Part shown: one piece after another, positions 1-64,000 of the stretch | Position numbering within the stretch: position 1 is the stretch's first letter | Layout of the letters: each line of letters opens with the position of its first letter | Assembly: GCA_021773355.1 (NCBI GenBank) | Contig: JAJFKE010000029.1 | Span: forward strand, 1 to 64,000 | Direction of reading: 5' to 3' | From: Gammaproteobacteria bacterium | GTDB lineage: Bacteria > Pseudomonadota > Gammaproteobacteria > Pseudomonadales > Pseudohongiellaceae | Length of the DNA stretch: 64,000 bases | The notes under the pieces: model-generated | Told to the model about the DNA's origin: nothing | The model's database searches: none | Seen by the model: only the letters and a program-made list of their open reading frames with translations | Program-made: the position numbers and the translations under genes

Positions 1-208
1 GCGAAAAGGATGGTAGGTGCGCAAACATCAAAGGCTAGAGAGTAGCTCTCTCAATAACAAGCCGTATATACGTAAGCGGTTTACTTTTTAGGAAAACTTA
101 TAGTTGTAAAATAGGTGGAGTCCATATACGTCTTGGGAAAAAGCAGTGGCAATATAGAACGCTAATTTCGCGGTTTTTCTGGGCTTAGTTCGTTAATATG
201 TCAATACC

Positions 209-892
209 CTAATTGCTGTCTATAACCACACCATCCTCCAGTGTCACCCGCCGCATCCCTCTCTCAGCGAAGCGCGGGTCGTGGGTCACCATGCAAATAG
301 TCTTGCCCTCAGCATTCAACTCATCCAGCAATTCCATAATGGCGTCGCCATTTTTGGAATCCAGATTTCCAGTGGGCTCGTCCGCCAATAATACCGAAGG
401 GTCGATCACCAAGCCTCGGGCGACAGCAACTCGCTGTTGCTGGCCACCGGAAAGCTGTGACGGGAAATGATCTGCTCTTTGTGCCATGTTGACCTTCTCC
501 AGCATCGCCATCGCTCTTTCATTGCGCTCTAGTTTGGTCATCTTGCGATAACTCAGTGGTAGTGCCACGTTTTCCAGTACTGTCAGGTCGCCAATGAGGT
601 TAAACGCTTGAAATATGAAACCGATTTCGCGATTTCGAAGTTCTGCTCGCTGATACGCGTCTAATTGCTGTATCTCATGACCGTTGAGATAGTATTTTCC
701 ACTGCTTGGTATTTCCAGCAATCCCAACATAGATAACAAAGTTGACTTTCCACATCCTGATGGTCCGGAAATTGCGAGATAATCTCCTTCGTACACCTCC
801 AGATTCACATTGCTGACTGCGTGTGTTTCCATCGTATCCGAGTTGAAGGACTTGCTGATATTTTCAAGTTTGATAAGTGTTTCTGCGCTCAT
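209..892 (-). CDS. ABC transporter ATP-binding protein, MacB/LolD type
   Basis: Cytoplasmic ATPase that would power the FtsX-type permease encoded just upstream. The 227-residue protein has all ABC motifs: Walker A GPSGCGKS near residues 43-50, Q-loop Gln near 95, signature LSGGQ near 147-151, Walker B VLLADE near 167-172 and the switch His near 204. Length and the DEPTGNLD sequence fit the MacB/LolD/FtsE clade, which drives mechanotransmission-type exporters rather than importers. It lies 49 bp after the permease on the same strand and is the last gene of a probable operon (LytS-LytTR, fusion protein, permease, ATPase). The substrate cannot be read from the sequence; peptide, lipid or antibiotic export are all seen in this family. 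Confidence 0.95.
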   Translation of the reverse strand: MSAETLIKLENISKSFNSDTMETHAVSNVNLEVYEGDYLAISGPSGCGKSTLLSMLGLLEIPSSGKYYLNGHEIQQLDAYQRAELRNREIGFIFQAFNLIGDLTVLENVALPLSYRKMTKLERNERAMAMLEKVNMAQRADHFPSQLSGGQQQRVAVARGLVIDPSVLLADEPTGNLDSKNGDAIMELLDELNAEGKTICMVTHDPRFAERGMRRVTLEDGVVIDSN

Positions 893-941
893 GGACTACT
901 CCTGAATTACTGATTTCTCTACTGTCTCTTTACCGATGGTG

Positions 942-3386
942 TTATTGATCTCGCAATGCTTTTGATGGATCAACTCGAACTGCTCGTTCAGCTGGAAGTG
1001 AAATTGCGACTACCGCCATCACAGCAATAATTACAGCTATGCTCAGGTAGACGACTATGTCAACTGGGCTGGTTTCATATAACAGTCTGGACAGCGAAGG
1101 CGCAGCAAATACCATGATCACGGCACCGATGCTTAGTCCTATGACACCTAGTAACATGCCTTGCAGAGTAAGTAGTGATCTGACTCGCATTGGGTTGGCC
1201 CCTAGCGCCACTCGAATGCCAATCTCCTTTAATCGTTGACTCACGTTATAGGCTACTACTCCTACAACCCCGCTCAGGGTGATAGCAAAAGCCAGTAAGG
1301 CGAATAGACCTATTAGCTGTGCTATCAAGCGTGGTGCCGACAACCAGGAGTCTCGAATCTGTTCCATTTCCACGATGCGAGTTATTGCCTGTTGCGGGTC
1401 GAAGGAATGAATTGTATCCGCCAGGTAATTTTTGACTTCGTTGCCAGATCCCGTGCTCTCAACAAACAGGTTGAGTCGGTTCATGGTGAATTGCAAAGGG
1501 GAGAACTGTAGATAAGGTGCAAAAACTGTTTCTACGGCGGGTGTATCCAGCGCGACAGACCTGGAGTTACCTACGACACCGATTATTTCACCCCAGCTTA
1601 CACCATCGTCGGCGGACAGCCGCTTCCCTATAGGGTTTTCGCCAGGGAAGTAACGGTCCTGCATGGCCTGGTTAATAATATAAACAGGCGGGCTATTGGT
1701 ATCGTCGCTGTCATAGAAGTACCTGCCGGTAAGCAGAGAAATATCAAGAACATCGAAGTAGTCTTTCGATACCGTAGTTGAGAACACAGCAATGTCTTCT
1801 GTGTTGTCGATGCTTGAGTGACCCTCGATTCGAATAGCTTGTGAACGATTAGGTATGTCTTCCAAAGGAACAGTAGAACTGGCTCCAACGCCGCCTATTT
1901 GTGGATGGGAGGGCAGTTCCCGTTCCAAAAATCGCAAGAATTCCCTGCGTCTGCTGGTGTCGCTGAACGTTGTAAAGTTAAGTGTCAGGTCGGCACTCAG
2001 TACACTGTCAGTTTTGAAACCAAGGTCTTCGGTGTTTAGTCGGTACAAGCTTAAACTGACCAAAGCGGCGCTGGTAAGAATAATAAATGCCAGTGCAAAC
2101 TGTGCCACCAACAAACCCTGTCTTATCTTTTTGCTTGAACTGCTGGTGGTCACATTGCCGCTGCCTTCTTTGAGGGACCGATTAAGATTGCGGCGTTGAA
2201 ACGCTGAGGCCGAACCACTTAGTAAGCCGGTGATAAGTGCCACACCAAGGCTAAACACAAGAATCGGTGTGTCCATGCGAACTTCACTGGCTAAAGAAGT
2301 GTATTGGCCAGCGAATTCAGACAGCACATCAATGCCAAAAAAGGCTATCACTATCCCTAATGCACCCCCGGTCAACGACAGCATCACGCTTTCTGTTAAC
2401 ACTTGTTTTGCAACGCGACCAGGGCCTGCGCCTAGCGACTCTCTAATGGCAAATTCTTGTTCGCGAATCGCCATGCGCGCTAGATTCAAATTCGCCACAT
2501 TGGCGCATGCGATGAGCAGGACCAGACCGGTGAGACCAAGGAGTAAAAAGAAGGTCTGCCCAGAATCACCGGCCATTTCCGTACGCAGCGGCGAGAGATT
2601 GGCAGTGAAGCCCTGTTCTGCGGGATAGTCATCAGGGTACTGCGCAGTTAAGCGCTGCGCGATGCTATTGATGTCGGTATTTGCTTGCAGCAAACTCACC
2701 TGTGGAAGAAGTTTCCCATAGGCTTGAACAAAGGGCTGAGAACGGGTGTTGATAACCATGTCACTGCCTCGGCCCGGGCAGGTAGAGGCGCCAACCCAGA
2801 TATCGTTGTCCATGGGGTAGGCTGGCATTGGAGGTAGCACTCCAATAACAGTATGCGCGTGATTATTCATTTCAAGGCTCATGCCAATGACATTGGGGTC
2901 ACCACCAAATTTTTCGTACCAGAATCGATTGGACAGAACGATAAGTGGTTCTGATCCTGGTTCGTCTTCACCTGGCTGAAATGTCCTGCCCAGGATAGGC
3001 TCCAGACCTAATACATTAAAATAATCCCAGCTAACGACGCCGGTCTGTACGAACGCAGGGTCGCCCTGGCCCAGTAAGGTGAAGCTCATTTGGTGGTATT
3101 CGATTACATCAGACAGGGTTTCGGACTGTGCTTCGTAGTCAAACATCGTTTGCACCGAAGCCGCCACATCGTACTGATCAATATTAGGCCGGTTAGTCTG
3201 AATCTTTACTAGTTGTTCGCCGTCAGCGAAAGGTAGGGGGCCAAGTAGAACATGATAGACCATGCTGAATATGGCGCTGGTTGCACCAATACCAAGACCC
3301 AGTGTCACGATGATTAATGTTGTAACACCTAGGTTCTTTCTAAAATTGCGTAACGCAAAGCGCATATCTTCAAGTAAATTTTGCAC
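942..3386 (-). CDS. ABC transporter permease, duplicated FtsX/MacB_PCD type
   Basis: Inner-membrane permease of 814 residues, about twice the size of MacB or LolC/E. It has two tandem units: an N-terminal helix (about 20-45), a periplasmic MacB_PCD-like domain and three helices (about 275-400), then a further helix (about 425-445), a second periplasmic domain and three C-terminal helices (about 690-800). The end of the last unit carries the family sequence RLKEIGIRVALGA. This is the layout of the ADOP type of permease, in which one chain supplies both halves of the transporter. It sits between the fusion protein (31 bp) and the ATPase (49 bp). Substrate unknown; export across the envelope is inferred from family. 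Confidence 0.93.
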   Translation of the reverse strand: MQNLLEDMRFALRNFRKNLGVTTLIIVTLGLGIGATSAIFSMVYHVLLGPLPFADGEQLVKIQTNRPNIDQYDVAASVQTMFDYEAQSETLSDVIEYHQMSFTLLGQGDPAFVQTGVVSWDYFNVLGLEPILGRTFQPGEDEPGSEPLIVLSNRFWYEKFGGDPNVIGMSLEMNNHAHTVIGVLPPMPAYPMDNDIWVGASTCPGRGSDMVINTRSQPFVQAYGKLLPQVSLLQANTDINSIAQRLTAQYPDDYPAEQGFTANLSPLRTEMAGDSGQTFFLLLGLTGLVLLIACANVANLNLARMAIREQEFAIRESLGAGPGRVAKQVLTESVMLSLTGGALGIVIAFFGIDVLSEFAGQYTSLASEVRMDTPILVFSLGVALITGLLSGSASAFQRRNLNRSLKEGSGNVTTSSSSKKIRQGLLVAQFALAFIILTSAALVSLSLYRLNTEDLGFKTDSVLSADLTLNFTTFSDTSRRREFLRFLERELPSHPQIGGVGASSTVPLEDIPNRSQAIRIEGHSSIDNTEDIAVFSTTVSKDYFDVLDISLLTGRYFYDSDDTNSPPVYIINQAMQDRYFPGENPIGKRLSADDGVSWGEIIGVVGNSRSVALDTPAVETVFAPYLQFSPLQFTMNRLNLFVESTGSGNEVKNYLADTIHSFDPQQAITRIVEMEQIRDSWLSAPRLIAQLIGLFALLAFAITLSGVVGVVAYNVSQRLKEIGIRVALGANPMRVRSLLTLQGMLLGVIGLSIGAVIMVFAAPSLSRLLYETSPVDIVVYLSIAVIIAVMAVVAISLPAERAVRVDPSKALRDQ

Positions 3387-3417
3387 TACTGTGCCTCCCT
3401 AATTACCGTCTAATTAA

Positions 3418-4668
3418 TTACCTTAGAGTGAATTGATCGAATTGATTGAATTTAGAAGTATCAGAAACGATTACTCGATCACCTTCAGCCAATCCATCGA
3501 CAACCTGAATTTCATCGGTGGATGTTTTGCCGATACGCACCAGTTTTCGAGTAGCTGTCTCACCAGTTTGATCTAACACAAACAAATTAACTGCCGCGTT
3601 TTCCTGACTGAATACGGGCCGCTTTAGTTTCAATACATCGCTAAGTCGTTCGAGCTGAATAACACCATCCACGCGTAGATCGGACCTGGCACCAATTAGT
3701 AATTCGTCATCAAAATACACATCAACAATGACAACGCCTTCCTGCACTTCGGGCTCTACCCGGCGCACAATACCTTTTGCACTGTTGCCTCCGGCAGAAA
3801 TGACCACGGTTTGTCCTGGTCGAACATCCTTAACCTGGCTTTCTTGCACACGAAGCTCGGTTTTTAGATTCTTGTTGTCGGCCACCCGTGCCAGGATTGT
3901 GCCCTTGCTGAGCTGTTGACCCTGCTCGACGGGAATGTCCTGCAGGTGGCCGGAAAATTCGGCTCTGACCTGCAGTTCATCGAATAATTTTTGCTGTAGT
4001 TCCAGGACGCGGACAGATTGATTGATGCGAGCTCTTTTCGCGACCAGCTCTGCTTCATGCAATCTCTTCAGGCTTTCGAGCCTGCGTAGTTCGATCTCAA
4101 AGCGTATAGCTAATGCTTTTTCTTCAAGGATAGATTGGTTAAGTGATATCTCAGATACCGCTCTGTCTTCTGATAATTTCTGATTGGCGTTCTTGCGGAA
4201 ATCAGCTAGCTCATACAGTGATTCTACTTCGGCAATTTGCGATTCCTGTGTGAGAAGATCATTGTTTAAGCGTTGTTCAAGCGCTTGATACTCGGCCTCT
4301 AGCACATCTAATTCCAGCTTGACCGAGTCTAGTAATTGTTCCAGATCAGGATTGCTGAGAGTCATAACGATCGAATCTTCGTTCACAGAATCACCTGGAT
4401 CAAGAATGATATTCTCCACACGCGAATTCGATGTGGCCGCTACCCAGCGCAGCTCTGCCGGTACCAAATTGCCAGGGGCTCTTACTTCCCGTACCAGGTC
4501 GCTACGAACGACATCGCTAATTACCAGTTCATCTCGCTCGACAAAGACAGTGCTGGAGAAAGCATTGAAACGGGCATAGGCAATGGTGAATGATCCAGCC
4601 AGTATCAGAACACCGGCTATTCTTACAATAGGCCATCTTCTTGTGGTGGTTTTCTTTGGTATATCCAT
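3418..4668 (-). CDS. periplasmic membrane-fusion (HlyD/MacA-like) subunit
   Basis: Adaptor protein linking the inner-membrane permease to an outer-membrane channel. From the ATG at 4668 the protein has a short basic N-terminus, one membrane anchor (about 15-32), a beta/lipoyl half, a long Leu/Glu-rich coiled-coil hairpin (about 110-230), the second lipoyl half and C-terminal beta-barrel and membrane-proximal domains. The open frame runs upstream to a TTG at 4746, but that extension is hydrophilic and has no ribosome site, so the ATG is preferred. It is the first gene of the exporter trio, 234 bp after the LytTR regulator. No TolC-like gene is in the window, so a channel encoded elsewhere would be needed. 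Confidence 0.9.
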   Translation of the reverse strand: MDIPKKTTTRRWPIVRIAGVLILAGSFTIAYARFNAFSSTVFVERDELVISDVVRSDLVREVRAPGNLVPAELRWVAATSNSRVENIILDPGDSVNEDSIVMTLSNPDLEQLLDSVKLELDVLEAEYQALEQRLNNDLLTQESQIAEVESLYELADFRKNANQKLSEDRAVSEISLNQSILEEKALAIRFEIELRRLESLKRLHEAELVAKRARINQSVRVLELQQKLFDELQVRAEFSGHLQDIPVEQGQQLSKGTILARVADNKNLKTELRVQESQVKDVRPGQTVVISAGGNSAKGIVRRVEPEVQEGVVIVDVYFDDELLIGARSDLRVDGVIQLERLSDVLKLKRPVFSQENAAVNLFVLDQTGETATRKLVRIGKTSTDEIQVVDGLAEGDRVIVSDTSKFNQFDQFTLR

Positions 4669-4902
4669 TAGTATTTCCGAGTCGTTCTTGCTTTCTGGCT
4701 TAAACCAGCGGGCGTAAACATAGGCGTCACTGCCAGGAACATCCAACGATTAAACTGAGTTGTTAGTTCCTAGAAAAACTGTTGCCACCAATTAGTAGCT
4801 TGCAGTGTAGAGAGTTGTACTTACAGGAGAAGATGGTTTCGTTGAACATGTAGCAATTGCGGTTGTATAACGGACAGCTGCGACGAAGGGGGGAGCGTTT
4901 GT

Positions 4903-5706
4903 CTAATCGCCGCTTTCCAAAGCGGCATAAAGTGAATCTTTATAACTACGTCCAAGATTCAACACTGTGCCGTCGTTAAGCACAACATTGTAGTCGTTGT
5001 TTTTGTTAGTGTGCAGCTCACTAACATGGCTTAGATTGATAATGGTTGAGCGATGTATGCGTTTGAAGCCTTGTGAACACAATCTGTTTTCCATGTTTCG
5101 CATGGTGTCACGCAAGAGGTGGGGTTTCTGTTTGGTGTGGATTGTTACGTAGTCTCCGGATGCCTCGATCCACAGAATGTCTGTTGCTTGTAAGAAATAA
5201 ACATGGCCGTGGGACTTTACTACTATGCGCTCTGCGGCCTCTTTTTCTAAATTCGGACCATCCTCACTTGCTTGTTCCGCAGACTGATTGAAGACCTTGA
5301 GTAGCTGTCGAAGCTGTTCCCCACTCTGACGTAAGCTCCTTTGTAGAAATTGTTCTCGAATTCTATCAAGACTGTCACTGAGCCTGCTTTTACGCAAAGG
5401 CTTTAGTAAATAGTCCAACGCGTGGATGCGAAAAGCCTCCACGGCATGTTCGTCGAAGGCGGTCACGAATACAACCATTGGCATCTGTTCGTAGCCAATA
5501 GTTTTAACTACCTCAAATCCATTCATTCTGGGCATTTGAATGTCGAGAAACACAAGGTCGGGTTGCTGTTGTTCTATCGCTTGGACTGCATCGTTGCCAT
5601 TCGCACACTGCTGTATAATTTGTACGTCGGATTCATCCGCTAGTAGCATCGCGAGACCTTCCCTCGCTAGGGGTTCGTCATCTACTATTATGGTACGCAG
5701 TTTCAC
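4903..5706 (-). CDS. LytTR-family response regulator
   Basis: DNA-binding regulator of 267 residues. An N-terminal receiver domain has acidic residues 9-10, the phospho-acceptor Asp55 (LVFLDIQMP) and Lys102 (LKPL). A linker of about 50 residues leads to a C-terminal LytTR domain (about 160-262) with the typical WIEASGDYVTIHT and FKRIHRSTIIN stretches. It starts 2 bp after the sensor kinase stop, so the pair is co-transcribed and probably translationally coupled. AlgR/LytR-type regulators bind direct repeats upstream of targets; the exporter operon directly downstream is the obvious candidate target, but that is inference from position. Confidence 0.95.
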   Translation of the reverse strand: MKLRTIIVDDEPLAREGLAMLLADESDVQIIQQCANGNDAVQAIEQQQPDLVFLDIQMPRMNGFEVVKTIGYEQMPMVVFVTAFDEHAVEAFRIHALDYLLKPLRKSRLSDSLDRIREQFLQRSLRQSGEQLRQLLKVFNQSAEQASEDGPNLEKEAAERIVVKSHGHVYFLQATDILWIEASGDYVTIHTKQKPHLLRDTMRNMENRLCSQGFKRIHRSTIINLSHVSELHTNKNNDYNVVLNDGTVLNLGRSYKDSLYAALESGD

Positions 5707-5708
5707 TG

Positions 5709-6908
5709 TTAGGCTTTTCCAGTGTTTAAACTAATATTCATCGAATAATCTTCCGAATCCGCTTTGCCAGAATTATCGTTTAGGTGCTGGCCGGTTTCGA
5801 CAGGTATTTCGATGCTTACACGCACACCTTCGCCCACGCTTGAATTGATGGTAAAAACAAAATTGTCTCCATACAATTGCTGCAGACGTGCCCGGACATT
5901 GCTTAGACCGATTCCTTCATTGAAGCTGGGCCCATAGAATTCCACGTCTCCAGGGCCATTGTCACTAATTTCGAGCAGAATTCGATCGGCTAGAAAGCTA
6001 CTTTTTATTTCGATTTTGCCTTGGCCATCAATGTTGTTAATTCCATGTCGCAGGCTATTTTCCACTAATGGCTGCAGCAACATTGTGGGAACATCAACGC
6101 TGAGAGTTCTTCCATCTATCTGTCTTACTATGCTCAGTCGATCTTGAAATCGCTCCTGTTCTATTGCCAGGTAATTGTCCAGCAGTTCCAGCTCCGACTC
6201 CAAAGGTACTAACTGGCCCACGCTTTTTTCAAGCGTCATACGGAAAAAGTCACTCAAGCGATGAATCATTTCTCCCGCTGCTTTCGTATCATTTTTCTGC
6301 ACTAGCACAGATATGCTGTTCAATGTATTGAACAGAAAATGCGGATTTACTTGCATCTGTAGTGCTTGCAGTTTCGACTCCGCCAAATATGTTTCCAGTC
6401 TGCTAGTGTTCTGCTCATTTTCTCTCACCATCTGTATGTGGCTCGATATGTTGAAGCTAGCTACAAACAGAACATAGATGATGATATCAGACAAGATGAA
6501 GGGGTCCGCAACAAGAAAGTGGCCCATGTGCTCCCAGCCTGCGTAAACCTTCATCGATTCCAGTTTGTTGTCTTCAAAAACCTGGTATTGATAGGCGACG
6601 GCAGCTAGATGGATAAGCGTAAAAAAGGCTACAAATAGTAAATGTAAGCCAAGATTTTTCAGCCATTGCTCAGGGTAAAACAGAAACCTCTTTATTAGCA
6701 ACACGACAAGTGGAGACATGATCACCCAGGGCAGCCACATGCGGAAAGTTATATTGTAGAGATCATCGAAGGCATCATAGTCCCAGTTGCGGATAGTAAT
6801 ATTTCCCACTACTTCACGTAATAGAACCACGAAAGACAATCCCAGCCAGATCACAGTGAGTAATCTGACCACTATTCTAATATCGTTGAGATCCAGGTAT
6901 TTTTGCAT
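5709..6908 (-). CDS. LytS-type sensor histidine kinase
   Basis: Membrane sensor kinase of 399 residues that would phosphorylate the LytTR regulator. Four hydrophobic helices lie at about 14-35, 58-78, 84-106 and 138-156, followed by the His_kinase core with the phospho-acceptor His near 190 in QVNPHFLFNTLNS. The HATPase domain follows, with the N-box LLQPLVENSLRHG and the G-box EISDNGPG. This is the class that lacks a HisKA dimerisation domain. No periplasmic sensor domain of any size is present, so the signal is probably sensed in the membrane, as in intramembrane-sensing kinases paired with peptide exporters. That last point is inference. Confidence 0.95.
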   Translation of the reverse strand: MQKYLDLNDIRIVVRLLTVIWLGLSFVVLLREVVGNITIRNWDYDAFDDLYNITFRMWLPWVIMSPLVVLLIKRFLFYPEQWLKNLGLHLLFVAFFTLIHLAAVAYQYQVFEDNKLESMKVYAGWEHMGHFLVADPFILSDIIIYVLFVASFNISSHIQMVRENEQNTSRLETYLAESKLQALQMQVNPHFLFNTLNSISVLVQKNDTKAAGEMIHRLSDFFRMTLEKSVGQLVPLESELELLDNYLAIEQERFQDRLSIVRQIDGRTLSVDVPTMLLQPLVENSLRHGINNIDGQGKIEIKSSFLADRILLEISDNGPGDVEFYGPSFNEGIGLSNVRARLQQLYGDNFVFTINSSVGEGVRVSIEIPVETGQHLNDNSGKADSEDYSMNISLNTGKA

Positions 6909-7239
6909 TGGATGTTACAGCGAGTTGAAAGTTCGATTGAGCATAGCATACAAGCTAAATCCTATTACTGTAAAAGCCCAGCTGTCATCGACGAACAGTG
7001 GCTAACAGCGGCTAGACAGTAGTCTGGTGTAGATCAACGGGTTTAGTGTTCGGATGTGGAGACGCTAGCAAATCGCCATCGCGAATTGCCTCGCAAATTA
7101 GATCGCGAGCAGACTCAGCGCAGCCACCTCATGCTTTGTCTGTACAGGGACGTTGTTGACCGAATAGGGAATTACAAGCGTCACTACTGGCCTTAGTATC
7201 CTGATTGTCTGCGTGATTAACAACTCAGTGAGGTGCATA
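6909..7239. other. intergenic region, divergent promoters expected
   Basis: About 330 bp between the LytS start (minus) and the YHS-like gene (plus). It must hold promoters for both directions. I saw no ORF with a ribosome site, no tRNA and no convincing palindrome. A GTGAGGTG ribosome site ends the region just before the GTG at 7240. Confidence 0.5.
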
Positions 7240-7635
7240 GTGAAATCAACTTATCTAAATTCGACATTCGCAAACTGCCTAATTCTCTTAGTCGCTTTAT
7301 TGGTTCTTCCAGCCTGGGCAGATGAGGCTGAAGAGAAACCATTGGCCCTAACGGGGATTGATCCAGTTCTCCTGACTCAGGGTATTCAAGAACTGGGTAA
7401 GCCTGATTTTGTAAGTGCAGATGAACACTTTCAATACCATTTTGCAAACCAGGCAAACATGAATCGCTTCAATACGGATAAAGCAAGATATGGGGTCCAG
7501 AACGAAATGTGCCCCGTGGTACCGTCTGGTCCCGGCAACCCGGCGATATTCACCGTGCACAAAGAAAAGATCTATATATTCGCCACCGGTTTCTGCGTGG
7601 GTCAGTTTGAGGCCTCGCCAGAGAGTTTTCTCTAG
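7240..7635 (+). CDS. exported YHS-like domain protein
   Basis: Small exported protein. The GTG at 7240 is preferred over the upstream in-frame ATG at 7213 because a GAGGTG ribosome site sits 5 bp before it and because it gives a clean signal peptide (KSTYLN, hydrophobic core, cleavage near LPAWA/DEA). The mature part matches the YHS-like pattern: DPV near the start, a G-x-PDF segment, a YHFAN strand-turn, NMNRF and a late GFC. Some secreted YHS proteins are linked to metal handling, but no biochemical role is firm. Two mature Cys (MCP and GFC) could form a disulfide. A hairpin follows the stop. Family call moderate, function unknown. Confidence 0.7.
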   Translation: MKSTYLNSTFANCLILLVALLVLPAWADEAEEKPLALTGIDPVLLTQGIQELGKPDFVSADEHFQYHFANQANMNRFNTDKARYGVQNEMCPVVPSGPGNPAIFTVHKEKIYIFATGFCVGQFEASPESFL

Positions 7636-7655
7636 CCTGGTGTTTTTTGCGCTTG

Positions 7656-7692
7656 TCGCCAATCGTCAGACTTTCGTCTCTGCGATTGGCGA
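7656..7692 (+). terminator. hairpin between convergent genes
   Basis: Perfect 10-bp inverted repeat (TCGCCAATCG at 7656-7665 and CGATTGGCGA at 7683-7692) with extra pairing AGAC/GTCT inside the loop. It lies 21 bp after the YHS-like stop and before the convergent oxygenase stop. The following T-run is short (CTTTATA), so termination is probable rather than certain. Confidence 0.5.
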
Positions 7693-7774
7693 GCTTTATA
7701 GTGAAACAATCCCGGCTTCATGGCTAATCGAACCGCTGTGTCAATTCCGTTTTCTGCGGCTCAAACAAAGTGAC

Positions 7775-8488
7775 TCAATTTTCAGCATCATGAAAAATCA
7801 CTCCTAAAGTGTGTCGTTCTCCGCTGCTAACTTCGCTGACACCGTGTTTCGTTGTTACGCGGTAATATCCCCTTTTTCCCTTGGCTGGCCTGAAGTTGTT
7901 TGCAAATATGAGCATGTCGCCTTTCTGCGGGCTTAATACAATCGCTTTCGATTGAGATCTGGGGATTTGCTGGGTAAGTACAAATTCGCCACCGCTAAAA
8001 TCGATGCCCGCCTGATTGAGGAAAAAAGCGGTCTGCAATGGGAAATAAACTTCTCCGTATAAATCTTGATGCAAGGTATTAAAACCACCTTGCCCGTATT
8101 TCAAAATCAATGGGGTAGGTTTGGCTTGATTGCTGGTTTTACACTTGGCCAACATATTTGAGAGCTGTTCCGGAAACTGTTTAGCAATGTTTAGCTGCTC
8201 CATCCAGGTGTTGGCGATTGGAGCAAGTTTTGGGTATAGCCCTGTTCTTAGTAATTGAACGAGTTCTGGCAGTGGATAATCAAAATATTTATATTCACCC
8301 AGTCCAAATCGATAACGCTCCATGACTACAGTTTTTCGATATATTTTCACAGCATCATAGTTATCGATCAAGTCCTGGCATTGCTGCTCCGACAGAAAAT
8401 CAGGCAGCAGGGCATAGCCTTTTTCATGAACGTCGCTCGCTACCTTGTTCCAGTCCGTTTCTTCGATTTTGTTGGCGGTATTGGTCAC
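7775..8488 (-). CDS. 2OG-Fe(II) oxygenase, PF09859 (alkylated-DNA) type
   Basis: Non-haem iron oxygenase of 237 residues. The double-stranded beta-helix core carries the iron ligands in HQD (His140, Asp142) and a distal His near 215 (TTKHGVS), with Arg225 in SSGERH as the expected 2-oxoglutarate ligand. The pattern FGLGEYKYFDYPLP, LHQDLYGE and HTLGVIFHD matches the family annotated as oxidative demethylase of damaged DNA (PF09859/DUF2086). Activity is inferred from family. The GTG at 8488 is the only usable start because an in-frame TGA lies two codons upstream. It follows the thioesterase by 11 bp, and Ada lies about 1.2 kb away on the other strand, consistent with a shared alkylation-damage theme. 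Confidence 0.88.
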   Translation of the reverse strand: MTNTANKIEETDWNKVASDVHEKGYALLPDFLSEQQCQDLIDNYDAVKIYRKTVVMERYRFGLGEYKYFDYPLPELVQLLRTGLYPKLAPIANTWMEQLNIAKQFPEQLSNMLAKCKTSNQAKPTPLILKYGQGGFNTLHQDLYGEVYFPLQTAFFLNQAGIDFSGGEFVLTQQIPRSQSKAIVLSPQKGDMLIFANNFRPAKGKRGYYRVTTKHGVSEVSSGERHTLGVIFHDAEN

Positions 8489-8499
8489 AGTTCAGGTAC

Positions 8500-8961
8500 T
8501 CAGTTTGTGTTATGTGGTTTAGGTGTAATCGGTCGGGCTGTGGTAGAACAAGTCGCTATCAGATTATTGTCTTCATCGCGTAGCTGGCCTTCCAGAAATG
8601 CGATTGAATTACCCAGGTAAATCGCCTTCGCTTCGGCTACTAGTACTCCTGCAGTCGCTGCTCGAATGAACGTGGTTTTTAGTTCGTGGGTTAACATCAG
8701 CTTGTTCATTCCGCTCGCTACTGTCCCGGCAATACCCATGGCATCGTCCAACATTGCGGTTAAGAACCCTCCTTGAATTGTTCCCATGGCATTGCAAAAC
8801 GTATCGCTGGCTGTAAATTCGATTTTGGCTGTGCCGGTAGCCTCATCCGAGTCGAGTACTCTTAAGGCCAGTAACTCACTGGCTAGTAGACGGCGTCGCG
8901 TCGACAGGCCGCCAAAGGAATCACTCATCTGTTGCACGAATTTCTCATGGGGATTCGGCAT
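8500..8961 (-). CDS. PaaI-like hotdog-fold thioesterase
   Basis: Probable acyl-CoA thioesterase of about 153 residues. The hotdog motif TIQGGFLTAMLDDAMGIAG, with the usual catalytic-loop region, is followed by TTFIRAA and the typical A-x-A-x-YLG strand. Two ATGs are possible. The one at 8961 has a CCGGAG ribosome site 9 bp upstream and is preferred over 8988, which has none. The gene ends 11 bp before the oxygenase start and probably shares its transcript. The substrate is not predictable; PaaI relatives act on phenylacetyl-CoA or medium-chain acyl-CoAs. Confidence 0.85.
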   Translation of the reverse strand: MPNPHEKFVQQMSDSFGGLSTRRRLLASELLALRVLDSDEATGTAKIEFTASDTFCNAMGTIQGGFLTAMLDDAMGIAGTVASGMNKLMLTHELKTTFIRAATAGVLVAEAKAIYLGNSIAFLEGQLRDEDNNLIATCSTTARPITPKPHNTN

Positions 8962-9015
8962 GGTATTAGTCTCCGGTAACTGGGTCATCGACTGTGTTAG
9001 CTAGAAAGTCAGGAG

Positions 9016-9423
9016 CTAAAACGAAGGGATCGCCCCTAATTGCGTTAGTAAGGCTGCCTGGTCGAACAACTCCCATTCATAGTCCACCAGTTCTTCATGC
9101 AGTTCATACCAGATGACACCGGACCATCTGAGTTTTTTGCCGGTTGCGGCTATGCCAAGTAGCTCGCCCTGGTGGGTTCCTTCACAAACCCAGCGAGAAA
9201 CCCCCGTATTGTTGTTAACAATCGCCTCACCCAAAGCACAATGAAAGTCCGGCATGGCGAGTCGGGTTGTCTCGATTCTGCTTTTGAATGCAGTCGCGCC
9301 GTAGAGAGTTTCACCTGGAATGTCGCGCCTGTAGTTTTTACTGACACATTCGTCCACTATCTCAAGATGACCCTGATTCCAGCCTTCCTCAATCATTCTT
9401 ACTATGGGCACGGGGGTCTGCAT
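9016..9423 (-). CDS. SnoaL-like (ester cyclase type) protein
   Basis: Small alpha+beta barrel protein, about 135 residues, of the NTF2/SnoaL superfamily. Recognisable parts are MIEEGWNQGHLEIVDE at the N-terminus, the PDFH segment and WVCEGTHQGELLG, then the terminal strand ending in EWELFDQAALLTQLG. Such proteins include polyketide cyclases and many with no known role. Three in-frame ATGs exist (9447, 9435, 9423); the last has GGAG six bases upstream and is preferred. It is 55 bp before the thioesterase on the same strand. Enzymatic function is not assigned. Confidence 0.82.
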   Translation of the reverse strand: MQTPVPIVRMIEEGWNQGHLEIVDECVSKNYRRDIPGETLYGATAFKSRIETTRLAMPDFHCALGEAIVNNNTGVSRWVCEGTHQGELLGIAATGKKLRWSGVIWYELHEELVDYEWELFDQAALLTQLGAIPSF

Positions 9424-9660
9424 TTTCTTCTCCATTATTTTTAACATTAGACGCTACGTATAAGTTAGCTGCGACCTGTGTTTGTGTCTTCCCAATAAAG
9501 GAAAGGCAATAAATCTATTGTTCAACGTTGTTTTGATCTGCACGGCGGAAGTAAGTTGAGAAATGCTGCTATTTTTAAATTACTTTGCCGAAATTGGAAT
9601 GTGGTGTGGCTGCAACATGGTTAATGTCGCTCTACCTAAACAACTTTGTGGAGTGATGAA

Positions 9661-10749
9661 ATGAATTACGCGATACTAGCAACTATGTCCGACAAACCTG
9701 ACATCGACAGTGGCAATGACCTCTTATGGCAGGTTGTTGTAGATCGTGATGCAGCCTACGATGGAAAATTATTCTATGCTGTCGTAACCACGGGTATCTA
9801 CTGCCGCCCTTCTTGTTCAAGCAGGCGTCCCAAACGTGACAACACTACCTATTTTTTTGATCAAGCCACGGCAGAGAACGAGGGGTATCGAGCTTGTAAG
9901 AAGTGTCATCCGCAACGTGCTGATGCCGAGGCTATCTACCCGGCAGAGCTGGTTGCTGCTTGCAAGATATTCGAGAATGAACTGGAAGGGGACATCAGTA
10001 TTCCGAGCGTCGCCGCCAGGGTCGGGGTAAGTGACAGAACCCTTCGTAATTTGTTTGATCGCTGCCTTGGAGTGTCGCCCAAGCGCTATCTCGATGCTGT
10101 CAGGCAGGCGCTTTTTCGACGGGCGCTGAAGCGTGGTGAAGCGGTGACCGACGCGGTGTACGAGGCCGGTTACGGCGCCGCGAGTCGAGCCTATGAGATG
10201 TCTGAATCCATGCTGGGCATGACCCCGGCGCGTTATGCTGGAGGTGGTAAAGGTGAGACAATCTACTTTACTGTGAGAGAAGTCAGTTTTGGTTTTATTA
10301 TCGCCGCCGGCACGCAATCTGGGCTCTGCTGCGTGAGGTTGGGCGCGAAATGCTCATCTCTTACCAAGGAGCTTAAAGCTGAATTTCCTCTCGCTACTTT
10401 AGTCGAGGATCAGGAGCCGGTACTAACCTGGGCCACTGCTCTGGTTGACTACATCAATCAGCAGCGGGCCTGGCCAATATTGCCAGTGGACATTGCGGCA
10501 ACCGCGTTTCAAGCGAAAGTCTGGGCAGCGTTACGGGCCATACCTGCTGGCATGACAGCTAGCTATTCCGAAATTGCTGAAAAAATAGGAAAACCAAAAG
10601 CGGTTAGGGCCGTGGCGACGGCCTGCGCGTCCAACCCTGTGGCGTTGGCGGTGCCTTGTCACCGGGTGCTGCCAAAAGCGGGCGGCATCGGCGAATATCG
10701 CTGGGGCTCCCAGCGCAAACAGAAGCTGTTGCAGCTTGAGAAGGACTAG
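9661..10749 (+). CDS. ada: Ada methyltransferase and transcriptional activator
   Basis: Bifunctional DNA repair protein and regulator, 362 residues from the ATG at 9661 (GGAG seven bases upstream; the open frame also reaches a TTG at 9646). The N-domain has the zinc cysteines Cys48, Cys52, Cys79 and Cys82, spaced as in E. coli Ada (38, 42, 69, 72); Cys48 would accept the methyl group from phosphotriesters. An AraC-type helix-turn-helix follows (about 95-190). The C-terminal O6-methylguanine methyltransferase domain ends with the active-site PCHRV (Cys333). On methylation Ada activates its own gene and others such as aidB; AidB is encoded at 58506-60179. The MFS gene overlaps the stop by one base. 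Confidence 0.96.
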   Translation: MNYAILATMSDKPDIDSGNDLLWQVVVDRDAAYDGKLFYAVVTTGIYCRPSCSSRRPKRDNTTYFFDQATAENEGYRACKKCHPQRADAEAIYPAELVAACKIFENELEGDISIPSVAARVGVSDRTLRNLFDRCLGVSPKRYLDAVRQALFRRALKRGEAVTDAVYEAGYGAASRAYEMSESMLGMTPARYAGGGKGETIYFTVREVSFGFIIAAGTQSGLCCVRLGAKCSSLTKELKAEFPLATLVEDQEPVLTWATALVDYINQQRAWPILPVDIAATAFQAKVWAALRAIPAGMTASYSEIAEKIGKPKAVRAVATACASNPVALAVPCHRVLPKAGGIGEYRWGSQRKQKLLQLEKD

Positions 10750-12140
10750 TGACTAGTGACAAGGCTGAACAATTGCAGAAGAAGTTAGAAGGCAACCTGA
10801 AACGCTTCATTATTTTTCGGCTTTTCTATACGGCACGCTTTTACTATCCGGTATTCACCGTTCTGTTTCTTGACTACGGGCTGAGCCTGGAACAGTTCGC
10901 CATGCTTAATTTGGTATGGGCACTCACTATTGTATTTGCCGAAGTGCCCTCTGGCGCGCTGGCGGACATTGTTGGCCGTAAGTCCCTGGTGGTGTTTGCG
11001 GCGCTGATGATGGTCGTGGAGATGGCCTTGATCGTGCTCGCGCCAATAGGTTCTTCAGCGCTACTGTTCTGGATGTTTCTCGGTAATCGTATTTGTTCAG
11101 GCCTGTCTGAAGCCGCGGCCAGCGGTGCCGATGAGGCGCTAGCCTATGATTCATTAAAGGCTTTGGGGCGCGAAGATGAATGGGCAAAACTGCTTGAGCG
11201 AACCACCTTCGTGGTCTCCATCGGTTTTTTCTCGACCATGATTCTGGGTGCCTTTGCCTACGATCCCAGTGTCGTAAATTCCGTGCTTGGCGTAATTAAT
11301 TCTGAATGGCAGTTAGATAACAACATCGTAATTCGATTGCCGGTGATTCTGACTCTGATTACAGCCTGCATAGTTCTGATCACGGCATTGGGATTCCATG
11401 ATCTTGATGAGAAGGAAGAGAATGGCGAAGCAGAAGATTTTTCCAGCAGGAATGCCCTATTGGATTCTTTCAAGCAGATTGCCGTGGCGGCAAAATGGAC
11501 CGTTAGTCACCGCTTTGTCCTCTTCGTAATTTTAGCTGGGCTGGCATTAGATAGTGTCGGTCGTCAGTTCGCTGTATTGGCGAGTGAGTACTACAGGATT
11601 ATCGAAATTCCTATTAGCTGGTTCGGTTTTATTGGTGCGGGCATGGCGCTCATCGGCATTGTGAACGCACGCTTCTCTCGCTATCTGGTGAGTGTGCATT
11701 CACCGTTCTTTAATTTCATGACCTTGTCGGCGATTCTTTTGACTGGCCTGGTGGGAATCGCTCTCGCCATACCCTATTACGGAGTGTTATTCGCAATCGG
11801 CGCATTCGCGATGATGGGCATGGTGCAATTCCAGGCCAGTTATTATATTAACAAGGCGGTCAGCTCGGAGTTACGCGCCACGGTGCTGAGTTTTAAAGGG
11901 CTGGCGTTGAATCTCGGCCTGGGTTTCGCGAGTCTGCTGTATACTGGTTATGTTGCTGCACTGAGATCGTCGCAACAGGGCCGCTACGCGGCTGAAGAAC
12001 CCGAGAACGGAGTATTTGTTGGTGCTTTAATGGCATTCCCGGTCTATTTTCTTGCGCTGTTCTTTATACTAATTGTCTTAGCGCGACTTTTAGTAAGTCA
12101 GCGCGATGTATTCTTTAGAAAACCTGTTAACACTAAGTAA
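10749..12140 (+). CDS. MFS transporter
   Basis: Inner-membrane carrier of 463 residues with about 12 hydrophobic segments and the MFS loop 2-3 motif in reduced form (GALADIVGRKS). A hydrophilic central loop near 225-245 is rich in Glu and Asp. The GTG start overlaps the Ada stop (TAGTG), which suggests translational coupling to ada, an unusual partner for a transporter. Nothing in the sequence shows the substrate. Whether it belongs to the alkylation response, for example by exporting an alkylating or toxic compound, is only suggested by the overlap. Confidence 0.9.
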   Translation: MTSDKAEQLQKKLEGNLKRFIIFRLFYTARFYYPVFTVLFLDYGLSLEQFAMLNLVWALTIVFAEVPSGALADIVGRKSLVVFAALMMVVEMALIVLAPIGSSALLFWMFLGNRICSGLSEAAASGADEALAYDSLKALGREDEWAKLLERTTFVVSIGFFSTMILGAFAYDPSVVNSVLGVINSEWQLDNNIVIRLPVILTLITACIVLITALGFHDLDEKEENGEAEDFSSRNALLDSFKQIAVAAKWTVSHRFVLFVILAGLALDSVGRQFAVLASEYYRIIEIPISWFGFIGAGMALIGIVNARFSRYLVSVHSPFFNFMTLSAILLTGLVGIALAIPYYGVLFAIGAFAMMGMVQFQASYYINKAVSSELRATVLSFKGLALNLGLGFASLLYTGYVAALRSSQQGRYAAEEPENGVFVGALMAFPVYFLALFFILIVLARLLVSQRDVFFRKPVNTK

Positions 12141-12240
12141 TTACAGAAAGAATCTCCCGTTAATAGGAGTGCATAAATAAGCTAGACATACTTTCTGCTG
12201 TGGAAGGAGTCGCCGGGTCAGATTGTTCATCGCTCTGTCG

Positions 12241-13476
12241 TTAAACCGCATCTTCCAGCACTGTCTTTATAGTCGGATTGTTTTCCAAAGTCTTATGCAC
12301 GGGGCAGCGATCTGCTATCTCCATCAATCTTTTTCTTTCGGCATCTGACAAATCACCTTTCAATGTGATTCTCCGCTCCAGAGTGTCGATAAATCCGCTG
12401 TCGCCTTCACAGCCCTCACAATCTTCGGCATGATCGCGTCGATGACTCAACTCAATATTGACATCCTCAAGGGCGATCTTTTTATGATTGGCATACATGC
12501 GCAGGGTCATGGATGTGCAGCTGCCCAAGGCAGCGAGTAGATGTTCATAAGGATCGGGCCCGAGATTCTGGCCCCCGACTCTAGTTGGCTCATCGGCTAA
12601 CCACGTATGATCGTCACTATGGACAGTGCGAGTGAACTGCTTATTCTTTTCGCCAACCACGACATGACCTTTGCTAAGCTCTGGGCGTTTGCTGTCTGCG
12701 GCTTCTGCACTTGCTTTTGCCAAGAAGCGGCTCGCCCAGGCACTTATACAGGCAGCCACATATTCCGAGTCCTCTGCGCGGCTGAGTAAATGATCGGCCT
12801 TGTCCAGGCTAATAAAACTCTTGGGATGCAGGGCCTGAAGGTATATTTTTTCTGCTTCGACGATGTTTACAGTTTCATCTGTAGGTGAGTGAAGTATTAG
12901 CAGAGCGCGACGCAGTTTCGAAATATGTTCGTTATTGTGGCTGCGGATATCATCAACAAATTGCTTTTTGATTTTGAATTTACGGCCGGCCAGATCAACT
13001 TCTGCCTCGCCTTCGCTTGTAATCCTGTCCATATCGGCACTCAGTTGCTTACTCACGTGTTCGGCGTTGAAGGGTGCGCCTATGGTTGCAATAGCAGTTA
13101 CTTCTGCAATTCTATCGGCTGCCTTCAATACTGCCGCACCGCCTAGGCTATGGCCGATCAATAACTGGGGTGCTTGAAATTCGCTGCGCAGGAAATCTGC
13201 TGCTGCCACCAAGTCTTCAACATTCGACGAAAAATTGGTGTTAGAAAAATCGCCGTCACTATTTCCTAGGCCAGTGAAGTCAAATCGAAGCACGGCATAG
13301 CCCAGAGCGACCAAGCCTCTTGAGATACGCGAAGCGGCAGCAATGTCTTTGCTACAGGTAAAACAGTGAGCAAATAATGCATAGCCGCGAACAACACTAG
13401 TATCAGATGACTCTAAGAGTCCTGCTAATTTGATTCCGTTACTTTCGAATTCCACTTTATTGCGTTTGAGGGGCAC
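12241..13476 (-). CDS. alpha/beta hydrolase-OsmC fusion protein
   Basis: Two-domain protein of about 411 residues. The N-terminal alpha/beta hydrolase (to about 250) has the nucleophile elbow GHSLGG, the oxyanion region HCFTCSKD and a late Asp and His (SPTDETV, DKADHLL). The C-terminal OsmC/Ohr domain (about 280-405) keeps the two redox cysteines in GSCTSMT and RCPVHKTL. OsmC proteins reduce organic hydroperoxides, so the hydrolase may act on peroxidised or esterified lipid; this fusion is a known but poorly studied arrangement. The GTG at 13476 is preferred because AGGTGGAG lies nine bases upstream; the frame also contains a GTG at 13491. Converges with the MFS gene. Confidence 0.9.
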
Positions 13477-13491
13477 GATATTTGACTCCAC

Positions 13492-13899
13492 CTATAATGA
13501 ATTTGAATCGCATTGAAGTTTTGAACGAATAGTCTCTACGATAATGTGTTCCCGGCCAAGTAGACAGTGATATGGGCGAAAAGATTTCACAGAGCATCGC
13601 CTACAGTTATGTTTGCCGATGTGCTGCACGCAGGCTTGTGTGTAGGCCGACTCAATCCAGCTTGCCAAGTCAGAGTCTTCATCTTTTATTGAGTCAATGC
13701 GAACGCGATGATTGACCATGGCATTGAAGCCGCCGGATTTTTGCAACTTCTCTGTGAACTCAACATCCTGCAGATAAAGCCCAAGGTCTATTCGGGTTTT
13801 GCTAGAGGCTTGAATTAGCGCGAACCGCTTCGATCGCCCCAGGCTCACATAGGTTTTTCGGCGATACCACTACATCAGGGCCGAGTGCCGAGACTACTT
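13492..13899 (-). pseudogene. DUF5655-family remnant, frameshifted and 5'-truncated
   Basis: Reading the minus strand, residues ALGPDVVVSPK occur in one frame just after the hydrolase stop codon, and KTYVSLGRSKRFALIQ with the family pattern FNAMVNHRVRI continue in the next frame. The break falls in a run of five A (five T at 13854-13858). DUF5655/DUF4287 proteins normally have about 60-100 residues before this point; here that part is missing because the upstream gene ends in the same place. The C-terminal 45 residues, rich in Cys and His, do not look like the family. A 118-residue ORF can be read from a GTG at 13848, but it would lack the start of the fold. Confidence 0.65.
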
Positions 13900-15321
13900 G
13901 AATTGCCAGCTGTCTTCAGCTGCCAAGACTGAGCGAACATCATCTCCTTCTAGCCACTGCATTGCTGACTGGTCGTCACGCAGGGTGCTGTCCCAAAATG
14001 CTGTGCTGAGTGCCATGATGGCAGGATGATGGGCTGGATTGCGTGGATTCTGAATCGCCGATAGCGGACGATCCGTGAAGGCATGGTGTTCGCCTTCAAA
14101 CAGAACCAATTCGTACTTACTGCCTACAGGCAATGCGGGAAACACTGCCAGTCGGTCTTCTACTGTAGTGTCATTCACTACGCTGACGTCGTTGCTGCCG
14201 GTCATGACTAACCAGGGTATATCGACATCAGCCAGTAACTCGGCTGCAGTAGCAATATCGGTAACGCTACCGCTTAATGGCATAGCAGCTTTTATACGGG
14301 GGTCGCGGGTACTATAACTAAGCCAGGGCACGATCTCACCGCTGGTAGTTTGTGTTGTGCGTGCACCGAAGGAATGACCGGACATGCCGAGGCGATCGAG
14401 ATTCATGCGCTGATTCAGGGAATGAGAGCCGTCTGAATTCCAAACCTCCAGTTGATCGATGACCGCGCTTACATCGGCAATCCGCGCTATAACATTTTCG
14501 GCGCTGGCTGCAGCCTGCAGGGCGCTCAGCAATTGGGCAGCAGGCACACCGTCGAGAATGCCTGAATCGCTACCGGCATGTTGCATGAAAACCGTCAGAT
14601 AGCCGCGAGCCGACCAATGTTCACCTAGATACACCGCGGTCTCGCGACTTCCTCCCAGACCGTGGCTGAACAGAATGACCGGCGCAGCTGCCAAACTCTC
14701 GGGCAGGAATATCAGTAGCGGTATTTCCCTATCTCGACTGTTGTCCAACATAGATGTATCGAGCGTTTGCAGATTCGATGACTCGATTGACAGTGGGTCG
14801 TAACTCGCAATACTCACCTGCAAGGGAGAGCTGCTGTAGTAGAGTTCCTCTGCGGCGCTGTTCAAATTGTAAGCCAGATAGACTGACAACTTGCGACCAG
14901 CCAATCCCAGGCTGCCTAGTGACAGGTTTTCTACTATGGGTATTTCAGTCAAGGCCGGTAAGGCTGCATCTTCAACGCTCGCAACCAGGTTAGCTGGATC
15001 CAGGTCCCAGAGAGAAAAAGCACCATCAGCACCACGCATGTAGAACTGGCCATCAAGTTCGATGAGTACGAACAGCTTGCCGACTTGATTTATGTGTGCT
15101 GCTTCGACGGCTATTTGGCTTGTGATGCTGATTGTTTCGGAAGAGGAGAACTCATTTCGGTAGGTGATTCCGTCCGTGCTCGCTCCCGCACGAAAGACAG
15201 CCGACGTCGAGCTGCCACTAACCGCTGCAGCGCCGACAAGGGCCGGCAAATCTTGAGCCCAGGCCGTAGTTGCCAGTGTCAATAGGCTAAAAATAGCTGC
15301 TTTGGAAAGCTTGAGAAAAAT
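13894..15321 (-). CDS. exported alpha/beta hydrolase
   Basis: Secreted or periplasmic serine hydrolase of about 475 residues. An N-terminal beta-rich region of about 170 residues precedes the hydrolase fold. That fold has an SHGLGGSR oxyanion segment, the nucleophile elbow GHSFG, an acid in MTGSNDVS and the catalytic His in EGEHHAF, as in dienelactone hydrolase or PAF-acetylhydrolase-like enzymes. The longest standard start (TTG at 15282) cuts the signal peptide in half. The frame stays open upstream and an ATT at 15321, ten bases after GGAG, restores a full signal sequence (FLKLSKAA, core, TTAWA/QD). An ATT start is rare but fits best. Substrate unknown. Confidence 0.8.
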   Translation of the reverse strand: MFLKLSKAAIFSLLTLATTAWAQDLPALVGAAAVSGSSTSAVFRAGASTDGITYRNEFSSSETISITSQIAVEAAHINQVGKLFVLIELDGQFYMRGADGAFSLWDLDPANLVASVEDAALPALTEIPIVENLSLGSLGLAGRKLSVYLAYNLNSAAEELYYSSSPLQVSIASYDPLSIESSNLQTLDTSMLDNSRDREIPLLIFLPESLAAAPVILFSHGLGGSRETAVYLGEHWSARGYLTVFMQHAGSDSGILDGVPAAQLLSALQAAASAENVIARIADVSAVIDQLEVWNSDGSHSLNQRMNLDRLGMSGHSFGARTTQTTSGEIVPWLSYSTRDPRIKAAMPLSGSVTDIATAAELLADVDIPWLVMTGSNDVSVVNDTTVEDRLAVFPALPVGSKYELVLFEGEHHAFTDRPLSAIQNPRNPAHHPAIMALSTAFWDSTLRDDQSAMQWLEGDDVRSVLAAEDSWQFK

Positions 15322-15496
15322 GTTTAGTTCACTCCATACTTCGGTAATGGCTTTTCAGTATACACGGCACATTAAGATAGGACTTCATTATCTAGCAAAC
15401 GCGGCAGCAGGGATTTGGTTTACCGTTTGAGTGTTCTGAATCACGTTCTCCCAGCTTTTGTGAATGGAGAGGACGCTTCAATAATTGAAAATATTA

Positions 15497-16621
15497 TTAG
15501 CATGAGCTGATCAGTTGGGCCAGTGTTTCAATCCCTCGCCTTGCTTCAATCGTCGATGCGTGGCTAAAATTTAGTCGAATATAACTCGCACTATGCTCCG
15601 ACTGCGGGAAAAAAGACTCGCCTGGCATGAACGCAACACCTTTGTCTATCGATCTGCATAATAATTTTTTTGTATCCATATTACGGTTGAGCTTCAGCCA
15701 GAAGAACAAGCCGCCTCTTGGTGTTTCCCAGCTGGCGAGATCAAAAAAATATTTCATCAGCAATTGCTCGAAATAGTCGCGTTTGCAGCGGTAGCATTCC
15801 ACTAATTGCTGCATGCGTTGCAAGCGATTGCTATCTTGCATCTGCTGCAGAGCGAGCCACTGGCTGAGACGATTACTATGCAGGTCGGCTGCCTGTTTGA
15901 GACGAGTCAGGTAGGGAAGCAGGTCATCTGAGCAGGCCAGATAGCCCAGGCGAATTCCCGGCGACAGGGTTTTCGAAAACGAGCCTTGATAAATCCACGA
16001 ACTTTTCTCTAACAGACTGCATACGGGCGAGCGGTTACAGTCGTCATAAACAAGGTCTCGATAGGGATCATCTTCAAACAGCGGGATGTTGTGGCTGTCA
16101 CAATAATTTGCCAGTGTCGCTCTCTCGTCCGCGGAGTAACAGTGCCCCGTTGGATTCTGAAATGTTGGAATGGCGTAACAAAGTGCGGGTTTGCCTTGAT
16201 TGCTATTGGCTAACAGGCTGCCCAAATCCAGAAACTGAGCGCCGAAAAAACGAAACACCTGCAGGGCAGCAAGATAGGTTGGGGATTCCACGGCAATCGA
16301 GGTACCAGGGTCGATGAACAGCTTGGCTACCAGGTCCAGGCCCTGTTGCGAGCCGGATAGAATCAGTACCTGCTCGGAATTACATCGCAGGCCGATTTGC
16401 TTGAGCTCGGCAGCGATTGCGGCGCGCAATTCTGGTTCGCCTTCGCTCGGCCCATACTGTTTGTATTTGGCAGGCATGCTGCCGACCTCGAAATCTGGAA
16501 ATGACGCTGCGTCCGGCAAGCCACCGGCAAAAGAAACCATGCCAGCTTGATCGATGACCGCCAGAATCTCCCGGATAGGGGAGGCATGTAAATTTGCAGT
16601 CCTACTAGACAATTGATGCAT
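15497..16621 (-). CDS. PLP-dependent aminotransferase, class I/II (2-aminoadipate/MocR-like)
   Basis: Fold-type I aminotransferase of 374 residues. Visible elements are GGLPDAASFP at the start, the cofactor site SGSQQGLDL, PTFQNPTG, a DDPYRDLVY aspartate and the Schiff-base lysine in GSFSKTLSPGIRLGY. It resembles the catalytic half of MocR regulators and LysN/2-aminoadipate aminotransferases but has no N-terminal winged helix, so it is taken as an enzyme. The start is 86 bp from the divergent MarR gene, and palindromes in that gap suggest MarR control. The amino donor is not predictable. Confidence 0.92.
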   Translation of the reverse strand: MHQLSSRTANLHASPIREILAVIDQAGMVSFAGGLPDAASFPDFEVGSMPAKYKQYGPSEGEPELRAAIAAELKQIGLRCNSEQVLILSGSQQGLDLVAKLFIDPGTSIAVESPTYLAALQVFRFFGAQFLDLGSLLANSNQGKPALCYAIPTFQNPTGHCYSADERATLANYCDSHNIPLFEDDPYRDLVYDDCNRSPVCSLLEKSSWIYQGSFSKTLSPGIRLGYLACSDDLLPYLTRLKQAADLHSNRLSQWLALQQMQDSNRLQRMQQLVECYRCKRDYFEQLLMKYFFDLASWETPRGGLFFWLKLNRNMDTKKLLCRSIDKGVAFMPGESFFPQSEHSASYIRLNFSHASTIEARRGIETLAQLISSC

Positions 16622-16649
16622 GGCTTTACACCCAATCAGAGTTTACAAT

Positions 16650-16716
16650 AGGTCAATATAATTTACCTAATTGGCTGAGTGTAAGCGGTCAAGGAAACTA
16701 TGTCAATATGGTTGAC
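16650..16716. promoter_or_regulatory. probable MarR operators in a divergent promoter
   Basis: Two imperfect palindromes lie between the aminotransferase and marR starts. The first, at 16650-16668, runs from AGGTCAA to TTTACCT. The second, GTCAATATGGTTGAC at 16702-16716, overlaps the MarR start codon (16708). Shared GGTCAA/TTGACC half-sites and the size match MarR-family operators. Binding and autoregulation are inferred. Confidence 0.5.
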
Positions 16717-17133
16717 CAATTAAACAGTAAAGAGCTGCGTGAGGCGATAGAACAGTTTTATTTCGCCTATCGATCTTTCACATCAGGACCCGATCGAATC
16801 TTGCAAGAGCAGGGGCTTAGTCGTGTTCATCATCGTATTCTGTATTTTGTAGGGCAGAATCCGGGCGTGAATATCAACGAATTGTTAGCCATTCTCGATG
16901 TTAGCAAGCAGGCTCTCAATGCGCCGCTTAGAAAACTTATTGAGGAAGGACTAATACAGCAGAAAACTGCCGAGCATGATCGTCGTGTGAAGCGGCTTAG
17001 TCTTAGTAAGGCTGGGCAAAAATTAGAAGCTAAGCTGACAAACACTCAGCTGCGGCTATTGGGAAACGTTTTTGCAGAAGCTGGCAGTCAGGCGGTTTCT
17101 GGCTGGCGTGAAATTATGGGAGAAATTAAGTAA
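16708..17133 (+). CDS. MarR-family transcriptional regulator
   Basis: Winged-helix repressor of 141 residues. Helices rich in Phe and Tyr (EQFYFAYRSF) form the dimer part, followed by the recognition region VSKQALNAPLRKLIEEGLI and the wing DRRVKRLSLSKAGQKL. It is divergent from the aminotransferase, with palindromic sites in the short gap, so it probably represses itself and that gene. The ligand is unknown. Confidence 0.93.
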   Translation: MVDQLNSKELREAIEQFYFAYRSFTSGPDRILQEQGLSRVHHRILYFVGQNPGVNINELLAILDVSKQALNAPLRKLIEEGLIQQKTAEHDRRVKRLSLSKAGQKLEAKLTNTQLRLLGNVFAEAGSQAVSGWREIMGEIK

Positions 17134-17427
17134 AAGAGTAACCGTAGGGGTAACGAGCAAGGCTGAAGGATTTTTAGCCCTTGGCGATTGTAGGCGGTGG
17201 CTTTAAAACAGATGTGTGGCGCGAAGCATCGCTCCATCTGGAATTAACAGCAACGGAATTAGGGCCATCTTGCTGGCATATAGTATTTCTCTTCGAATTC
17301 GATTACAGTCCCTAAAGCCTTATATTTCGGGGCGCTCTCGCCTCACTGAAGTAACTGAGAATTCGCTAAAACAGAACTGTAAGACAGCGACGCTTGCAAT
17401 AAAGCGGTCTCTGCACAGGAGAATAAT
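17134..17427. other. leader of the amine dehydrogenase operon
   Basis: About 290 bp with no gene I can support; an open frame at 17216-17455 has no ribosome site and runs into aauB. The region should hold the operon promoter. CACAGGAGAATAAT directly precedes the aauB ATG and gives a strong ribosome site. Confidence 0.5.
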
Positions 17428-18534
17428 ATGCGCATTATCACTGCAATGGCGCTAGGCCTAACCCTAGCCAGTCCACTGCTGTTTGGTCAGATTGCCCCCG
17501 AACAAATCTCTGTCGAAACCATGCCCGCGCCCGGGACTAATTGGTTTATCTCCAAGACCGGTGGCAGTGCCCGTGTTTTCGATGCCGAAACCGGTGAGAT
17601 GCATGGGCTATTGTCTTTATCTGACTGGACGCCGGCGGTTACCATGTGGAACCCGAGCAAGGAATTCTATGCAGCCGAGTCTTACTTCGCTAGAGGCATA
17701 CGCGGCGAGCGCACCGATATGGTGGCGATCTACGATTACGATAATCTGCGCCCCATCGCCGAGGTCATAATCCCCAACCACATGGCGCGTTTGGGCGTTC
17801 GCGCCCACTTGGCTCTGTTGAATAACGGTCGCCATCTTGCTGTGCACAATATGAACCCCGGTCACTCCGTGACTATTGTAGATGTTCAAGACCGCGTTTT
17901 CGTTTACGAGATATCCACCCCGGGCTGTGCGGTGAATATGGCGGTTGGGCAAAATGATTTCTTGCAGATCTGTGGCGATGGCACCCTGCAACTTATCCAA
18001 CTGGATCTAAGCGGCTTCGAACAGAACAGAGAACGCAGTGAGATGTTCTTTAATGTGCAGGAAGATGCGGTATTTGATCGTGCTGCTAAAACCGCCAATG
18101 GTTGGCTACTGCTTAGTCATACTGGTTTGTTGTTCGAAGTTAGTACTGACGATGATGAAATACTCATAGAAGAGGCTTGGAATATTCCTGGAGCCGCAGA
18201 TATCGGCTGGCGTCCCGGTGGTCGTGGAGAATTTCTTTCGGTGCATCATGACTCGGGTCTACTGTATGTGGCCATGCATGAGGGTGGGGTGGACACTCAT
18301 CATGATCGCGGCACGGAAATTTGGGTAGTGGACTTAAACAGCAGACGACTCCTGCGCCGTATGGAAATGGAATCTGAAGTCGGTACCTTGTTGGTTACTC
18401 AGGAAGACAATCCTAAGCTACTGGTGCAACCATTTGGCGGTGAGGGGGGTGGCACCCAGATATACAATGCTCTTACATTCGTTCTGGAGCGCTCGATCCA
18501 AGCCCCGGGTGCGCAGATGTTTGAGGATTTTTAG
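17428..18534 (+). CDS. aauB: amine dehydrogenase large (beta-propeller) subunit
   Basis: Periplasmic heavy chain of a tryptophan tryptophylquinone (TTQ) amine dehydrogenase, MauB/AauB family (368 residues). A signal peptide (about 1-20, MRIITAMALGLTLASP) is followed by repeating propeller strands, with early TNWFISKTGGSARVFDAETG and late HHDRGTEIWVVDL typical of the family. It forms a heterotetramer with the TTQ light chain encoded three genes downstream and lines the substrate channel. The order large subunit, MauE, MauD, light chain, cytochrome equals the aauBEDA-orf2 order described for Alcaligenes faecalis aromatic amine dehydrogenase, which favours aromatic over methylamine substrates, but the sequence alone does not decide this. 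Confidence 0.92.
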   Translation: MRIITAMALGLTLASPLLFGQIAPEQISVETMPAPGTNWFISKTGGSARVFDAETGEMHGLLSLSDWTPAVTMWNPSKEFYAAESYFARGIRGERTDMVAIYDYDNLRPIAEVIIPNHMARLGVRAHLALLNNGRHLAVHNMNPGHSVTIVDVQDRVFVYEISTPGCAVNMAVGQNDFLQICGDGTLQLIQLDLSGFEQNRERSEMFFNVQEDAVFDRAAKTANGWLLLSHTGLLFEVSTDDDEILIEEAWNIPGAADIGWRPGGRGEFLSVHHDSGLLYVAMHEGGVDTHHDRGTEIWVVDLNSRRLLRRMEMESEVGTLLVTQEDNPKLLVQPFGGEGGGTQIYNALTFVLERSIQAPGAQMFEDF

Positions 18535-18537
18535 GCC

Positions 18538-19134
18538 ATGTTAGACCCGCTCATTTTTAGATTGATTGCCATCGCCTTTGCCTTGCTATTAATCACCGCA
18601 GGTTTGCACAAAATTGGCGACAGATTGCGCTTTCAAGGCATTCTTCGCGGCTATCAGATTTTACCTGAACACCTGATAGCTCCAGTTAGCATGACAATCC
18701 CTGTGGTTGAAACATTATTAGGCCTAGCTTGGGCGTTTGCCTGGCAGATTGATCTGGTCTCTGTGGCGACAGCAGCACTGCTCACTGCCTATGGCATGGC
18801 CATGGGAATTAATCTTATGCGCGGCCGTAGCTATATCGACTGTGGTTGTGGTTTTTCGTCGCTAAAAGCTAGTCAAAACGACAGTGGTGTGCAGCAGTTA
18901 TCAAAGTGGCTGGTGGTTCGCAATCTGGTTTTGATGGTGCTTGCAACTATTGCCAGTGCTGATGTTTCAGACAGAAGTATGGGGGTGTTGGATTATTTTT
19001 CCCTGGTCGCTGCGCTACTCGCTCTGATTTTTCTCTACGCTGCCTTCAATCAGTTGTTAGTGAATAACAATGCTATCGATTCCTGGCGCAAACCTTTGCT
19101 TAAGAAGATCGAGGTTGAGGTGAGCCATGACTGA
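18538..19134 (+). CDS. mauE: MauE-family amine dehydrogenase maturation membrane protein
   Basis: Integral membrane protein of 198 residues with about five hydrophobic segments and a periplasm-facing YIDCGCGF cysteine motif, as in MauE and related DoxX/VKOR-like electron carriers. MauE and MauD are needed for export, folding and disulfide formation of the light chain, which has six disulfides in known enzymes. The gene starts 3 bp after aauB, and its last 8 bases overlap mauD, indicating coupled translation. The cysteines could pass electrons to MauD, which is inference from related systems. Confidence 0.9.
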   Translation: MLDPLIFRLIAIAFALLLITAGLHKIGDRLRFQGILRGYQILPEHLIAPVSMTIPVVETLLGLAWAFAWQIDLVSVATAALLTAYGMAMGINLMRGRSYIDCGCGFSSLKASQNDSGVQQLSKWLVVRNLVLMVLATIASADVSDRSMGVLDYFSLVAALLALIFLYAAFNQLLVNNNAIDSWRKPLLKKIEVEVSHD

Positions 19135-19807
19135 AGCATTACTAATTTCCAATATTGTCTTATGGCTTGTAATTATCGCCTTGGCCCTGTTGGTATTGGC
19201 ATTGACTCGCCAGGTAGGCATACTTCATGAAAGAGTCGCACCGGCGGGAGCCTTACTTCCAACTTCTGGACCGAAGGTTGGCGAGATAACTGAAGCCCTG
19301 GAACTCAAGGCCTTGGATGGCACGCAGTTGATCCTGGGTGGAGAAAATAATACAAAGCTCGCTACCTTTATCCTATTTATTTCGCCGACTTGCCCGGTGT
19401 GCAAATCATTGGTGCCAACCGCGATATCCTTAGTTAATTCCGAGAAGTCTCGCATGCGATTGCTGTTCGCCAGCGACGGTGCTGACTCTGACAAGCAAAT
19501 GTCGCAGCATAGATCCTATGTAACTGATCTGAATATCAGCGAGTACCCCTACATTATTTCGCAGCAGTTAGGAATGAGCTATGAAGTAAGCAAACTGCCG
19601 TTCGCGGTGCTAATCGGCGCCGATGGAATCTTGAAGAGCAAGGGGTTAGTGAATACTCGCGAGCATATGGAAAGCCTTATCGAATCCATGGATTCAGGTA
19701 TTGCAACGTTACAAGATTTTGTCGGACTTTCATCGTCAGATAAGGCCGATAAGGAAGATGAAGCGGTTAAAGAATTTGAGCGATCAACGGTGGAACGCAC
19801 ATCATGA
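19127..19807 (+). CDS. mauD: MauD, thioredoxin-like disulfide protein for light-chain folding
   Basis: Membrane-anchored periplasmic thioredoxin-fold protein (226 residues). A single N-terminal helix (about 4-25) is followed by a thioredoxin domain with the active site SPTCPVCKSL and the cis-Pro region KLPFAVLI. MauD is essential for stable amine dehydrogenase light chain, probably as a disulfide isomerase. A GAGGTGAG ribosome site lies inside mauE. The stop overlaps the light-chain start by 4 bp (ATGA), so production of the chaperone and its client is coupled. The acidic C-terminal tail (KADKEDEAVKEFE) is an extension. Confidence 0.92.
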   Translation: MTEALLISNIVLWLVIIALALLVLALTRQVGILHERVAPAGALLPTSGPKVGEITEALELKALDGTQLILGGENNTKLATFILFISPTCPVCKSLVPTAISLVNSEKSRMRLLFASDGADSDKQMSQHRSYVTDLNISEYPYIISQQLGMSYEVSKLPFAVLIGADGILKSKGLVNTREHMESLIESMDSGIATLQDFVGLSSSDKADKEDEAVKEFERSTVERTS

Positions 19808-20340
19808 ATATTGAAAGAATAATAGACAGTGGTTATTACTGGATTGATGACAAAGCACGGCGCACTAGCCTTTCTTTAGCGCGCAAACTATCGCGACGAA
19901 ACTTCTTGTCGAAACTCGGCATGATGTTAGCAGGCGCGGCGGCTTTTCCACTGCTGCCCGTGTCTCGATCTTTCGCGCAAAATTCCATACAGGAGGTGGG
20001 TGACCCGCAAAGTTGTGAATATTGGCGATACTGTGCCATGAGTGGATCGATCTGTGCCTGCTGTGGTGGCTCTTCCACGTCTTGTCCTCCGGGCACGCAG
20101 CCTTCTCCAATATCCTGGGTTGGTACCTGTCATAATCCGGTGGATGGGCGCGACTATCTCATGTCCTACAATGATTGCTGCGGCAAGTCCTACTGTGGTC
20201 GATGTAGTTGTCACCGTACCGAAGGAGATAAACCTGTGTATTTCAACAGCACCAGCAGCACGGTGTATTGGTGTTTCGGCGTCGAAGACACTAGTTATCA
20301 CTGCACCGTTTCATTGGTGCTAGGCTCTACGGACCAGTAA
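19804..20340 (+). CDS. aauA: amine dehydrogenase TTQ light chain
   Basis: Catalytic small subunit (178 residues). A long twin-arginine leader (SRRNFLSKLG at about 30-39, cleavage after SFA near 58) shows export by Tat. The mature part is cysteine-rich, with the family patterns CEYWRYC, CACCGG, CPPGT, DCCGKSYCGRCSC and YWCFG. Trp105 (ISWVGTC) and Trp156 (VYWC) align with the two tryptophans that become the TTQ cofactor (57 and 108 in mature methylamine dehydrogenase). Electrons leave TTQ to a blue copper protein or cytochrome c. No mauG, mauF, mauL, mauM or mauN lies nearby, so the TTQ-forming oxidase must be elsewhere or different. Confidence 0.95.
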   Translation: MNIERIIDSGYYWIDDKARRTSLSLARKLSRRNFLSKLGMMLAGAAAFPLLPVSRSFAQNSIQEVGDPQSCEYWRYCAMSGSICACCGGSSTSCPPGTQPSPISWVGTCHNPVDGRDYLMSYNDCCGKSYCGRCSCHRTEGDKPVYFNSTSSTVYWCFGVEDTSYHCTVSLVLGSTDQ

Positions 20341-20802
20341 ATGAGAGCGTGGGGTATAAGTAGCCCTCGGTGGCATGCTTCGAATATTGGCAAAAAAATA
20401 ACACTGGCTGTGCTGGCACTGTTGTTTGCCTTAGGCCCTATGGCAGCATCCGCTGCTAGCCCAAGAATTAACTATCTGTTGCATTGCAGTGGTTGTCATC
20501 TTCCCGGCGGCGAGGGTGCGCCACCGAATGTACCCACGATGCACGATGTACTCGGCCGTATGATGGCGGTTCCGCAGATGCGCTCCTATCTTGTGCGAGT
20601 GCCCGGCTCGGCGCAAAGTGCACTCAGCGATACTGATCTAACTGCTGTCGTAAACTGGGTGCTAACAGAGTTCAATGCCAAGACGCTACCTGCGGACTTC
20701 GAACCATTGACTCGCGACGAAGTAGCCACTGCCAGGAAAAGCATTCTCGCCGACCCGCTTAAGTACCGAATACAGCATTGGCGTAATTACGGCGAGGATT
20801 AG
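20341..20802 (+). CDS. periplasmic monohaem cytochrome c of the amine dehydrogenase operon
   Basis: Small exported cytochrome (153 residues): signal peptide (about 18-39, ending MAASA), one haem-binding CSGCH near residue 49 and a likely axial Met in the MMAVPQM region. It starts at the base after the light-chain stop, so it belongs to the operon. It matches in position the small monohaem cytochrome (orf-2) of the A. faecalis aau cluster. It may take electrons from the dehydrogenase directly or help make TTQ; neither is shown. No amicyanin or azurin gene is in the window. Confidence 0.88.
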   Translation: MRAWGISSPRWHASNIGKKITLAVLALLFALGPMAASAASPRINYLLHCSGCHLPGGEGAPPNVPTMHDVLGRMMAVPQMRSYLVRVPGSAQSALSDTDLTAVVNWVLTEFNAKTLPADFEPLTRDEVATARKSILADPLKYRIQHWRNYGED

Positions 20803-20860
20803 TCAAACGTTGTGAGAGACAGTCACTGACGTAGTATTATTTCTGTGCAATAATTTCCAC

Positions 20861-22393
20861 ATGATCTCACGCCGCAGTGCTCTGCAAGCGATTGGGTTCG
20901 GTCTTAGTGCTTCGGGATCTTGTCTGTCTCCTTTGATTCTCGCGCAAAGTACACAGGCCGAATTACAGCCACTCAATATTCCCTCTCTGAATAACGGAGT
21001 GCTTAGCTCGGGCACCAATAACTTTGAACTAAGGCTGCAGCGTGGCAATCACAGCTTTCTTGCTGGCCTAAACACCGAAACTCTTGGTATTAATGGCGGG
21101 TATTTAGGGCCCACCTTGCGCTTCAAGCGTAACGATAAAGTCTCGCTGCAGGTGAAAAATTCCATAGGTGAGGCGTCCACCTTACATTGGCATGGCTTTC
21201 ATCTGCCAGCCACTGAAGACGGGGGGCCACATCAGGAAATAGCCGCAAATCAAATCTGGAATCCCAGCTTCGATGTTGTGCAGTTTGCCGGTACCTATTG
21301 GTATCACTCCCATGTAATGCATAGAGCTGGCGAGCAGGTATACAAGGGCCTGGCAGGCATGATCATAGTCGATGACGAAGAGCAGAAAGTTGATCTGCCA
21401 AGCGACTACGGTGTCGATGACATTCCCTTAATAATTCAGGATCGCCGATTCGACAGTAATGGTTCTTTCATATATATGAATCGTTATGAAGATCAGGTGA
21501 TGGGCATGATGGGGGACACTATTTTGGTGAACGGTACCAATAATCCTGTGTTTACTCCCGCAACTCGTTTTGTTCGCTTGCGCTTGCTCAATGCTTCAAA
21601 TGCTCGTAGTTACAATTTGGGATTCAGCGACAACAGAGAATTTTATCAAATTGGCACTGACGGCGGCTTGTTGAATGAGCCGGTAGCAATGACACGTTTG
21701 CAGTTAGCCGTAGCCGAGCGCGCTGAGATTTTGCTTGAGTTTGATCCGGGTGAAGAGACCACACTGATAAATGTAGCGCTGCCGTCTGGTTTTCCCGAAT
21801 TTCCCGGTGCCATGAGTGAAATGATGCGCGCGCTAAACACGCAAGGCTTCGACATTCTGCGATTTCGTGCAGGGCAGCAACTGGCAGAGAATATCGCCCT
21901 TCCCGGTAGACTGAACGAAATCTATAGACTTCCCGAAGCAGCAGCCACCAACACCCGAGAATTTCGACTCTCCATGGGCGCCGGAATGCGCAGTGGCGAT
22001 GATAGAGGTCCTGGCCGTGGTTCTCGTAACGGTCGCGGCGGTGGTTTCGGCGGTGGCAATTTCTCTATCAATGGCCGGCGTATGGCAGAGAGCTACATTA
22101 ACGAACGAATCGTATTCAATACTACGGAGATATGGGAGCTTAAAAACACCTCCCCCATGATGCACCCGTTTCATGTACACAACGGTCAGTTTCAATTATT
22201 GGACAGGAATGGCAACCCGCCCCCTGCTAATGAAATGGGTTGGAAGGACACAGTGAAAGTGAACCCGGGTGAGGTAGTGAGGATTATCATGCGCTTCACT
22301 GATTTTCGCGACGAGAATAATCCCTATATGTACCACTGTCATATTCTCGAACATGAAGATCGCGGGATGATGGGGCAATTTTTGATTGTTTAG
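20861..22393 (+). CDS. Tat-exported multicopper oxidase
   Basis: Three-cupredoxin-domain oxidase of 510 residues. A twin-arginine leader (ISRRSALQAIG) shows export of the folded copper enzyme. All four copper motifs are present: HWHGFH, YWYHSH, HPFHVH and HCHILEHEDRGMM, the last with the type 1 Cys and an axial Met as in CueO. A Gly/Arg-rich stretch (about 375-400) separates domains 2 and 3, where CueO has a Met-rich insert. It is 58 bp after the amine dehydrogenase operon on the same strand and may be read from it. Role could be copper tolerance, oxidation of a phenolic or amine product, or terminal electron transfer. Confidence 0.93.
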   Translation: MISRRSALQAIGFGLSASGSCLSPLILAQSTQAELQPLNIPSLNNGVLSSGTNNFELRLQRGNHSFLAGLNTETLGINGGYLGPTLRFKRNDKVSLQVKNSIGEASTLHWHGFHLPATEDGGPHQEIAANQIWNPSFDVVQFAGTYWYHSHVMHRAGEQVYKGLAGMIIVDDEEQKVDLPSDYGVDDIPLIIQDRRFDSNGSFIYMNRYEDQVMGMMGDTILVNGTNNPVFTPATRFVRLRLLNASNARSYNLGFSDNREFYQIGTDGGLLNEPVAMTRLQLAVAERAEILLEFDPGEETTLINVALPSGFPEFPGAMSEMMRALNTQGFDILRFRAGQQLAENIALPGRLNEIYRLPEAAATNTREFRLSMGAGMRSGDDRGPGRGSRNGRGGGFGGGNFSINGRRMAESYINERIVFNTTEIWELKNTSPMMHPFHVHNGQFQLLDRNGNPPPANEMGWKDTVKVNPGEVVRIIMRFTDFRDENNPYMYHCHILEHEDRGMMGQFLIV

Positions 22394-22484
22394 TTGTAGT
22401 GATCACAGAATCAATAAGGTTTTAACTTCACTTATTGAAAAGTGTTAGAGTCATTCGATTCCAGAACTAAAAATGGGAGCCGCC

Positions 22485-22889
22485 ATGAATTTTAAAATTG
22501 TTGCAGGTATTGCTGCAGGGTTTGTTAGCTGGTGGCTGGCTTTTTATGCCACAACTGCTGTCTTTGCCGTTGCCTGGCCGGAAATGTTAGAAGCAGGCAG
22601 ACCGGCAATTAGAGATAACGATTGGAGTCATATTACTGGCTCCATGCTTTCACTTTTGTTGCTGATGTATTTCTGGGTAAATCCCATTGCCGGCTGGGTG
22701 ACTGTATTTATCACCAAGAATAGAAAGCATGCATTGATTACGGTGATCCCTTTATTCGCTTACGCCGCCTACGCGCACTTCTACAATTTGTGGAATCTAC
22801 TGCCTGACTGGTACAACCTGGCTGTTCCCATTTTGATTCCGCCTTTGGTTTATCTTGGCGGCAGTCTGGTAAAGTTGGAGGGCAGTTAA
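22485..22889 (+). CDS. four-helix membrane protein, unknown
   Basis: Small inner-membrane protein of 134 residues from the ATG at 22485, which follows GGGAG by six bases; an earlier ATG at 22473 has no ribosome site. Four hydrophobic segments are visible (about 3-25, 50-70, 78-98, 105-125), with aromatic-rich loops (WPEM, HFYNLW). No family recognised. It has its own spacing after the multicopper oxidase (about 90 bp) and need not be related to it. Confidence 0.7.
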   Translation: MNFKIVAGIAAGFVSWWLAFYATTAVFAVAWPEMLEAGRPAIRDNDWSHITGSMLSLLLLMYFWVNPIAGWVTVFITKNRKHALITVIPLFAYAAYAHFYNLWNLLPDWYNLAVPILIPPLVYLGGSLVKLEGS

Positions 22890-23033
22890 AATCTGATGGC
22901 TGTTTTAATAAGAGGTGGAATTCGAACAAAGCTGGAACTATTGATACATTTTCAGGTCGGACTAACTCCTGCTTGGGCGCCTGGTTAATAAACCGTCTAT
23001 ATTATAGTGCTACGAATAGGTCGCAGAACAGCA

Positions 23034-23396
23034 TTATCTCCGCCTACCTCGGACTGTCGAATTCCCAAGCCTTGTAAAAAGAGTTCCCTGCAGTCTGTTT
23101 CCATCAACGCTGCCATTGAAGCTTTTGTTTGGCAGCTGTTTTGGGTTTTCAGCCCTCGGCACCTCATTTGACCAGACTATTCTGCTTCCTGACAGCACTT
23201 CGGCGTCAACAACTATCGTTGTTTCGCCAGCCATACTAATGGCTCCATCCGCTGTAACCGTCCAAACAGAAATTTGATCTCCCGATTGTGATTCGGTCGT
23301 AACGTCCCAAACGCCCACACCAACGGGTTCGACATCGCAGCTCACAGAAAATATTGCAAGTAAGGTAATCGCCTTTACTCTTAAGAAAATTTTCAC
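23034..23396 (-). CDS. small lipoprotein, unknown
   Basis: Probable outer-membrane lipoprotein of 120 residues. The GTG start at 23396 has TAAGGG about 8 bases upstream. A basic N-terminus and short hydrophobic core end in a lipobox FSVSC near residue 20. The rest is beta-rich, with VWDVTTES, VWTVTADGAIS and NGSVDGNRLQG segments suggesting repeated strands of a lipocalin-like or META-like fold. The C-terminus ends in RGRRR. No function assigned. Stands alone, convergent with the preceding membrane protein gene. Confidence 0.65.
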   Translation of the reverse strand: MKIFLRVKAITLLAIFSVSCDVEPVGVGVWDVTTESQSGDQISVWTVTADGAISMAGETTIVVDAEVLSGSRIVWSNEVPRAENPKQLPNKSFNGSVDGNRLQGTLFTRLGNSTVRGRRR

Positions 23397-23696
23397 ACCA
23401 TTGCCCTTATTCTTTTCGACGAATCGATTCTGTCCAATCGTTTCGATTATCCACTAATTTCCGCTACTGAAGCGATTAGGTTTTTAACTGGAATTCATAT
23501 TTTTTACGCAGCCCCTATTTGTGTTTGTCATGTAGTTCACAAATATTGAGGGTGCCTGGAATTTTCCTTAAAACTTGCCTTTTGTTGCCGAATCAAGTAG
23601 TTAATGTGGAGACCCCTTGTTAACGACTAGCAGCGTAACGAACAGTATAATGCGTTTGAGAAATCGTTTCTCATAAACGTCCTGCTTTGTAGTTGT
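23397..23696. other. intergenic, divergent lipoprotein / hybrid kinase
   Basis: About 300 bp without a supported gene. It should contain both divergent promoters. The AT-rich stretch near 23500-23560 is the likeliest promoter zone; no clear operator or terminator was seen. Confidence 0.45.
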
Positions 23697-26600
23697 GTGA
23701 ACAGATTACGTTTATGGTTTGATAATGTTATGACGGCAACACCGTTTATCTCTGTTTATTCTGAGGATGCTCTCACCAGGTCTTCTGTTTCCCGAATGCT
23801 GAACTCGACACCAGCATGCGTGATCGTAGTGATTTTACTCTACATAGCGACCGCGAAACTCGGTTATCTCGTAGTATCTAACCCCAATAATGTCTCTGCC
23901 GTGTGGTTACCTTCAGGTATTGCCCTGGGAGCAATTTTGTTGGCTGGCGTTCGCGTTTGGCCTGGTATCTGGCTTGGAGCATTCCTGGCTAATACTGTGG
24001 TGTACAACGGGCTGTCCTGGGGATCAATTGATGTATTACTAAGCATAAGCTTCAGTACAGGGGCTTCGTTACAGGCAGTGGTCGGTGCAGCATTGATACA
24101 GCGCACAATGTCCGATAGTAATCTGCTAAAAAAACCTGAACATGTCTTCAAATTCGTTGGCGTGATAGCTCTAGCGTGCATCATCGCCGCCAGCGTCGGT
24201 GCGGCAAGCCTTTGGGTGGCCGGACAAACGGCTACCTCAGCCATCGGCAGAACATGGTTGACATGGTGGCTAGGAGATTTGATGGGCGCGCTGGTTGTGA
24301 CGCCTCTACTGCTGGCTTGGTGTCGGGTGCCTGTGGGTGAGCCGCAACGTGGAGTGCTCGAAACCTCGTTATTATTTTTCACGACGGTGATTATCTGCCA
24401 GATAGTATTTGGTAATTGGTTGGAAAACGTACAACCATCCGTAGACTGGCTAATTTTCCCAAGCTTGATCTGGGCAGCTAATCGTTTTAATCAGCGAATA
24501 TTCACTCTGAGCATAATAATCATCTCTGGCTTTGGTGTCATATGGACAGTACTTGGAGATGGCATGTTTTCAAAAGGCGATGCCGCAAATCCGCTGCTAC
24601 TGTTGCAGTTCTATCTTGGCGTGATCACTGTATCAGCTATGGTGCTCTTTGCGACCGTATATGACCGTAGATCAGTAGCTCGTAAAAACAGGCTGACACA
24701 GTTCGGCATCGATCAAGCTGCTTTTGCAGTATTTTGGGTTGTGCCGGATGGAAGAATACTCCTTACCAATGACGCCGGCTGTCGTTTGTTGGGTATTGCT
24801 CATACAGAAATTATTGGATCTACCGTTTTCGATCTGATTCCCAATGTCTCAGCAGACTCCTGGCCAGCGCACTGGGCTGAACTGAAGGAAAAAAAATCGC
24901 TGACATACGAGGGTGAGCTTCGCACTAAACGCGGTAACATTCTTCAAATTGAAGTCTCGGCGAATTTTATTGAGTTCGAGGGTGAGGAATACAATTGCGT
25001 ATATATTCGTGATGTCACTGAAACCAAACTCGCGGCCGAGGAATTACAGATGTCGCAGTTTTCAGCGAATCACACTTTGGATGCTGTGCTGCGGTTGGGG
25101 AAGGATGCCGAAATTCTTTATGCCAATGATGCCGCCATAAACAGACTTGGTTATTCTCTTGACGAACTTTTACAGATGAGAGTATTTGACATTGATGCAG
25201 ATTTTCCCGCTGATGCCTGGCCAGAGCATTGGGCAAAACTAAAACAGAATAGATCGCTGGTTTTCGAGAGCCGTCATCGTAGTAAAGACGGCAGGATTAT
25301 TGACGTTGAAATCAATGCGAATTTCGTCAACTTTGGAGATGGAGAATACAATTTTGCATTTGTGCGTGATATTACAGAGCGTAAACAAGCGGAAATTGCA
25401 TTGCGTGAAAGTGAGGAGAGCACGCGGCTGATTATCGACAGTGCTCCCGATGCAGTGGTGACCATGGATATACACGGTCGCATTCGCGGCTGGAATCCGC
25501 AGGCCGGAAAAGTCTTCGGCTGGGGCGCCTCGGAAGCCATAGGACAGTTGATAGCAGAAACGCTATTTCCCTCCGTCCAGCTAGGAATTTTTAGGCGCGC
25601 CATAGAAAAATATATACGCACTGGAGAAAGCTACATATTCAACCAGCACTTGGAAGTGGCAGCCCAGGACCGTTTCGGGAAAAAGCTTACTGTGGAGGTG
25701 AGGCTTACCCCTGTCGTGATCCGTGGCGAGCAACAGTTTAGTGCCTTTATTCGTGACATAACCGAGGTCAAGCGTACCGAAAAGGAAAGAGAGCAATTCG
25801 CAGAACGCCTGCTGCAGAGTCAGAAGATGGAGGCAATCGGCACACTTGCTGGCGGCATTGCGCATGATTTTAATAATATTCTTGGTGCAATTATGGGCTA
25901 CTCTGAACTGGCGCTAATGAATCCCAGTGATAGTGCGAATGTTCAGGACAGCCTGGAGGAAATCTCCAAAGCTTCGGATCGTGCGAAGAATTTGATAAAC
26001 CAGATTTTGACGGTAAGCCGACGACAGGCCCATGAACGCAAGCCAATTGATTTACATCCGGTTATCATTGAAGTGATCCAGTTGATGCGCCCGACTCTGC
26101 CGTCACGAGTTGAAATAAATCTCGATATTCATGCCGATGCAGGTTTGGTTCTGGCCGATGCAACACAGATTCACCAGGTTATTCTCAATCTTTGCACAAA
26201 TGCTGCTCATGCCATTGGACTAAATACCGGACGCATAGAAATTCAGATGAGGGCATTCGAGGCCGATGCAATATTGGCGCAAGTCCAGCCAGATTTTCAC
26301 ACTGGTTCTTATGTATGTCTGTCTATAAGCGATACTGGGCGTGGTATCGATGCCGATACTATCAAACTGATATTTGATCCATTCTTCACTACCAAGTGTT
26401 CAGGTGAAGGTACAGGTTTGGGTCTTGCAGTAGTGAATGGAATAGTGAAGGGCCATGAAGGCATCATCCTGGTGGAGAGTGAGCCTGGTGTTGGCACGAC
26501 CTTCAAGTTGTATTTCCCGGTGATCTTATCTGTCTCGGCGGAGTCGCCTTCAAAACTTGTTTCCCCCAAAATGGGTCAGGGAGAAAGTATACTTTTTGTA

Positions 26601-26978
26601 GACGATGAGGCTGTGCTTTGTAGAATTGCAAAAACTTTATTGGAGAAGCTGAATTACAACGTCACCGTCTTTACCGATCCACGTGAAGCCCTGGACGAAT
26701 TTTTTTCCGAACCAGAAGCATGGGACCTGGTGATCACCGACCTGTCCATGCCAAGCATGTCGGGAATAGAGCTGGCTGATGAAATATTGCGGCAGTATCC
26801 ACAAGCACTAATCCTGCTCACGTCTGGATATAGCGGTACCTGGACTTCAGAAAAAGTGAAGTCTCGCGGGTTTTTCGATCTCATTCCTAAACCTTATTCG
26901 TTCGAGTCAATGGGAGTAGTGCTGCAGAGCGCTCTTCAAAGTCGGCAGACATATGCAGCCCCTAATAATAAGAGTTAG
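23697..26978 (+). CDS. MASE1-PAS-PAS-PAS hybrid sensor histidine kinase
   Basis: Membrane hybrid kinase of 1093 residues. Order: MASE1 membrane sensor (about 40-320, eight or so helices, with AVWLPSGIALG), PAS1 (about 335-450), PAS2 (about 455-575), PAS3 (about 580-700), a HisKA H-box in IAHDFNNILG (about 720), HATPase (N-box LNLCTNAAHA, G-boxes DTGRGID and GTGLGLAVV), and a C-terminal receiver domain (about 960-1085) with phospho-acceptor in LVITDLSMPSMSG. PAS1 and PAS2 are close copies of each other. The GTG at 23697 lacks a good ribosome site; ATGs at 23730 or 23793 are alternatives. The partner output regulator is not adjacent. Signal unknown; MASE1 proteins sense through the membrane. 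Confidence 0.93.
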   Translation: MNRLRLWFDNVMTATPFISVYSEDALTRSSVSRMLNSTPACVIVVILLYIATAKLGYLVVSNPNNVSAVWLPSGIALGAILLAGVRVWPGIWLGAFLANTVVYNGLSWGSIDVLLSISFSTGASLQAVVGAALIQRTMSDSNLLKKPEHVFKFVGVIALACIIAASVGAASLWVAGQTATSAIGRTWLTWWLGDLMGALVVTPLLLAWCRVPVGEPQRGVLETSLLFFTTVIICQIVFGNWLENVQPSVDWLIFPSLIWAANRFNQRIFTLSIIIISGFGVIWTVLGDGMFSKGDAANPLLLLQFYLGVITVSAMVLFATVYDRRSVARKNRLTQFGIDQAAFAVFWVVPDGRILLTNDAGCRLLGIAHTEIIGSTVFDLIPNVSADSWPAHWAELKEKKSLTYEGELRTKRGNILQIEVSANFIEFEGEEYNCVYIRDVTETKLAAEELQMSQFSANHTLDAVLRLGKDAEILYANDAAINRLGYSLDELLQMRVFDIDADFPADAWPEHWAKLKQNRSLVFESRHRSKDGRIIDVEINANFVNFGDGEYNFAFVRDITERKQAEIALRESEESTRLIIDSAPDAVVTMDIHGRIRGWNPQAGKVFGWGASEAIGQLIAETLFPSVQLGIFRRAIEKYIRTGESYIFNQHLEVAAQDRFGKKLTVEVRLTPVVIRGEQQFSAFIRDITEVKRTEKEREQFAERLLQSQKMEAIGTLAGGIAHDFNNILGAIMGYSELALMNPSDSANVQDSLEEISKASDRAKNLINQILTVSRRQAHERKPIDLHPVIIEVIQLMRPTLPSRVEINLDIHADAGLVLADATQIHQVILNLCTNAAHAIGLNTGRIEIQMRAFEADAILAQVQPDFHTGSYVCLSISDTGRGIDADTIKLIFDPFFTTKCSGEGTGLGLAVVNGIVKGHEGIILVESEPGVGTTFKLYFPVILSVSAESPSKLVSPKMGQGESILFVDDEAVLCRIAKTLLEKLNYNVTVFTDPREALDEFFSEPEAWDLVITDLSMPSMSGIELADEILRQYPQALILLTSGYSGTWTSEKVKSRGFFDLIPKPYSFESMGVVLQSALQSRQTYAAPNNKS

Positions 26979-27201
26979 AGCGAACATTTAGTGGTTTCAA
27001 GATTAGCAATGTGCAGTGACTTCTTGCTTAACAGAAATCGTCGCTTTCAATCACAAGCACTTCCTTCTAAAATGAGAAACACTAATCATAAATATTGTGG
27101 TTTACCTTCATTAGTCCAAGAAATCTGTGAGGCACTGACCCGAAAGGCAGCGAGTTTTTGCCATATATTTTTGCAGTTCTTTTTATTGCTTGCGTAACAA
27201 T

Positions 27202-27220
27202 TGGCGGTTTTGAACCGCCA
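27202..27220. repeat. 8-bp perfect hairpin
   Basis: TGGCGGTT at 27202-27209 and AACCGCCA at 27213-27220 with a 3-base loop. No U-run follows on either strand, so it may be a transcript-stabilising stem or a decayed terminator. Confidence 0.5.
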
Positions 27221-27337
27221 GCCGTACTTGCTTAAGCTAACTAAGAAAAAGGCAGCGAGATGAAAGGAAAATTGGCTTAGAATAGACATGCTGTAGTTTG
27301 GGAAATAAAAATCTCAATATTATTTGGCCTATAGAAT

Positions 27338-27364
27338 AGCCCGGCATCGCTGGGCTTTTTATTT
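27338..27364 (+). terminator. rho-independent terminator
   Basis: AGCCCGGC and GCTGGGCT (one G:U pair) with a 3-base loop, followed by TTTTTATTT. It lies about 360 bp after the hybrid kinase stop and before the aminoacylase-like gene, so it ends a long 3' region or an unseen short transcript. Confidence 0.7.
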
Positions 27365-27503
27365 GGCGGAGAGGGGCTCTCAGTGGAGTGCCAATGCAAG
27401 AGGCTTGGTTAATTGAAGTCAGCACAGAGCCAGATTCAGGACTATCCTTTTAGGTCTTTGTAAAATAAACTCGAACAACAGAAATATTCTTCAAGGACTA
27501 ACA

Positions 27504-29030
27504 TTGACCAAATTATTAATTAGGCTTCTATTCACGGCTGGCCTATTCTTATTGCTCTCCAATTGCAGTGATTCCACGGAAAGCTTCGACATTCGTATTA
27601 TTAATGCAATGCTAATCGACGGTCTGGGCAGTCCGACAAGGCCCGCCGACATCTATCTCAATGGAGGGTTAATCGCTCGCATCACTGTGCCCGGTGCGCT
27701 AAACGCAGAAGCGCTGAACACCATCGATGCGGCAGGCCGGATAGTCGCCCCTGGCTTCATCGACGTGCATTCCCATGGCAACCCTTTGGAAACGCCGGAA
27801 TTTGAAAACTTTCTGGCGCAAGGTGTTACTACTATCACTCTCGGCCAGGACGGTGACAGTCCAGAGACTGAAGACCTCGGTGGCTGGGTGAACCAGATAA
27901 CTGAGATTGGTATTGGCGTTAACGTCGCGCTGTTTGTTGGTCATGGCACGCTTCGAAACCTGGCAGGCATAGGACAGAAACCCGACGCCAGCGCAGAAGA
28001 ATTGCGGCGGCTACTGGAGATACTCAATAACTCGCTGGATTATGCTTTCGGCCTGAGCACCGGGCTTGAGTACAACCCGGGCCTGCATGCGCCGGAATCT
28101 GAATTAGTGGCAATGGCGCGTGTAGTAGGAAATCGCGATCGTATTCTAATGAGTCACATGCGAAATGAAGATGATGATCAACTGGAGAATTCAATAGATG
28201 AACTTCTCAGTCAAGGGCAGTATGCGAGAGTGCATATTTCTCATCTGAAGTCAGTGTACGGAAAGGGCGCAGCAAGAGCCGAGGAGATACTCGAAGTAAT
28301 AGCAGCGGCAAGGGAGTCTGGCGTGGAGATTACGGCCGACGTCTATCCGTATAATGCAAGTTATGCGGGAATCGCCTTGCTATTTCCTGTTTGGTCGAAG
28401 ACCAATGAAGAGTTCGAAATAGCCAAACGTGATCGCAGGGAAGAGTTGGAACAGTACTTGATCAATCGGATTACCCGTCGCAATGGACCAAAAGCCACAT
28501 TACTTGGTACGGATCCCTACACGGGGAAAACACTTGCGGACTTGGAGACAGAGCTGGGTCTGCCCTACGAAAAAATACTAATAGATGTGATCGGGCCTCA
28601 GGGTGCTGCTGGGGCTTACTTCATCATGGACGACGAGCTGCAATCGCGACTATTGCAAGATCCGAATATCACCGTATCCTCCGATGGCAGCCCAAGCGGA
28701 TTCCATCCTCGTGGTCATGGTACTTTTGCAAAGATAATCGAAGAATACGTGGTAAACAGAGAATCCTTAGAGCTCGAAGAAATTATTCGCAAGATGACGT
28801 CGTTCGCCGCTTCGTTGCTTGGGTTGGACAACCGCGGTAGTATCGAAGAAGGAAAGGTGGCAGATTTGATCATATTTGATCCAACATCAGTTAGAGCGAA
28901 GGCGACTTACCCTGACCCAATTCAACTTTCCCAGGGCTTTGATATCGTCATGGTGAATGGGGTAATCGCATTTCAATCGGGAGCGGCAACATCAGCTCGA
29001 ATCGGGGCTGTGCTACAACCCTCAAACTAG
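27504..29030 (+). CDS. D-aminoacylase-like amidohydrolase, lipoprotein
   Basis: Metal-dependent amidohydrolase of 508 residues (N-acyl-D-amino-acid deacylase group). The TTG start follows AAGGA by about 7 bases. A lipobox (LLLSNC near residue 21) shows a membrane-anchored periplasmic enzyme. Metal-site regions are GFIDVHSHGNP, VGHGTLR, HISHLKS and SSDGSPSGFHPR. The sequence after GVTT reads TLGQDGDS, without the Cys many D-aminoacylases carry there, so substrate may differ. It probably hydrolyses N-acyl amino acids or short peptides. No operon partner; RIO kinase converges downstream. Confidence 0.88.
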   Translation: MTKLLIRLLFTAGLFLLLSNCSDSTESFDIRIINAMLIDGLGSPTRPADIYLNGGLIARITVPGALNAEALNTIDAAGRIVAPGFIDVHSHGNPLETPEFENFLAQGVTTITLGQDGDSPETEDLGGWVNQITEIGIGVNVALFVGHGTLRNLAGIGQKPDASAEELRRLLEILNNSLDYAFGLSTGLEYNPGLHAPESELVAMARVVGNRDRILMSHMRNEDDDQLENSIDELLSQGQYARVHISHLKSVYGKGAARAEEILEVIAAARESGVEITADVYPYNASYAGIALLFPVWSKTNEEFEIAKRDRREELEQYLINRITRRNGPKATLLGTDPYTGKTLADLETELGLPYEKILIDVIGPQGAAGAYFIMDDELQSRLLQDPNITVSSDGSPSGFHPRGHGTFAKIIEEYVVNRESLELEEIIRKMTSFAASLLGLDNRGSIEEGKVADLIIFDPTSVRAKATYPDPIQLSQGFDIVMVNGVIAFQSGAATSARIGAVLQPSN

Positions 29031-29113
29031 AAATCTTTAATCGGGCTTGTTCAGCAACGCAGGTCCGACTATTCCTGCTCCGCAGCTATGGTCTGAGCAT
29101 AACCCACCCACTC

Positions 29114-29971
29114 TCAGGCTGATTCCTCAGCCTCCGCCATACGCTGTTTGCGCGCTTCTTCTTCGGCCAGTATAGAGTCGATTTCCACCAGTACCCCGTC
29201 CACATCGGCCGCTTCGGTACTTTCCTCGAAGTGACCCGTCAATTCGGAATCCGGATGTAGTTCGCCGTCTTCATACAGGCCCCAGATTTCTTTGGCGTAC
29301 TGACTTTTTAGTAGCTGCGGTGCAAATTGCCCGTAATAGTGGCTGATCTTGTTAACATCACGGATCAGCATGTATTCGGCATTATTATTAGCCGCCGCGT
29401 CCACGGCCTGTGGCAGATCGATTATCACCGGGCCCTGTTCATCCACCAGAATATTAAATTCTGATAAATCGCCATGCACTATGCCCGCGCAAAGCATGCG
29501 CACTACGTATTGCATAACCACGCCGTGGTCATGCACAGCCTGTTCTGGCGACAGAGTAACTTCGCTAAGTCTGGGCGCCACAGCGCCCTCACTGTCGGTA
29601 ACCAGTTCCATTAGCAACACGCCATCCACACAGGTATAGGGTAGCGGAACCCGGACTCCCGCCTGAGCAAGTTTACGCAAGGCGTCGACTTCGGCGTTAT
29701 GCCAGGTCTCATCCTGCTGTCTACGGCCATACTTCGAGCCTTTTTCCATGGCCCTGGCACGTCGACTACTGCGAGTCTTGCGACCCTCCTGGTACTGCGC
29801 CGCCTGTTTGAAGCCGCGCTTGGCAGCTTCCTTGTACACCTTGGCGCAGCGAATGTCGGTATTGCAGCGCACCACATAGACGTCAGCCTCTTTGCCGCTC
29901 ATCAGGCGACTCTTTACCTCGTCAATCAGGCCTTCTTCGATTAGCGGTTGAATTCGTTTAGGAATTTTCAT
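29114..29971 (-). CDS. RIO1-like serine protein kinase
   Basis: Atypical protein kinase of 285 residues, PA4780-like RIO family. Visible elements are the RIO nucleotide loop SGKEADVYVV, the invariant lysine in CAKVYKE, the basic flexible loop (RKTRSSRRARAMEKG), the hinge MELV, the catalytic HGDLSEFNIL and the metal-binding IIDLPQAVD. The C-terminal tail is acidic and Glu-rich. Bacterial RIO kinases autophosphorylate on serine, but cellular targets are unknown. Cytoplasmic. Convergent with the aminoacylase gene; separated by 300 bp from Pap downstream. Confidence 0.95.
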   Translation of the reverse strand: MKIPKRIQPLIEEGLIDEVKSRLMSGKEADVYVVRCNTDIRCAKVYKEAAKRGFKQAAQYQEGRKTRSSRRARAMEKGSKYGRRQQDETWHNAEVDALRKLAQAGVRVPLPYTCVDGVLLMELVTDSEGAVAPRLSEVTLSPEQAVHDHGVVMQYVVRMLCAGIVHGDLSEFNILVDEQGPVIIDLPQAVDAAANNNAEYMLIRDVNKISHYYGQFAPQLLKSQYAKEIWGLYEDGELHPDSELTGHFEESTEAADVDGVLVEIDSILAEEEARKQRMAEAEESA

Positions 29972-30271
29972 GGCGTCTTTATACAGTATTTGCGCCTTGG
30001 ATGGGCGGTTAAAGATAGGTTTTATATCGGCAGAGTACTCAAGGTCAGGACTCTGAATTCAAGTCTTAGCTGTTAGTGGCTATTGATCTGCACACAGAAA
30101 CAGGTCGATTAGCTGCTCAGCAAGCTGCAACAATTGCGATTCGCTTACTCACAGATTAAGTTGAATATTTGGCGAGCCAGGAAGGCTGTGTACTGTTGAG
30201 CTAACACCGATGAGATCAGAACTGGGCAGTATAGCTATATTGAGCCGGCCATCCTGGGGCATCGAATTGGC
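29972..30271. other. intergenic, no supported gene
   Basis: About 300 bp between the RIO kinase start and the Pap stop, both on the minus strand. It should contain the RIO kinase promoter. A 38-codon minus-strand frame begins about 10 bp after the Pap stop but lacks a ribosome site and is not called. Confidence 0.4.
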
Positions 30272-31798
30272 TCAACCGACAAGCTTGTTCTCTCCCTCTA
30301 CCGTAGCTTTTGTGAGTCCTTCACAAACAGTATCCAGAATTTGAATGCGGGCGTATTTTTTATCATTACCTGAAATCAGGGTCCACGGCGTGCGTGCGGT
30401 GCTGGTGTGAGCCACCATATCGTTGACCGCAAGTTTGTATTCGTTCCATTTTTCGCGGTTACGCCAATCTTCGTCGGTGATCTTGTGTTGCTTGCGCGGG
30501 TCTTTTTTGCGTTCGTTAAATCGCCGTAATTGTTCGTCCTCGCTTATGTGTATCCAAAATTTGAACAGCGAAATGCCATGGTCCACCAGATGTTCTTCAA
30601 AGTCATTGATCTCCTGATAAGAGCGCAGCCATTCATGAGGTTTGGCAAATCCCTCTACCCGTTCTACCAGAACCCTGCCGTACCAGGAACGATCATAGAT
30701 AGTGATATAGCCCGCTCTGGGTATGTGACGCCAGAAGCGCCATAGGTAGTGATGACCAAGTTCCTCATCGGTGGGTGCGGCGATGGGTATGACTCGATAT
30801 AGCCGGGCATCCATGGCCGAGGTGAGCCTCCTGATAGCGCTACCTTTGCCACCCGCGTCCCAACCTTCGAATAGCAGTACCGCATTACGTTTTTGAGCGT
30901 GCATTCGCCAGGCCAGGTCGTGCAGGATTTGTTGTTTTTCGACAATCTGCTTGTTGTAATCAGCATCGCTTAGGGAGAGCGTCAGGTTAACCGTATCCAA
31001 CAAAGTAGGTTGTAACGATTTCTCATCCAAAGCCTCACGCAATAGTCTGGTTCCAGAAAATTTGTCGTCGTCAGAGGAATTGCAATCCAGGGATTGCCTA
31101 TCCAGACAGGTTTCCAGTCTTTCAACAATAGCCTTACCGACAGTGATATCACGATAGTGAGGATTAGTAGCTTCAATAATGTGCCAGGGCGCGAATCCAG
31201 TATCCGTCAAGCGTATCGCTCGTTCAGACACCTGCGCGAATCGGTCATAGTTTTTTGAAAACTCCGCCAGTAAAGGTGACTTCTTGAATTTGCTCGCTTT
31301 GGCGTCCGCCTCTAACCGTTGCTGCTGTACCGCTTTTGGCAGATGAAACCAGAGTTTAACCAGAATATAATCAGCATCGCTTAGGGTTCTTTCTAACTCC
31401 TCAATGCGCTTCAGAGCCTGATCCATTTCAGCTTCATCGATGCGCTCGAATGCGGCATCAACCAGGGGTTTGCTATACCAGGAACCGAACATCACACTCA
31501 CCGTGCCGCGTATCGGCAGAGTCCGCCAGAAGCGCCAGAAACGCGGGCGCTGCAACTCTTCCTCGGTCTCATCCCAGAAGGCATGTGTTTGTACGTCGCG
31601 GATATCGAACCAGCGATTCAGCCGATCCACGACCTCGCCCTTACCAGCTCCTTCCACGCCGGAGACGATGATGATAAGCGCCTTGCCCGATTCTCGAAGA
31701 CGTTGCTGCAAACCCAGAATCAGGTGATGTATCTCAGGCTCGAGGCGCTTGTACTCGGCTTTCGCGATTGAGTGACCTACTTCCGCTGCTTCAAACAT
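30272..31798 (-). CDS. pap: polyphosphate:AMP phosphotransferase (tandem PPK2)
   Basis: Cytoplasmic enzyme that phosphorylates AMP to ADP using polyphosphate. Two fused PPK2 domains: the first with VSGVEGAGKGEVVDRLN and a degenerate lid, the second with FEGWDAGGKGSAIRRLT (Walker A), YDRSWYGRVLVERVEG (Walker B and lid) and IHISEDEQLRRF. This tandem layout defines PPK2 class II. The ATG at 31798 begins with MFEAAEVGH, the usual family start; the longer reading to a TTG at 31861 adds 21 residues without a ribosome site. About 508 residues. No polyphosphate kinase gene is adjacent. Confidence 0.95.
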   Translation of the reverse strand: MFEAAEVGHSIAKAEYKRLEPEIHHLILGLQQRLRESGKALIIIVSGVEGAGKGEVVDRLNRWFDIRDVQTHAFWDETEEELQRPRFWRFWRTLPIRGTVSVMFGSWYSKPLVDAAFERIDEAEMDQALKRIEELERTLSDADYILVKLWFHLPKAVQQQRLEADAKASKFKKSPLLAEFSKNYDRFAQVSERAIRLTDTGFAPWHIIEATNPHYRDITVGKAIVERLETCLDRQSLDCNSSDDDKFSGTRLLREALDEKSLQPTLLDTVNLTLSLSDADYNKQIVEKQQILHDLAWRMHAQKRNAVLLFEGWDAGGKGSAIRRLTSAMDARLYRVIPIAAPTDEELGHHYLWRFWRHIPRAGYITIYDRSWYGRVLVERVEGFAKPHEWLRSYQEINDFEEHLVDHGISLFKFWIHISEDEQLRRFNERKKDPRKQHKITDEDWRNREKWNEYKLAVNDMVAHTSTARTPWTLISGNDKKYARIQILDTVCEGLTKATVEGENKLVG

Positions 31799-32059
31799 TC
31801 TGTATATGGACCCTGGTGTGTTCAGATAAGCGTCAAAATATAGGAAATAGTACCTAGCCAAAATTTAAAAACTCGCCGCTAAACTTAGCATTACTCTTTT
31901 TAGCATTTCCCGTACGACAATATCAGGCTTGGAAAGAGTGAGTTTGATCTGCGTCAAGGCTGGGTTTCTGCTGCTTGGTCCAGGGTGTTACCAGATAAAA
32001 TCAGAAATGGAATAGTGATGCTTGAATGAGCGGGAATTTGATTCTGGATTTCAATGTAT

Positions 32060-32085
32060 AAAAAAGCCCAGCCTGGCTGGGCTTT
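32060..32085 (-). terminator. rho-independent terminator after the FMN-binding gene
   Basis: Perfect 11-bp stem AAAGCCCAGCC/GGCTGGGCTTT with a one-base centre. On the minus strand it ends in six T, 37 bp after the stop at 32122. Strong canonical terminator. Confidence 0.85.
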
Positions 32086-32121
32086 GAATCTGTCTGTTTT
32101 CGGCAAGCTAAAAAGCTGAAT

Positions 32122-32730
32122 TTAGCGCAAATAAGCGAGTGTGACCGCGCGGATTGATCGGCGAATTCCAGCTGCCATCGCCTTACTGGAAATTGTGGCT
32201 CTGGCTATACCGTCTATATCCTTGCCCACGCGGAAAGCGTCTTCGGCGCGCTTGCCGAAGTATTGTTCCTGAACTCCGGGAAACTCCAAAAAATCTCCCC
32301 AGGTGTAGCGAAGGGACTCCTTGTAATAGACCACTCTTAAGCCGACGATAACCCCTTCGAGATTCATGCCTATCAGAGTATCTATAGGAGCGCTAAAGCC
32401 ATCCGGCTCCGGCAGCGTATCTGCAGTGACGAAGGCGTAACCAATCAGAGTCTGTTCCCCAGTCACTGGATCCGTGCGATAGGCCTTGTATACCGGTACT
32501 TCGCCTTCTTTATCAGAGAAACTGTCCGCTCCGGGGATTACCTCCTTGAGTAAGCGTAGCGAGGTGTGATCTTTGTTCTTGGATTGTGCGTGGATGCCTG
32601 TTTGCAGAGCTGTACCGTTGAGCAAATATCCCATCATGGGACTTCCGCCATCAAAGATAATGGCCGCTACTAGCAGGCCACTGCTTATAAGGGATTTAAG
32701 TCCTGACCTGGTTCCATGTTGAATCGTCAT
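32122..32730 (-). CDS. stand-alone FMN-binding protein, NosR/RnfG-like
   Basis: Exported or membrane-anchored flavoprotein of about 202 residues from the ATG at 32730 (an ATG at 32793 is also open). One hydrophobic anchor (about 12-30) precedes an FMN_bind domain. Recognisable NosR-like parts are LLKEVIPGADSFSD, YKAYRTDPVTGEQTLIGYAFVTAD and GMNLEGVIVGLRVVYYKE, then the flavinylation-type motif DIDGIARATISS. FMN would be attached to the Thr of RATIS by ApbE, which is not in the window. The iron-sulfur and membrane parts of NosR are missing, and no Rnf genes are nearby. It is divergent from a PQQ dehydrogenase and ends in a strong terminator. Confidence 0.82.
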   Translation of the reverse strand: MTIQHGTRSGLKSLISSGLLVAAIIFDGGSPMMGYLLNGTALQTGIHAQSKNKDHTSLRLLKEVIPGADSFSDKEGEVPVYKAYRTDPVTGEQTLIGYAFVTADTLPEPDGFSAPIDTLIGMNLEGVIVGLRVVYYKESLRYTWGDFLEFPGVQEQYFGKRAEDAFRVGKDIDGIARATISSKAMAAGIRRSIRAVTLAYLR

Positions 32731-33047
32731 GATTGCTTCGGTTCTCTGGATATCTTGTTCTACGGCATAAATTAACAACAAGTATTTGACCATTACTTGG
32801 CTGCCAGATCAAAGCGTTTGAGCCAATGCAGCCGATCTATGCCTGGATTCGTTGACATAAAACAAGCCATTTGTGGGTTGTAGGAGGTGAAGCCCAAGGG
32901 CGCTGAATTTCAGCCACTTATTCTGCGTGGATAGGGCGCCAGGCAATGAGAGAAATAACGCAGTACTGCATTGGACAATTGGCGGGAATGGAGCGACTAT
33001 TTGGAACAATAGATTTTCCAGCAAACAAAGCAATGATGGTGACTGAT

Positions 33048-34814
33048 ATGACAATCCACAACTGCAGCGTCTTGAAAAGGTTGCTGCTTCCTTTGCCATT
33101 GTTGTTGGCTACCTTCAGTGCTAGTGCGCAGATAGAAGAATTCACCCCCGTTACTAACGAAATGCTGCAACAGCAACCGTCAGGCGAGTGGCTGAGTTGG
33201 CGCGGTAATCCGTCTTCCTGGGGTTATAGCCCCCTGGATCAAATTAACACCGACAATGTCAATCAGCTGCAACTTAAATGGTCATTCGCTTTGGATGATA
33301 CCGGCGCGGTACAGGCCGCTCCCTTAATCCACGACGGCATAATGTTTATCCCCTCAGCTCGTGGTGTGGTTCAGGCGCTGGATGCAGCCACGGGTGACTT
33401 GCTGTGGGAGTATCGACCGGCTCCCCCTACGGAAGAATTTATCAACTCTGGTGCGGGTACCAGAGCTGCCGTATTACCACCTGGTTCCTTCGCAGGTGTC
33501 GGCCGCGGCGTGCAGAAGAACATCGCCCTATATGGCGAGATGATTTATGCCGCCACCGAAACTGCCAGTATTCGAGCTATCGATGTACGTAGCGGTCTAT
33601 TAGTGTGGGAGACTCAGGTTGCAGATCCAACCTTGGGTTATTTCTATACAGCAGGACCTATCATCGCCAATGGAACATTGGTTACTGGAATTACCGGATG
33701 TGAACGCTACAAAGATGATGTTTGTTTTATTACCGGGCACGACCCCTTAAGCGGCGAAGAAAAGTGGCGTACTTCTACGGTAGCAAGGCCAGATGATCCC
33801 GGCGGCGATAGCTGGGGCGACCTGCCACTCAGGTTTCGCGCAGGCAGCGACGCCTGGGTTGCCGGTTCCTATGATCCCGAAGCTAATCTAATTTACTGGG
33901 GAACGGCACAGGCTAAACCCTGGGCGAGAGCAGTACGGGGATCAGATGGGGATGCCTTATACACCAATTCAACACTGGCATTGAATCCCGATAACGGTGA
34001 GATGGCTTGGTACTTTCAGCATCTTCCGGGTGAGACTCATGACATGGACGAAGTTTTTGAGAACGTGCTTATCGATGTAGAGGGTCAGAAGTCACTCTTT
34101 AAGATGGGCAAGCTTGGTATATTGTGGCAGTTGAACAGGGAGACCGGTGAGTTCATCAAGGGTACCGATATAGGCTATCAGACCATCGTCAATTTGAATC
34201 CCGTTACCGGTCAGATTACTTATAGGGACGGAATGATTCCTCGAATTGGCGAAGAAATAAATATGTGTCCAAGCACCTCAGGCTTTAAGAGTTGGCGTGC
34301 CATGGCCTATTCGCCAGATACCAGTGCCATGTATATTCCTATAACTCTAAATTGCGAGCTGGCCACTTTCGGTCCCACGGAACGACAGTTAGGTGGGGGC
34401 GGAACCGGTCCGGTAAGACGAGTCAACTATCCACATCCCGAGTCAGATGGAAACCTGGGGGAATTGCTCGCATTGGATATTCCCAGTGGCGAAGTTAAAT
34501 GGCGGTACCGTTCGCGGGCACCGATCAATACGGCTGCGCTAACCACCGCTGGCGGCCTGGTTTTCGCCGGGGACTGGAACCGCACCATGCTCGCTTTGAA
34601 TGCGGATAACGGAGAGGTGCTGTGGACAGTGCGCCTGAGCACATCGAATCAGGGTTTCCCTATTAGTTATATGGTCGACGGCAAGCAATATGTCGCCATG
34701 CCTGCAGGTACCGGCGGTGCCAGCTGGTCCGGCAGCTTGCCGAATCAACTCGCCCCCGAACTCAGCCGGCCGCGTAACGGCAGTTCTATCAATGTATTTG
34801 CACTTCCAGACTAA
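33048..34814 (+). CDS. PQQ-dependent dehydrogenase (beta-propeller quinoprotein), copy 1
   Basis: Periplasmic alcohol or sugar dehydrogenase of 588 residues. The ATG at 33048 starts a clean signal peptide (core LLLPLPLLLATFSASA); the frame is open to 32946 and includes ATGs at 33033 and 33036. The mature part shows the eight-bladed propeller with repeated LDAATGDLLWEYR-like docking motifs, the N-terminal WLSWRGNPSSWGYSPL and a HDMDE motif in place of the methanol dehydrogenase catalytic DYA region. The vicinal CC pair of methanol dehydrogenase is absent. A cytochrome c gene overlaps the stop by one base and is the likely electron acceptor. Paralogous to 36633-38429. Confidence 0.9.
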   Translation: MTIHNCSVLKRLLLPLPLLLATFSASAQIEEFTPVTNEMLQQQPSGEWLSWRGNPSSWGYSPLDQINTDNVNQLQLKWSFALDDTGAVQAAPLIHDGIMFIPSARGVVQALDAATGDLLWEYRPAPPTEEFINSGAGTRAAVLPPGSFAGVGRGVQKNIALYGEMIYAATETASIRAIDVRSGLLVWETQVADPTLGYFYTAGPIIANGTLVTGITGCERYKDDVCFITGHDPLSGEEKWRTSTVARPDDPGGDSWGDLPLRFRAGSDAWVAGSYDPEANLIYWGTAQAKPWARAVRGSDGDALYTNSTLALNPDNGEMAWYFQHLPGETHDMDEVFENVLIDVEGQKSLFKMGKLGILWQLNRETGEFIKGTDIGYQTIVNLNPVTGQITYRDGMIPRIGEEINMCPSTSGFKSWRAMAYSPDTSAMYIPITLNCELATFGPTERQLGGGGTGPVRRVNYPHPESDGNLGELLALDIPSGEVKWRYRSRAPINTAALTTAGGLVFAGDWNRTMLALNADNGEVLWTVRLSTSNQGFPISYMVDGKQYVAMPAGTGGASWSGSLPNQLAPELSRPRNGSSINVFALPD

Positions 34815-35248
34815 TGAACAACTATCCATCTAAAATCGGAATGACTGCTCTGCTGCTAGCCGCCTTCGGCGTAATCGGCAGCGCTTACAGCCAGGGCGAC
34901 ATTACAATCTGGGATGGTGTCTATTCCACCGAGCAGGCTACACGTGGGGCCGTAGTTTATAGCGATACCTGTATCGCCTGTCATGGGCAGGACCTTGGTG
35001 GCAATAGCAATGCGCCAGGTCTGGTGGGCATGGGCTTCATGTTTTTGTGGGAAGGGCGGACACTTGGCGCTTTCTTTGAAAAAATTCGAGAGGAAATGCC
35101 AACAGACCGGCCGGGACAGTTACCGCTGCAGAACTATCTTGATGTGGTGGCTTACATCATGCAAGCCAATTCGTTTCCTGCTGGAGACGAAGACCTGCCC
35201 CGTGACGTCGAGGCGCTCAATGGAATCGCGATCGCCTCTAAGTCTTAA
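34814..35248 (+). CDS. periplasmic cytochrome c, partner of the PQQ dehydrogenase
   Basis: Monohaem class I cytochrome of 144 residues: signal peptide (core MTALLLAAFGVIG, cleavage near AYS/QG), haem site CIACHGQDL and an axial Met candidate in VGMGFMF. The ATG overlaps the dehydrogenase TAA (TAATG), so the pair is translated together, as expected for an electron acceptor of the quinoprotein. Similar cytochromes are fused or adjacent to PQQ alcohol dehydrogenases in many bacteria. Confidence 0.92.
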   Translation: MNNYPSKIGMTALLLAAFGVIGSAYSQGDITIWDGVYSTEQATRGAVVYSDTCIACHGQDLGGNSNAPGLVGMGFMFLWEGRTLGAFFEKIREEMPTDRPGQLPLQNYLDVVAYIMQANSFPAGDEDLPRDVEALNGIAIASKS

Positions 35249-35272
35249 TCCGTTCCAATCAATCAACGGCTG

Positions 35273-36328
35273 TTAGAACGAAGCCAGTGCGTTGAATGGA
35301 CTCGCGGTGCCGCCCTTGATTGGATTAATCTGAATAGCCGTCAGAAATTCCCAACGTTGTAATCGCGCCGCCGTTTCCGCCACTTCTTTCAGATAACCAT
35401 TGTCGACTATGGGTAGGCCAAGATTCACCTGTGTTAGCTGGTGAATCGGTCGGTTGATGCCGGTGACTCCTGAGGGCTGCACGTCATTTACGGCATCGCC
35501 TACTAGTATCGCCACGTCACGCTCGTGCAGAAAAGGCAGTACCGAGGCATGCAGACCGGCGCCACCCTGACCGTATTGCCAGGGCCCGTCGGCCTCGCGC
35601 TTGGCCCAGCGTCCGGTGCGGATGAACAGCGCGTCGCCGCTACTAATCTTCACCCCGGCAAACTCTTCCCAGGCCAACAAGTCTTCTACATAGATAGGCG
35701 TACTTGGGTCCAGCCACTCCACGCCGCGCATTAGCGGCATATCAACCAGAATTCCGCGAGTCACATAGGAGGTGCCCATGCGGTCTATGGCCAGGTCTTC
35801 ACAGCCTGTGGCGGTCAGGTTTTGTGGATAGCCATTAAAGATCACGTACTCGCCATCGATCTCAGTGCGGTAATGACACAAAGCATCGATATGGGAAAGC
35901 ATACCGTCATGTAGAGAAAATTGAATTTCATCAAGTGCAAAGGTGGGTTCGCCGGTGTCAGGATCCAGGCGGCTCATCCAATGCTCGGTTGGGCCGAAAC
36001 TTGCACTATCGATGGCAGGCGGTTCAGTAGTCACGAAATGTTGCAGGGTTACCGTTTCACCGACGCGAACCAATGCCGCAGCCTGCTTGGTTTTCTCCGC
36101 GGTAATCAGATTCAATGTGCCACGTTGGTCATCCGGCCCCCATCGGCCCCAGTTGGAGAGTTCATCTTCCCATTTCGCCAGAGTCTCTAGAGTGACTTTT
36201 ACAGCCCTATCTTGGGTCGAAGGATGAACCTGAAATGGCTGCGCATTAACGCTGGTTATCTGCAAAAGCGCCGAACAGATGGCACAGAATATGACTAGTG
36301 GTCTAACTGCTTTGATGAATTTGAGCAT
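35273..36328 (-). CDS. exported cyclase-family (kynurenine formamidase-like) hydrolase
   Basis: Metal-dependent hydrolase of the cyclase superfamily (PF04199), 351 residues. The ATG at 36328 has a strong GGAGGCG ribosome site eight bases upstream and starts a signal peptide (core PLVIFCAICSALLQ, cleavage near VNA/QP). The metal motif appears as LHDGMLSHIDALCHY, and late conserved segments are GDALFIRTG and GDAVNDVQPSG. These enzymes hydrolyse formamides or isatin-type rings; an exported version beside PQQ dehydrogenases suggests a catabolic role. Divergent from PQQ dehydrogenase copy 2. Confidence 0.88.
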   Translation of the reverse strand: MLKFIKAVRPLVIFCAICSALLQITSVNAQPFQVHPSTQDRAVKVTLETLAKWEDELSNWGRWGPDDQRGTLNLITAEKTKQAAALVRVGETVTLQHFVTTEPPAIDSASFGPTEHWMSRLDPDTGEPTFALDEIQFSLHDGMLSHIDALCHYRTEIDGEYVIFNGYPQNLTATGCEDLAIDRMGTSYVTRGILVDMPLMRGVEWLDPSTPIYVEDLLAWEEFAGVKISSGDALFIRTGRWAKREADGPWQYGQGGAGLHASVLPFLHERDVAILVGDAVNDVQPSGVTGINRPIHQLTQVNLGLPIVDNGYLKEVAETAARLQRWEFLTAIQINPIKGGTASPFNALASF

Positions 36329-36632
36329 GATTACACGCCTCCACATATGGGACTGAGTGGGGACCAGAATAGTTGGCTTAGCGTGGCGAGTCTATAGTTT
36401 TTGAATAAGTTGTCGCTGAAGTTTTATCAGCAGATTTTTGCTGCCCCCTTGCATCGACGGCGCAACAAGAGCAGTCGCCCAATATCCTTTAGAAAAGTGA
36501 TCCGTTACTATGGGGCTCGCCGTAAAAGCTCTCTTGCTAGCTGTCGTTTGGAACAATAAGCCCTAAGTTCAGGCTTTGAAACGGAAGTTATAGAAGCCGA
36601 ACCATATAAAACCAATAATTAGGAGCCCCGGG
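36329..36632. other. divergent promoter region, cyclase / PQQ dehydrogenase 2
   Basis: 304 bp without a gene. It holds ribosome sites at both ends (GGAGGCG for the minus gene, TAGGAGCC for the plus gene) and presumably both promoters. No clear operator recognised. Confidence 0.5.
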
Positions 36633-38429
36633 ATGCCAAGTCAGACTCCCCTTACTATTCGTACTCGTATCATCACGGCCGCAGTCTTACTTTACGCCTT
36701 TGTATTTTCCGCGGTGACACAGGGCCAATCGGTTGACGATTTCGTCCCAGTTACCGATGCCATGTTGCAGAATCCTGCGGACAGCGATTGGCTAATGTGG
36801 AGGAGAACTTTGGATAGCTGGGGTTATAGTCCCCTAGCTCAAGTCAATCGCAGTAACGTTGATCAGCTACGTTTGGTCTGGACCCGCGATCTTGCTACTG
36901 GTACAGGCGAAATTACACCGCTGGCCTACAACGGCATTCTTTATGTGCCGCAGGTCAATGACATAATTCAGGCCATAGAAGCGGAATCGGGTGATTTAAT
37001 TTGGGAATATCGGCGCGACATACCTGACGATCTATATGAGATGGTGGGCGGCAATGCACGCAACAATCGCAATCTGGCTATATACGAAAATCTAATTATC
37101 AACACTAGCGATGATAATTTTGTCTTCGCCCTTGACGCCTTGACCGGTGAAATGGTCTGGGAAACCGAGATTTTTGACTATAAAGTTAACTCAGCCACTC
37201 ACAGTTCAGGCCCAATCATAGCCGATGGCCGTGTAATATCGGGACGCAGCTGCCGCCCCTGGGGTGGGCCCAATGCCTGTGTTATTGCCGCCCATGACGC
37301 TAGAACCGGTGCGGAACTGTGGCGACGCAGACTGATTCCTGCTCCCGGCGAGCCCGGCGATGAAACTTGGGCAGATGTTCCCTTCGAACAACGTCAGCAT
37401 GTGGGCTCCTGGATGGTGCCGAGTTACGATCCAGAATTGAAGCTAATCATTCTCGGCACTTCGGTTACCTCGCCGGCACCAAAATTCTATTTAGGTGGAG
37501 TAGAGAACAAACATCTCTATCACAATTCTACTATGGCTCTGGAAGTTGAAACCGGTGAGATGCGTTGGTATTACCAGCACTTAAATGATCATTGGGATTT
37601 GGATCATCCCTTCGAGAGATTGTTGGTAGAAACCAAAGTCGCTCCCGACCCGGATGAAGTTAGTTGGATAAATCCAAACCTGGTCTCAGGTGAAGTACGT
37701 AAAGTAATCACCGGCATTCCCGGGAAAACAGGCGTGGTGTATACCCTTGACAGGGCCACCGGAGAATTTCTTTGGGCAACTCCGACGGTGCAGCAAAACG
37801 TCATCGAAAATATTGATGGAGCTACCGGAGTAGTCACCGAAAACCCAGAAGTTATCTTCCGGGAATCAGAACAGGTGGTGTTTGTCTGTCCCACCTGGAC
37901 TGGTGGCAAGGACTGGGAAGCGGGAGCCTATAGCCCGCTAACCAATACCATGTATTACCCCTTACGCAACACCTGCGCCAATATGATGGCGACGGCTAAT
38001 TTTGATAGTGACACGGCTCAGGCACTAACCGCTGGAGGGCAAGGGGGTCTCGCCATCTATTCTCTTGCCGCACGCCATCAGATTGCGCCGGGCACAGAAA
38101 ATCTCGGCACCGTGCGGGCGATCTCCGCAGAGACAGGTAAGACCGAATGGCTGTATGAACAGAGAGCGGGCACCATGTCTCTGGTAGCTACCGGTGGCGG
38201 TTTAATTTTTGGTGGTGATTCCAATGGCCGCTTTAGAGCACACGATCACGAAACTGGCGAAGTACTTTGGGAAGTTAACCTGGGTTCATCTGTTAGTGGC
38301 TATCCAATTACCTATTCAGTGAACGGAACTCAGTACGTGGCAGTCAATACCGGCAGTGGTCAGATAAATCTTACGCCGGAGCTGCGACCCAGCAGGGGCA
38401 CTAATGTCTATGTGTTTTCGCTGCGGTAA
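36633..38429 (+). CDS. PQQ-dependent dehydrogenase, copy 2
   Basis: Second periplasmic quinoprotein, 598 residues, start supported by AGGAG eight bases upstream. Signal peptide about 1-32 (core ITAAVLLYAFVFSAVT). Propeller motifs such as ALTGEMVWETEIFD and LDRATGEFLWATP recur, and HLNDHWDLDHPFE occupies the active-site strand. N-terminal residues FVPVTDAMLQ and WGYSPLAQVN mirror copy 1 (FTPVTNEMLQ, WGYSPLDQIN), so the two are paralogues that diverged in the substrate region. No cytochrome gene follows; it may share the one at 34814. Substrate unknown. Confidence 0.9.
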   Translation: MPSQTPLTIRTRIITAAVLLYAFVFSAVTQGQSVDDFVPVTDAMLQNPADSDWLMWRRTLDSWGYSPLAQVNRSNVDQLRLVWTRDLATGTGEITPLAYNGILYVPQVNDIIQAIEAESGDLIWEYRRDIPDDLYEMVGGNARNNRNLAIYENLIINTSDDNFVFALDALTGEMVWETEIFDYKVNSATHSSGPIIADGRVISGRSCRPWGGPNACVIAAHDARTGAELWRRRLIPAPGEPGDETWADVPFEQRQHVGSWMVPSYDPELKLIILGTSVTSPAPKFYLGGVENKHLYHNSTMALEVETGEMRWYYQHLNDHWDLDHPFERLLVETKVAPDPDEVSWINPNLVSGEVRKVITGIPGKTGVVYTLDRATGEFLWATPTVQQNVIENIDGATGVVTENPEVIFRESEQVVFVCPTWTGGKDWEAGAYSPLTNTMYYPLRNTCANMMATANFDSDTAQALTAGGQGGLAIYSLAARHQIAPGTENLGTVRAISAETGKTEWLYEQRAGTMSLVATGGGLIFGGDSNGRFRAHDHETGEVLWEVNLGSSVSGYPITYSVNGTQYVAVNTGSGQINLTPELRPSRGTNVYVFSLR

Positions 38430-38952
38430 GAGTCTGAGATATCCGCAGAAAATATTGAGCCAACTCAATAGATTAACTTGTTTTGAGCTGCTGTTTTCTG
38501 CTCAGCCGTTAAATTTTGAACAATGAGCCAGAAACAGGACTATTGTTGGCGGCTGGACTGGACAGAATACCTCATCGCCCGCGGTAACGCAGATGCTCCC
38601 TGCTCACGGGCCCCTGGCCCTGATTGTTCCCAGGAAACATCTGCGTTACCGCGGGCTTACTTCAGCGTTGAATTTACAATAAAACTAAGCCAGCGTTTTC
38701 AAGATTTCGTGGGGATATCTCAGGCTCAGAGTAAACGTACTGTAGAGTAGAAAGAGCTTAACGATATTCAGAAATGCTCGGTTAAGAAGCGGGCGAATGC
38801 CACGCAGATTAATATAAATTCCACGTTCGAAAATTAAGGGGAGTTTTGATGTCCTCACCGATTCCCTCAGCTGATTCCGATGCTGTCTTCAGAATCCGCT
38901 GCTGCCGGATGATAGCTCGAGTGATCCTCGAATTCACAAGCCTGTGAGTGAA
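38430..38952. other. intergenic region with a long palindrome
   Basis: 523 bp between PQQ dehydrogenase 2 and the end of the convergent receptor gene. It contains a 19-bp perfect inverted repeat (38577-38656) and, at 38849, an ATG with a strong AAGGGGAG ribosome site that reads only 32 codons. Open frames here (38523-38750) look accidental. Confidence 0.45.
38577..38656. repeat. 19-bp perfect inverted repeat, 42-base spacer
   Basis: GCCCGCGGTAACGCAGATG at 38577-38595 is matched exactly by its reverse complement at 38638-38656. The spacer contains a further GC-rich stem (GGGCC/GGCCC). No U-run follows, so it is not a plain terminator. It could be a REP/BIME-type element, a protein-binding palindrome or a structured 3' end shared by two convergent genes. 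Confidence 0.85.
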
Positions 38953-41094
38953 TCAGAACGTAGCTCTGACTTTAAAGGTAAGCCTGGCGCCGTTAGTGGT
39001 GCAGAAACGTTCGATCTCACTAAGATCTCCGTCCCGCAGGTAACCATTGAAGCGTCTTCTTTCTCGACAGCTTTCATGGTCCAGGATATTGTCAGCTTCC
39101 ATGCGGTAAGTGAAACCTCCGAAGCCTACTTTCTCGGCAAACAGAGTAAGATTGCTGTTTGAGCCTATGAAGATAACGTTGTCGATGTCATAGAAGGGTC
39201 GGTTGCCATCGATGCCGTCGCGATAGTTGAAGCCGTAATTGAGATTTTGTGAGGGAACATCGTGTCGAAAACCAAAGCGGACATTTCCGCGGTCGAAAGG
39301 AACCACTTTTCTCTCGGTGGCTATCAGGGGGTCATCGATATAGGAATCCTGCACCAATAATCCCGCAGTAATTACCGCCTGTGGAAGGTTTAAAAATCCT
39401 AACCTGATGCTGGCGTTAAGATTAAGGCCAACTACCGTACCGTCACCGACATTGCCGTTAGTGGTGGCAAGATTGCTAGGGCTGCTTGAAATATCGATTC
39501 TGTCGATTGAATCGCCAACATCGTAATAAAATAATCTGGAGTTCAGTACGCCGCCATCGTTGGGCAGACGATAATCAAGATTGAGGTTGTAGCGCCAAAC
39601 CTGTTCCTGTACCAATTCGGGGTTCCCGGCGATGGTGTCCTGCTCCTCATCCCTCTCGTTGGTGGCTGCGGAAAAATCGGAAAATCGTAATTGTGAAACA
39701 TCTTTTTCGGCAGACATGCGAAGTTGAAAGCTGCTGCTAAGGTTGAACCTGAAATCCAGTTTTGGTTTCAAAAAATCGAAACCTCGTTTCTTGTTGGTGT
39801 CCCCTGTTTGTTCAATCTCCGAATCCTCATACAGTAAACTGCTTTCCAGGGACATGCGTTGATTGATCTGCCAATTGTGCACGGCAAATCCCTCATAGCG
39901 AATTTCCTCTACGGTTGAAACGGCGTTGGGTAAGGGGATTGGTGTAAGATCGCCGTGCCCAGCCGAAGGGGTGCCGGGTACGTTCAGGCCAATCTTTAAC
40001 GAGGAGTCCAATATAGTTTGGGCTCGTTCTATTCCGAGCTCCAGGTTCTGATTGTCTACCAAGCCCCAGGCATAAGATGTTCTGACGATGCGTTCACGCT
40101 CGCGGCTGCTTGTATCGAGGAAAAGGTTTTTCGTTTCCGGGCTCCCTATGGCAGAGGAAGTAAATCTCTCGCGAGTAATTTCATTGTTTCTCTCATTCAC
40201 AATGAAAAGAATTTTGTATTTGCCACCGTTGTTAAAGTTGTGTTCATAATCGCCACCAAATTCCCAGTTGTCACTGGTTGCGGGAATATCTTCGCGCTCA
40301 ATGGATGTCGAATTTGGCGAGCTTTGAAAATCGGTAATAGTCCTCACTAGGCTCGAAGGCGGATCGCTTTCGCTGTAGAGGCCGTTGAATGCAATTCTGT
40401 CCACCGCCGTGGGTTGATAGGAAATATTTGAATTTAGCGTGTAGGTGGTCTGATCCCGCACGCGGTCGAAGACGCGTGTATCATTGAGTGAAAGATCAGG
40501 CGGCAGCACACTGATCTCAAAACTTTCCAGCGCTTCATAGCCGGTTTTAACATCGGCACTGAGTAGATAATCGAATTGTCCCGATTGACCACTGAATGAA
40601 AAAGTTCCAACCGGCTCCACTGTGCCATCGTGGAAGTGCGTCATGCCAAGCTCGGTTGACAGGTTTGAATTTGATTGAGACTCGAGTAGTACGATATTAA
40701 CCAGCTGCCCACTGTTGCGCACATCAAGATCGCCTGAGGTGCCTCTTATAATTTCTATATATTGAACTTGTTCGGCCGAGATTCTGTCCAATTGGCTGCT
40801 GGCCTCATTCGCCTTTCCGGCCATGCGTTTGCCATTGATCAGAATTTGATCGCTGCCCCCCAGCCCACGGTCAGCCCCGTTAAAAGTTGGCACATTATTG
40901 CCTTCCAGTGCCAGACCAATACCCGGGATAACATTCAACATATCGTTGACAGAGACCGGGCCATATTGAGCAAAGAAGGAAGCAGGGTAGGTGACCGTCG
41001 TATCGCCTTCATTTGAATCCTGAGCACTAACAAGGCTGCTGAAGGCTGACATCAAGGCAATGAGGGCTACTGCATAGTGTATTTTTATGCGCAT
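38953..41094 (-). CDS. TonB-dependent outer-membrane receptor
   Basis: Outer-membrane active transporter of about 713 residues from the ATG at 41094 (CAGGTG ten bases upstream, clean signal peptide ending LVSA/QD); the frame continues to an ATG at 41169. An N-terminal plug domain shows VNDMLNVIPGIGLALEG, ILINGKRMAGK and VEYIEI-like VQYIEIIRGTSG. The rest is long beta-strand repeats and ends in a terminal Phe (LTFKVRATF), the usual barrel C-terminus. A possible TonB box is TTVTYP near the mature start. Its place between PQQ dehydrogenases and an amidohydrolase suggests uptake of the compound they degrade, though iron-chelate import is equally usual for the family. Confidence 0.9.
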   Translation of the reverse strand: MRIKIHYAVALIALMSAFSSLVSAQDSNEGDTTVTYPASFFAQYGPVSVNDMLNVIPGIGLALEGNNVPTFNGADRGLGGSDQILINGKRMAGKANEASSQLDRISAEQVQYIEIIRGTSGDLDVRNSGQLVNIVLLESQSNSNLSTELGMTHFHDGTVEPVGTFSFSGQSGQFDYLLSADVKTGYEALESFEISVLPPDLSLNDTRVFDRVRDQTTYTLNSNISYQPTAVDRIAFNGLYSESDPPSSLVRTITDFQSSPNSTSIEREDIPATSDNWEFGGDYEHNFNNGGKYKILFIVNERNNEITRERFTSSAIGSPETKNLFLDTSSRERERIVRTSYAWGLVDNQNLELGIERAQTILDSSLKIGLNVPGTPSAGHGDLTPIPLPNAVSTVEEIRYEGFAVHNWQINQRMSLESSLLYEDSEIEQTGDTNKKRGFDFLKPKLDFRFNLSSSFQLRMSAEKDVSQLRFSDFSAATNERDEEQDTIAGNPELVQEQVWRYNLNLDYRLPNDGGVLNSRLFYYDVGDSIDRIDISSSPSNLATTNGNVGDGTVVGLNLNASIRLGFLNLPQAVITAGLLVQDSYIDDPLIATERKVVPFDRGNVRFGFRHDVPSQNLNYGFNYRDGIDGNRPFYDIDNVIFIGSNSNLTLFAEKVGFGGFTYRMEADNILDHESCRERRRFNGYLRDGDLSEIERFCTTNGARLTFKVRATF

Positions 41095-41574
41095 TTGCGC
41101 AGCACCTGCCCTTAGGGGCGCCACTATTAGCACTCTGCTACCGGGTAGTTTCAAGCGAAGACTCTTCATAATCTGCCAATCCGCTGATTCTTAAAACAGG
41201 AATCTATTAGTGACGGGAAGAATATTATGTTCGCCAGCATATAGAAACAAAAGAATGAGGTAAGAGCCAACGATTAGGTGGATAGTCCCAGCTCGAATAC
41301 TTTAAAGTAATGGGGCTAAGGCATTGAAAGCAATAGTATCTGAGTAAAAATACAGCCGTGTATTAAGGGCGAAAGCGGGTTTTCAGGAATGCTCAGTTCA
41401 GAAGCCGGCAACATCCCTATAGGCTAACTTCAACTCCTTGCTCGAATAGTAAATTGTGGCAGTTATTGCCCTCATTTAAAAAATCTCACTTATAAGCTCC
41501 TGGGCTAGCTAAGCGTAGACTTAAACCGTTATAGCTCTTATTCTATCTGCAGATAACTATTAGAGGGTACAGTA
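41095..41574. other. divergent promoter region, receptor / amidohydrolase
   Basis: 480 bp without a supported gene. It should hold both promoters; TAGAGGG precedes the amidohydrolase ATG by eight bases. No clear Fur-like or other palindrome was identified by eye. Confidence 0.45.
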
Positions 41575-42690
41575 ATGAGTGACATCACACGCCGCAACTT
41601 TGTGCGTCAGGCTGGCTTGTACACCGCCGGTGGTCTCGCCCTAAGCGGTGCTTTACCGGGACTAGTGTCGAAATCGGCACAGGCTCAGCCCGTCCCCGAC
41701 TGGCTCGCTCTGACCAACGAGCCAGCGCTGGAACCAGAACTTCCCATTATCGACCCCCATCATCATCTATGGGACCGACCCGGCAATCTTTATATGCTTG
41801 AGCATCTGCTCGAAGATATTCGCGCGCACAATGTGCGTCAAACCGTGTTTGTGGAATGCACATCCATGTACCGTGCCGACGGACCGGAAGAGTTGCGAGT
41901 GGTAGGTGAAACAGAATTTGTACAGGGAGTTGCAGCCAAGAGTGCCAGTGGTCTTTACGGTGATACCCGGGTGGCGACAGGCATTGTGGGTACTGCGGAC
42001 CTGCGACTGGGTGACCGGGTAACGCCGGTGCTGGAGGCGCAGATTGCGGCAAGTCCGCAGCGTTTTCGTGGCATCCGCCATCGTGCCGCATGGGCAGATA
42101 AGACAGTGCTCCCAAACCTGTCCCCCAATGCGCCGCAACATATATTATTGGATCCGGACTTCCGCAAAGGCTATGCACATCTGCGTACCTACGGCCTGTC
42201 CTTCGAAGGCTGGCTCTATCACACACATATCGCCGATCTAACTGATCTCGCGCATGCATTTCCCGATACCACCATCATCTTCAACCATCTTGGCGGTCCT
42301 ATTGGTGTGGGCTCCTATGCGGGACGTCGTGATGAGGTGTTCGCTGCATGGAAGCTGGATGTTGCCGAACTGGCGAAATGCCCCAACGTTGTTGCCAAAG
42401 TTGGCGGTATACAGATGGTTGTCAATGGCTACGGCTGGCATGAGCAAGAGCGGCCACCGACATCGGATCAATTACTTGCGGCCAATCGGGACTGGTACAA
42501 CTACACCATCGATCAGTTTGGCCCGGACCGCTGCATGTTCGAGAGCAATTTCCCGGTGGATAAACTGTCCTGCTCTTACACTGTGTTATGGAATCAGTTC
42601 AAGAAGTTGACCAGCGGATATTCGGCTGACGAGAGAGCAGCCATGTTTCACGACACGGCGATGCGGGTTTATCGACTGCCGCGGGTGTAG
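41575..42690 (+). CDS. Tat-exported amidohydrolase (amidohydro_2 family)
   Basis: TIM-barrel hydrolase or decarboxylase of 371 residues. A twin-arginine leader (ITRRNFVRQAG, cleavage near AQA/QP) shows export after folding. Metal-site elements are IIDPHHHLWD near 57, a NHLGGP strand, and the terminal CMFESNFPVD with the conserved Asp replaced by the family's SNFPVD. Relatives include lactonases and gamma-resorcylate-type decarboxylases. The preceding gene is the divergent receptor; an unknown Tat protein follows 121 bp downstream on the same strand. Substrate not predictable. Confidence 0.9.
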   Translation: MSDITRRNFVRQAGLYTAGGLALSGALPGLVSKSAQAQPVPDWLALTNEPALEPELPIIDPHHHLWDRPGNLYMLEHLLEDIRAHNVRQTVFVECTSMYRADGPEELRVVGETEFVQGVAAKSASGLYGDTRVATGIVGTADLRLGDRVTPVLEAQIAASPQRFRGIRHRAAWADKTVLPNLSPNAPQHILLDPDFRKGYAHLRTYGLSFEGWLYHTHIADLTDLAHAFPDTTIIFNHLGGPIGVGSYAGRRDEVFAAWKLDVAELAKCPNVVAKVGGIQMVVNGYGWHEQERPPTSDQLLAANRDWYNYTIDQFGPDRCMFESNFPVDKLSCSYTVLWNQFKKLTSGYSADERAAMFHDTAMRVYRLPRV

Positions 42691-42811
42691 TAGGGTTGGC
42701 GTCTAAGGGGAAAAATCATCAGACGTAATTTTCGGTACGCAGTGAATTAAGGCGAAAAGCAACTGATGCTGATTGAAATCTCGTCGGCTGAAAAAGTAGG
42801 AGGAAACCGCT

Positions 42812-43513
42812 ATGAGCCGAAAACAAGAACAAGACTCATTCGGCCAGGCTAAACTGGACTACTCGGTCGATAATGGAATTAGTCGACGTCAGATACTGGT
42901 CGCTGGCGCTGTAGCGACCGCTACCCTCATGCTATCCCCGGCTGCACTGGCTCAATCAGCCGTGCCAAGATTCAGGCGTGTTCCAATACAGTACATCGCA
43001 GCCCTGGGTGATCCGCAGGCACGCTCCGGGAGCAATGCTCAAGAGTGGGGCTTATGGGCAAAAGACCCTGGCCCCCGCGGAGTTGATCTGGATGACTATG
43101 ACAGATTACGGGCCAATGCCGGTGTTGCCCCAGCAAGATGGACTTTCGATAAGGAGGATTGGTGGCTGGAAGAACATGGCCTGATAATGGAGCAACCTGA
43201 ATTCCCTCTCGCTGCTGGCCGGTATAGAGTCACGGGTGATCGCAAGATTGCTGCCGTACTGACAGTTGATCCCATGGCCAGTGATGGTACTCAGCAATGG
43301 GAACTGGATAATAATGCGTCGATCTATGACGTGACCCATCTACGCTGTCGTTCCGGTAGATACACACCGACAACCAGCGATGGTTCCTGCTCACCAGCGA
43401 AAGCAAAGAAGTCAGCGTTTCCGGTCAGGCCGGGGGCGGATATGCCAGATGTCGATGGTTGCAACAGACAAGACTATGCAGTTTTCATCGTGACTGCCGT
43501 GGCTGACTTGTAA
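42812..43513 (+). CDS. Tat-exported protein of unknown family
   Basis: Exported protein of 233 residues with a twin-arginine leader (ISRRQILVAGA, cleavage near ALA/QS around residue 48). Ribosome site AGGAGG lies seven bases before the ATG. The mature part has RFRRVPIQYIAALGDP, many Trp (EWGLW, DWWLEE), and two late Cys pairs (LRCRSG, GSCSP, DGCNRQ). I do not recognise the family. Folding before export suggests a cofactor or partner; the amidohydrolase upstream is also a Tat substrate, so the two could be exported together. Function open. Confidence 0.8.
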   Translation: MSRKQEQDSFGQAKLDYSVDNGISRRQILVAGAVATATLMLSPAALAQSAVPRFRRVPIQYIAALGDPQARSGSNAQEWGLWAKDPGPRGVDLDDYDRLRANAGVAPARWTFDKEDWWLEEHGLIMEQPEFPLAAGRYRVTGDRKIAAVLTVDPMASDGTQQWELDNNASIYDVTHLRCRSGRYTPTTSDGSCSPAKAKKSAFPVRPGADMPDVDGCNRQDYAVFIVTAVADL

Positions 43514-43636
43514 GAGCCAGATTCGAGAGGCTCGTTCAGTACTTAAAATTCTCGGTTGATTTAATCCGCTAACACAGAACACTTGTTGCGGATTTGCATT
43601 GCTAGCCAGCAAGTTTGGTCTTTTCCCCGCACTCTT

Positions 43637-44725
43637 TTACTTGCGGACGTCAGCGACCCTTTTTTTATTTGCCTCACCATAGGAAACCATTCGTTGTGCC
43701 TCCTCATCCCATAATGCTGACCGAAAACAGTCGATAATATCGCGTGGCATAAGCGATGTGCTTACCGGTGTTTGCAGTTCGGGAATGGCAGTCATGGCTT
43801 CCGGCAGACGATAAAATGGAATGTGCATGTTGAGATGATGAATGTGGTGGTAGCCGATATTACCGCTAAACCATTGCATCAATTTATTGAGCCGCATGTA
43901 ACTGGAGGACTCAAGTGCGGCTCGGTAGAAAGTCCATGCTTCAGGGGAGAAGATATGCATCCTCTTAAAGCTGTGCTGTGCAAAGAACAGATAACTGCCA
44001 AGGGCTGAAGCAATAGTCATTGGCAGTAAAACAGTAAATAAAACTGTACTAAACCCCCCCAATGTCCATATCAGGCCAATCACTAAGCCATGCAGCAGCA
44101 GGGATAAGCCTGAGTCCCAGTGTCGTATTGGGTCACGAAGAAATGGCAATAAACAAATGGTGAGTGCGAACACAGTAATATAACCAAACAGAACCACAAG
44201 TGGATGCCTCTTAACACGATAGCTCAGTCGCTCGGCGAGCGAGGCATTTCGCCACATCTTTGTCGTCATCACCGGAAACGAACCCACGCTCGATTCGCTT
44301 ATTTTGCCGACATGGCCATGGTGATAATTATGACTTTTGCGCCATGACCGGGGAGGTGTCAAGGTAAAAGCAGCATACGTACGAAACAGCAACCAGGCTA
44401 TGCGCGAGTGCCGCAGTATCGCTCCGTGCATGTAGTCGTGATAGGTGATGAAGGCCCGCACCATCAACAAGCCACCAATGATAGAAAACAACAGCCTAAG
44501 GGGCCACCAGGGAGTGATGCCGGCACTGATAAGTGAGGCTATCAATAAAGCGAATACGGAAAGTGTGTGCCACCAGCTTTTGACCGTTGATTCCACAGCA
44601 AAAGGTTTGGTGGCATCCAGAAGATCACGCCCAACAAGAATTCCACTGCTGTGTTGCGGAATAGCCGGTTCCACTGAACTGTCTTCTTTCACTGTTTCAT
44701 TCTTCGCCGTCTGCAGCTTTGTCAT
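43637..44725 (-). CDS. membrane fatty acid desaturase
   Basis: Integral membrane di-iron desaturase of 362 residues. The three histidine boxes are present: HDYMHG, HNYHHGH and GYHHIHHLN. Two pairs of membrane helices (about 48-92 and 180-250) flank them. The family inserts double bonds into fatty acyl chains or hydroxylates carotenoid-type substrates. The hydrophilic N-terminus of about 45 residues is longer than in many relatives. GAGAGT precedes the ATG. Stands alone; converges with the Tat protein gene. Confidence 0.92.
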   Translation of the reverse strand: MTKLQTAKNETVKEDSSVEPAIPQHSSGILVGRDLLDATKPFAVESTVKSWWHTLSVFALLIASLISAGITPWWPLRLLFSIIGGLLMVRAFITYHDYMHGAILRHSRIAWLLFRTYAAFTLTPPRSWRKSHNYHHGHVGKISESSVGSFPVMTTKMWRNASLAERLSYRVKRHPLVVLFGYITVFALTICLLPFLRDPIRHWDSGLSLLLHGLVIGLIWTLGGFSTVLFTVLLPMTIASALGSYLFFAQHSFKRMHIFSPEAWTFYRAALESSSYMRLNKLMQWFSGNIGYHHIHHLNMHIPFYRLPEAMTAIPELQTPVSTSLMPRDIIDCFRSALWDEEAQRMVSYGEANKKRVADVRK

Positions 44726-45037
44726 CGGACTCTCTACCTTACATGCTGAGCGATATAGCGATTATTTATAGAGGCACTCAAATACCTGATATTGAGCGAA
44801 AAGTAACCCGAAAACAGGGCCGGAATTTTGATGCTGGTCAATCGGCCACCACACGGAAGCAAAATTCCCTGCCAATATTGATTCCCTGGTTCTCATGACG
44901 CCGGTCAATATCAATAATCTTTTATCAAGTAGGCTGTCTAGTTGCTCGAATAACGCAACGATAAGTCTGTGCCAGCCATGTTCAAGACCATAGGGGAAAA
45001 AGATTAATCCATTGATTGCCGTTTTGAAGGAGCAAAC

Positions 45038-45166
45038 ATGGAAAATACCTCCGGGGCTCTGACTGCTTTGGTGAGAGCAATTTTGTCGAGGGCCTGCGTA
45101 ACCCAGGCAACGTCAGTTAGGGAAGTAGAGCAGCTGCTGCAGGCAAACCGAGTTTTTCAGGATTGA
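45038..45166 (+). CDS. small ORF, 42 residues, strong ribosome site
   Basis: An ATG at 45038 follows AAGGAG by six bases and opens a 42-codon frame ending in TGA at 45164. The product starts MENTSGALTALVRAIL and ends with a Leu/Gln-rich segment (EVEQLLQAN), which could form an amphipathic helix. It sits alone in the gap between the desaturase promoter and PolX, on the PolX strand and 114 bp upstream. No family recognised. It might be a small protein, or a leader peptide for polX. Confidence 0.4.
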   Translation: MENTSGALTALVRAILSRACVTQATSVREVEQLLQANRVFQD

Positions 45167-45280
45167 TGAAATTATTCGGCTGACAGCCTTAGATCCGAGC
45201 TAATCAGCGATGGGGATAAACAGGTAATTGAGACTTCAATCGGGTCTTAACAAGAACGAGATTCTGCAGCGGAGCAGATT

Positions 45281-47008
45281 ATGGACAATTCAGAGCTGGC
45301 AGAACTATTAAACCGTGTCGCGGATGCCTATGAGTTGCAAGGCGTTGAGTGGAAGCCGGCAGCGTACCGGAAGGCTGCCAATTCGGTACAGAATCTGGAA
45401 CAGGATTTGCTCGAAATTTATCGATTCCATGGCATTAAAGGACTAATTGAGCTACCTGGCATCGGCAAGGCAATCGCAGAGCACATCATAGAACTGCTGG
45501 AAACCGGTCACAGTAAAAAAATCGATAGCTTGCTCAAGAAAGTTTCGCAATCTCATAGTGAGATTATGCAGTTAGAGGGAGTAGGTCCGAAGAAAGCCTA
45601 CAAGCTGATAGAAGAATTGCAACTTTCCTCAATAGCAGAATTGAAGGCTGCGGCACAGCAAGGAAAAATTCGTGTCCTCAAGGGCTTCGGTGAAAAAACG
45701 GAGAGCAATATACTAAGGGCTATCGAGATGCATCTCCAGGGCAAGAAGCGTCGGCCATTCGCCGAGATGCTGAAAGAGTCACAATCAATAATCGACTACC
45801 TCAAGCAGCATGCGGTACCGCAAAAAATTGACTACGCCGGTTCGCTGCGTCGAAGAAAAGACACGGTCGGAGACATCGATATTCTGGTGTGCACAGCGCA
45901 GCCGGAAGAACTGATGAAAACATTCACTTCCATGCCACGGGTCGATCATGTGCTCGCACATGGATCTACCAAGAGCAGTGTTGTTCTTAACAATGGTGTG
46001 CAGGTCGATCTTCGGGCGGTACCCGAACAAAGTTATGCAGCGGCGCTGTTGTACTTTACCGGCAGCAAGGAACACAACATCAGGATTCGCGCCCTTGCTA
46101 ACCGCAAGGGTTATCTACTTTCCGAGTATGGGCTTTTCACACTAACAGATAAGAAACCAATTGCCTGTAATAGTGAAAAAAGTATCTACAAGCAACTCGG
46201 GCTTCACTACATTCCGCCGGAATTACGTGAAGTGCGCGGCAAGTTTGAAGCTACAACAATCGCCAGCCTACCGGTTCTTGTTGAGCAGGCTGATCTGAAA
46301 GGAGACCTGCATACACACACGACTTTCAGTGATGGCAACAGTAGCTTGCAGGCAATGGTACAGCGGGCACAGGACATGGGTTACTCCTATATCGCCATCA
46401 CGGATCACTCCATTTCTGCTCGAATCGCCAACGGTCTCAGCCTCGATCGTCTCAAGGCGCAATGGGAGGAAATCGATAATATCGCTGCCAAATTCAAGAT
46501 ACGTATTCTTAAAGGCGCAGAGGTAGACATACTCAAGGACGGCAAGCTTGATTATCCTGATGAAATACTCGAACAGCTTCACGTCGTCATTGGAGCGATT
46601 CATTCCTCGTTCAAAATGCCCGCTTCGGAACTGATACATCGATTGACCCGGGCTTTGTTACATCCCTGCCTCGATATTCTGGCTCACCCAAGTTGCAGGC
46701 TTATTGGTAGACGCGGGCCGTTGCAGATTGATTACAAGCAGGTATTCAAAGTGGCGGCAAGCAATAACAAGATTCTCGAAATAAATAGTCAGCCCAGCAG
46801 AATGGATTTACATGACACTCATATTCTTCAGGCGCGAGACAGCGGGGTGAAGTTCTGTATCAATACCGATGGCCACGGTACCGATGAGTTCGCATTCATG
46901 GGCTATGGCATTGGACTCGCACGTAGAGCCTGGTTAACGAAAAACGATGTGATTAATACGCTGCCGCTTAGCAAGCTGAGAAGATATCTGCCCCGCATTC
47001 CGCAGTGA
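45281..47008 (+). CDS. polX: DNA polymerase X with PHP domain
   Basis: Repair polymerase of 575 residues. N-terminal helix-hairpin-helix region (about 1-130: LPGIGKAIAEHI, LEGVGPKKAYKL, LKGFGEKTE), family X polymerase core (about 140-310: GSLRRRKDTVGDIDILV with catalytic Asp pair, YFTGSKEHNIRIR) and a C-terminal PHP phosphoesterase (about 335-570: DLHTHTTFSDG, ITDHS, EVDIL, IGAIHSS, LAHPS, NTDGHGTDE). The PHP domain gives 3'-5' exonuclease and AP-endonuclease activity in studied enzymes. All metal motifs look intact. Cytoplasmic, base-excision repair. A 42-codon ORF lies just upstream. Confidence 0.97.
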   Translation: MDNSELAELLNRVADAYELQGVEWKPAAYRKAANSVQNLEQDLLEIYRFHGIKGLIELPGIGKAIAEHIIELLETGHSKKIDSLLKKVSQSHSEIMQLEGVGPKKAYKLIEELQLSSIAELKAAAQQGKIRVLKGFGEKTESNILRAIEMHLQGKKRRPFAEMLKESQSIIDYLKQHAVPQKIDYAGSLRRRKDTVGDIDILVCTAQPEELMKTFTSMPRVDHVLAHGSTKSSVVLNNGVQVDLRAVPEQSYAAALLYFTGSKEHNIRIRALANRKGYLLSEYGLFTLTDKKPIACNSEKSIYKQLGLHYIPPELREVRGKFEATTIASLPVLVEQADLKGDLHTHTTFSDGNSSLQAMVQRAQDMGYSYIAITDHSISARIANGLSLDRLKAQWEEIDNIAAKFKIRILKGAEVDILKDGKLDYPDEILEQLHVVIGAIHSSFKMPASELIHRLTRALLHPCLDILAHPSCRLIGRRGPLQIDYKQVFKVAASNNKILEINSQPSRMDLHDTHILQARDSGVKFCINTDGHGTDEFAFMGYGIGLARRAWLTKNDVINTLPLSKLRRYLPRIPQ

Positions 47009-47188
47009 ATGTTTTGCTCGGCCGCAGTTTATCCAGCTTGTGTTAAGCTGGAACAGAACCCTGTGTTGTCTGTATGAGTCAGTTTAGGTCGCTGCCTAAT
47101 TCTAACGACGGCTAAGGTGCCAGGTCTGATTGGAATTCTTTTGTACTGCCCCAACCTGGAATATATAACGGTCGCATCGGAGAACACA

Positions 47189-47620
47189 ATGTCAGATACC
47201 CGTCTCGTAACTTGCCCTCATTGCCATCGAAATAATCGCGTGCCGGTAAACAGACTCACCGGAGAAGGTAAATGCGGCGCTTGCAAACAGCCCCTATTCA
47301 GCGGTCGGCCGATAGAACTGACCGCGGAAAACTTTCGTCGCCATGCCGAATCGGATTTGCCGCTGGTGGTAGACTTCTGGGCGCCATGGTGTGGCCCGTG
47401 CAGACAATTTGCAGCGGTGTTCGAAAACGCCGCTGCAAAACTGGAACCCCGGGTGCAACTTGGCAAGGTAAATACCGAACAGGAACAGACATTGGCGCAG
47501 CAATATGGAATTCGCAGCATCCCCACGTTGGTGATTTTTCACCAAGGCAGGGAGCTTAAACGAATTTCTGGCGCCTTGCCGGAATCCCAGTTCAAGCAAT
47601 GGATTTCCGAGAGCATTTAA
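47189..47620 (+). CDS. trxC: thioredoxin 2 (zinc-binding thioredoxin)
   Basis: Cytoplasmic thioredoxin of 143 residues from the ATG at 47189 (CGGAG seven bases upstream; the frame is open from 47117). The N-terminal zinc ribbon has two Cys pairs (CPHC and CGAC), as in TrxC, followed by the thioredoxin fold with WAPWCGPCRQF and the cis-Pro loop SIPTLVIF. TrxC in E. coli is oxidative-stress induced. The longer frame would add a non-conserved N-terminus. Monocistronic by position, with a structured region after it. Confidence 0.96.
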   Translation: MSDTRLVTCPHCHRNNRVPVNRLTGEGKCGACKQPLFSGRPIELTAENFRRHAESDLPLVVDFWAPWCGPCRQFAAVFENAAAKLEPRVQLGKVNTEQEQTLAQQYGIRSIPTLVIFHQGRELKRISGALPESQFKQWISESI

Positions 47621-47776
47621 GAACTGCGAAGGAACATCCATAACTCATGTTAGCAATGGCGAAATACCGATATTTCAGATTGGGAGGCTTTGCGTTTTAG
47701 AAATGTGAGGCTGCCAGGTAAATGTTCTTTGGCATAGGTTTTTATCGATTTTTGCAGTTAGTATGTGAGAATATAA

Positions 47777-47827
47777 GGAGGGACCAATTTTTGTCCAGCC
47801 ACTTGACCTGGAAAAAATAGTCCCTCC
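47777..47827. repeat. nested inverted repeat between convergent genes
   Basis: GGAGGGAC at 47777-47784 pairs with GTCCCTCC at 47820-47827. Inside it TCCAG pairs with CTGGA. It lies between trxC and the convergent DUF5666-like gene, about 11 bp from the latter's stop, and may serve as a two-way 3' end structure. Confidence 0.5.
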
Positions 47828-47837
47828 CATTTGCCCA

Positions 47838-49100
47838 CTAGAAATCGCCTTCCAGAACAACACCGCCATCCTGCAGTATTTGTACACCGGTAATATCTCT
47901 AACATCTTTATCAGCTGGCAGGAGAGAGTCGAGAGAAACATCCTCACTGGAATCTGCAGACCTGAATTTAACTTCAATCTCACCGGAGTCACTAACTGTG
48001 AAGGTGCCGAAGTCTACTGAATCAGCCCCGAAGAACACCAGGATAGCGTAGTCGGTTCCTGAAGTGGCATCTTTAAGCTCCACCTCAAGTTCCTGTTCAA
48101 TGTCTACACCATCCGAAGCAAACTTGAATTCGACTTTTCCATGGATTTCCAGACCGTCTGCCGCCAGCACTGTTTCCGCACCAACCTCAACTTCATCCGA
48201 TGCAGGACTGTCATCGTCATCACTGGAGTTTCCATTTCCGTTATCATTACCATTGCCCCGGCCATTGTTGGAATGTTCATCGCCTCGTTTGCCACGTTGA
48301 TTATCATCATCGGCATCACCGTCACCGTCTGAGTCCACAGCGATTTCAAATGCTATCAAGGACAAATCTGACAGAAGTTGCCCTTCTGCTTCAATAAATG
48401 TCCCCTCTTCCAATTCTCCGACTATGCTTGTATCTCCATCGACGACCAGGGTAATGGTAGTGCCCCCCTCTATAACGATTGCGATCTCAGTGTCGCTAAA
48501 CGAGACAATCTCACCCTCCAGTTCGATATTGCCTTGTTCCCGGGTGCCAACGTGAATTCGAGTGGCAACCAGAATACTGTCCTTAGTACTTCCGCTAACA
48601 TTGACCAAATCGCCAACGGACAGATCGGTTGCAGCCACTGAGTTACCGCTTCCGTTACCGCGCTGAGTAATATCCGTATCAACATTAATTGTCACGTCAA
48701 CACCAAGCAGCGTAATAACAGGGTCTGCGGCCACCGTATCGATCGCTGTTATGGCTCCGCGGAACCTGAATTGCTCGTCTCCTACATCTAGAATTTCAAC
48801 TTCGTCAGCAACCAGCCCTGCATCGGAGAAGAAACTGTTTACCTTAACAAAGTCACCCGCCGACACATCAGCCAGACCAACTTCTTCACCACTCTCGGAA
48901 ATTTCCGTGTCCCCGTTGACAATGATAGATACGGCTACATCATGGATAGTGACTTCGATTGACCCTTCATTACTGTCAGTCTGGGACACGGCGATGACAA
49001 TGCTGTTAAATTTTAGCTCGCCACCCTTTGCGATCGCGGTGTTAGCAGAAAAGCCGAACGACAGCATTAAGATAGTTAAAAGCGAAGTTGTAACTCTCAT
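47838..49100 (-). CDS. exported DUF5666-repeat protein with Asp/Asn-rich linker
   Basis: Secreted or surface protein of 420 residues. Signal peptide to about residue 24 (SANTAIA/KG). Three similar beta-rich units of about 70-75 residues follow (about 28-105, 110-180, 190-250), each with a pattern like 'I-V-dG-D-T-I ... L-x-x-G-D-x-V-x-V', matching OB-like DUF5666. A low-complexity stretch (about 255-300) is rich in Asp, Asn and Gly (DSDGDGDADDDN), which resembles calcium-binding spacer sequence, and a C-terminal domain of about 120 residues ends in VVLEGDF. Role unknown; ligand binding or envelope attachment is guesswork. Repeat copy A lies just upstream of its start. Confidence 0.8.
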   Translation of the reverse strand: MRVTTSLLTILMLSFGFSANTAIAKGGELKFNSIVIAVSQTDSNEGSIEVTIHDVAVSIIVNGDTEISESGEEVGLADVSAGDFVKVNSFFSDAGLVADEVEILDVGDEQFRFRGAITAIDTVAADPVITLLGVDVTINVDTDITQRGNGSGNSVAATDLSVGDLVNVSGSTKDSILVATRIHVGTREQGNIELEGEIVSFSDTEIAIVIEGGTTITLVVDGDTSIVGELEEGTFIEAEGQLLSDLSLIAFEIAVDSDGDGDADDDNQRGKRGDEHSNNGRGNGNDNGNGNSSDDDDSPASDEVEVGAETVLAADGLEIHGKVEFKFASDGVDIEQELEVELKDATSGTDYAILVFFGADSVDFGTFTVSDSGEIEVKFRSADSSEDVSLDSLLPADKDVRDITGVQILQDGGVVLEGDF

Positions 49101-49791
49101 GTTGATTCCCTTTGTTTATCGAGTTAGTTGAATCTCGATAATCTGAGTGGTGTTTAAGTAGAGTGCTAAAAGATTACCAGTAGCAGAACGTGAAACGGTG
49201 ACGCGAATCACGTTATTTGAACCCATCGCGGGAGTAGGTAGAGAATATGAGGAGTCACTCACAAGTTAATAGCTTATGACGGTTTCATTAATTCAACACG
49301 AGTTTTGTGGGAACGTCTCTCATGCTTCAAAAAAATACGAAATTCTGATCTTGGCAAATCATATTCGATAGAATTGATCGCACTGCCTTCTAGAACGATA
49401 TCCAGTTGTATAAGGACTGTGCACCTTTACGTATAGCGGAGAAGGGCAGTGTCAATATAGATGTTCTTAGGCGGAGGCAGAAATACTGTCAAGGTGGTTT
49501 CCAGAGTTGTCCTAGATCAATGTAACGCGGAGCGTAGATGTTATATACAAGTTTGTCGAGGAATTTAATGAGACACTTTTCTATCGAGCAGAGGCCGGTT
49601 CAGCGCTAATGCTGTCATCATTGAAGCCAAATAGGTAAATCTTCCGGTTTATATGCACAGCGGTCAAATATGTAAATTTAAACGATTCTGAATGAATTCG
49701 GAGAATAGTAACGGAGTTATGCGGAAGCAATACAAATATTATTTCTCAGATTAAAGTGCAGTTTTAATGACAATATCGATAAGAGGCAATT
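49101..49791. other. long intergenic region holding repeat copy A
   Basis: 691 bp between the DUF5666-like start (minus) and the Met-rich gene (plus). Apart from the 117-bp repeat at 49144-49260 I find no supported gene. The rest is AT-rich and has many stops in all frames. It should contain promoters for both flanking genes. Confidence 0.5.
49144..49260. repeat. 117-bp direct repeat, copy A
   Basis: Aligns base for base with 51584-51700 (same orientation, 2440 bp apart). By my count 9 of 117 positions differ and the first 65 bases are identical. It contains a possible stem, AACGTGA (49187-49193) and TCACGTT (49208-49214), kept as a G:U-tolerant pair in copy B. No reading frame is conserved, so it acts as DNA or RNA. 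Confidence 0.9.
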
Positions 49792-50115
49792 ATGAAAAAT
49801 CTATTATTATTTACGGTTGCAATAATGTTGGCTGCTCCGATTTACGCGGCGGAGAATTCTAAGCACGAGCATGCTCACGAAGACACTAGTACAAGTGCAG
49901 GTGGGATGATGGCTATGATGAGTAAAGAGCAGATGATGGCAATGCAGGAACGCATGCAGGAAATGCGAGGGCTTATGGCTTCAATCAAACAGGAACAAAA
50001 TTCTGAAAAACGTATACAGATGATGCAAGAGCATATGGAAAATATGCAAGAAGGCATGCAGATGATGATGAGTCAGATGATGGGACTCCATTCTCAGGAC
50101 TCCGATTCTCAGTAA
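49792..50115 (+). CDS. small Met-rich periplasmic protein
   Basis: Exported protein of 107 residues: signal peptide to about residue 19 (APIYA/AEN), a short His-rich segment (KHEHAHED) and then a long predicted helix with about 25 methionines (GGMMAMMSKEQMMAMQERMQEM). Met and His clusters of this kind bind Cu(I) or Ag(I) in periplasmic copper proteins, so metal binding is a fair guess, though no named family was recognised. First of four small genes bracketed by the 117-bp repeats, with a SHOCT protein next. Confidence 0.75.
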   Translation: MKNLLLFTVAIMLAAPIYAAENSKHEHAHEDTSTSAGGMMAMMSKEQMMAMQERMQEMRGLMASIKQEQNSEKRIQMMQEHMENMQEGMQMMMSQMMGLHSQDSDSQ

Positions 50116-50209
50116 CGATGGTTCGTTGGCACCTTGGCCTACTGTAAATTAGGAATTTAGAGTAGCTGTTGATATTAGCAATTTACTATTGCAACGAAAG
50201 CGAGAAAAC

Positions 50210-50575
50210 ATGAGAAGACTCACTCAGTCTAAGTTTGCCGCATTGGGAGTGCTGATTGTCATGGTGTCCACTGGGGTGTGGGCGCAAGGGCCATCCGATC
50301 CCGAGAGGTATGCCTATGGCTCCCATATGATGTGGTCGGGCAGTGGATGGTTCGGCATGATATTCGGATTGCTATTTATGATTCTGGTGTTCGCCTTAGT
50401 GGTCGCGCTCGCAGTTTTCCTCGTGCGCTGGCTTGGTGACGGCCCAATGCGAGGATCAACAGGGAAAGGGCCAACGACCGAGAGCACTGCGCTTGATATT
50501 CTCAAGCAACGCTATGCTCGTGGTGAGATTGACAAAGAAGAATTCGAGGAGCGTCGCCGTATTCTTAACGAATGA
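50210..50575 (+). CDS. SHOCT-domain membrane protein
   Basis: Small protein of 121 residues. The ATG at 50210 gives a signal or anchor helix (core LGVLIVMVSTGVWA/QG), a His/Met patch (YGSHMMW), one long membrane helix (about 50-78) and a C-terminal SHOCT domain (ALDILKQRYARGEIDKEEFEERR). The longest reading starts at a TTG at 50189 without a ribosome site. SHOCT segments are short oligomerisation motifs; proteins of this build are common near copper or heavy-metal genes. Second of four small genes between the repeats. Confidence 0.82.
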   Translation: MRRLTQSKFAALGVLIVMVSTGVWAQGPSDPERYAYGSHMMWSGSGWFGMIFGLLFMILVFALVVALAVFLVRWLGDGPMRGSTGKGPTTESTALDILKQRYARGEIDKEEFEERRRILNE

Positions 50576-50801
50576 GCACTTCCTGCTTGCCCGAATCTGA
50601 TGTCTGGTTAAGTTATTCCTTCGGATAACCTGAAGTGGTGTGACAGGGAGATTCGATGGTAGGGAGGGATTGCCCATACTTGGAAAGGCATCTCTTTTTT
50701 GTATATCGCCGCGAATCGCCTAAGCCAGGAACGACTAAACATCACATTTCTTCAATTTTTTTTGGATTGATTGTATCTACAGTAAACGTATTTGACTCAT
50801 T

Positions 50802-51158
50802 TTGATTACTGCTAGACAAGCCCTGCTCATTCTAAATGACCCTCCATATGGCACCAAACGCTCTTATAACGGCTTGCGCTTGGCCAAAGCTTTGCGAGCT
50901 GATGGAGTAGAGGTTTATGTGTTTCTTCTTACCGACGCTGTGACCTGCGCCAAGAAAGGCCAAAAAGTGCCGGAAGGTTATTACAATTTGGAGCTTAGGA
51001 TTAAAAACCTGGCAAAAAATAATACCGTGTTGCTGTGTGCCACTTTCATGAATGCTCGCGGTTTGGATGACTCCGAAGTCGTTGAGGGGGCAAGTCGAAG
51101 TACAATGAAGGAATTAGTTGAGATTACAAAGCAAGCTGATAGGGTTCTGGTGTTCTAG
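50802..51158 (+). CDS. DsrE-family sulfur-relay-like protein
   Basis: Cytoplasmic protein of 118 residues with the DsrE/DsrF fold: LLILNDPPYGTKRSYNGLRLA at the N-terminus, VYVFLLTDAVTCAKKGQ and CATFMNARGL. Cys in TDAVTC and LLCATF lie where related proteins carry persulfide. The start is a TTG at 50802, fixed by an in-frame stop three codons upstream. DsrE proteins pass sulfane sulfur in oxidation and tRNA thiolation pathways. YeeE/YedE and rhodanese genes nearby support a sulfur link. Confidence 0.85.
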   Translation: MITARQALLILNDPPYGTKRSYNGLRLAKALRADGVEVYVFLLTDAVTCAKKGQKVPEGYYNLELRIKNLAKNNTVLLCATFMNARGLDDSEVVEGASRSTMKELVEITKQADRVLVF

Positions 51159-51312
51159 CTGAAGGAAAATTTGGATCAAAACATGCCCAAAGATTAAGAA
51201 GAAATCATCAGGGAGTAGTTGACTAATCGGTACCAGTAATTCGCATTGTACAATGCTGCAATTTATCGTATTTTGTCGAAAAATTTATTACCGATCAGCT
51301 GTCCCTTACATC

Positions 51313-51597
51313 ATGTTGCTGAAAACAAAAAAGACTACCCGCAAATGGCTTACACTGCTGTTTGTCGCCAGCTTTCTCCTGAATATCCAGGCCAGCTATG
51401 CCTGCGCCATGATGCCGGATATGGCAGAAAAGCAGACGGAGTGCTGTTGCGGTTCCAATCACCGCATGTCCACTACGCCTGACGCTATAGAAGGGATATC
51501 ATACTCAACAGATTTTGGAGATGCGCATTCTGTTCATGGTCAGATTTGTGACGATCCGCACCAGGGTTGTTGTATTGTCGAAATGAGTGGTGTTTAA
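51313..51597 (+). CDS. small Cys/His/Met-rich exported protein
   Basis: Exported protein of 94 residues from the ATG at 51313. Signal peptide (basic KTKKTTRKW, core LLFVASFLL, cleavage near ASYA). The mature part has CAMMPDM, a CCCG cluster, several His and a final CCIVEMSGV, a metal-binding composition. The last three codons and stop lie inside repeat copy B, so the repeat may have created the present C-terminus. An earlier ATG at 51253 lacks a ribosome site. No family recognised. Confidence 0.65.
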   Translation: MLLKTKKTTRKWLTLLFVASFLLNIQASYACAMMPDMAEKQTECCCGSNHRMSTTPDAIEGISYSTDFGDAHSVHGQICDDPHQGCCIVEMSGV

Positions 51598-51700
51598 GTA
51601 GAGTGCTAAAAGATTACCAGTAGCAGAACGTGAAACGGTGACGCGAATTACGTTATTTGAATTCATCGCGGAAGTTGGTAAAGGATATGAGGAGGCAATC
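51584..51700. repeat. 117-bp direct repeat, copy B
   Basis: Second copy of the element at 49144-49260, same orientation. It begins inside the last codons of the Cys-rich gene. The stem is AACGTGA (51627-51633) with TTACGTT (51648-51654); the C-to-T change is compatible with a G:U pair in RNA. The rest of the 286-bp gap up to the DUF3179 gene has no supported gene. Confidence 0.9.
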
Positions 51701-51883
51701 ATGGAAATGTGAATATAGTGAGGTTCCCTAGATAAGAATTCCTTCTAAGTCCCTAGCATAATACTGGAACCTAAAAGTTCTAGTCGCAATTAATGTTTTC
51801 GTATTCATTTTTTGTAATTTTCATACCACCCTCGGGGTCTCAATATACTCGTAGTAAATATTTACAATAGAAGGCACACGCTA

Positions 51884-52813
51884 ATGCCCTATGTTCTCTT
51901 CGTTGTTTTAACTTGGATAATGCTGGCTGGCACTGCGCGGGGGCAGACTCTTAATGGTTTCGACCTCAGTACTGCCTCAATCCCGCCATCGCTGATAAGG
52001 GGAGGAGGGCCTCCGCGCGATGGAATTCCAGCGATTGATAAGCCGGTCTTTCAATCTGCAAGCTCGGCTGACTGGCTCGATCCCGAAGACCGGGTCATTG
52101 GGATCGTTCTGAATGGAATCGCCCGGGCCTATCCCATAGCTATATTAAATTGGCATGAAGTTGCTAATGATGTTATTGCAGGGCAAAGAATTGTGGTTAC
52201 CTTTTGCCCGCTATGCGGTACCGGAATGGTTTTTGAGAGTAACGTTGAAGGACAGGCTCTGACATTTGGCGTGTCGGGCTTGTTGTATGAGAGCGATGTG
52301 CTGCTTTACGATCGCCAGACAGAAAGCCTCTGGTCACAAATTCTAAGCAAAGGCGTGAGCGGGGAAATGCGCGGCAAGCCACTGCATGCTCTACCTGTCA
52401 CCCACACGAGTTGGAGAGCCTGGCGCCAATCACACCCGGAATCCGAAGTGCTAAGCAGAGATACCGGTTCGTCACGTAATTATGGACAGGACCCATATAT
52501 CGGGTACGCAGATTCACCAAGAACGATGTTTCCCGTTGTCAACCAAGCACCTGGCCCATGGCACTCCAAGGAATGGGTGTTAGGATTTAATATCGGCGAT
52601 CAGTATAAGGCCTACCCGTTTATTGAATTGCGCGCAAACTCGAGTTCGCAAATTCAAGATCAATTATCGGGCGAGAGTTTCACCGTAATTTGGGACGAGG
52701 CCAACCAATCGGCATCAATAGTACGCGATGGTTTGTTGCAACCGAGCATTACCGCCTTCTGGTTCGCCTGGTATGCGTTTCATCCAGAGACATTGATATT
52801 CACTGCCAATTGA
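51884..52813 (+). CDS. exported DUF3179 protein with CPLC motif
   Basis: Exported protein of 309 residues, start after GAAGG. Signal peptide to about residue 21 (TARG/QT). DUF3179 core: DGIPAIDKPVF, a conserved RAYPIAILNWHEVAND, TFCPLCGTGMVF with a CxxC pair, and later LLYDRQTESLWSQ and RNYGQDPY. The function of DUF3179 is not known. The CPLC pair, His and Tyr residues suggest a redox or metal site. It precedes YeeE/YedE on the same strand. A second DUF3179 protein is encoded at 55401-56849 on the other strand. Confidence 0.9.
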   Translation: MPYVLFVVLTWIMLAGTARGQTLNGFDLSTASIPPSLIRGGGPPRDGIPAIDKPVFQSASSADWLDPEDRVIGIVLNGIARAYPIAILNWHEVANDVIAGQRIVVTFCPLCGTGMVFESNVEGQALTFGVSGLLYESDVLLYDRQTESLWSQILSKGVSGEMRGKPLHALPVTHTSWRAWRQSHPESEVLSRDTGSSRNYGQDPYIGYADSPRTMFPVVNQAPGPWHSKEWVLGFNIGDQYKAYPFIELRANSSSQIQDQLSGESFTVIWDEANQSASIVRDGLLQPSITAFWFAWYAFHPETLIFTAN

Positions 52814-53051
52814 AAGAACGGACTACCACATATGATGCCAATATAATGAGCCATCCCCATCCCTACTGTGTATTTGTATTCTTGCTGCTTAACACCCAAG
52901 CCGGCAGAATTCCTGAAGCACTCTCTGTATGTGGCTTTAGGAAACGGATATCGGGATATCGTGGCTAGCATTGTGACTGTGTAAACAGAAGAACCAAATA
53001 GCAACAATGAGTAACCTAACTGAAAATACCAAGCCTCATTCCAGGATATAA

Positions 53052-53978
53052 GTGTTGAATTTGATTCTTCTTCTTTCCTTTGCTGCCGTAATCGGGTATC
53101 TCGCTCAGGTCACCGGGCTTTGTATGGTGCGAGGCGTTCACGATTGGGTTAGGGGTAGAAAGCTTCGGTTGATTGCGATTCTTGGCGGTGGATTTTGGGT
53201 CTATTTGTATCTACCTTTTCTCTCTCAGAATTCAACGATACCAATTGGCTATGAGCTGCACTGGAGTTTTCTGCTGGGCGGCCTGATCTTCGGACTGGGT
53301 GCTGTTGTCAATGGTGCCTGTTCCATTTCCACTGCGAGTCGACTATCCAGTGGTGATTTGCAGATGATATTTACCATGATGGGTTGGCTTGGTGGATGGT
53401 TGTTGCTGGACTTCACCGGTATACAGTTTCAGCATACCGAGCTGACTTCATACAACGAATCGCTGACATGGATCATAGTCTTGTGTTTGATACTCGGTAG
53501 CGTCTGGGTATATGTCAAACAGAGTAAAAGTTGGAATATTTGGAGCGGCATCATGTTAGTGGGAATTCTAGCGGGCGCTATTTTCTTGCTGCAACCAGCC
53601 TGGTCACCAAGTGATTTTGTCAAAGACTTAGGCTTGGCAATTCTTAGAAAAAATCCTCAAATTCTCCCGGCTGTAGATAGAATTGCAATTTTGATGGTGA
53701 TGTTGCTGGGCATGAGTATTGGTGCCTGGCGCTATCGACGATTTAAATGGTTAGCGCCAAACCTGCGCGGAATAATCAAGCATTTTTCCAGCGGCATTTT
53801 GATGGGGCTCGGCGCCGCAATTAGCCTAGGAGGAAATGATTTTCAACTGTTGATGGCCCTACCTGCACAGTCCCTATCCGGCATTTTAGCGATTGCCGGA
53901 ATAATTATCGGCATTAGGCTAGGGATATTTCTAAATGCCAGACATATTTTTGTTAAAGAGATTCGAGGTAGTACATAG
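53052..53978 (+). CDS. YeeE/YedE-family (thiosulfate transporter-like) membrane protein
   Basis: Integral membrane protein of 308 residues with about nine hydrophobic segments. The GTG start follows AGGA by six bases. Two family motifs with conserved Cys are visible: TGLCMVRGVHDW near residue 20 and GLGAVVNGACSISTASR near 90, as in YeeE/TsuA channels where Cys residues relay thiosulfate. The second half has the matching GLGAAISLGGNDFQL, in which the Cys is replaced. Uptake of a sulfur compound is inferred from family. Lies 238 bp after DUF3179 and converges with TlpA. Confidence 0.88.
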   Translation: MLNLILLLSFAAVIGYLAQVTGLCMVRGVHDWVRGRKLRLIAILGGGFWVYLYLPFLSQNSTIPIGYELHWSFLLGGLIFGLGAVVNGACSISTASRLSSGDLQMIFTMMGWLGGWLLLDFTGIQFQHTELTSYNESLTWIIVLCLILGSVWVYVKQSKSWNIWSGIMLVGILAGAIFLLQPAWSPSDFVKDLGLAILRKNPQILPAVDRIAILMVMLLGMSIGAWRYRRFKWLAPNLRGIIKHFSSGILMGLGAAISLGGNDFQLLMALPAQSLSGILAIAGIIIGIRLGIFLNARHIFVKEIRGST

Positions 53979-53993
53979 AGCCATGAGTGCCCA

Positions 53994-54482
53994 CTATAGC
54001 TCCTTCAAGAGATTCAAGATTTCCTGCTTTAGCTCTATCTCATCGCCAGCTTTATAGTCGCGGTATTTCCTAACTATGCGACCTGCAGGACCGATTAGAT
54101 AGGATACCGGGAGGCTTCTTATTCCGTAAGGTTTTCCAATAGCACCTTCCGGGTCGGCCATTACAGGATAGGAGACAGGATGATCTTCCAGAAATTCCAA
54201 TCCGTTCTCAGTGTTTTCGTCGACGTTGACAGCTATGATTTCGAACCGGGGGTCGTCAATTTCGCGATACATCTTATCGTAGGCCGGAAGCGACAGCAGA
54301 CAGGGGGGGCACCAGGATGCCCAGAAATCCAGGAATACAACCCTGCCGCGGTAATCGGATAATTGGATAAGTCCGTTGCCGCCGATTTCTGCGGCGCTGA
54401 AATCCAACGCTAGTTCTTGCGCGAATGTGAGGCCAGGCAAAAAGAGAATAAGAAATGGCAGTTTGAGTGGGTTAAAGCGCAT
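53994..54482 (-). CDS. TlpA-like periplasmic thioredoxin
   Basis: Exported thiol-disulfide reductase of 162 residues. Signal peptide to about residue 21 (LTFA/QE), thioredoxin fold with active site WASWCPPCLLS and cis-Pro region SLPVSYLI, plus the TlpA insert region (VDENTENGLEF). Such proteins reduce disulfides in clients such as copper-chaperone Cys pairs or apo-cytochrome c. It overlaps the beta-barrel gene by 11 bp and is last in the DUF3179-barrel-TlpA operon, so a DUF3179 or barrel Cys pair is a plausible client. Confidence 0.92.
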   Translation of the reverse strand: MRFNPLKLPFLILFLPGLTFAQELALDFSAAEIGGNGLIQLSDYRGRVVFLDFWASWCPPCLLSLPAYDKMYREIDDPRFEIIAVNVDENTENGLEFLEDHPVSYPVMADPEGAIGKPYGIRSLPVSYLIGPAGRIVRKYRDYKAGDEIELKQEILNLLKEL

Positions 54483-55398
54483 AGGTCAAAGACAGTGCGT
54501 AAGAGTAGCTGGTGGTAAATTGAAGAGCACCTTCAAGGTCGCGAGCAATAGGTACGCGCCCTGACAGACCCAGAGTTAAATTATCGGTTACGCCATATTG
54601 AACCGCCGGAACGAAATCCAGCCATTCTCCTCCGGTGTTGGGAATATCAAAATCGCTGCGCGTGTCGGCGTTAGTGGTCCGATAACGCAGACCGGCTGAA
54701 TAGCCAAAGCGAGTTCCGATACTTTGGCTAAAACCAAGGGCAAAGTTAAATTCATCGCCGAAGGAATAATTACGATCGTTAGCCTCATCGTTAAATGTGT
54801 AGTTTGAAGACAGGTTCAATTGCATGGTCGCCGCCTGATTGAATGCATAGCTGTAGCTGGCCCAGAGAATTTCGCCCTCGGCTCCCACGCTAGGCTGCAT
54901 GTCTTCTGACTGAACAATGATGCCCCCCGCATCATCTTTGCCGATGGGCAATCGGGCGCCGATGCCGAGAGAAACCTCGTGGCGGGAAAATGGTGTGATG
55001 TACGAAGGAGTGTAACGCAGTAAGATCACTGCATCACCGAGCCCCGATGTGTGCTGTTCTCCAAAGAAACTGGTTCCCACACTACGGCTGTGTTCAACGT
55101 AGGACAGCAGGCCAGAAATGGACCAACGATTTGCCAATCCGTAGGTGCCGGAAACAACCTGAGAAAAAGAGGAGCGCTCTCTGTCTGATTCATCCCGAAT
55201 GTCTTTCGTGCCTTGAACCAGATCACTTATTTCGTGGAATTCCGTCGTATAGTTTATGTAAAAGTCGCCCGGCTCCGTCGACGACGAGTCGATAGCACTC
55301 AACAGGGGGGCTCCTGCACAACTACAGGTTGCGGCATCTAGTTGAATGCTCAACAGCGTGGAAGACAGCAACAAAAAAAGGGTAATTGCGCGGCGCAT
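54472..55398 (-). CDS. outer-membrane beta-barrel protein (transporter-like)
   Basis: Barrel protein of 308 residues. The ATG at 55398 is two bases after the DUF3179 stop (a TTG at 55404 is an alternative). Signal peptide to about residue 23 (QLDAA). The mature N-terminus carries a Cys pair (CSCAGAPLL), then alternating amphipathic strands (ISGLLSYVEHS, VSLGIGARLPIG, FGYSAGLRYRT) ending in SLTYAL. It resembles the PF13557-like 'MetA pathway/transporter' barrels. Placed between DUF3179 and TlpA with overlaps, so it belongs to their pathway. What passes or binds is unknown. Confidence 0.85.
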   Translation of the reverse strand: MRRAITLFLLLSSTLLSIQLDAATCSCAGAPLLSAIDSSSTEPGDFYINYTTEFHEISDLVQGTKDIRDESDRERSSFSQVVSGTYGLANRWSISGLLSYVEHSRSVGTSFFGEQHTSGLGDAVILLRYTPSYITPFSRHEVSLGIGARLPIGKDDAGGIIVQSEDMQPSVGAEGEILWASYSYAFNQAATMQLNLSSNYTFNDEANDRNYSFGDEFNFALGFSQSIGTRFGYSAGLRYRTTNADTRSDFDIPNTGGEWLDFVPAVQYGVTDNLTLGLSGRVPIARDLEGALQFTTSYSYALSLTYAL

Positions 55399-55400
55399 AA

Positions 55401-56849
55401 TCAATTTATTTCGGTTCCGGGAAAGAATGAAGTCCAGGCGAACCAGTAAGCTATAAATGAATTAGTTTTTTGCAACGTCGATCCTGTTCGCGGACCCGAG
55501 ACGGCAGAGCCAAACACATCCCATTGCGTTCCCTCGTTATCTATCATAACAATTGGTAATTGGTCTTGTACCGCTGTAAATTCCAGCGTTGTGCAGTCCT
55601 CTAGTTGTCGGTTATACATGACCGCAAAGTTTTGGCCAGCACTACCGGCAGCCACCACATCCATCCCGCCGACTCCGTCATGAATAAGAGATACCTCACT
55701 AGAGAAATCGGAAACTGGGTAGACCTTCGATTTATCTCCCACATTTATGCCTAGCACTCGCTCTTTTCTGTGTAATCGCAAGTCATTCTGATTGTTGACG
55801 TTGAACAATAGAGACTGATCGGTTCGAAAAGAGCCATATGGATAAATCCCGTAAGGACGACTAAATCCCGTATTCTCGGTCATCAGAATTGTTTCTGGGT
55901 ACATGGTTCGCCAGGTTTCCCAAGTGGTCTCAACTACTTGGGCCTTATTTGGAATACGCAATACCTCACTGCCGCTGATGGACTGCTCAAGCATCTGCGA
56001 CCACAGACTTCGTGTTTCACGGTCATAGAGAACCAAATTAGAATTAAGCAATAGTCCAGAAGTGCCAAACGTTTTGTTCGTCGAGTTTAAAAACCCCTCC
56101 CACATAACTGCCGAGCCGGTTAAAGGACAATAGCTCAGAGTCATCTGTTGTTGCTGGCCGGCCACAGTAAAAGTGTCATTGACCACTTCATGCCAATCCA
56201 ATATTTGATGTGGGTAAGCACGGACTTCGTCGCCAACTTTCACGCCTACCACCAGTGAATCTGGAAAGATTCCTGTCGACTCCAGATCTTGTGTGAAAAT
56301 CGGGTTGGTTAAGGGTGGGATACCGTCGGGAGCCGGGCCTCCGTCCTGAATATTGCTGGGATCAATGGAGAAACCGGATACAACAGGCGGATTGTTGGGG
56401 CCATTACTAAAATCCGGTTCGGGCCGGGTGCAGGTATTTGGGTCGCCCGCCGCAGTTTGAACGCCATTCAAACCTGCGCCTGCCAACTGGAAAATCAAAG
56501 GGTCTTCACTGAGCAAAATAAAATCTGCCCAATATGAAGCCCCGTCAACGGATAGGTCGGGAACCGACAAAGTGAGGCCTGAGAATGAGTTGGCATTCGC
56601 CGTGTCAATGCTATCGGTGCTGCCAAGTTCTTCAGCGCCTGTAAGAGTGATTAGCAGTGGAGAAGAATCGGGTATCAGGGAAAATTCAATTCGAAACGCA
56701 TTATCGGCGACTGTTACCACCGGTAGAATAATAGAGTTTCCGTCAAGGTTGCCACTTTGCCCCTGCACAAAATTGCTAAACAGTAGGACAGTCATCAGGG
56801 CAAGTTGTGTGAACAAAATCCGTAAACTAAATGCTGGATAAATTCTCAT
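55401..56849 (-). CDS. larger exported DUF3179 protein
   Basis: Exported protein of 482 residues from the ATG at 56849, which has GGAGGCG seven bases upstream; the frame is open to 56891. Signal peptide (core LFTQLALMTVLLF, cleavage near VQG/QS). A beta-rich N-terminal domain of about 120 residues (VADNAFRIEFSL, LTLSVPDLSVDG) is extra relative to the copy at 51884. The DUF3179 part has DGIPPLTNPIF, RAYPHQILDWHEVVND, LSYCPLTGSAVMW and LVLYDRETRSLWSQ. The CxxC pair of the other copy is CPLT here, so one Cys is lost. First gene of the operon with the barrel and TlpA. Confidence 0.9.
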   Translation of the reverse strand: MRIYPAFSLRILFTQLALMTVLLFSNFVQGQSGNLDGNSIILPVVTVADNAFRIEFSLIPDSSPLLITLTGAEELGSTDSIDTANANSFSGLTLSVPDLSVDGASYWADFILLSEDPLIFQLAGAGLNGVQTAAGDPNTCTRPEPDFSNGPNNPPVVSGFSIDPSNIQDGGPAPDGIPPLTNPIFTQDLESTGIFPDSLVVGVKVGDEVRAYPHQILDWHEVVNDTFTVAGQQQQMTLSYCPLTGSAVMWEGFLNSTNKTFGTSGLLLNSNLVLYDRETRSLWSQMLEQSISGSEVLRIPNKAQVVETTWETWRTMYPETILMTENTGFSRPYGIYPYGSFRTDQSLLFNVNNQNDLRLHRKERVLGINVGDKSKVYPVSDFSSEVSLIHDGVGGMDVVAAGSAGQNFAVMYNRQLEDCTTLEFTAVQDQLPIVMIDNEGTQWDVFGSAVSGPRTGSTLQKTNSFIAYWFAWTSFFPGTEIN

Positions 56850-57213
56850 TACTACGCCTCCGCAATCAAGCTCTTTGCTCGAGTCTTTCATTATTTTTCG
56901 CTTATTCGTTTTCGTTGTTCGATGAACACTAACTTTTTAATGACCGGAGGCCTTTGAATTTGCTTTCATTGTCCAAATAATTTTGCCAGCAAAATTACAA
57001 TCCTAATTGTACGGTCTAGTCTTGAAGCTTCACCTAGAAGAGAATTGAGGGTTTAAATGGCGAGTCCGAATTGGGCGCCCGGGGATTTTCCTAAGAGTCT
57101 TAAATTGTCAATTTACCTCCTCATCTACGCCCAAACTCAGCGCCCATGTCCTGGATCTATGGGATTGCTATTGTCGGCGGCTTGCTAAGGAGTATTGGCA
57201 GTATTCACCATTT
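56850..57213. other. intergenic, promoter of the DUF3179 operon
   Basis: 364 bp between the rhodanese gene 3' end and the DUF3179 start, both on the minus strand. It should contain the operon promoter. A 43-codon plus-strand frame at 57057-57188 has a GAGGG site but no recognisable content, and is not called. Confidence 0.4.
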
Positions 57214-57782
57214 CTATGGCTTATAGGAGGTTCTGTCTTTTCGTGAGAGTAAGCGTCTCCAGTACCAATTATAGGGATGCACACTTTCAGTTGAACCAAC
57301 AGCATTAACTAGAGGTTTGGACTCGTTATGCCAACGGAATATCCCTCCCTTCATGTTAGCCGGCTTTGCAGATGTTCCTTGTGAAGCCAAAATATTGGCA
57401 ACGTTTTCAGCTAGCTCGGTGGAGCGTCTGCCAGTTGAGCAATAGAAGATCACTGTATTTTCTTCCAGCAATTCGCCATAGTCTCGAATAAATCATGTGC
57501 CGGTGTATCCGGGTTCAGCCTGATTGCATTAGGAAGGTGACTTACGGCAAATTCATCTTCGGTGCGAACATCAAACAAATAGGTGCTTAAATTTTCATTT
57601 ACTAGACTATCCAAAACTATTTTATTGCTTAGATGCTCGACCACGCTATTTTCTTCAAGCGATTGCTCAATTCTATCAAGTGCACTGTCTGCAACCGAGC
57701 TTATAGAGTAAATGCCAATAAGCAATACCGGTAGTAATGACGAGACGTATTTCCGAAAAATTTTAAATCTACATTTACTCAT
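57214..57782 (-). pseudogene. exported rhodanese-like protein, frameshifted
   Basis: Starts at the ATG at 57782 (GGAAG eight bases upstream) with a signal peptide (core SSLLPVLLIGIYSISSVA). The rhodanese domain begins YLFDVRTEDEFAVSHLPNAIRL, then the frame ends at 57450. The rest continues in the next frame as YGELLEENTVIFYC, with the persulfide Cys in FYCSTGRRS, and FRWHNE, to a stop at 57214. The switch lies about 57470-57490. Either a one-base error or mutation splits the gene, or the domain is made by programmed shifting, which I think unlikely. Rhodaneses transfer sulfane sulfur, which fits the neighbours. Confidence 0.75.
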
Positions 57783-58070
57783 AACCTTAACTTCCTTCGC
57801 GTTGCTGGCCTTAGTATCAATAGCCCAATTTCCTAATATTCTATTTGAAACATGATACAAGTAATTTGCACTTCGAAATCACTATGCGAAGTGGAATTCG
57901 TTTATCTTTAAGTCTTGAAATCTTCTTGCACCGACCACACTATCTAGACAGGCGTTAGGGATGAATACTTACAAATATTGTGTGAATTTCCCTCAAGCCT
58001 GTCGGAGATAATTATTGCCACTACTCTATATAGAAAACTTAATAATTTAGATCGTTAACTGTTCAGCGCA

Positions 58071-58100
58071 AAAAAGACGCCAGTTTGAATTCGGCGTCTT
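58071..58100 (-). terminator. rho-independent terminator
   Basis: AAGACGCC at 58074-58081 and GGCGTCTT at 58093-58100 form an 8-bp stem with an 11-base loop. On the minus strand it is followed by six T. It lies 29 bp after the small ORF and about 400 bp after aidB. Confidence 0.8.
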
Positions 58101-58129
58101 AAGTGGTTGTGCATATTCATACTAGTCAA

Positions 58130-58282
58130 TCAGCATAGGAACTCGTATTCGGAGTGATGGAAAATTACTTCAGCTTTAGATTGATGATGTAACTGAATTT
58201 GCTGTACATCCTCAGACCCACAAGCACCACATAAGGTCTTTTTAGTGGTTTCTCTCCACATGGAGCAAAACAATCCAGGCAT
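58130..58282 (-). CDS. possible small zinc-ribbon-like protein
   Basis: A 50-residue minus-strand frame from an ATG at 58282. The product contains FCSMWRE and LCGACGSEDVQQI, spaced like the knuckles of a zinc ribbon, with Trp where the fourth Cys would be expected, then a His-rich tail (LHHQSK, FHHSEYEFLC). The frame stays open ten codons upstream but shows no ribosome site. The terminator 29 bp downstream supports transcription to this point. It could be a small gene or a fragment of one. Confidence 0.35.
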   Translation of the reverse strand: MPGLFCSMWRETTKKTLCGACGSEDVQQIQLHHQSKAEVIFHHSEYEFLC

Positions 58283-58505
58283 TACAAAAAGTGGAATATA
58301 TACTTCGTTTCACAGGCTTGTCCTGGCTACGTTTTAGATGAGCTAAAGATATTGGCTTAAAGAGAAAAACGCAGATCTCGATTTAGGGCTAAACTAATCC
58401 GAAATTCTAGATTTAGAACGATCGAATTAACACTGCACAAATCATCGCCATCCGCGATTTCAAGTATTTAGTAGACATCAGGAGTAGTGACATAGTGAAA
58501 CTATC

Positions 58506-60179
58506 TCAAGCATGAAATGCTCGCTCAATTATGGCATCACAATCGAAGCCAATTGGCATCAGTCCATAAGTGTGTCCGCTAGCATGACCTAATCGAGTTG
58601 CACAAAACGCATCACTCACCTGATTATTCCCTGTCCTAATTAGCAGAGATGCTTGCATCGCTAGTGCTAACCCTTCAACCAGGCGGCGTGCTCTGAATTG
58701 CAATTGGTCATTGCTTTTTAGCTCATTGTTCAATTGAGTGGCATAGCTATCGAAAATTCTGTTAGCGCCTTTCGCTAACATCACTTCATCCAAATAACTC
58801 TGCAAACAATCTGGTTCTTTCTGCATTACTCTTAATACATCTAAACACTGGACATTGCCGCTGCCTTCCCAAATGCTGTTGACTGGCGCTTCCCGGTACA
58901 TTCGCGCCATTAGGGTAGTTTCCATGACGCCGCTACCACCCAAACACTCCATGGCCTCGTAAGCATGATTAGGAGTACGCTTACAAACCCAGTACTTGCC
59001 AACTGCGGTTCCCAAACGCACTATGGACTGTTCAGATTTAACCTCCCCAGATGAATCGAGTGCACGTGCTAAGCGCATGCCTAAGGCGACCGCGGCCTCA
59101 CTTTCCAACGCGAGGTCGGCTAGTACATTTTTCATTAGTGGTTGTTGAACGAGCTTATTGCCAAAAGCCACTCGGTGCCTACAGTGATGAATCGCCTGAA
59201 TAGATGCTTGTCGCATAGCGCCAGCGGAACCAATGACACAATCAAATCGAGTCAATGCAACCATCTCCAAAATGTTGGCTATTCCTCGCCCTTCATCTCC
59301 TAACAACCAGGCGAAGGCGCCGCGCAACTCGGTTTCGGCCGACGCATTGGAAACATTGCCCATTTTATCTTTTAAGCGTATTAGCTGCAGTGGGTTCTTG
59401 CTGCCATCGGGGCGCCAACGAGGAACCAGAAAACACGAAATACCCGCTTTGGCTTGTGCCAACATCAAAAAAGCGTCACTCATGGGGGCAGACAAAAAGA
59501 ACTTGTGACCTACCAACTCATATGCTTCACCCGAACCGTGTTGGCCGATAGCATGAGCTTGAGTACTATTAGTGCGTACATCACTACCACCCTGTATTTC
59601 TGTCATACCCATGCCAATAGTGCACCCGCTTTTGCTTGCATAGGGTTTGTTATCAGGATCATATATGTCATTGGTGACCTTCGGCACCCAGTCTTTTGCC
59701 ACTTTGGAATCCAGGCGCAAGGTAGGAATTCCAGCGAAGCTCATGGTGATTGGGCAGCCATGCCCGGCCTCCGTCTGTGTTTGCATGTAGTTGAGTGCGG
59801 CTCGTGCAACGTGTGTGCCTTTTTTATCGTCTATCCATGGAAGGGAATGTAGTTGGTTTTTAATGGCATGTTTCATCAAGTAATGGTAAGCGGGATGGTA
59901 GCCAACCTCGTCGATTCGATTTCCATAATGATCGTGAGTGATTAACTCGGGCTTAGTGTGATTGGCTTGCCAGCCCAGTTTGATGGCTGCTGTGCTACCA
60001 CAAAATCCGCCGCAGCGTTGCAGTTTTTCCTGCGCCCATGATCCGCCTTCACGCTGAGTCGCCTCCATAAGCGCCGTGTCTGAAAGATAGTAATTGATGT
60101 CTTGTAACGCTGGAGGCTGGTTTTCAACCGTGTATGTATCGGCGTGGAGTTTGTCTGAAAGTGGATATTGATTGACCAT
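58506..60179 (-). CDS. aidB: AidB-type acyl-CoA dehydrogenase
   Basis: Flavoprotein of 557 residues, AidB family, linked to the response to alkylating agents. Diagnostic segments: ENQPPALQDINYYLSD at the N-terminus, REGGSWAQEKL, CPITMSFAG, IGMGMTEIQGGSDVRTN (flavin and substrate region), LVGHKFFLSAPMSDAF, LKDKMGNVSNAS and APVNSIWEGSGNVQCLDVLR. In E. coli AidB binds FAD and DNA and is controlled by Ada; Ada is encoded here at 9661, about 48 kb away. AGAGGAAT precedes the ATG. The gene follows cfa by 113 bp on the same strand and may share its transcript. Confidence 0.96.
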   Translation of the reverse strand: MVNQYPLSDKLHADTYTVENQPPALQDINYYLSDTALMEATQREGGSWAQEKLQRCGGFCGSTAAIKLGWQANHTKPELITHDHYGNRIDEVGYHPAYHYLMKHAIKNQLHSLPWIDDKKGTHVARAALNYMQTQTEAGHGCPITMSFAGIPTLRLDSKVAKDWVPKVTNDIYDPDNKPYASKSGCTIGMGMTEIQGGSDVRTNSTQAHAIGQHGSGEAYELVGHKFFLSAPMSDAFLMLAQAKAGISCFLVPRWRPDGSKNPLQLIRLKDKMGNVSNASAETELRGAFAWLLGDEGRGIANILEMVALTRFDCVIGSAGAMRQASIQAIHHCRHRVAFGNKLVQQPLMKNVLADLALESEAAVALGMRLARALDSSGEVKSEQSIVRLGTAVGKYWVCKRTPNHAYEAMECLGGSGVMETTLMARMYREAPVNSIWEGSGNVQCLDVLRVMQKEPDCLQSYLDEVMLAKGANRIFDSYATQLNNELKSNDQLQFRARRLVEGLALAMQASLLIRTGNNQVSDAFCATRLGHASGHTYGLMPIGFDCDAIIERAFHA

Positions 60180-60292
60180 CAGTAGATTCCTCTTTTCGCA
60201 GACTATGTTGTTCGAAATTCAATCCAGAGGCGCGTTCGCGCAGCTATGTTTTCTACGCTGTGCATCGGTACACCATTGCTGTTCAATAATAT

Positions 60293-61519
60293 TTAGGCGA
60301 TTTCCGCTTGCAACTCAGTGCCTTCTGTCGATTGTACGGTTGACTTTTGTTGATATATATAATCTCTAGTAAGTGGAACAATATCGCTTTGTTTAGCAAG
60401 CTGCATTTGCATTACGGTGAGTCTGGTGTAACGAAAGGAAGCTTCAGAAGAAGCGAGATAGAATTCCCACATTCGACAAAATTTTTCGCCCTTGATTTGC
60501 TTGAACTTTTCGCGATGTTCCAAAAAGTGTTGGCGCCAGGCAGCTAAAGTTCTTTCATAATGCCCGTCTAAGATCTCGATGTCTGTCATTTGTAAAGCTG
60601 TAGGTTCCACTGCGCTGCACATTTCCGAGAAGGAAGGCAAGTAGCCGCCAGGGAATATGTACTTTTCAATCCATGGATTGGTTATTCGTGGACGATCTGT
60701 TCTCGCGATAGTGTGAATCAGCGCTAAACCCTGATCGTTCAGACAAGATTCAACTTTGTCAAAATAGGGAGAATAATTTTCTCGTCCTACGTGCTCGAAC
60801 ATACCAATGCTCACGATTCTATCGTAAAGATGATGATGCTCTCGATAATCCACCAGCTTAAAATCCACCTTACCACCAAGCCGCAATTCATCGGCTCGTT
60901 TGCAAGCCACTTCATGCTGCTCTTTGGAAAGCGTCAATCCAGTAACTTTTACGTCGAAGTTTTGTGCTAAGAAAAAAGCCAAACTACCCCATCCGCAGCC
61001 GATATCCAGAACTGACTGCCCGGGTTTAAGTAATAATTTGACAGCGATATGATGGCATTTCGCAAGCTGAGCTTGTTCCAGACTAACACTGTCATCTTTG
61101 AAGTAGGCACAAGAATAAATCAGATTCTTGTCCAGAAAATGACTGAATAGCTCCCTGTCCAAATCATAATGATGTGCCACATTTTCACGACTGGCGGTCA
61201 AGGGATTTAATTTCTGACTTAAGCGATTTAATGCGAAGAGCTGTCTAAAAAGGAAAGGTAATTTTAGGACCTGGAAATTTTTACGCAAGATTGATATCAA
61301 ATCATAAAGACTGCCGTCTTCAACATCCCAGCCGCCGTTTATATATGTCTCGCCGAGTTGAAATTCCCAATTTTTAGCTATTTTATTTATTGTATTTTTA
61401 TTACGCATGACCCAGGTAACGTGTGGACCACTACTACCGAAATGATGCACTTCTTGATTTGGGAGCTTGAGCGTGAGTTGGCCATAAATAGTGCCTTGTT
61501 TTAGTAGTTTTAGATACAT
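60293..61519 (-). CDS. cfa: cyclopropane-fatty-acyl-phospholipid synthase family
   Basis: SAM-dependent enzyme that adds a methylene bridge across double bonds of membrane phospholipid chains. The 408-residue protein has an N-terminal lipid-binding region (about 1-115), then HYDLDRELFSHFLDKNLIYSCAYF, the SAM motif VLDIGCGWGSLAFFLA, SIGMFEHVGRENY and FPGGYLPSFSEM, all typical. Ribosome site AGGGAG lies before the ATG. First of a likely cfa-aidB pair; the window also encodes a fatty acid desaturase (43637), whose products are the substrates of this type of enzyme. Confidence 0.95.
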   Translation of the reverse strand: MYLKLLKQGTIYGQLTLKLPNQEVHHFGSSGPHVTWVMRNKNTINKIAKNWEFQLGETYINGGWDVEDGSLYDLISILRKNFQVLKLPFLFRQLFALNRLSQKLNPLTASRENVAHHYDLDRELFSHFLDKNLIYSCAYFKDDSVSLEQAQLAKCHHIAVKLLLKPGQSVLDIGCGWGSLAFFLAQNFDVKVTGLTLSKEQHEVACKRADELRLGGKVDFKLVDYREHHHLYDRIVSIGMFEHVGRENYSPYFDKVESCLNDQGLALIHTIARTDRPRITNPWIEKYIFPGGYLPSFSEMCSAVEPTALQMTDIEILDGHYERTLAAWRQHFLEHREKFKQIKGEKFCRMWEFYLASSEASFRYTRLTVMQMQLAKQSDIVPLTRDYIYQQKSTVQSTEGTELQAEIA

Positions 61520-62089
61520 CAGAAAAACTCCCTGATTATCAACCTCAAATTATGAATATAGCTGCGAAGTGGTAATAACAAGCGTCACCACGTCAATTTA
61601 CATTGACCTACCTTACACCAAATTTAGTTCAGAAATTCGGAACGGACGACCCGATCTCAGTGTAATAATTTTTAGTGATCATGGGTAGGTTTTTTCGAAA
61701 TTGGCGCAGGTTTGAGCATTTGGCAGTAGCCGCCTGACTCAAATCAATAAGATTGTGGTTCCTATCCAGTACATTTTCAGTATTAATCTTTCATTTGTTA
61801 GGACTTCTCATAACCAAGAACTCCGCGTTTACATCATGATATTGACAACACTGGCCTGGGCTTTGCCAAGCAGTGTGCAGAGCCACTAGCAAGGTGATTT
61901 TATTCTCGATGCAGGTCAACTTTGGTGGAACCTGATGAAAACAGCAGTTTGATTAGCACATCTGCAACCGGAGTGCTGGCAGCAACTTCCGTCCGATTGA
62001 CTATGTATTGACTTGTCCAGAGGCTCCTTAGCAGGCAGGTAAAGTATTGTTCTAATGAGTGGGCGACTGATTTGAGAGGCTTGGGGTCG
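61520..62089. other. intergenic, cfa upstream region
   Basis: 570 bp. The first 55 bases contain a block that recurs at 62526. A 67-codon minus-strand frame (61900-62103) overlaps the end of the broken membrane gene by 14 bases; it has no ribosome site or recognisable domain and is not called. The region should hold the cfa promoter. Confidence 0.4.
61537..61574. repeat. 38-bp repeated block upstream of cfa, copy 1
   Basis: TATCAACCTCAAA, then TATG, then GCTGC-AAG with scattered changes, is shared with 62526-62562. About 30 of 37 positions agree by eye. A further CGTCAATT is shared after an 11-base gap. Both copies lie just 5' of a minus-strand gene start (cfa here). Confidence 0.6.
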
Positions 62090-62511
62090 TTACTCCCAGC
62101 CATGTTTCAAATAGATGCGTACAGCCGGGATTAAAATAGAGGCAATGACACCAAGCGCCATAATGGCTAAGTAATTGTCGGTTCCTAACATACTTACCAG
62201 AATATTTTTTCATCGCCCGTTATAGAAACACTGGAAGCCGTAGATACACAAAAAGGGATCGCGAAAAACATAAGCGAGTTCAACAAATGCTCTCTAATAT
62301 AATTAATCTTATCTTTTAGGGTTGGGTATTGGTTATCTCTATTCCCAATTAGGAATGTATTGATACCCAGATCGACAAATATAGATACGATCAGCGCGTT
62401 GCCGGCAACCAGAGAAATTTCCGTAATGCTAGATATTCAATGTTTTTCACCATAACGACAATCCAGACCAGGAAATAAATCAGGAAAAGTATTCGGCTAA
62501 AATTTATCATA
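62090..62511 (-). pseudogene. decayed small membrane protein gene
   Basis: Read on the minus strand from an ATG at 62511, three frames in turn give one continuous membrane protein. Frame 1 gives MINFSRILFLIYFLVWIVV and VKNIEYL; frame 2 gives ISLVAGNALIVSIFVDLGIN, a soluble loop and NSLMFFAIPFCVST to TGDEK; frame 3 gives LGTDNYLAIMALGVIASIL, then YLKHGWE and a stop at 62090. The second break is at a run of six A (six T at 62205-62210). The sum is about 140 residues with four hydrophobic segments. No family recognised. Two shifts make a sequencing slip less likely but not impossible. Confidence 0.65.
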
Positions 62512-62525
62512 GGTATCTGGGCAAG

Positions 62526-62562
62526 TATCAACCTCAAAATATGGATGTTGCTGCAAAGCAGC
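62526..62562. repeat. 38-bp repeated block, copy 2
   Basis: Counterpart of 61537-61574, placed 15 bp upstream of the broken membrane gene's ATG on the minus strand. The shared core is TATCAACCTCAAA followed by TATG-AT and GCTGC-AAG. Suggests that the two genes once had the same promoter or leader by local duplication. Confidence 0.6.
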
Positions 62563-62697
62563 GACGTCAATTCCAGTAACGCAGCACAGCGGCTGTCTGT
62601 AAAACGATACTACGTCAAGCTGAATGATTATCTGTTTTGCCCGGTCGTAATTTATGCAGCATACTCCCGACCACGACGCACGCCCAAGGGGTTGCCA

Positions 62698-63114
62698 ATG
62701 GCCTTCTACAGACTTGTATTTGTTAGTTTTATTCCGATTTTATTTATCTCTTGTGCCTCTAGTATTAAAGATGACTCAATGCCGGCGGCTAGTCTTTATT
62801 GTGGTGGCTTTCTAATCTATGACATGTGTACACAAGATATTGACCACGACGGTGTAGTCGAATTCGTCTATTTTCAGGATTCTAACGAAGTGTTCTTGTA
62901 CAGAGAAGGTGTTGAGGCACAGCGGCCGCCACAATTAGCAATGCACGAATGCGCGCAGGTGATGGATGAAAGGCTAGTCAACAATGCGTCCAAAACGTTC
63001 TATATTACCGAAGATACTAGTCTCCTCGAAATAACTGATATTAAAGGTGCATTGCTGGTGAGCTACATCAGCTATCTGCCAGCCGTGACAGCTTGCAATG
63101 CTGAATTAGAGTAA
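62698..63114 (+). CDS. small lipoprotein, unknown
   Basis: Lipoprotein of 138 residues from the ATG at 62698 (AAGGGG seven bases upstream); the frame is open to 62545 but the extension is not protein-like. Basic-aromatic N-terminus, core VFVSFIPILF and lipobox FISC near residue 19. Mature part begins ASSIKDDS, then DIDHDGVVEFVYF, resembling a short calcium-loop or FG-GAP type repeat, and four Cys (LYCGG, DMCTQ, HECAQ, TACNA) that could form two disulfides. No family recognised. Confidence 0.7.
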   Translation: MAFYRLVFVSFIPILFISCASSIKDDSMPAASLYCGGFLIYDMCTQDIDHDGVVEFVYFQDSNEVFLYREGVEAQRPPQLAMHECAQVMDERLVNNASKTFYITEDTSLLEITDIKGALLVSYISYLPAVTACNAELE

Positions 63115-63279
63115 GTGCAGTAAAAAGTAGTGCTTTAGTAAATCTGGAAACAATATCAGGACGCAAAAAGAAACCCTTACGCTATCTTCTCGATCAAGTA
63201 GAAGTAATAAAGACTTGAGGAAAAGGTCCGAACTTTTTGTTGATTTTTAGCAAGCCAATCCCTTATTCGGCGAGCAGAT

Positions 63280-63423
63280 TTGCTGGATACAGTCACTAAA
63301 CCGGTAATACTAGAGCTTACAATTAGCCGCCTGCAAGATGCGGGGTACATCTATATTGGCATGGATCACTTCGCTTTGCCCGGTGATAAACTTGTTATAG
63401 CCAAAAACAACGGTAGCTTAAGT
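63280..63423 (+). pseudogene. HemN fragment
   Basis: The frame includes [17 protein letters not shown] then [19 protein letters not shown] and NGSLSR, which matches the central HemN (oxygen-independent coproporphyrinogen III oxidase) region that contains IGMDHFA. The family continues with HRNFQGYST, but here the sequence departs after LSR, and no radical-SAM Cys motif lies upstream. The rest of the about 450-residue gene is missing, so this is a relic. The 80-codon ORF around it starts at a TTG with no ribosome site. Confidence 0.7.
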
Positions 63424-63621
63424 CGGATAAAAGATACTCAGAGCCCTTGTCTTTTTCAATTGGAATTTAATTTGCTTGCAGCGAAAAGCCTACGCATATT
63501 AAGGTTCTGGCAGAATAGCTGATTGCTGCGTTTTTTAAAAGAAGAGGGAAGCGAATTCCGGCTAAACTACTGTATATTTACTCTAATCTCATAATTAGAC
63601 CCACTTAACCAGGTAGGCATC

Positions 63622-64000
63622 ATGATAAGTTCCGCTGATCTATTCACCCTCGCGCTTCTCTCCACAGCAGGCCTGTATGTCAGCATGCTGGCTTACTTCA
63701 ACGGGCTGGTAGGGTCAAAACGCTCAAATACCGAGATCATGTGGAACTCGGAACCCATCACTTGGTTCATCGCACTGTTACTTATGCTGTCAGTTTTTTT
63801 TCGAATAGTCGGACCCCTGGCTGGAGCGGAAGCGCCAGGCATTTGGTTCCTCATCGGTGTAGGCAACTTGCTCATAGTCTATATATATCTCATCCTGGAA
63901 TTAGCACGGCACGATCTGCCTGCAAGCGGCTATTGGTTCATCGTTGCCGGTACCTTAATTGCTATCCTCTACATGATTACAAATATTGTGATGGCACTAC
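63622..64000 (+). CDS. membrane protein, cut by window end
   Basis: An ATG at 63622, with AGGTAGG about six bases upstream, opens a frame that runs off the right edge (126 complete codons). It begins MISSADLFTLALLSTAGLYV and shows four hydrophobic segments (about 7-25, 50-70, 75-92, 105-125) joined by short polar loops (GSKRSNTE, ELARHDLPAS). No family recognised from this part. Confidence 0.7.
   Translation, partial: MISSADLFTLALLSTAGLYVSMLAYFNGLVGSKRSNTEIMWNSEPITWFIALLLMLSVFFRIVGPLAGAEAPGIWFLIGVGNLLIVYIYLILELARHDLPASGYWFIVAGTLIAILYMITNIVMAL

Follow-up and report, generated by a model that had tools for sequence, protein, structure and literature searches.

The locus described here raises the question of what DUF3179 proteins do and which of the genes around them belong with them. 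In the literature, as far as the available excerpts extend, DUF3179 is listed among selenoprotein families or appears as a single gene-table entry, and no function is given. The window (the whole stretch of 64,000 nucleotides that was analyzed) holds the only two DUF3179 genes found in the 5.08-Mb genome. The preliminary description treated these and their neighbors on both strands as a single envelope system; open frames are present at the positions it gave, and Pfam bears out its names for SHOCT, DsrE, the two DUF3179 proteins, Sulf_transp (YeeE/YedE), the AhpC-TSA/TlpA-like protein, the Phenol_MetA_deg barrel, and rhodanese. It is clear from our results, however, that the genes listed do not form one system: DUF3179, the barrel, and TlpA on the minus strand are a conserved cassette, and the plus-strand genes are mostly local neighbors.

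The cassette is encoded on the minus strand by a DUF3179 gene (55401..56891; 496 aa, the domain being preceded by an additional N-terminal region), a gene for a predicted 12-stranded outer-membrane beta-barrel resembling the PF13557/COG4313 channels (54472..55404), and, as the last gene of the trio, one for a TlpA/ResA-like exported thioredoxin with a WCPPC motif (53994..54482; PF00578, 79 bits). The barrel and TlpA genes overlap by 11 bp, as had been described, and the 2-bp spacing described between DUF3179 and the barrel holds with the ATG start of the barrel (55398) but becomes a 4-bp overlap with a TTG start. At 33 of the 35 loci retrieved with the barrel alone, DUF3179 is its adjacent same-strand neighbor; these are all of the informative loci, and the pairs are spread over Proteobacteria, Aminicenantes, and Zixibacteria, although the relatives in these counts are not independent. 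A same-strand TlpA gene adjoins the barrel gene at 18 of the 35 loci, and 15 of the 33 pairs lack an adjacent TlpA (in L105, one is encoded 1.3 kb away on the opposite strand). In the family sample, some of whose genomes recur among the contig-search loci and whose counts are never summed with theirs, all 12 barrel genomes fall among the 20 DUF3179 genomes of 137 (hypergeometric 2e-12, relatedness ignored). The neighborhood search that had been put forward as the test of the ten-gene grouping thus upheld the DUF3179-barrel pair above chance, found TlpA adjacent in part of the loci, and left the full set unsupported. Barrel and DUF3179 distances correlate at 0.72 over 29 pairs, compared to at most 0.22 in 1000 permutations, which shows shared descent rather than contact.

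The plus strand carries genes for a Met-rich exported protein (49792-50115), a SHOCT protein (50189-50575; Pfam SHOCT), a DsrE/DsrF-like protein (50802..51158; PF02635, 81 bits), a small exported Cys-rich protein (51253..51597), the second DUF3179 protein, of the CPLC subtype (51884..52813), and a YeeE/YedE-type membrane protein (Sulf_transp; 53052..53978; PF04143, 61 bits); the Met-rich and Cys-rich proteins have no Pfam match above cut-off. The intergenic gaps are 73, 226, 94, 286, and 238 bp, so that the single plus-strand transcript proposed earlier is not evident, and because promoter and terminator scans returned fewer sites than shuffled sequences, we make no claim about transcripts. 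A CPLC DUF3179 gene like that of the plus strand is directly divergent from the cassette in two relatives (L041 and L042). The "one logic" said to span the strands is not upheld for the other plus-strand proteins, as relatives of the window YeeE, DsrE, SHOCT, Met-rich, and Cys-rich proteins occur at none of the 35 barrel loci in a search with the window's own proteins as queries at E 1e-4, which is blind to distant family members and missed a rhodanese that Pfam detects in the L094 region. A Pfam scan of 101 barrel neighbors, each of at most about 450 aa and drawn from 27 of the 35 loci, found no family in more than four and rhodanese in two; YeeE, DsrE, and SHOCT are absent from the 25 commonest of its 158 families, with single cases possible.

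These counts largely refute the view that both strands encode one sulfur relay, with YeeE as importer and DsrE and rhodanese as persulfide carriers, and we consider it very improbable. The genes are physically neighboring in the window, some relatives have a rhodanese gene a few kb away from the cassette, and a tight DUF3179(CPLC)-YeeE pair is seen in one further genome, G842. However, PF04143, although present in 53 of the 68 DUF3179 genomes searched (out of 97 with a DUF3179 match in the family, order, and phylum samples), comes as close as about 6 kb to DUF3179 in just four (G000; G842, where it is adjacent; and G402 and G845, at about 4 and 5 kb), and besides the window genome it adjoins DUF3179 only in G842. 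Among 13 other barrel genomes, none carries PF04143 on the same contig as the barrel, and none of the remaining 136 family-sample genomes has a relative of the window YeeE at E 1e-8, so that the gene stands outside the conserved cassette and the DUF3179-YeeE link is weak. Contrary to the preliminary description, the gene for the exported rhodanese is split by a frameshift (57214..57860 on the minus strand, in the parts 57450-57860 and 57214-57471). As to class, the window YeeE scores 19.8 bits against the NCBIfam cut-off of 400 for the thiosulfate transporter TsuA and matches only the broad PF04143, and the window DsrE scores 40.7 bits against the TIGR03012 cut-off of 89.25 for the TusD/DsrE sulfur relay and matches the broad PF02635. 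A reading of this DsrE as part of a metal island was weighed and set aside. Its four family-sample relatives are all in genomes without a DUF3179 or barrel match; in two fetched stretches the neighboring gene reads by eye as an ArsR-type regulator, and in the other two DsrE is absent from the gene calling.

Both window DUF3179 proteins lie far above the curated PF11376 cut-off of 27 bits (309 bits on the plus strand and 269 on the minus strand), and sequence searches for solved relatives of either returned nothing of note, the two hits being at chance level (E 0.64 and 0.74). The domain is an internal duplication (hhalign probability 95.9 for repeat 1 against repeat 2, score 51 versus at most 19 in 30 shuffles), in which the first repeat (52088..52234 in the plus-strand copy) carries H-E-x2-N-D and CPLC and the second (approximately 52571..52723) has lost the motif residues. 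Among 46 aligned DUF3179 proteins the H, E, N, and motif Cys are invariant and the D nearly so, and the cysteine is kept in all 120 of the best listed relatives of the minus-strand protein, its own copy included. The plus-strand copy has CPLC at 52205..52216, as had been noted, whereas the minus-strand copy has CPLT (Cys255-Thr258; 56118..56129), and this replacement is found in all 32 barrel-linked DUF3179 proteins with a readable motif. A six-frame search covering the window plus 20 stretches from the family sample and 40 from the order or phylum samples, with the Sec-type loci L032-L038 left out, gave 71 DUF3179 frames, comprising 29 with CPLC, 21 with CPLT, and 21 without a CPLx motif. Seven of the CPLT frames are without a barrel, some CPLT rows being fragments, and three of the CPLx-less frames lie near a barrel and are pieces of broken-up genes. 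Gene calling in the 40 stretches showed no DUF3179 in L197, L203, L212, and L224, all but L212 of which are recovered by the six-frame search; no family besides DUF3179 is shared by more than four of these stretches. DUF3179 is widespread, occurring in 36 of 391 genomes of the order sample and 48 of 398 of the phylum sample, and a search of viral contigs gave no relative of the minus-strand copy. Rieske proteins were also considered, and in place of their CxH-x15-17-CxxH motif the frames mostly have (N/D)xH-x16-CxxC or (N/D)xH-x20-CxxT.

In nine DUF3179 relatives, the position of the first motif cysteine is occupied by UGA, and these carry UxxC, not UxxT; of 11 TGA-bearing places in the family sample, two (G074 and G016 C34) are CPLT-type genes with a TGA elsewhere. 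No barrel was found near the seven UGA-bearing genes that were checked, so that no case of Sec was observed in the branch linked to the barrel. Both window copies have cysteine codons at the motif and no in-frame stop, and so lack the in-frame UGA of a selenoprotein.

The barrel has a cysteine signature of its own. At the inferred mature start, TC(S/G)C is present in every one of the 33 cassette barrels whose N-terminus is available; in the window it reads TCSCA (residues 26-30; 55315..55329, minus strand). Among 23 PF13557 matches in 20 genomes, the nine with this start adjoin DUF3179, whereas none of the 13 complete ones that lack it has such a neighbor. The window barrel matches PF13557 (Phenol_MetA_deg) at 28.8 bits against a cut-off of 22, and the cassette barrels of G016, G069, G110, and G504 have no match at E 0.001, placing this subfamily at the edge of the Pfam model. 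The structural model has 12 predicted strands, as in PF13557/COG4313 barrels, with 4rl8 as the best fold match and a segment present ahead of strand 1. The pLDDT falls below 50 over model residues 13-32, where TCSC lies, and the placement of this segment as a lid therefore rests on the solved COG4313 channel, in which the N-terminus enters the pore (PMC4493636). The TCSC start and the histidine and cysteine of DUF3179 would suit a soft metal too.

We tentatively favor, while holding it short of probable, a reading of these sequence patterns in which DUF3179 is the thiol redox partner of the TCSC-starting channel and TlpA, where present, is the likely electron donor. The segment ahead of strand 1 would occupy the pore, entering it from the periplasm, so that the CSC pair would sit on a lid within reach of DUF3179, which in distant clades is predicted to be a lipoprotein and is thus probably held at a membrane. 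The predicted reactive cysteine of DUF3179, with threonine in place of the second CPLC cysteine, may then exchange with the CSC pair, which would alter the open state of the channel or its ligand affinity, and TlpA would return the thiols to the reduced state. The earlier suggestion that TlpA keeps cysteines of DUF3179 or the barrel reduced accordingly stays plausible and gains from the TCSC start, although where TlpA is not adjacent (the 15 pairs above), another reductant or other chemistry must serve. It is a more doubtful possibility that the device is a redox-gated outer-membrane channel, with DUF3179 a new family of thiol (in relatives, selenol) oxidoreductases whose barrel-linked branch gave up the second cysteine and acts on the pore-lid pair, electrons fed by TlpA opening or closing the pore. 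With the barrel, whose cysteine signature matches, beside it at all informative loci, the orphan DUF3179 gains a likely partner in what would be a defined two- or three-protein device, and if thiols do gate the channel, periplasmic redox state would be coupled to outer-membrane permeability.

Other explanations of the pair deserve consideration. CxC together with His/Cys sites suits soft metals, and the barrel CSC and the His/Cys of DUF3179 could bind one, such as Cu(I), as it is taken up or exported, with TlpA only keeping thiols reduced; the conservation of H, E, N, D, and the motif Cys noted above counts in favor of this. A Met-rich protein is also encoded nearby in the window, but its relatives, like those of the SHOCT and Cys-rich proteins, were found near the cassette at none of the 35 loci, and UGA at the cysteine position in relatives favors redox catalysis over metal binding, so we regard metal handling as fairly unlikely. 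An uptake-and-processing pair, in which the channel admits a substrate, DUF3179 is a periplasmic enzyme with a catalytic cysteine, and TlpA resets it, seems unlikely as well. COG4313 channels have been implicated in uptake (PMC4493636), and in L048 and L049 the cassette lies, by Pfam, in a long co-directional run with genes for cytochrome c, a PQQ dehydrogenase, a TAXI binding protein, and a TRAP permease; similar-looking genes surround it in L044, L047, and L051. Among the loci seen, however, this context is limited to genomes of the same genus, with distant cassettes lacking it, no family in the neighbor scan exceeds four of the 101 proteins, and the barrel TCSC is left unexplained. The barrel shows similarity to FapF and autotransporter domains as well, and in a secretion pair it would export DUF3179, or the N-terminal region of that protein, to the cell surface, which again leaves TCSC unexplained. 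The compact, confident model of the minus-strand DUF3179 (AF2 pLDDT 89) is ill suited to a 12-strand pore, and a lipobox-like pattern in 12 of 29 barrel-partner DUF3179 proteins speaks against such secretion too, which makes it improbable.

Several known systems come closest to the cassette and its proteins. The window TlpA resembles the TlpA/ResA thiol-disulfide proteins as an exported thioredoxin fold with CPPC (AhpC-TSA/Redoxin domain, WCPPC, signal peptide), scoring 94.2 bits against the cut-off of 170 for ResA itself (NCBIfam NF002854); it differs in sharing a single gene run with DUF3179 and the barrel. Other members of the group are linked to cytochrome c assembly. MtrB of Shewanella is a larger barrel around a cytochrome. 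What the cassette barrel shares with it is an N-terminal cysteine pair (CxxC in MtrB) on an outer-membrane barrel, and PMC12175506, reporting Wee et al., describes C42 of MtrB as needed for iron reduction, with a disulfide to another protein proposed. The COG4313 channels (Pput2725, SphA, TcpY; PF13557) share the 12 predicted strands, the length, and the segment ahead of strand 1, but the cassette barrels differ in their inferred TC(S/G)C mature start and in having a DUF3179 neighbor at all informative loci, and while Pput2725 has been proposed to carry hydrophobic molecules (PMC4493636), the more conserved face of the cassette barrel is polar on most strands. Finally, the window copies have the same domain and motif position as the listed Sec members of DUF3179 (PF11376; UxxC/T), but with Cys rather than Sec, and the linked copy, with CPLT, stands beside a barrel.

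The DUF3179-barrel-TlpA trio on the minus strand of the window (DUF3179, 55401..56891; barrel, a predicted 12-stranded PF13557/COG4313-like outer-membrane channel, 54472..55404; TlpA, 53994..54482) recurs in genomes of the same family, with its genes overlapping or nearly touching. When loci were anchored on the barrel only, at one genome per species, a six-frame search of the resulting 35 loci placed DUF3179 adjacent on the same strand in 33 and found TlpA in 18; DUF3179 is missing from two loci, one a fragment at a contig edge and the other a short, partial match. Judged by record title, the 33 DUF3179-barrel loci are proteobacterial (27) or belong to Candidatus Aminicenantes (5) and Candidatus Zixiibacteriota (1), and the barrel precedes DUF3179 in all six loci of the latter two groups. 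The family sample has the barrel in 12 of 137 genomes, all within the 20 having DUF3179, and 13 of its 14 barrel places touch DUF3179, the remaining one being a contig end. Among the 391 genomes of the order sample, 3 encode the barrel and 36 DUF3179, with the pair adjacent in all 3 barrel genomes.

The genome containing the window comprises 5.08 Mb in 55 contigs, and the named close relatives of the window proteins belong to Pseudohongiellaceae or to other Gammaproteobacteria. Every gene of the preliminary description, which read ten genes on both strands as one sulfur/thiol envelope system, is present, but its account holds only in part. The exported rhodanese gene is frameshifted into two overlapping frames in the assembled sequence (57214-57860, minus strand), whether truly or by assembly error, and gaps of 73 to 286 bp separate the plus-strand genes, which therefore need not be a single transcript. 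The expected co-occurrence with DUF3179 was borne out for the barrel and in part for TlpA, but relatives of the window's YeeE, DsrE, SHOCT, Met-rich, and Cys-rich proteins were found at 0 of 35 barrel loci (six-frame search, reaching as far as 10 kb to either side where the contig allowed, with the window's own proteins as queries, so that distant family members are missed), leaving the ten-gene interpretation unsupported. In agreement with this, no PF04143 (YeeE/YedE) match lies on the barrel's contig in any of 13 further barrel genomes, and when Pfam was run on 101 neighbors from 27 barrel loci, no family appeared in more than four of them, with YeeE, DsrE, and SHOCT not among the 25 commonest families, the range displayed. 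What stands in place of the ten-gene system is a unit that is smaller, more sharply defined, and much better conserved: DUF3179-barrel with TlpA in part.

The surroundings of this unit vary. The CPLC-type DUF3179 (51884..52813, plus strand) is convergent with the trio in the window, with YeeE in between; in two relatives (L041 and L042) it is directly divergent from the trio, ~160 bp apart, with no YeeE, DsrE, SHOCT, or Met-rich gene between them, and in another (L040) it stands alone. A tight two-gene unit of CPLC-type DUF3179 and YeeE occurs in a different gammaproteobacterial family (L244:116-2287, genome G842). In one same-genus group (Pfam, L048 and L049), the cassette lies within a co-directional run of cytochrome c, PQQ dehydrogenase, TAXI binding protein, TRAP permease, NHL protein, and rhodanese, and distant cassettes are without that cytochrome c/PQQ dehydrogenase/TAXI/TRAP context. 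Relatives of the PQQ dehydrogenase/cytochrome c genes are near the cassette in sister genomes and not near it in the window, which encodes two PQQ dehydrogenases on the plus strand (32946-35248 and 36633-38429), with a small cytochrome c gene directly after one of them. The window also carries a plus-strand cluster of the methylamine/aromatic-amine dehydrogenase type (17428-20802: heavy chain, MauE, thioredoxin-like protein, light chain, and small cytochrome-like protein).

Each of the two partners has its own cysteine motif. The inferred mature barrel begins with (A/Q/V)TC(S/G)C or a similar sequence, and both cysteines are present at all 33 loci having an N-terminus and in 117 of the best 120 listed protein relatives, the other three being gapped there. 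The linked DUF3179 is of the CPLT type in 32 of 32 readable loci, and in a survey of 71 DUF3179 frames that covered the window together with stretches from the family (20) and from the order or phylum (40), the barrel lay alongside 14 of 21 CPLT frames and 0 of 29 CPLC frames. Whether PF13557 barrels generally have this start was assessed with 23 matches in 20 chosen genomes, a set that excludes the cassette barrels of four of these genomes (G016, G069, G110, and G504), which escape the Pfam model. TC(S/G)C occurs in nine, each of which has a DUF3179 motif no more than 1.5 kb away. The mature start is without it in 13 complete barrels, two of them with CCC in the signal peptide, and 0 of these 13 have a DUF3179 motif within that distance (Fisher 2e-6, relatedness ignored); the last match is a contig-edge fragment. 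At one locus (L048:7609-10567), a tandem of two CPLT DUF3179 genes stands ahead of the barrel, and L051 has a similar, broken-up tandem; in L046, L050, and L052, which have a neighborhood of similar-looking genes in common, CPLT DUF3179 occurs with no barrel.

By profile comparison, DUF3179 is a tandem duplication (hhalign of repeat 1 versus repeat 2, probability 95.9, score 51; maximum 19 in 30 column shuffles), with H-E-x2-N-D and C-P-L-(C/T) kept in the first repeat and absent from the second. Its predicted structure is confident (pLDDT 89), and the model gave no significant match to a solved structure. The barrel-linked DUF3179 of distant clades is predicted to be a lipoprotein, with a lipobox-like pattern in 12 of 29 (L113 doubtful) and a cysteine after an atypical box in five more, all Aminicenantes. 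The family sample has 11 DUF3179 places that contain TGA. In nine (L032-L038, L268, and L269, from same-family genomes), this codon occupies the first motif position, within TF-U-xx-C-NSG; two are CPLT-type genes in which it lies at another site. TGA at the first motif position agrees with the listing of DUF3179 as UxxC/T in tables of two reviews; selenocysteine forms are listed for both the DUF3179 and YeeE families in PMC13188914. Selenocysteine at the motif position points to redox chemistry at that site, although no barrel was found near the seven such genes checked (L032-L038), so this evidence comes from cousins rather than from the cassette itself.

We propose that the CSC pair of the barrel would sit on a pore lid, that DUF3179 would be a dedicated partner exchanging thiols with this pair, and that TlpA, where present, may recharge the pair. 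The same cysteines, together with the His and Cys of DUF3179, might instead bind a soft metal, which we consider unlikely; that the channel admits a substrate on which DUF3179 acts as a periplasmic enzyme is also improbable, if a little less so. No description of the DUF3179-barrel pair was found among the papers listed under DUF3179, PF11376, COG4313, MtrB-like N-terminal CXXC barrels, or redox-gated outer-membrane channels, in a search outside which most subscription journals lie, and for redox-gated outer-membrane channels nothing was on point in titles and abstract openings. A precedent is offered by MtrB, a barrel in which an N-terminal cysteine is reported to be needed for function (PMC12175506).
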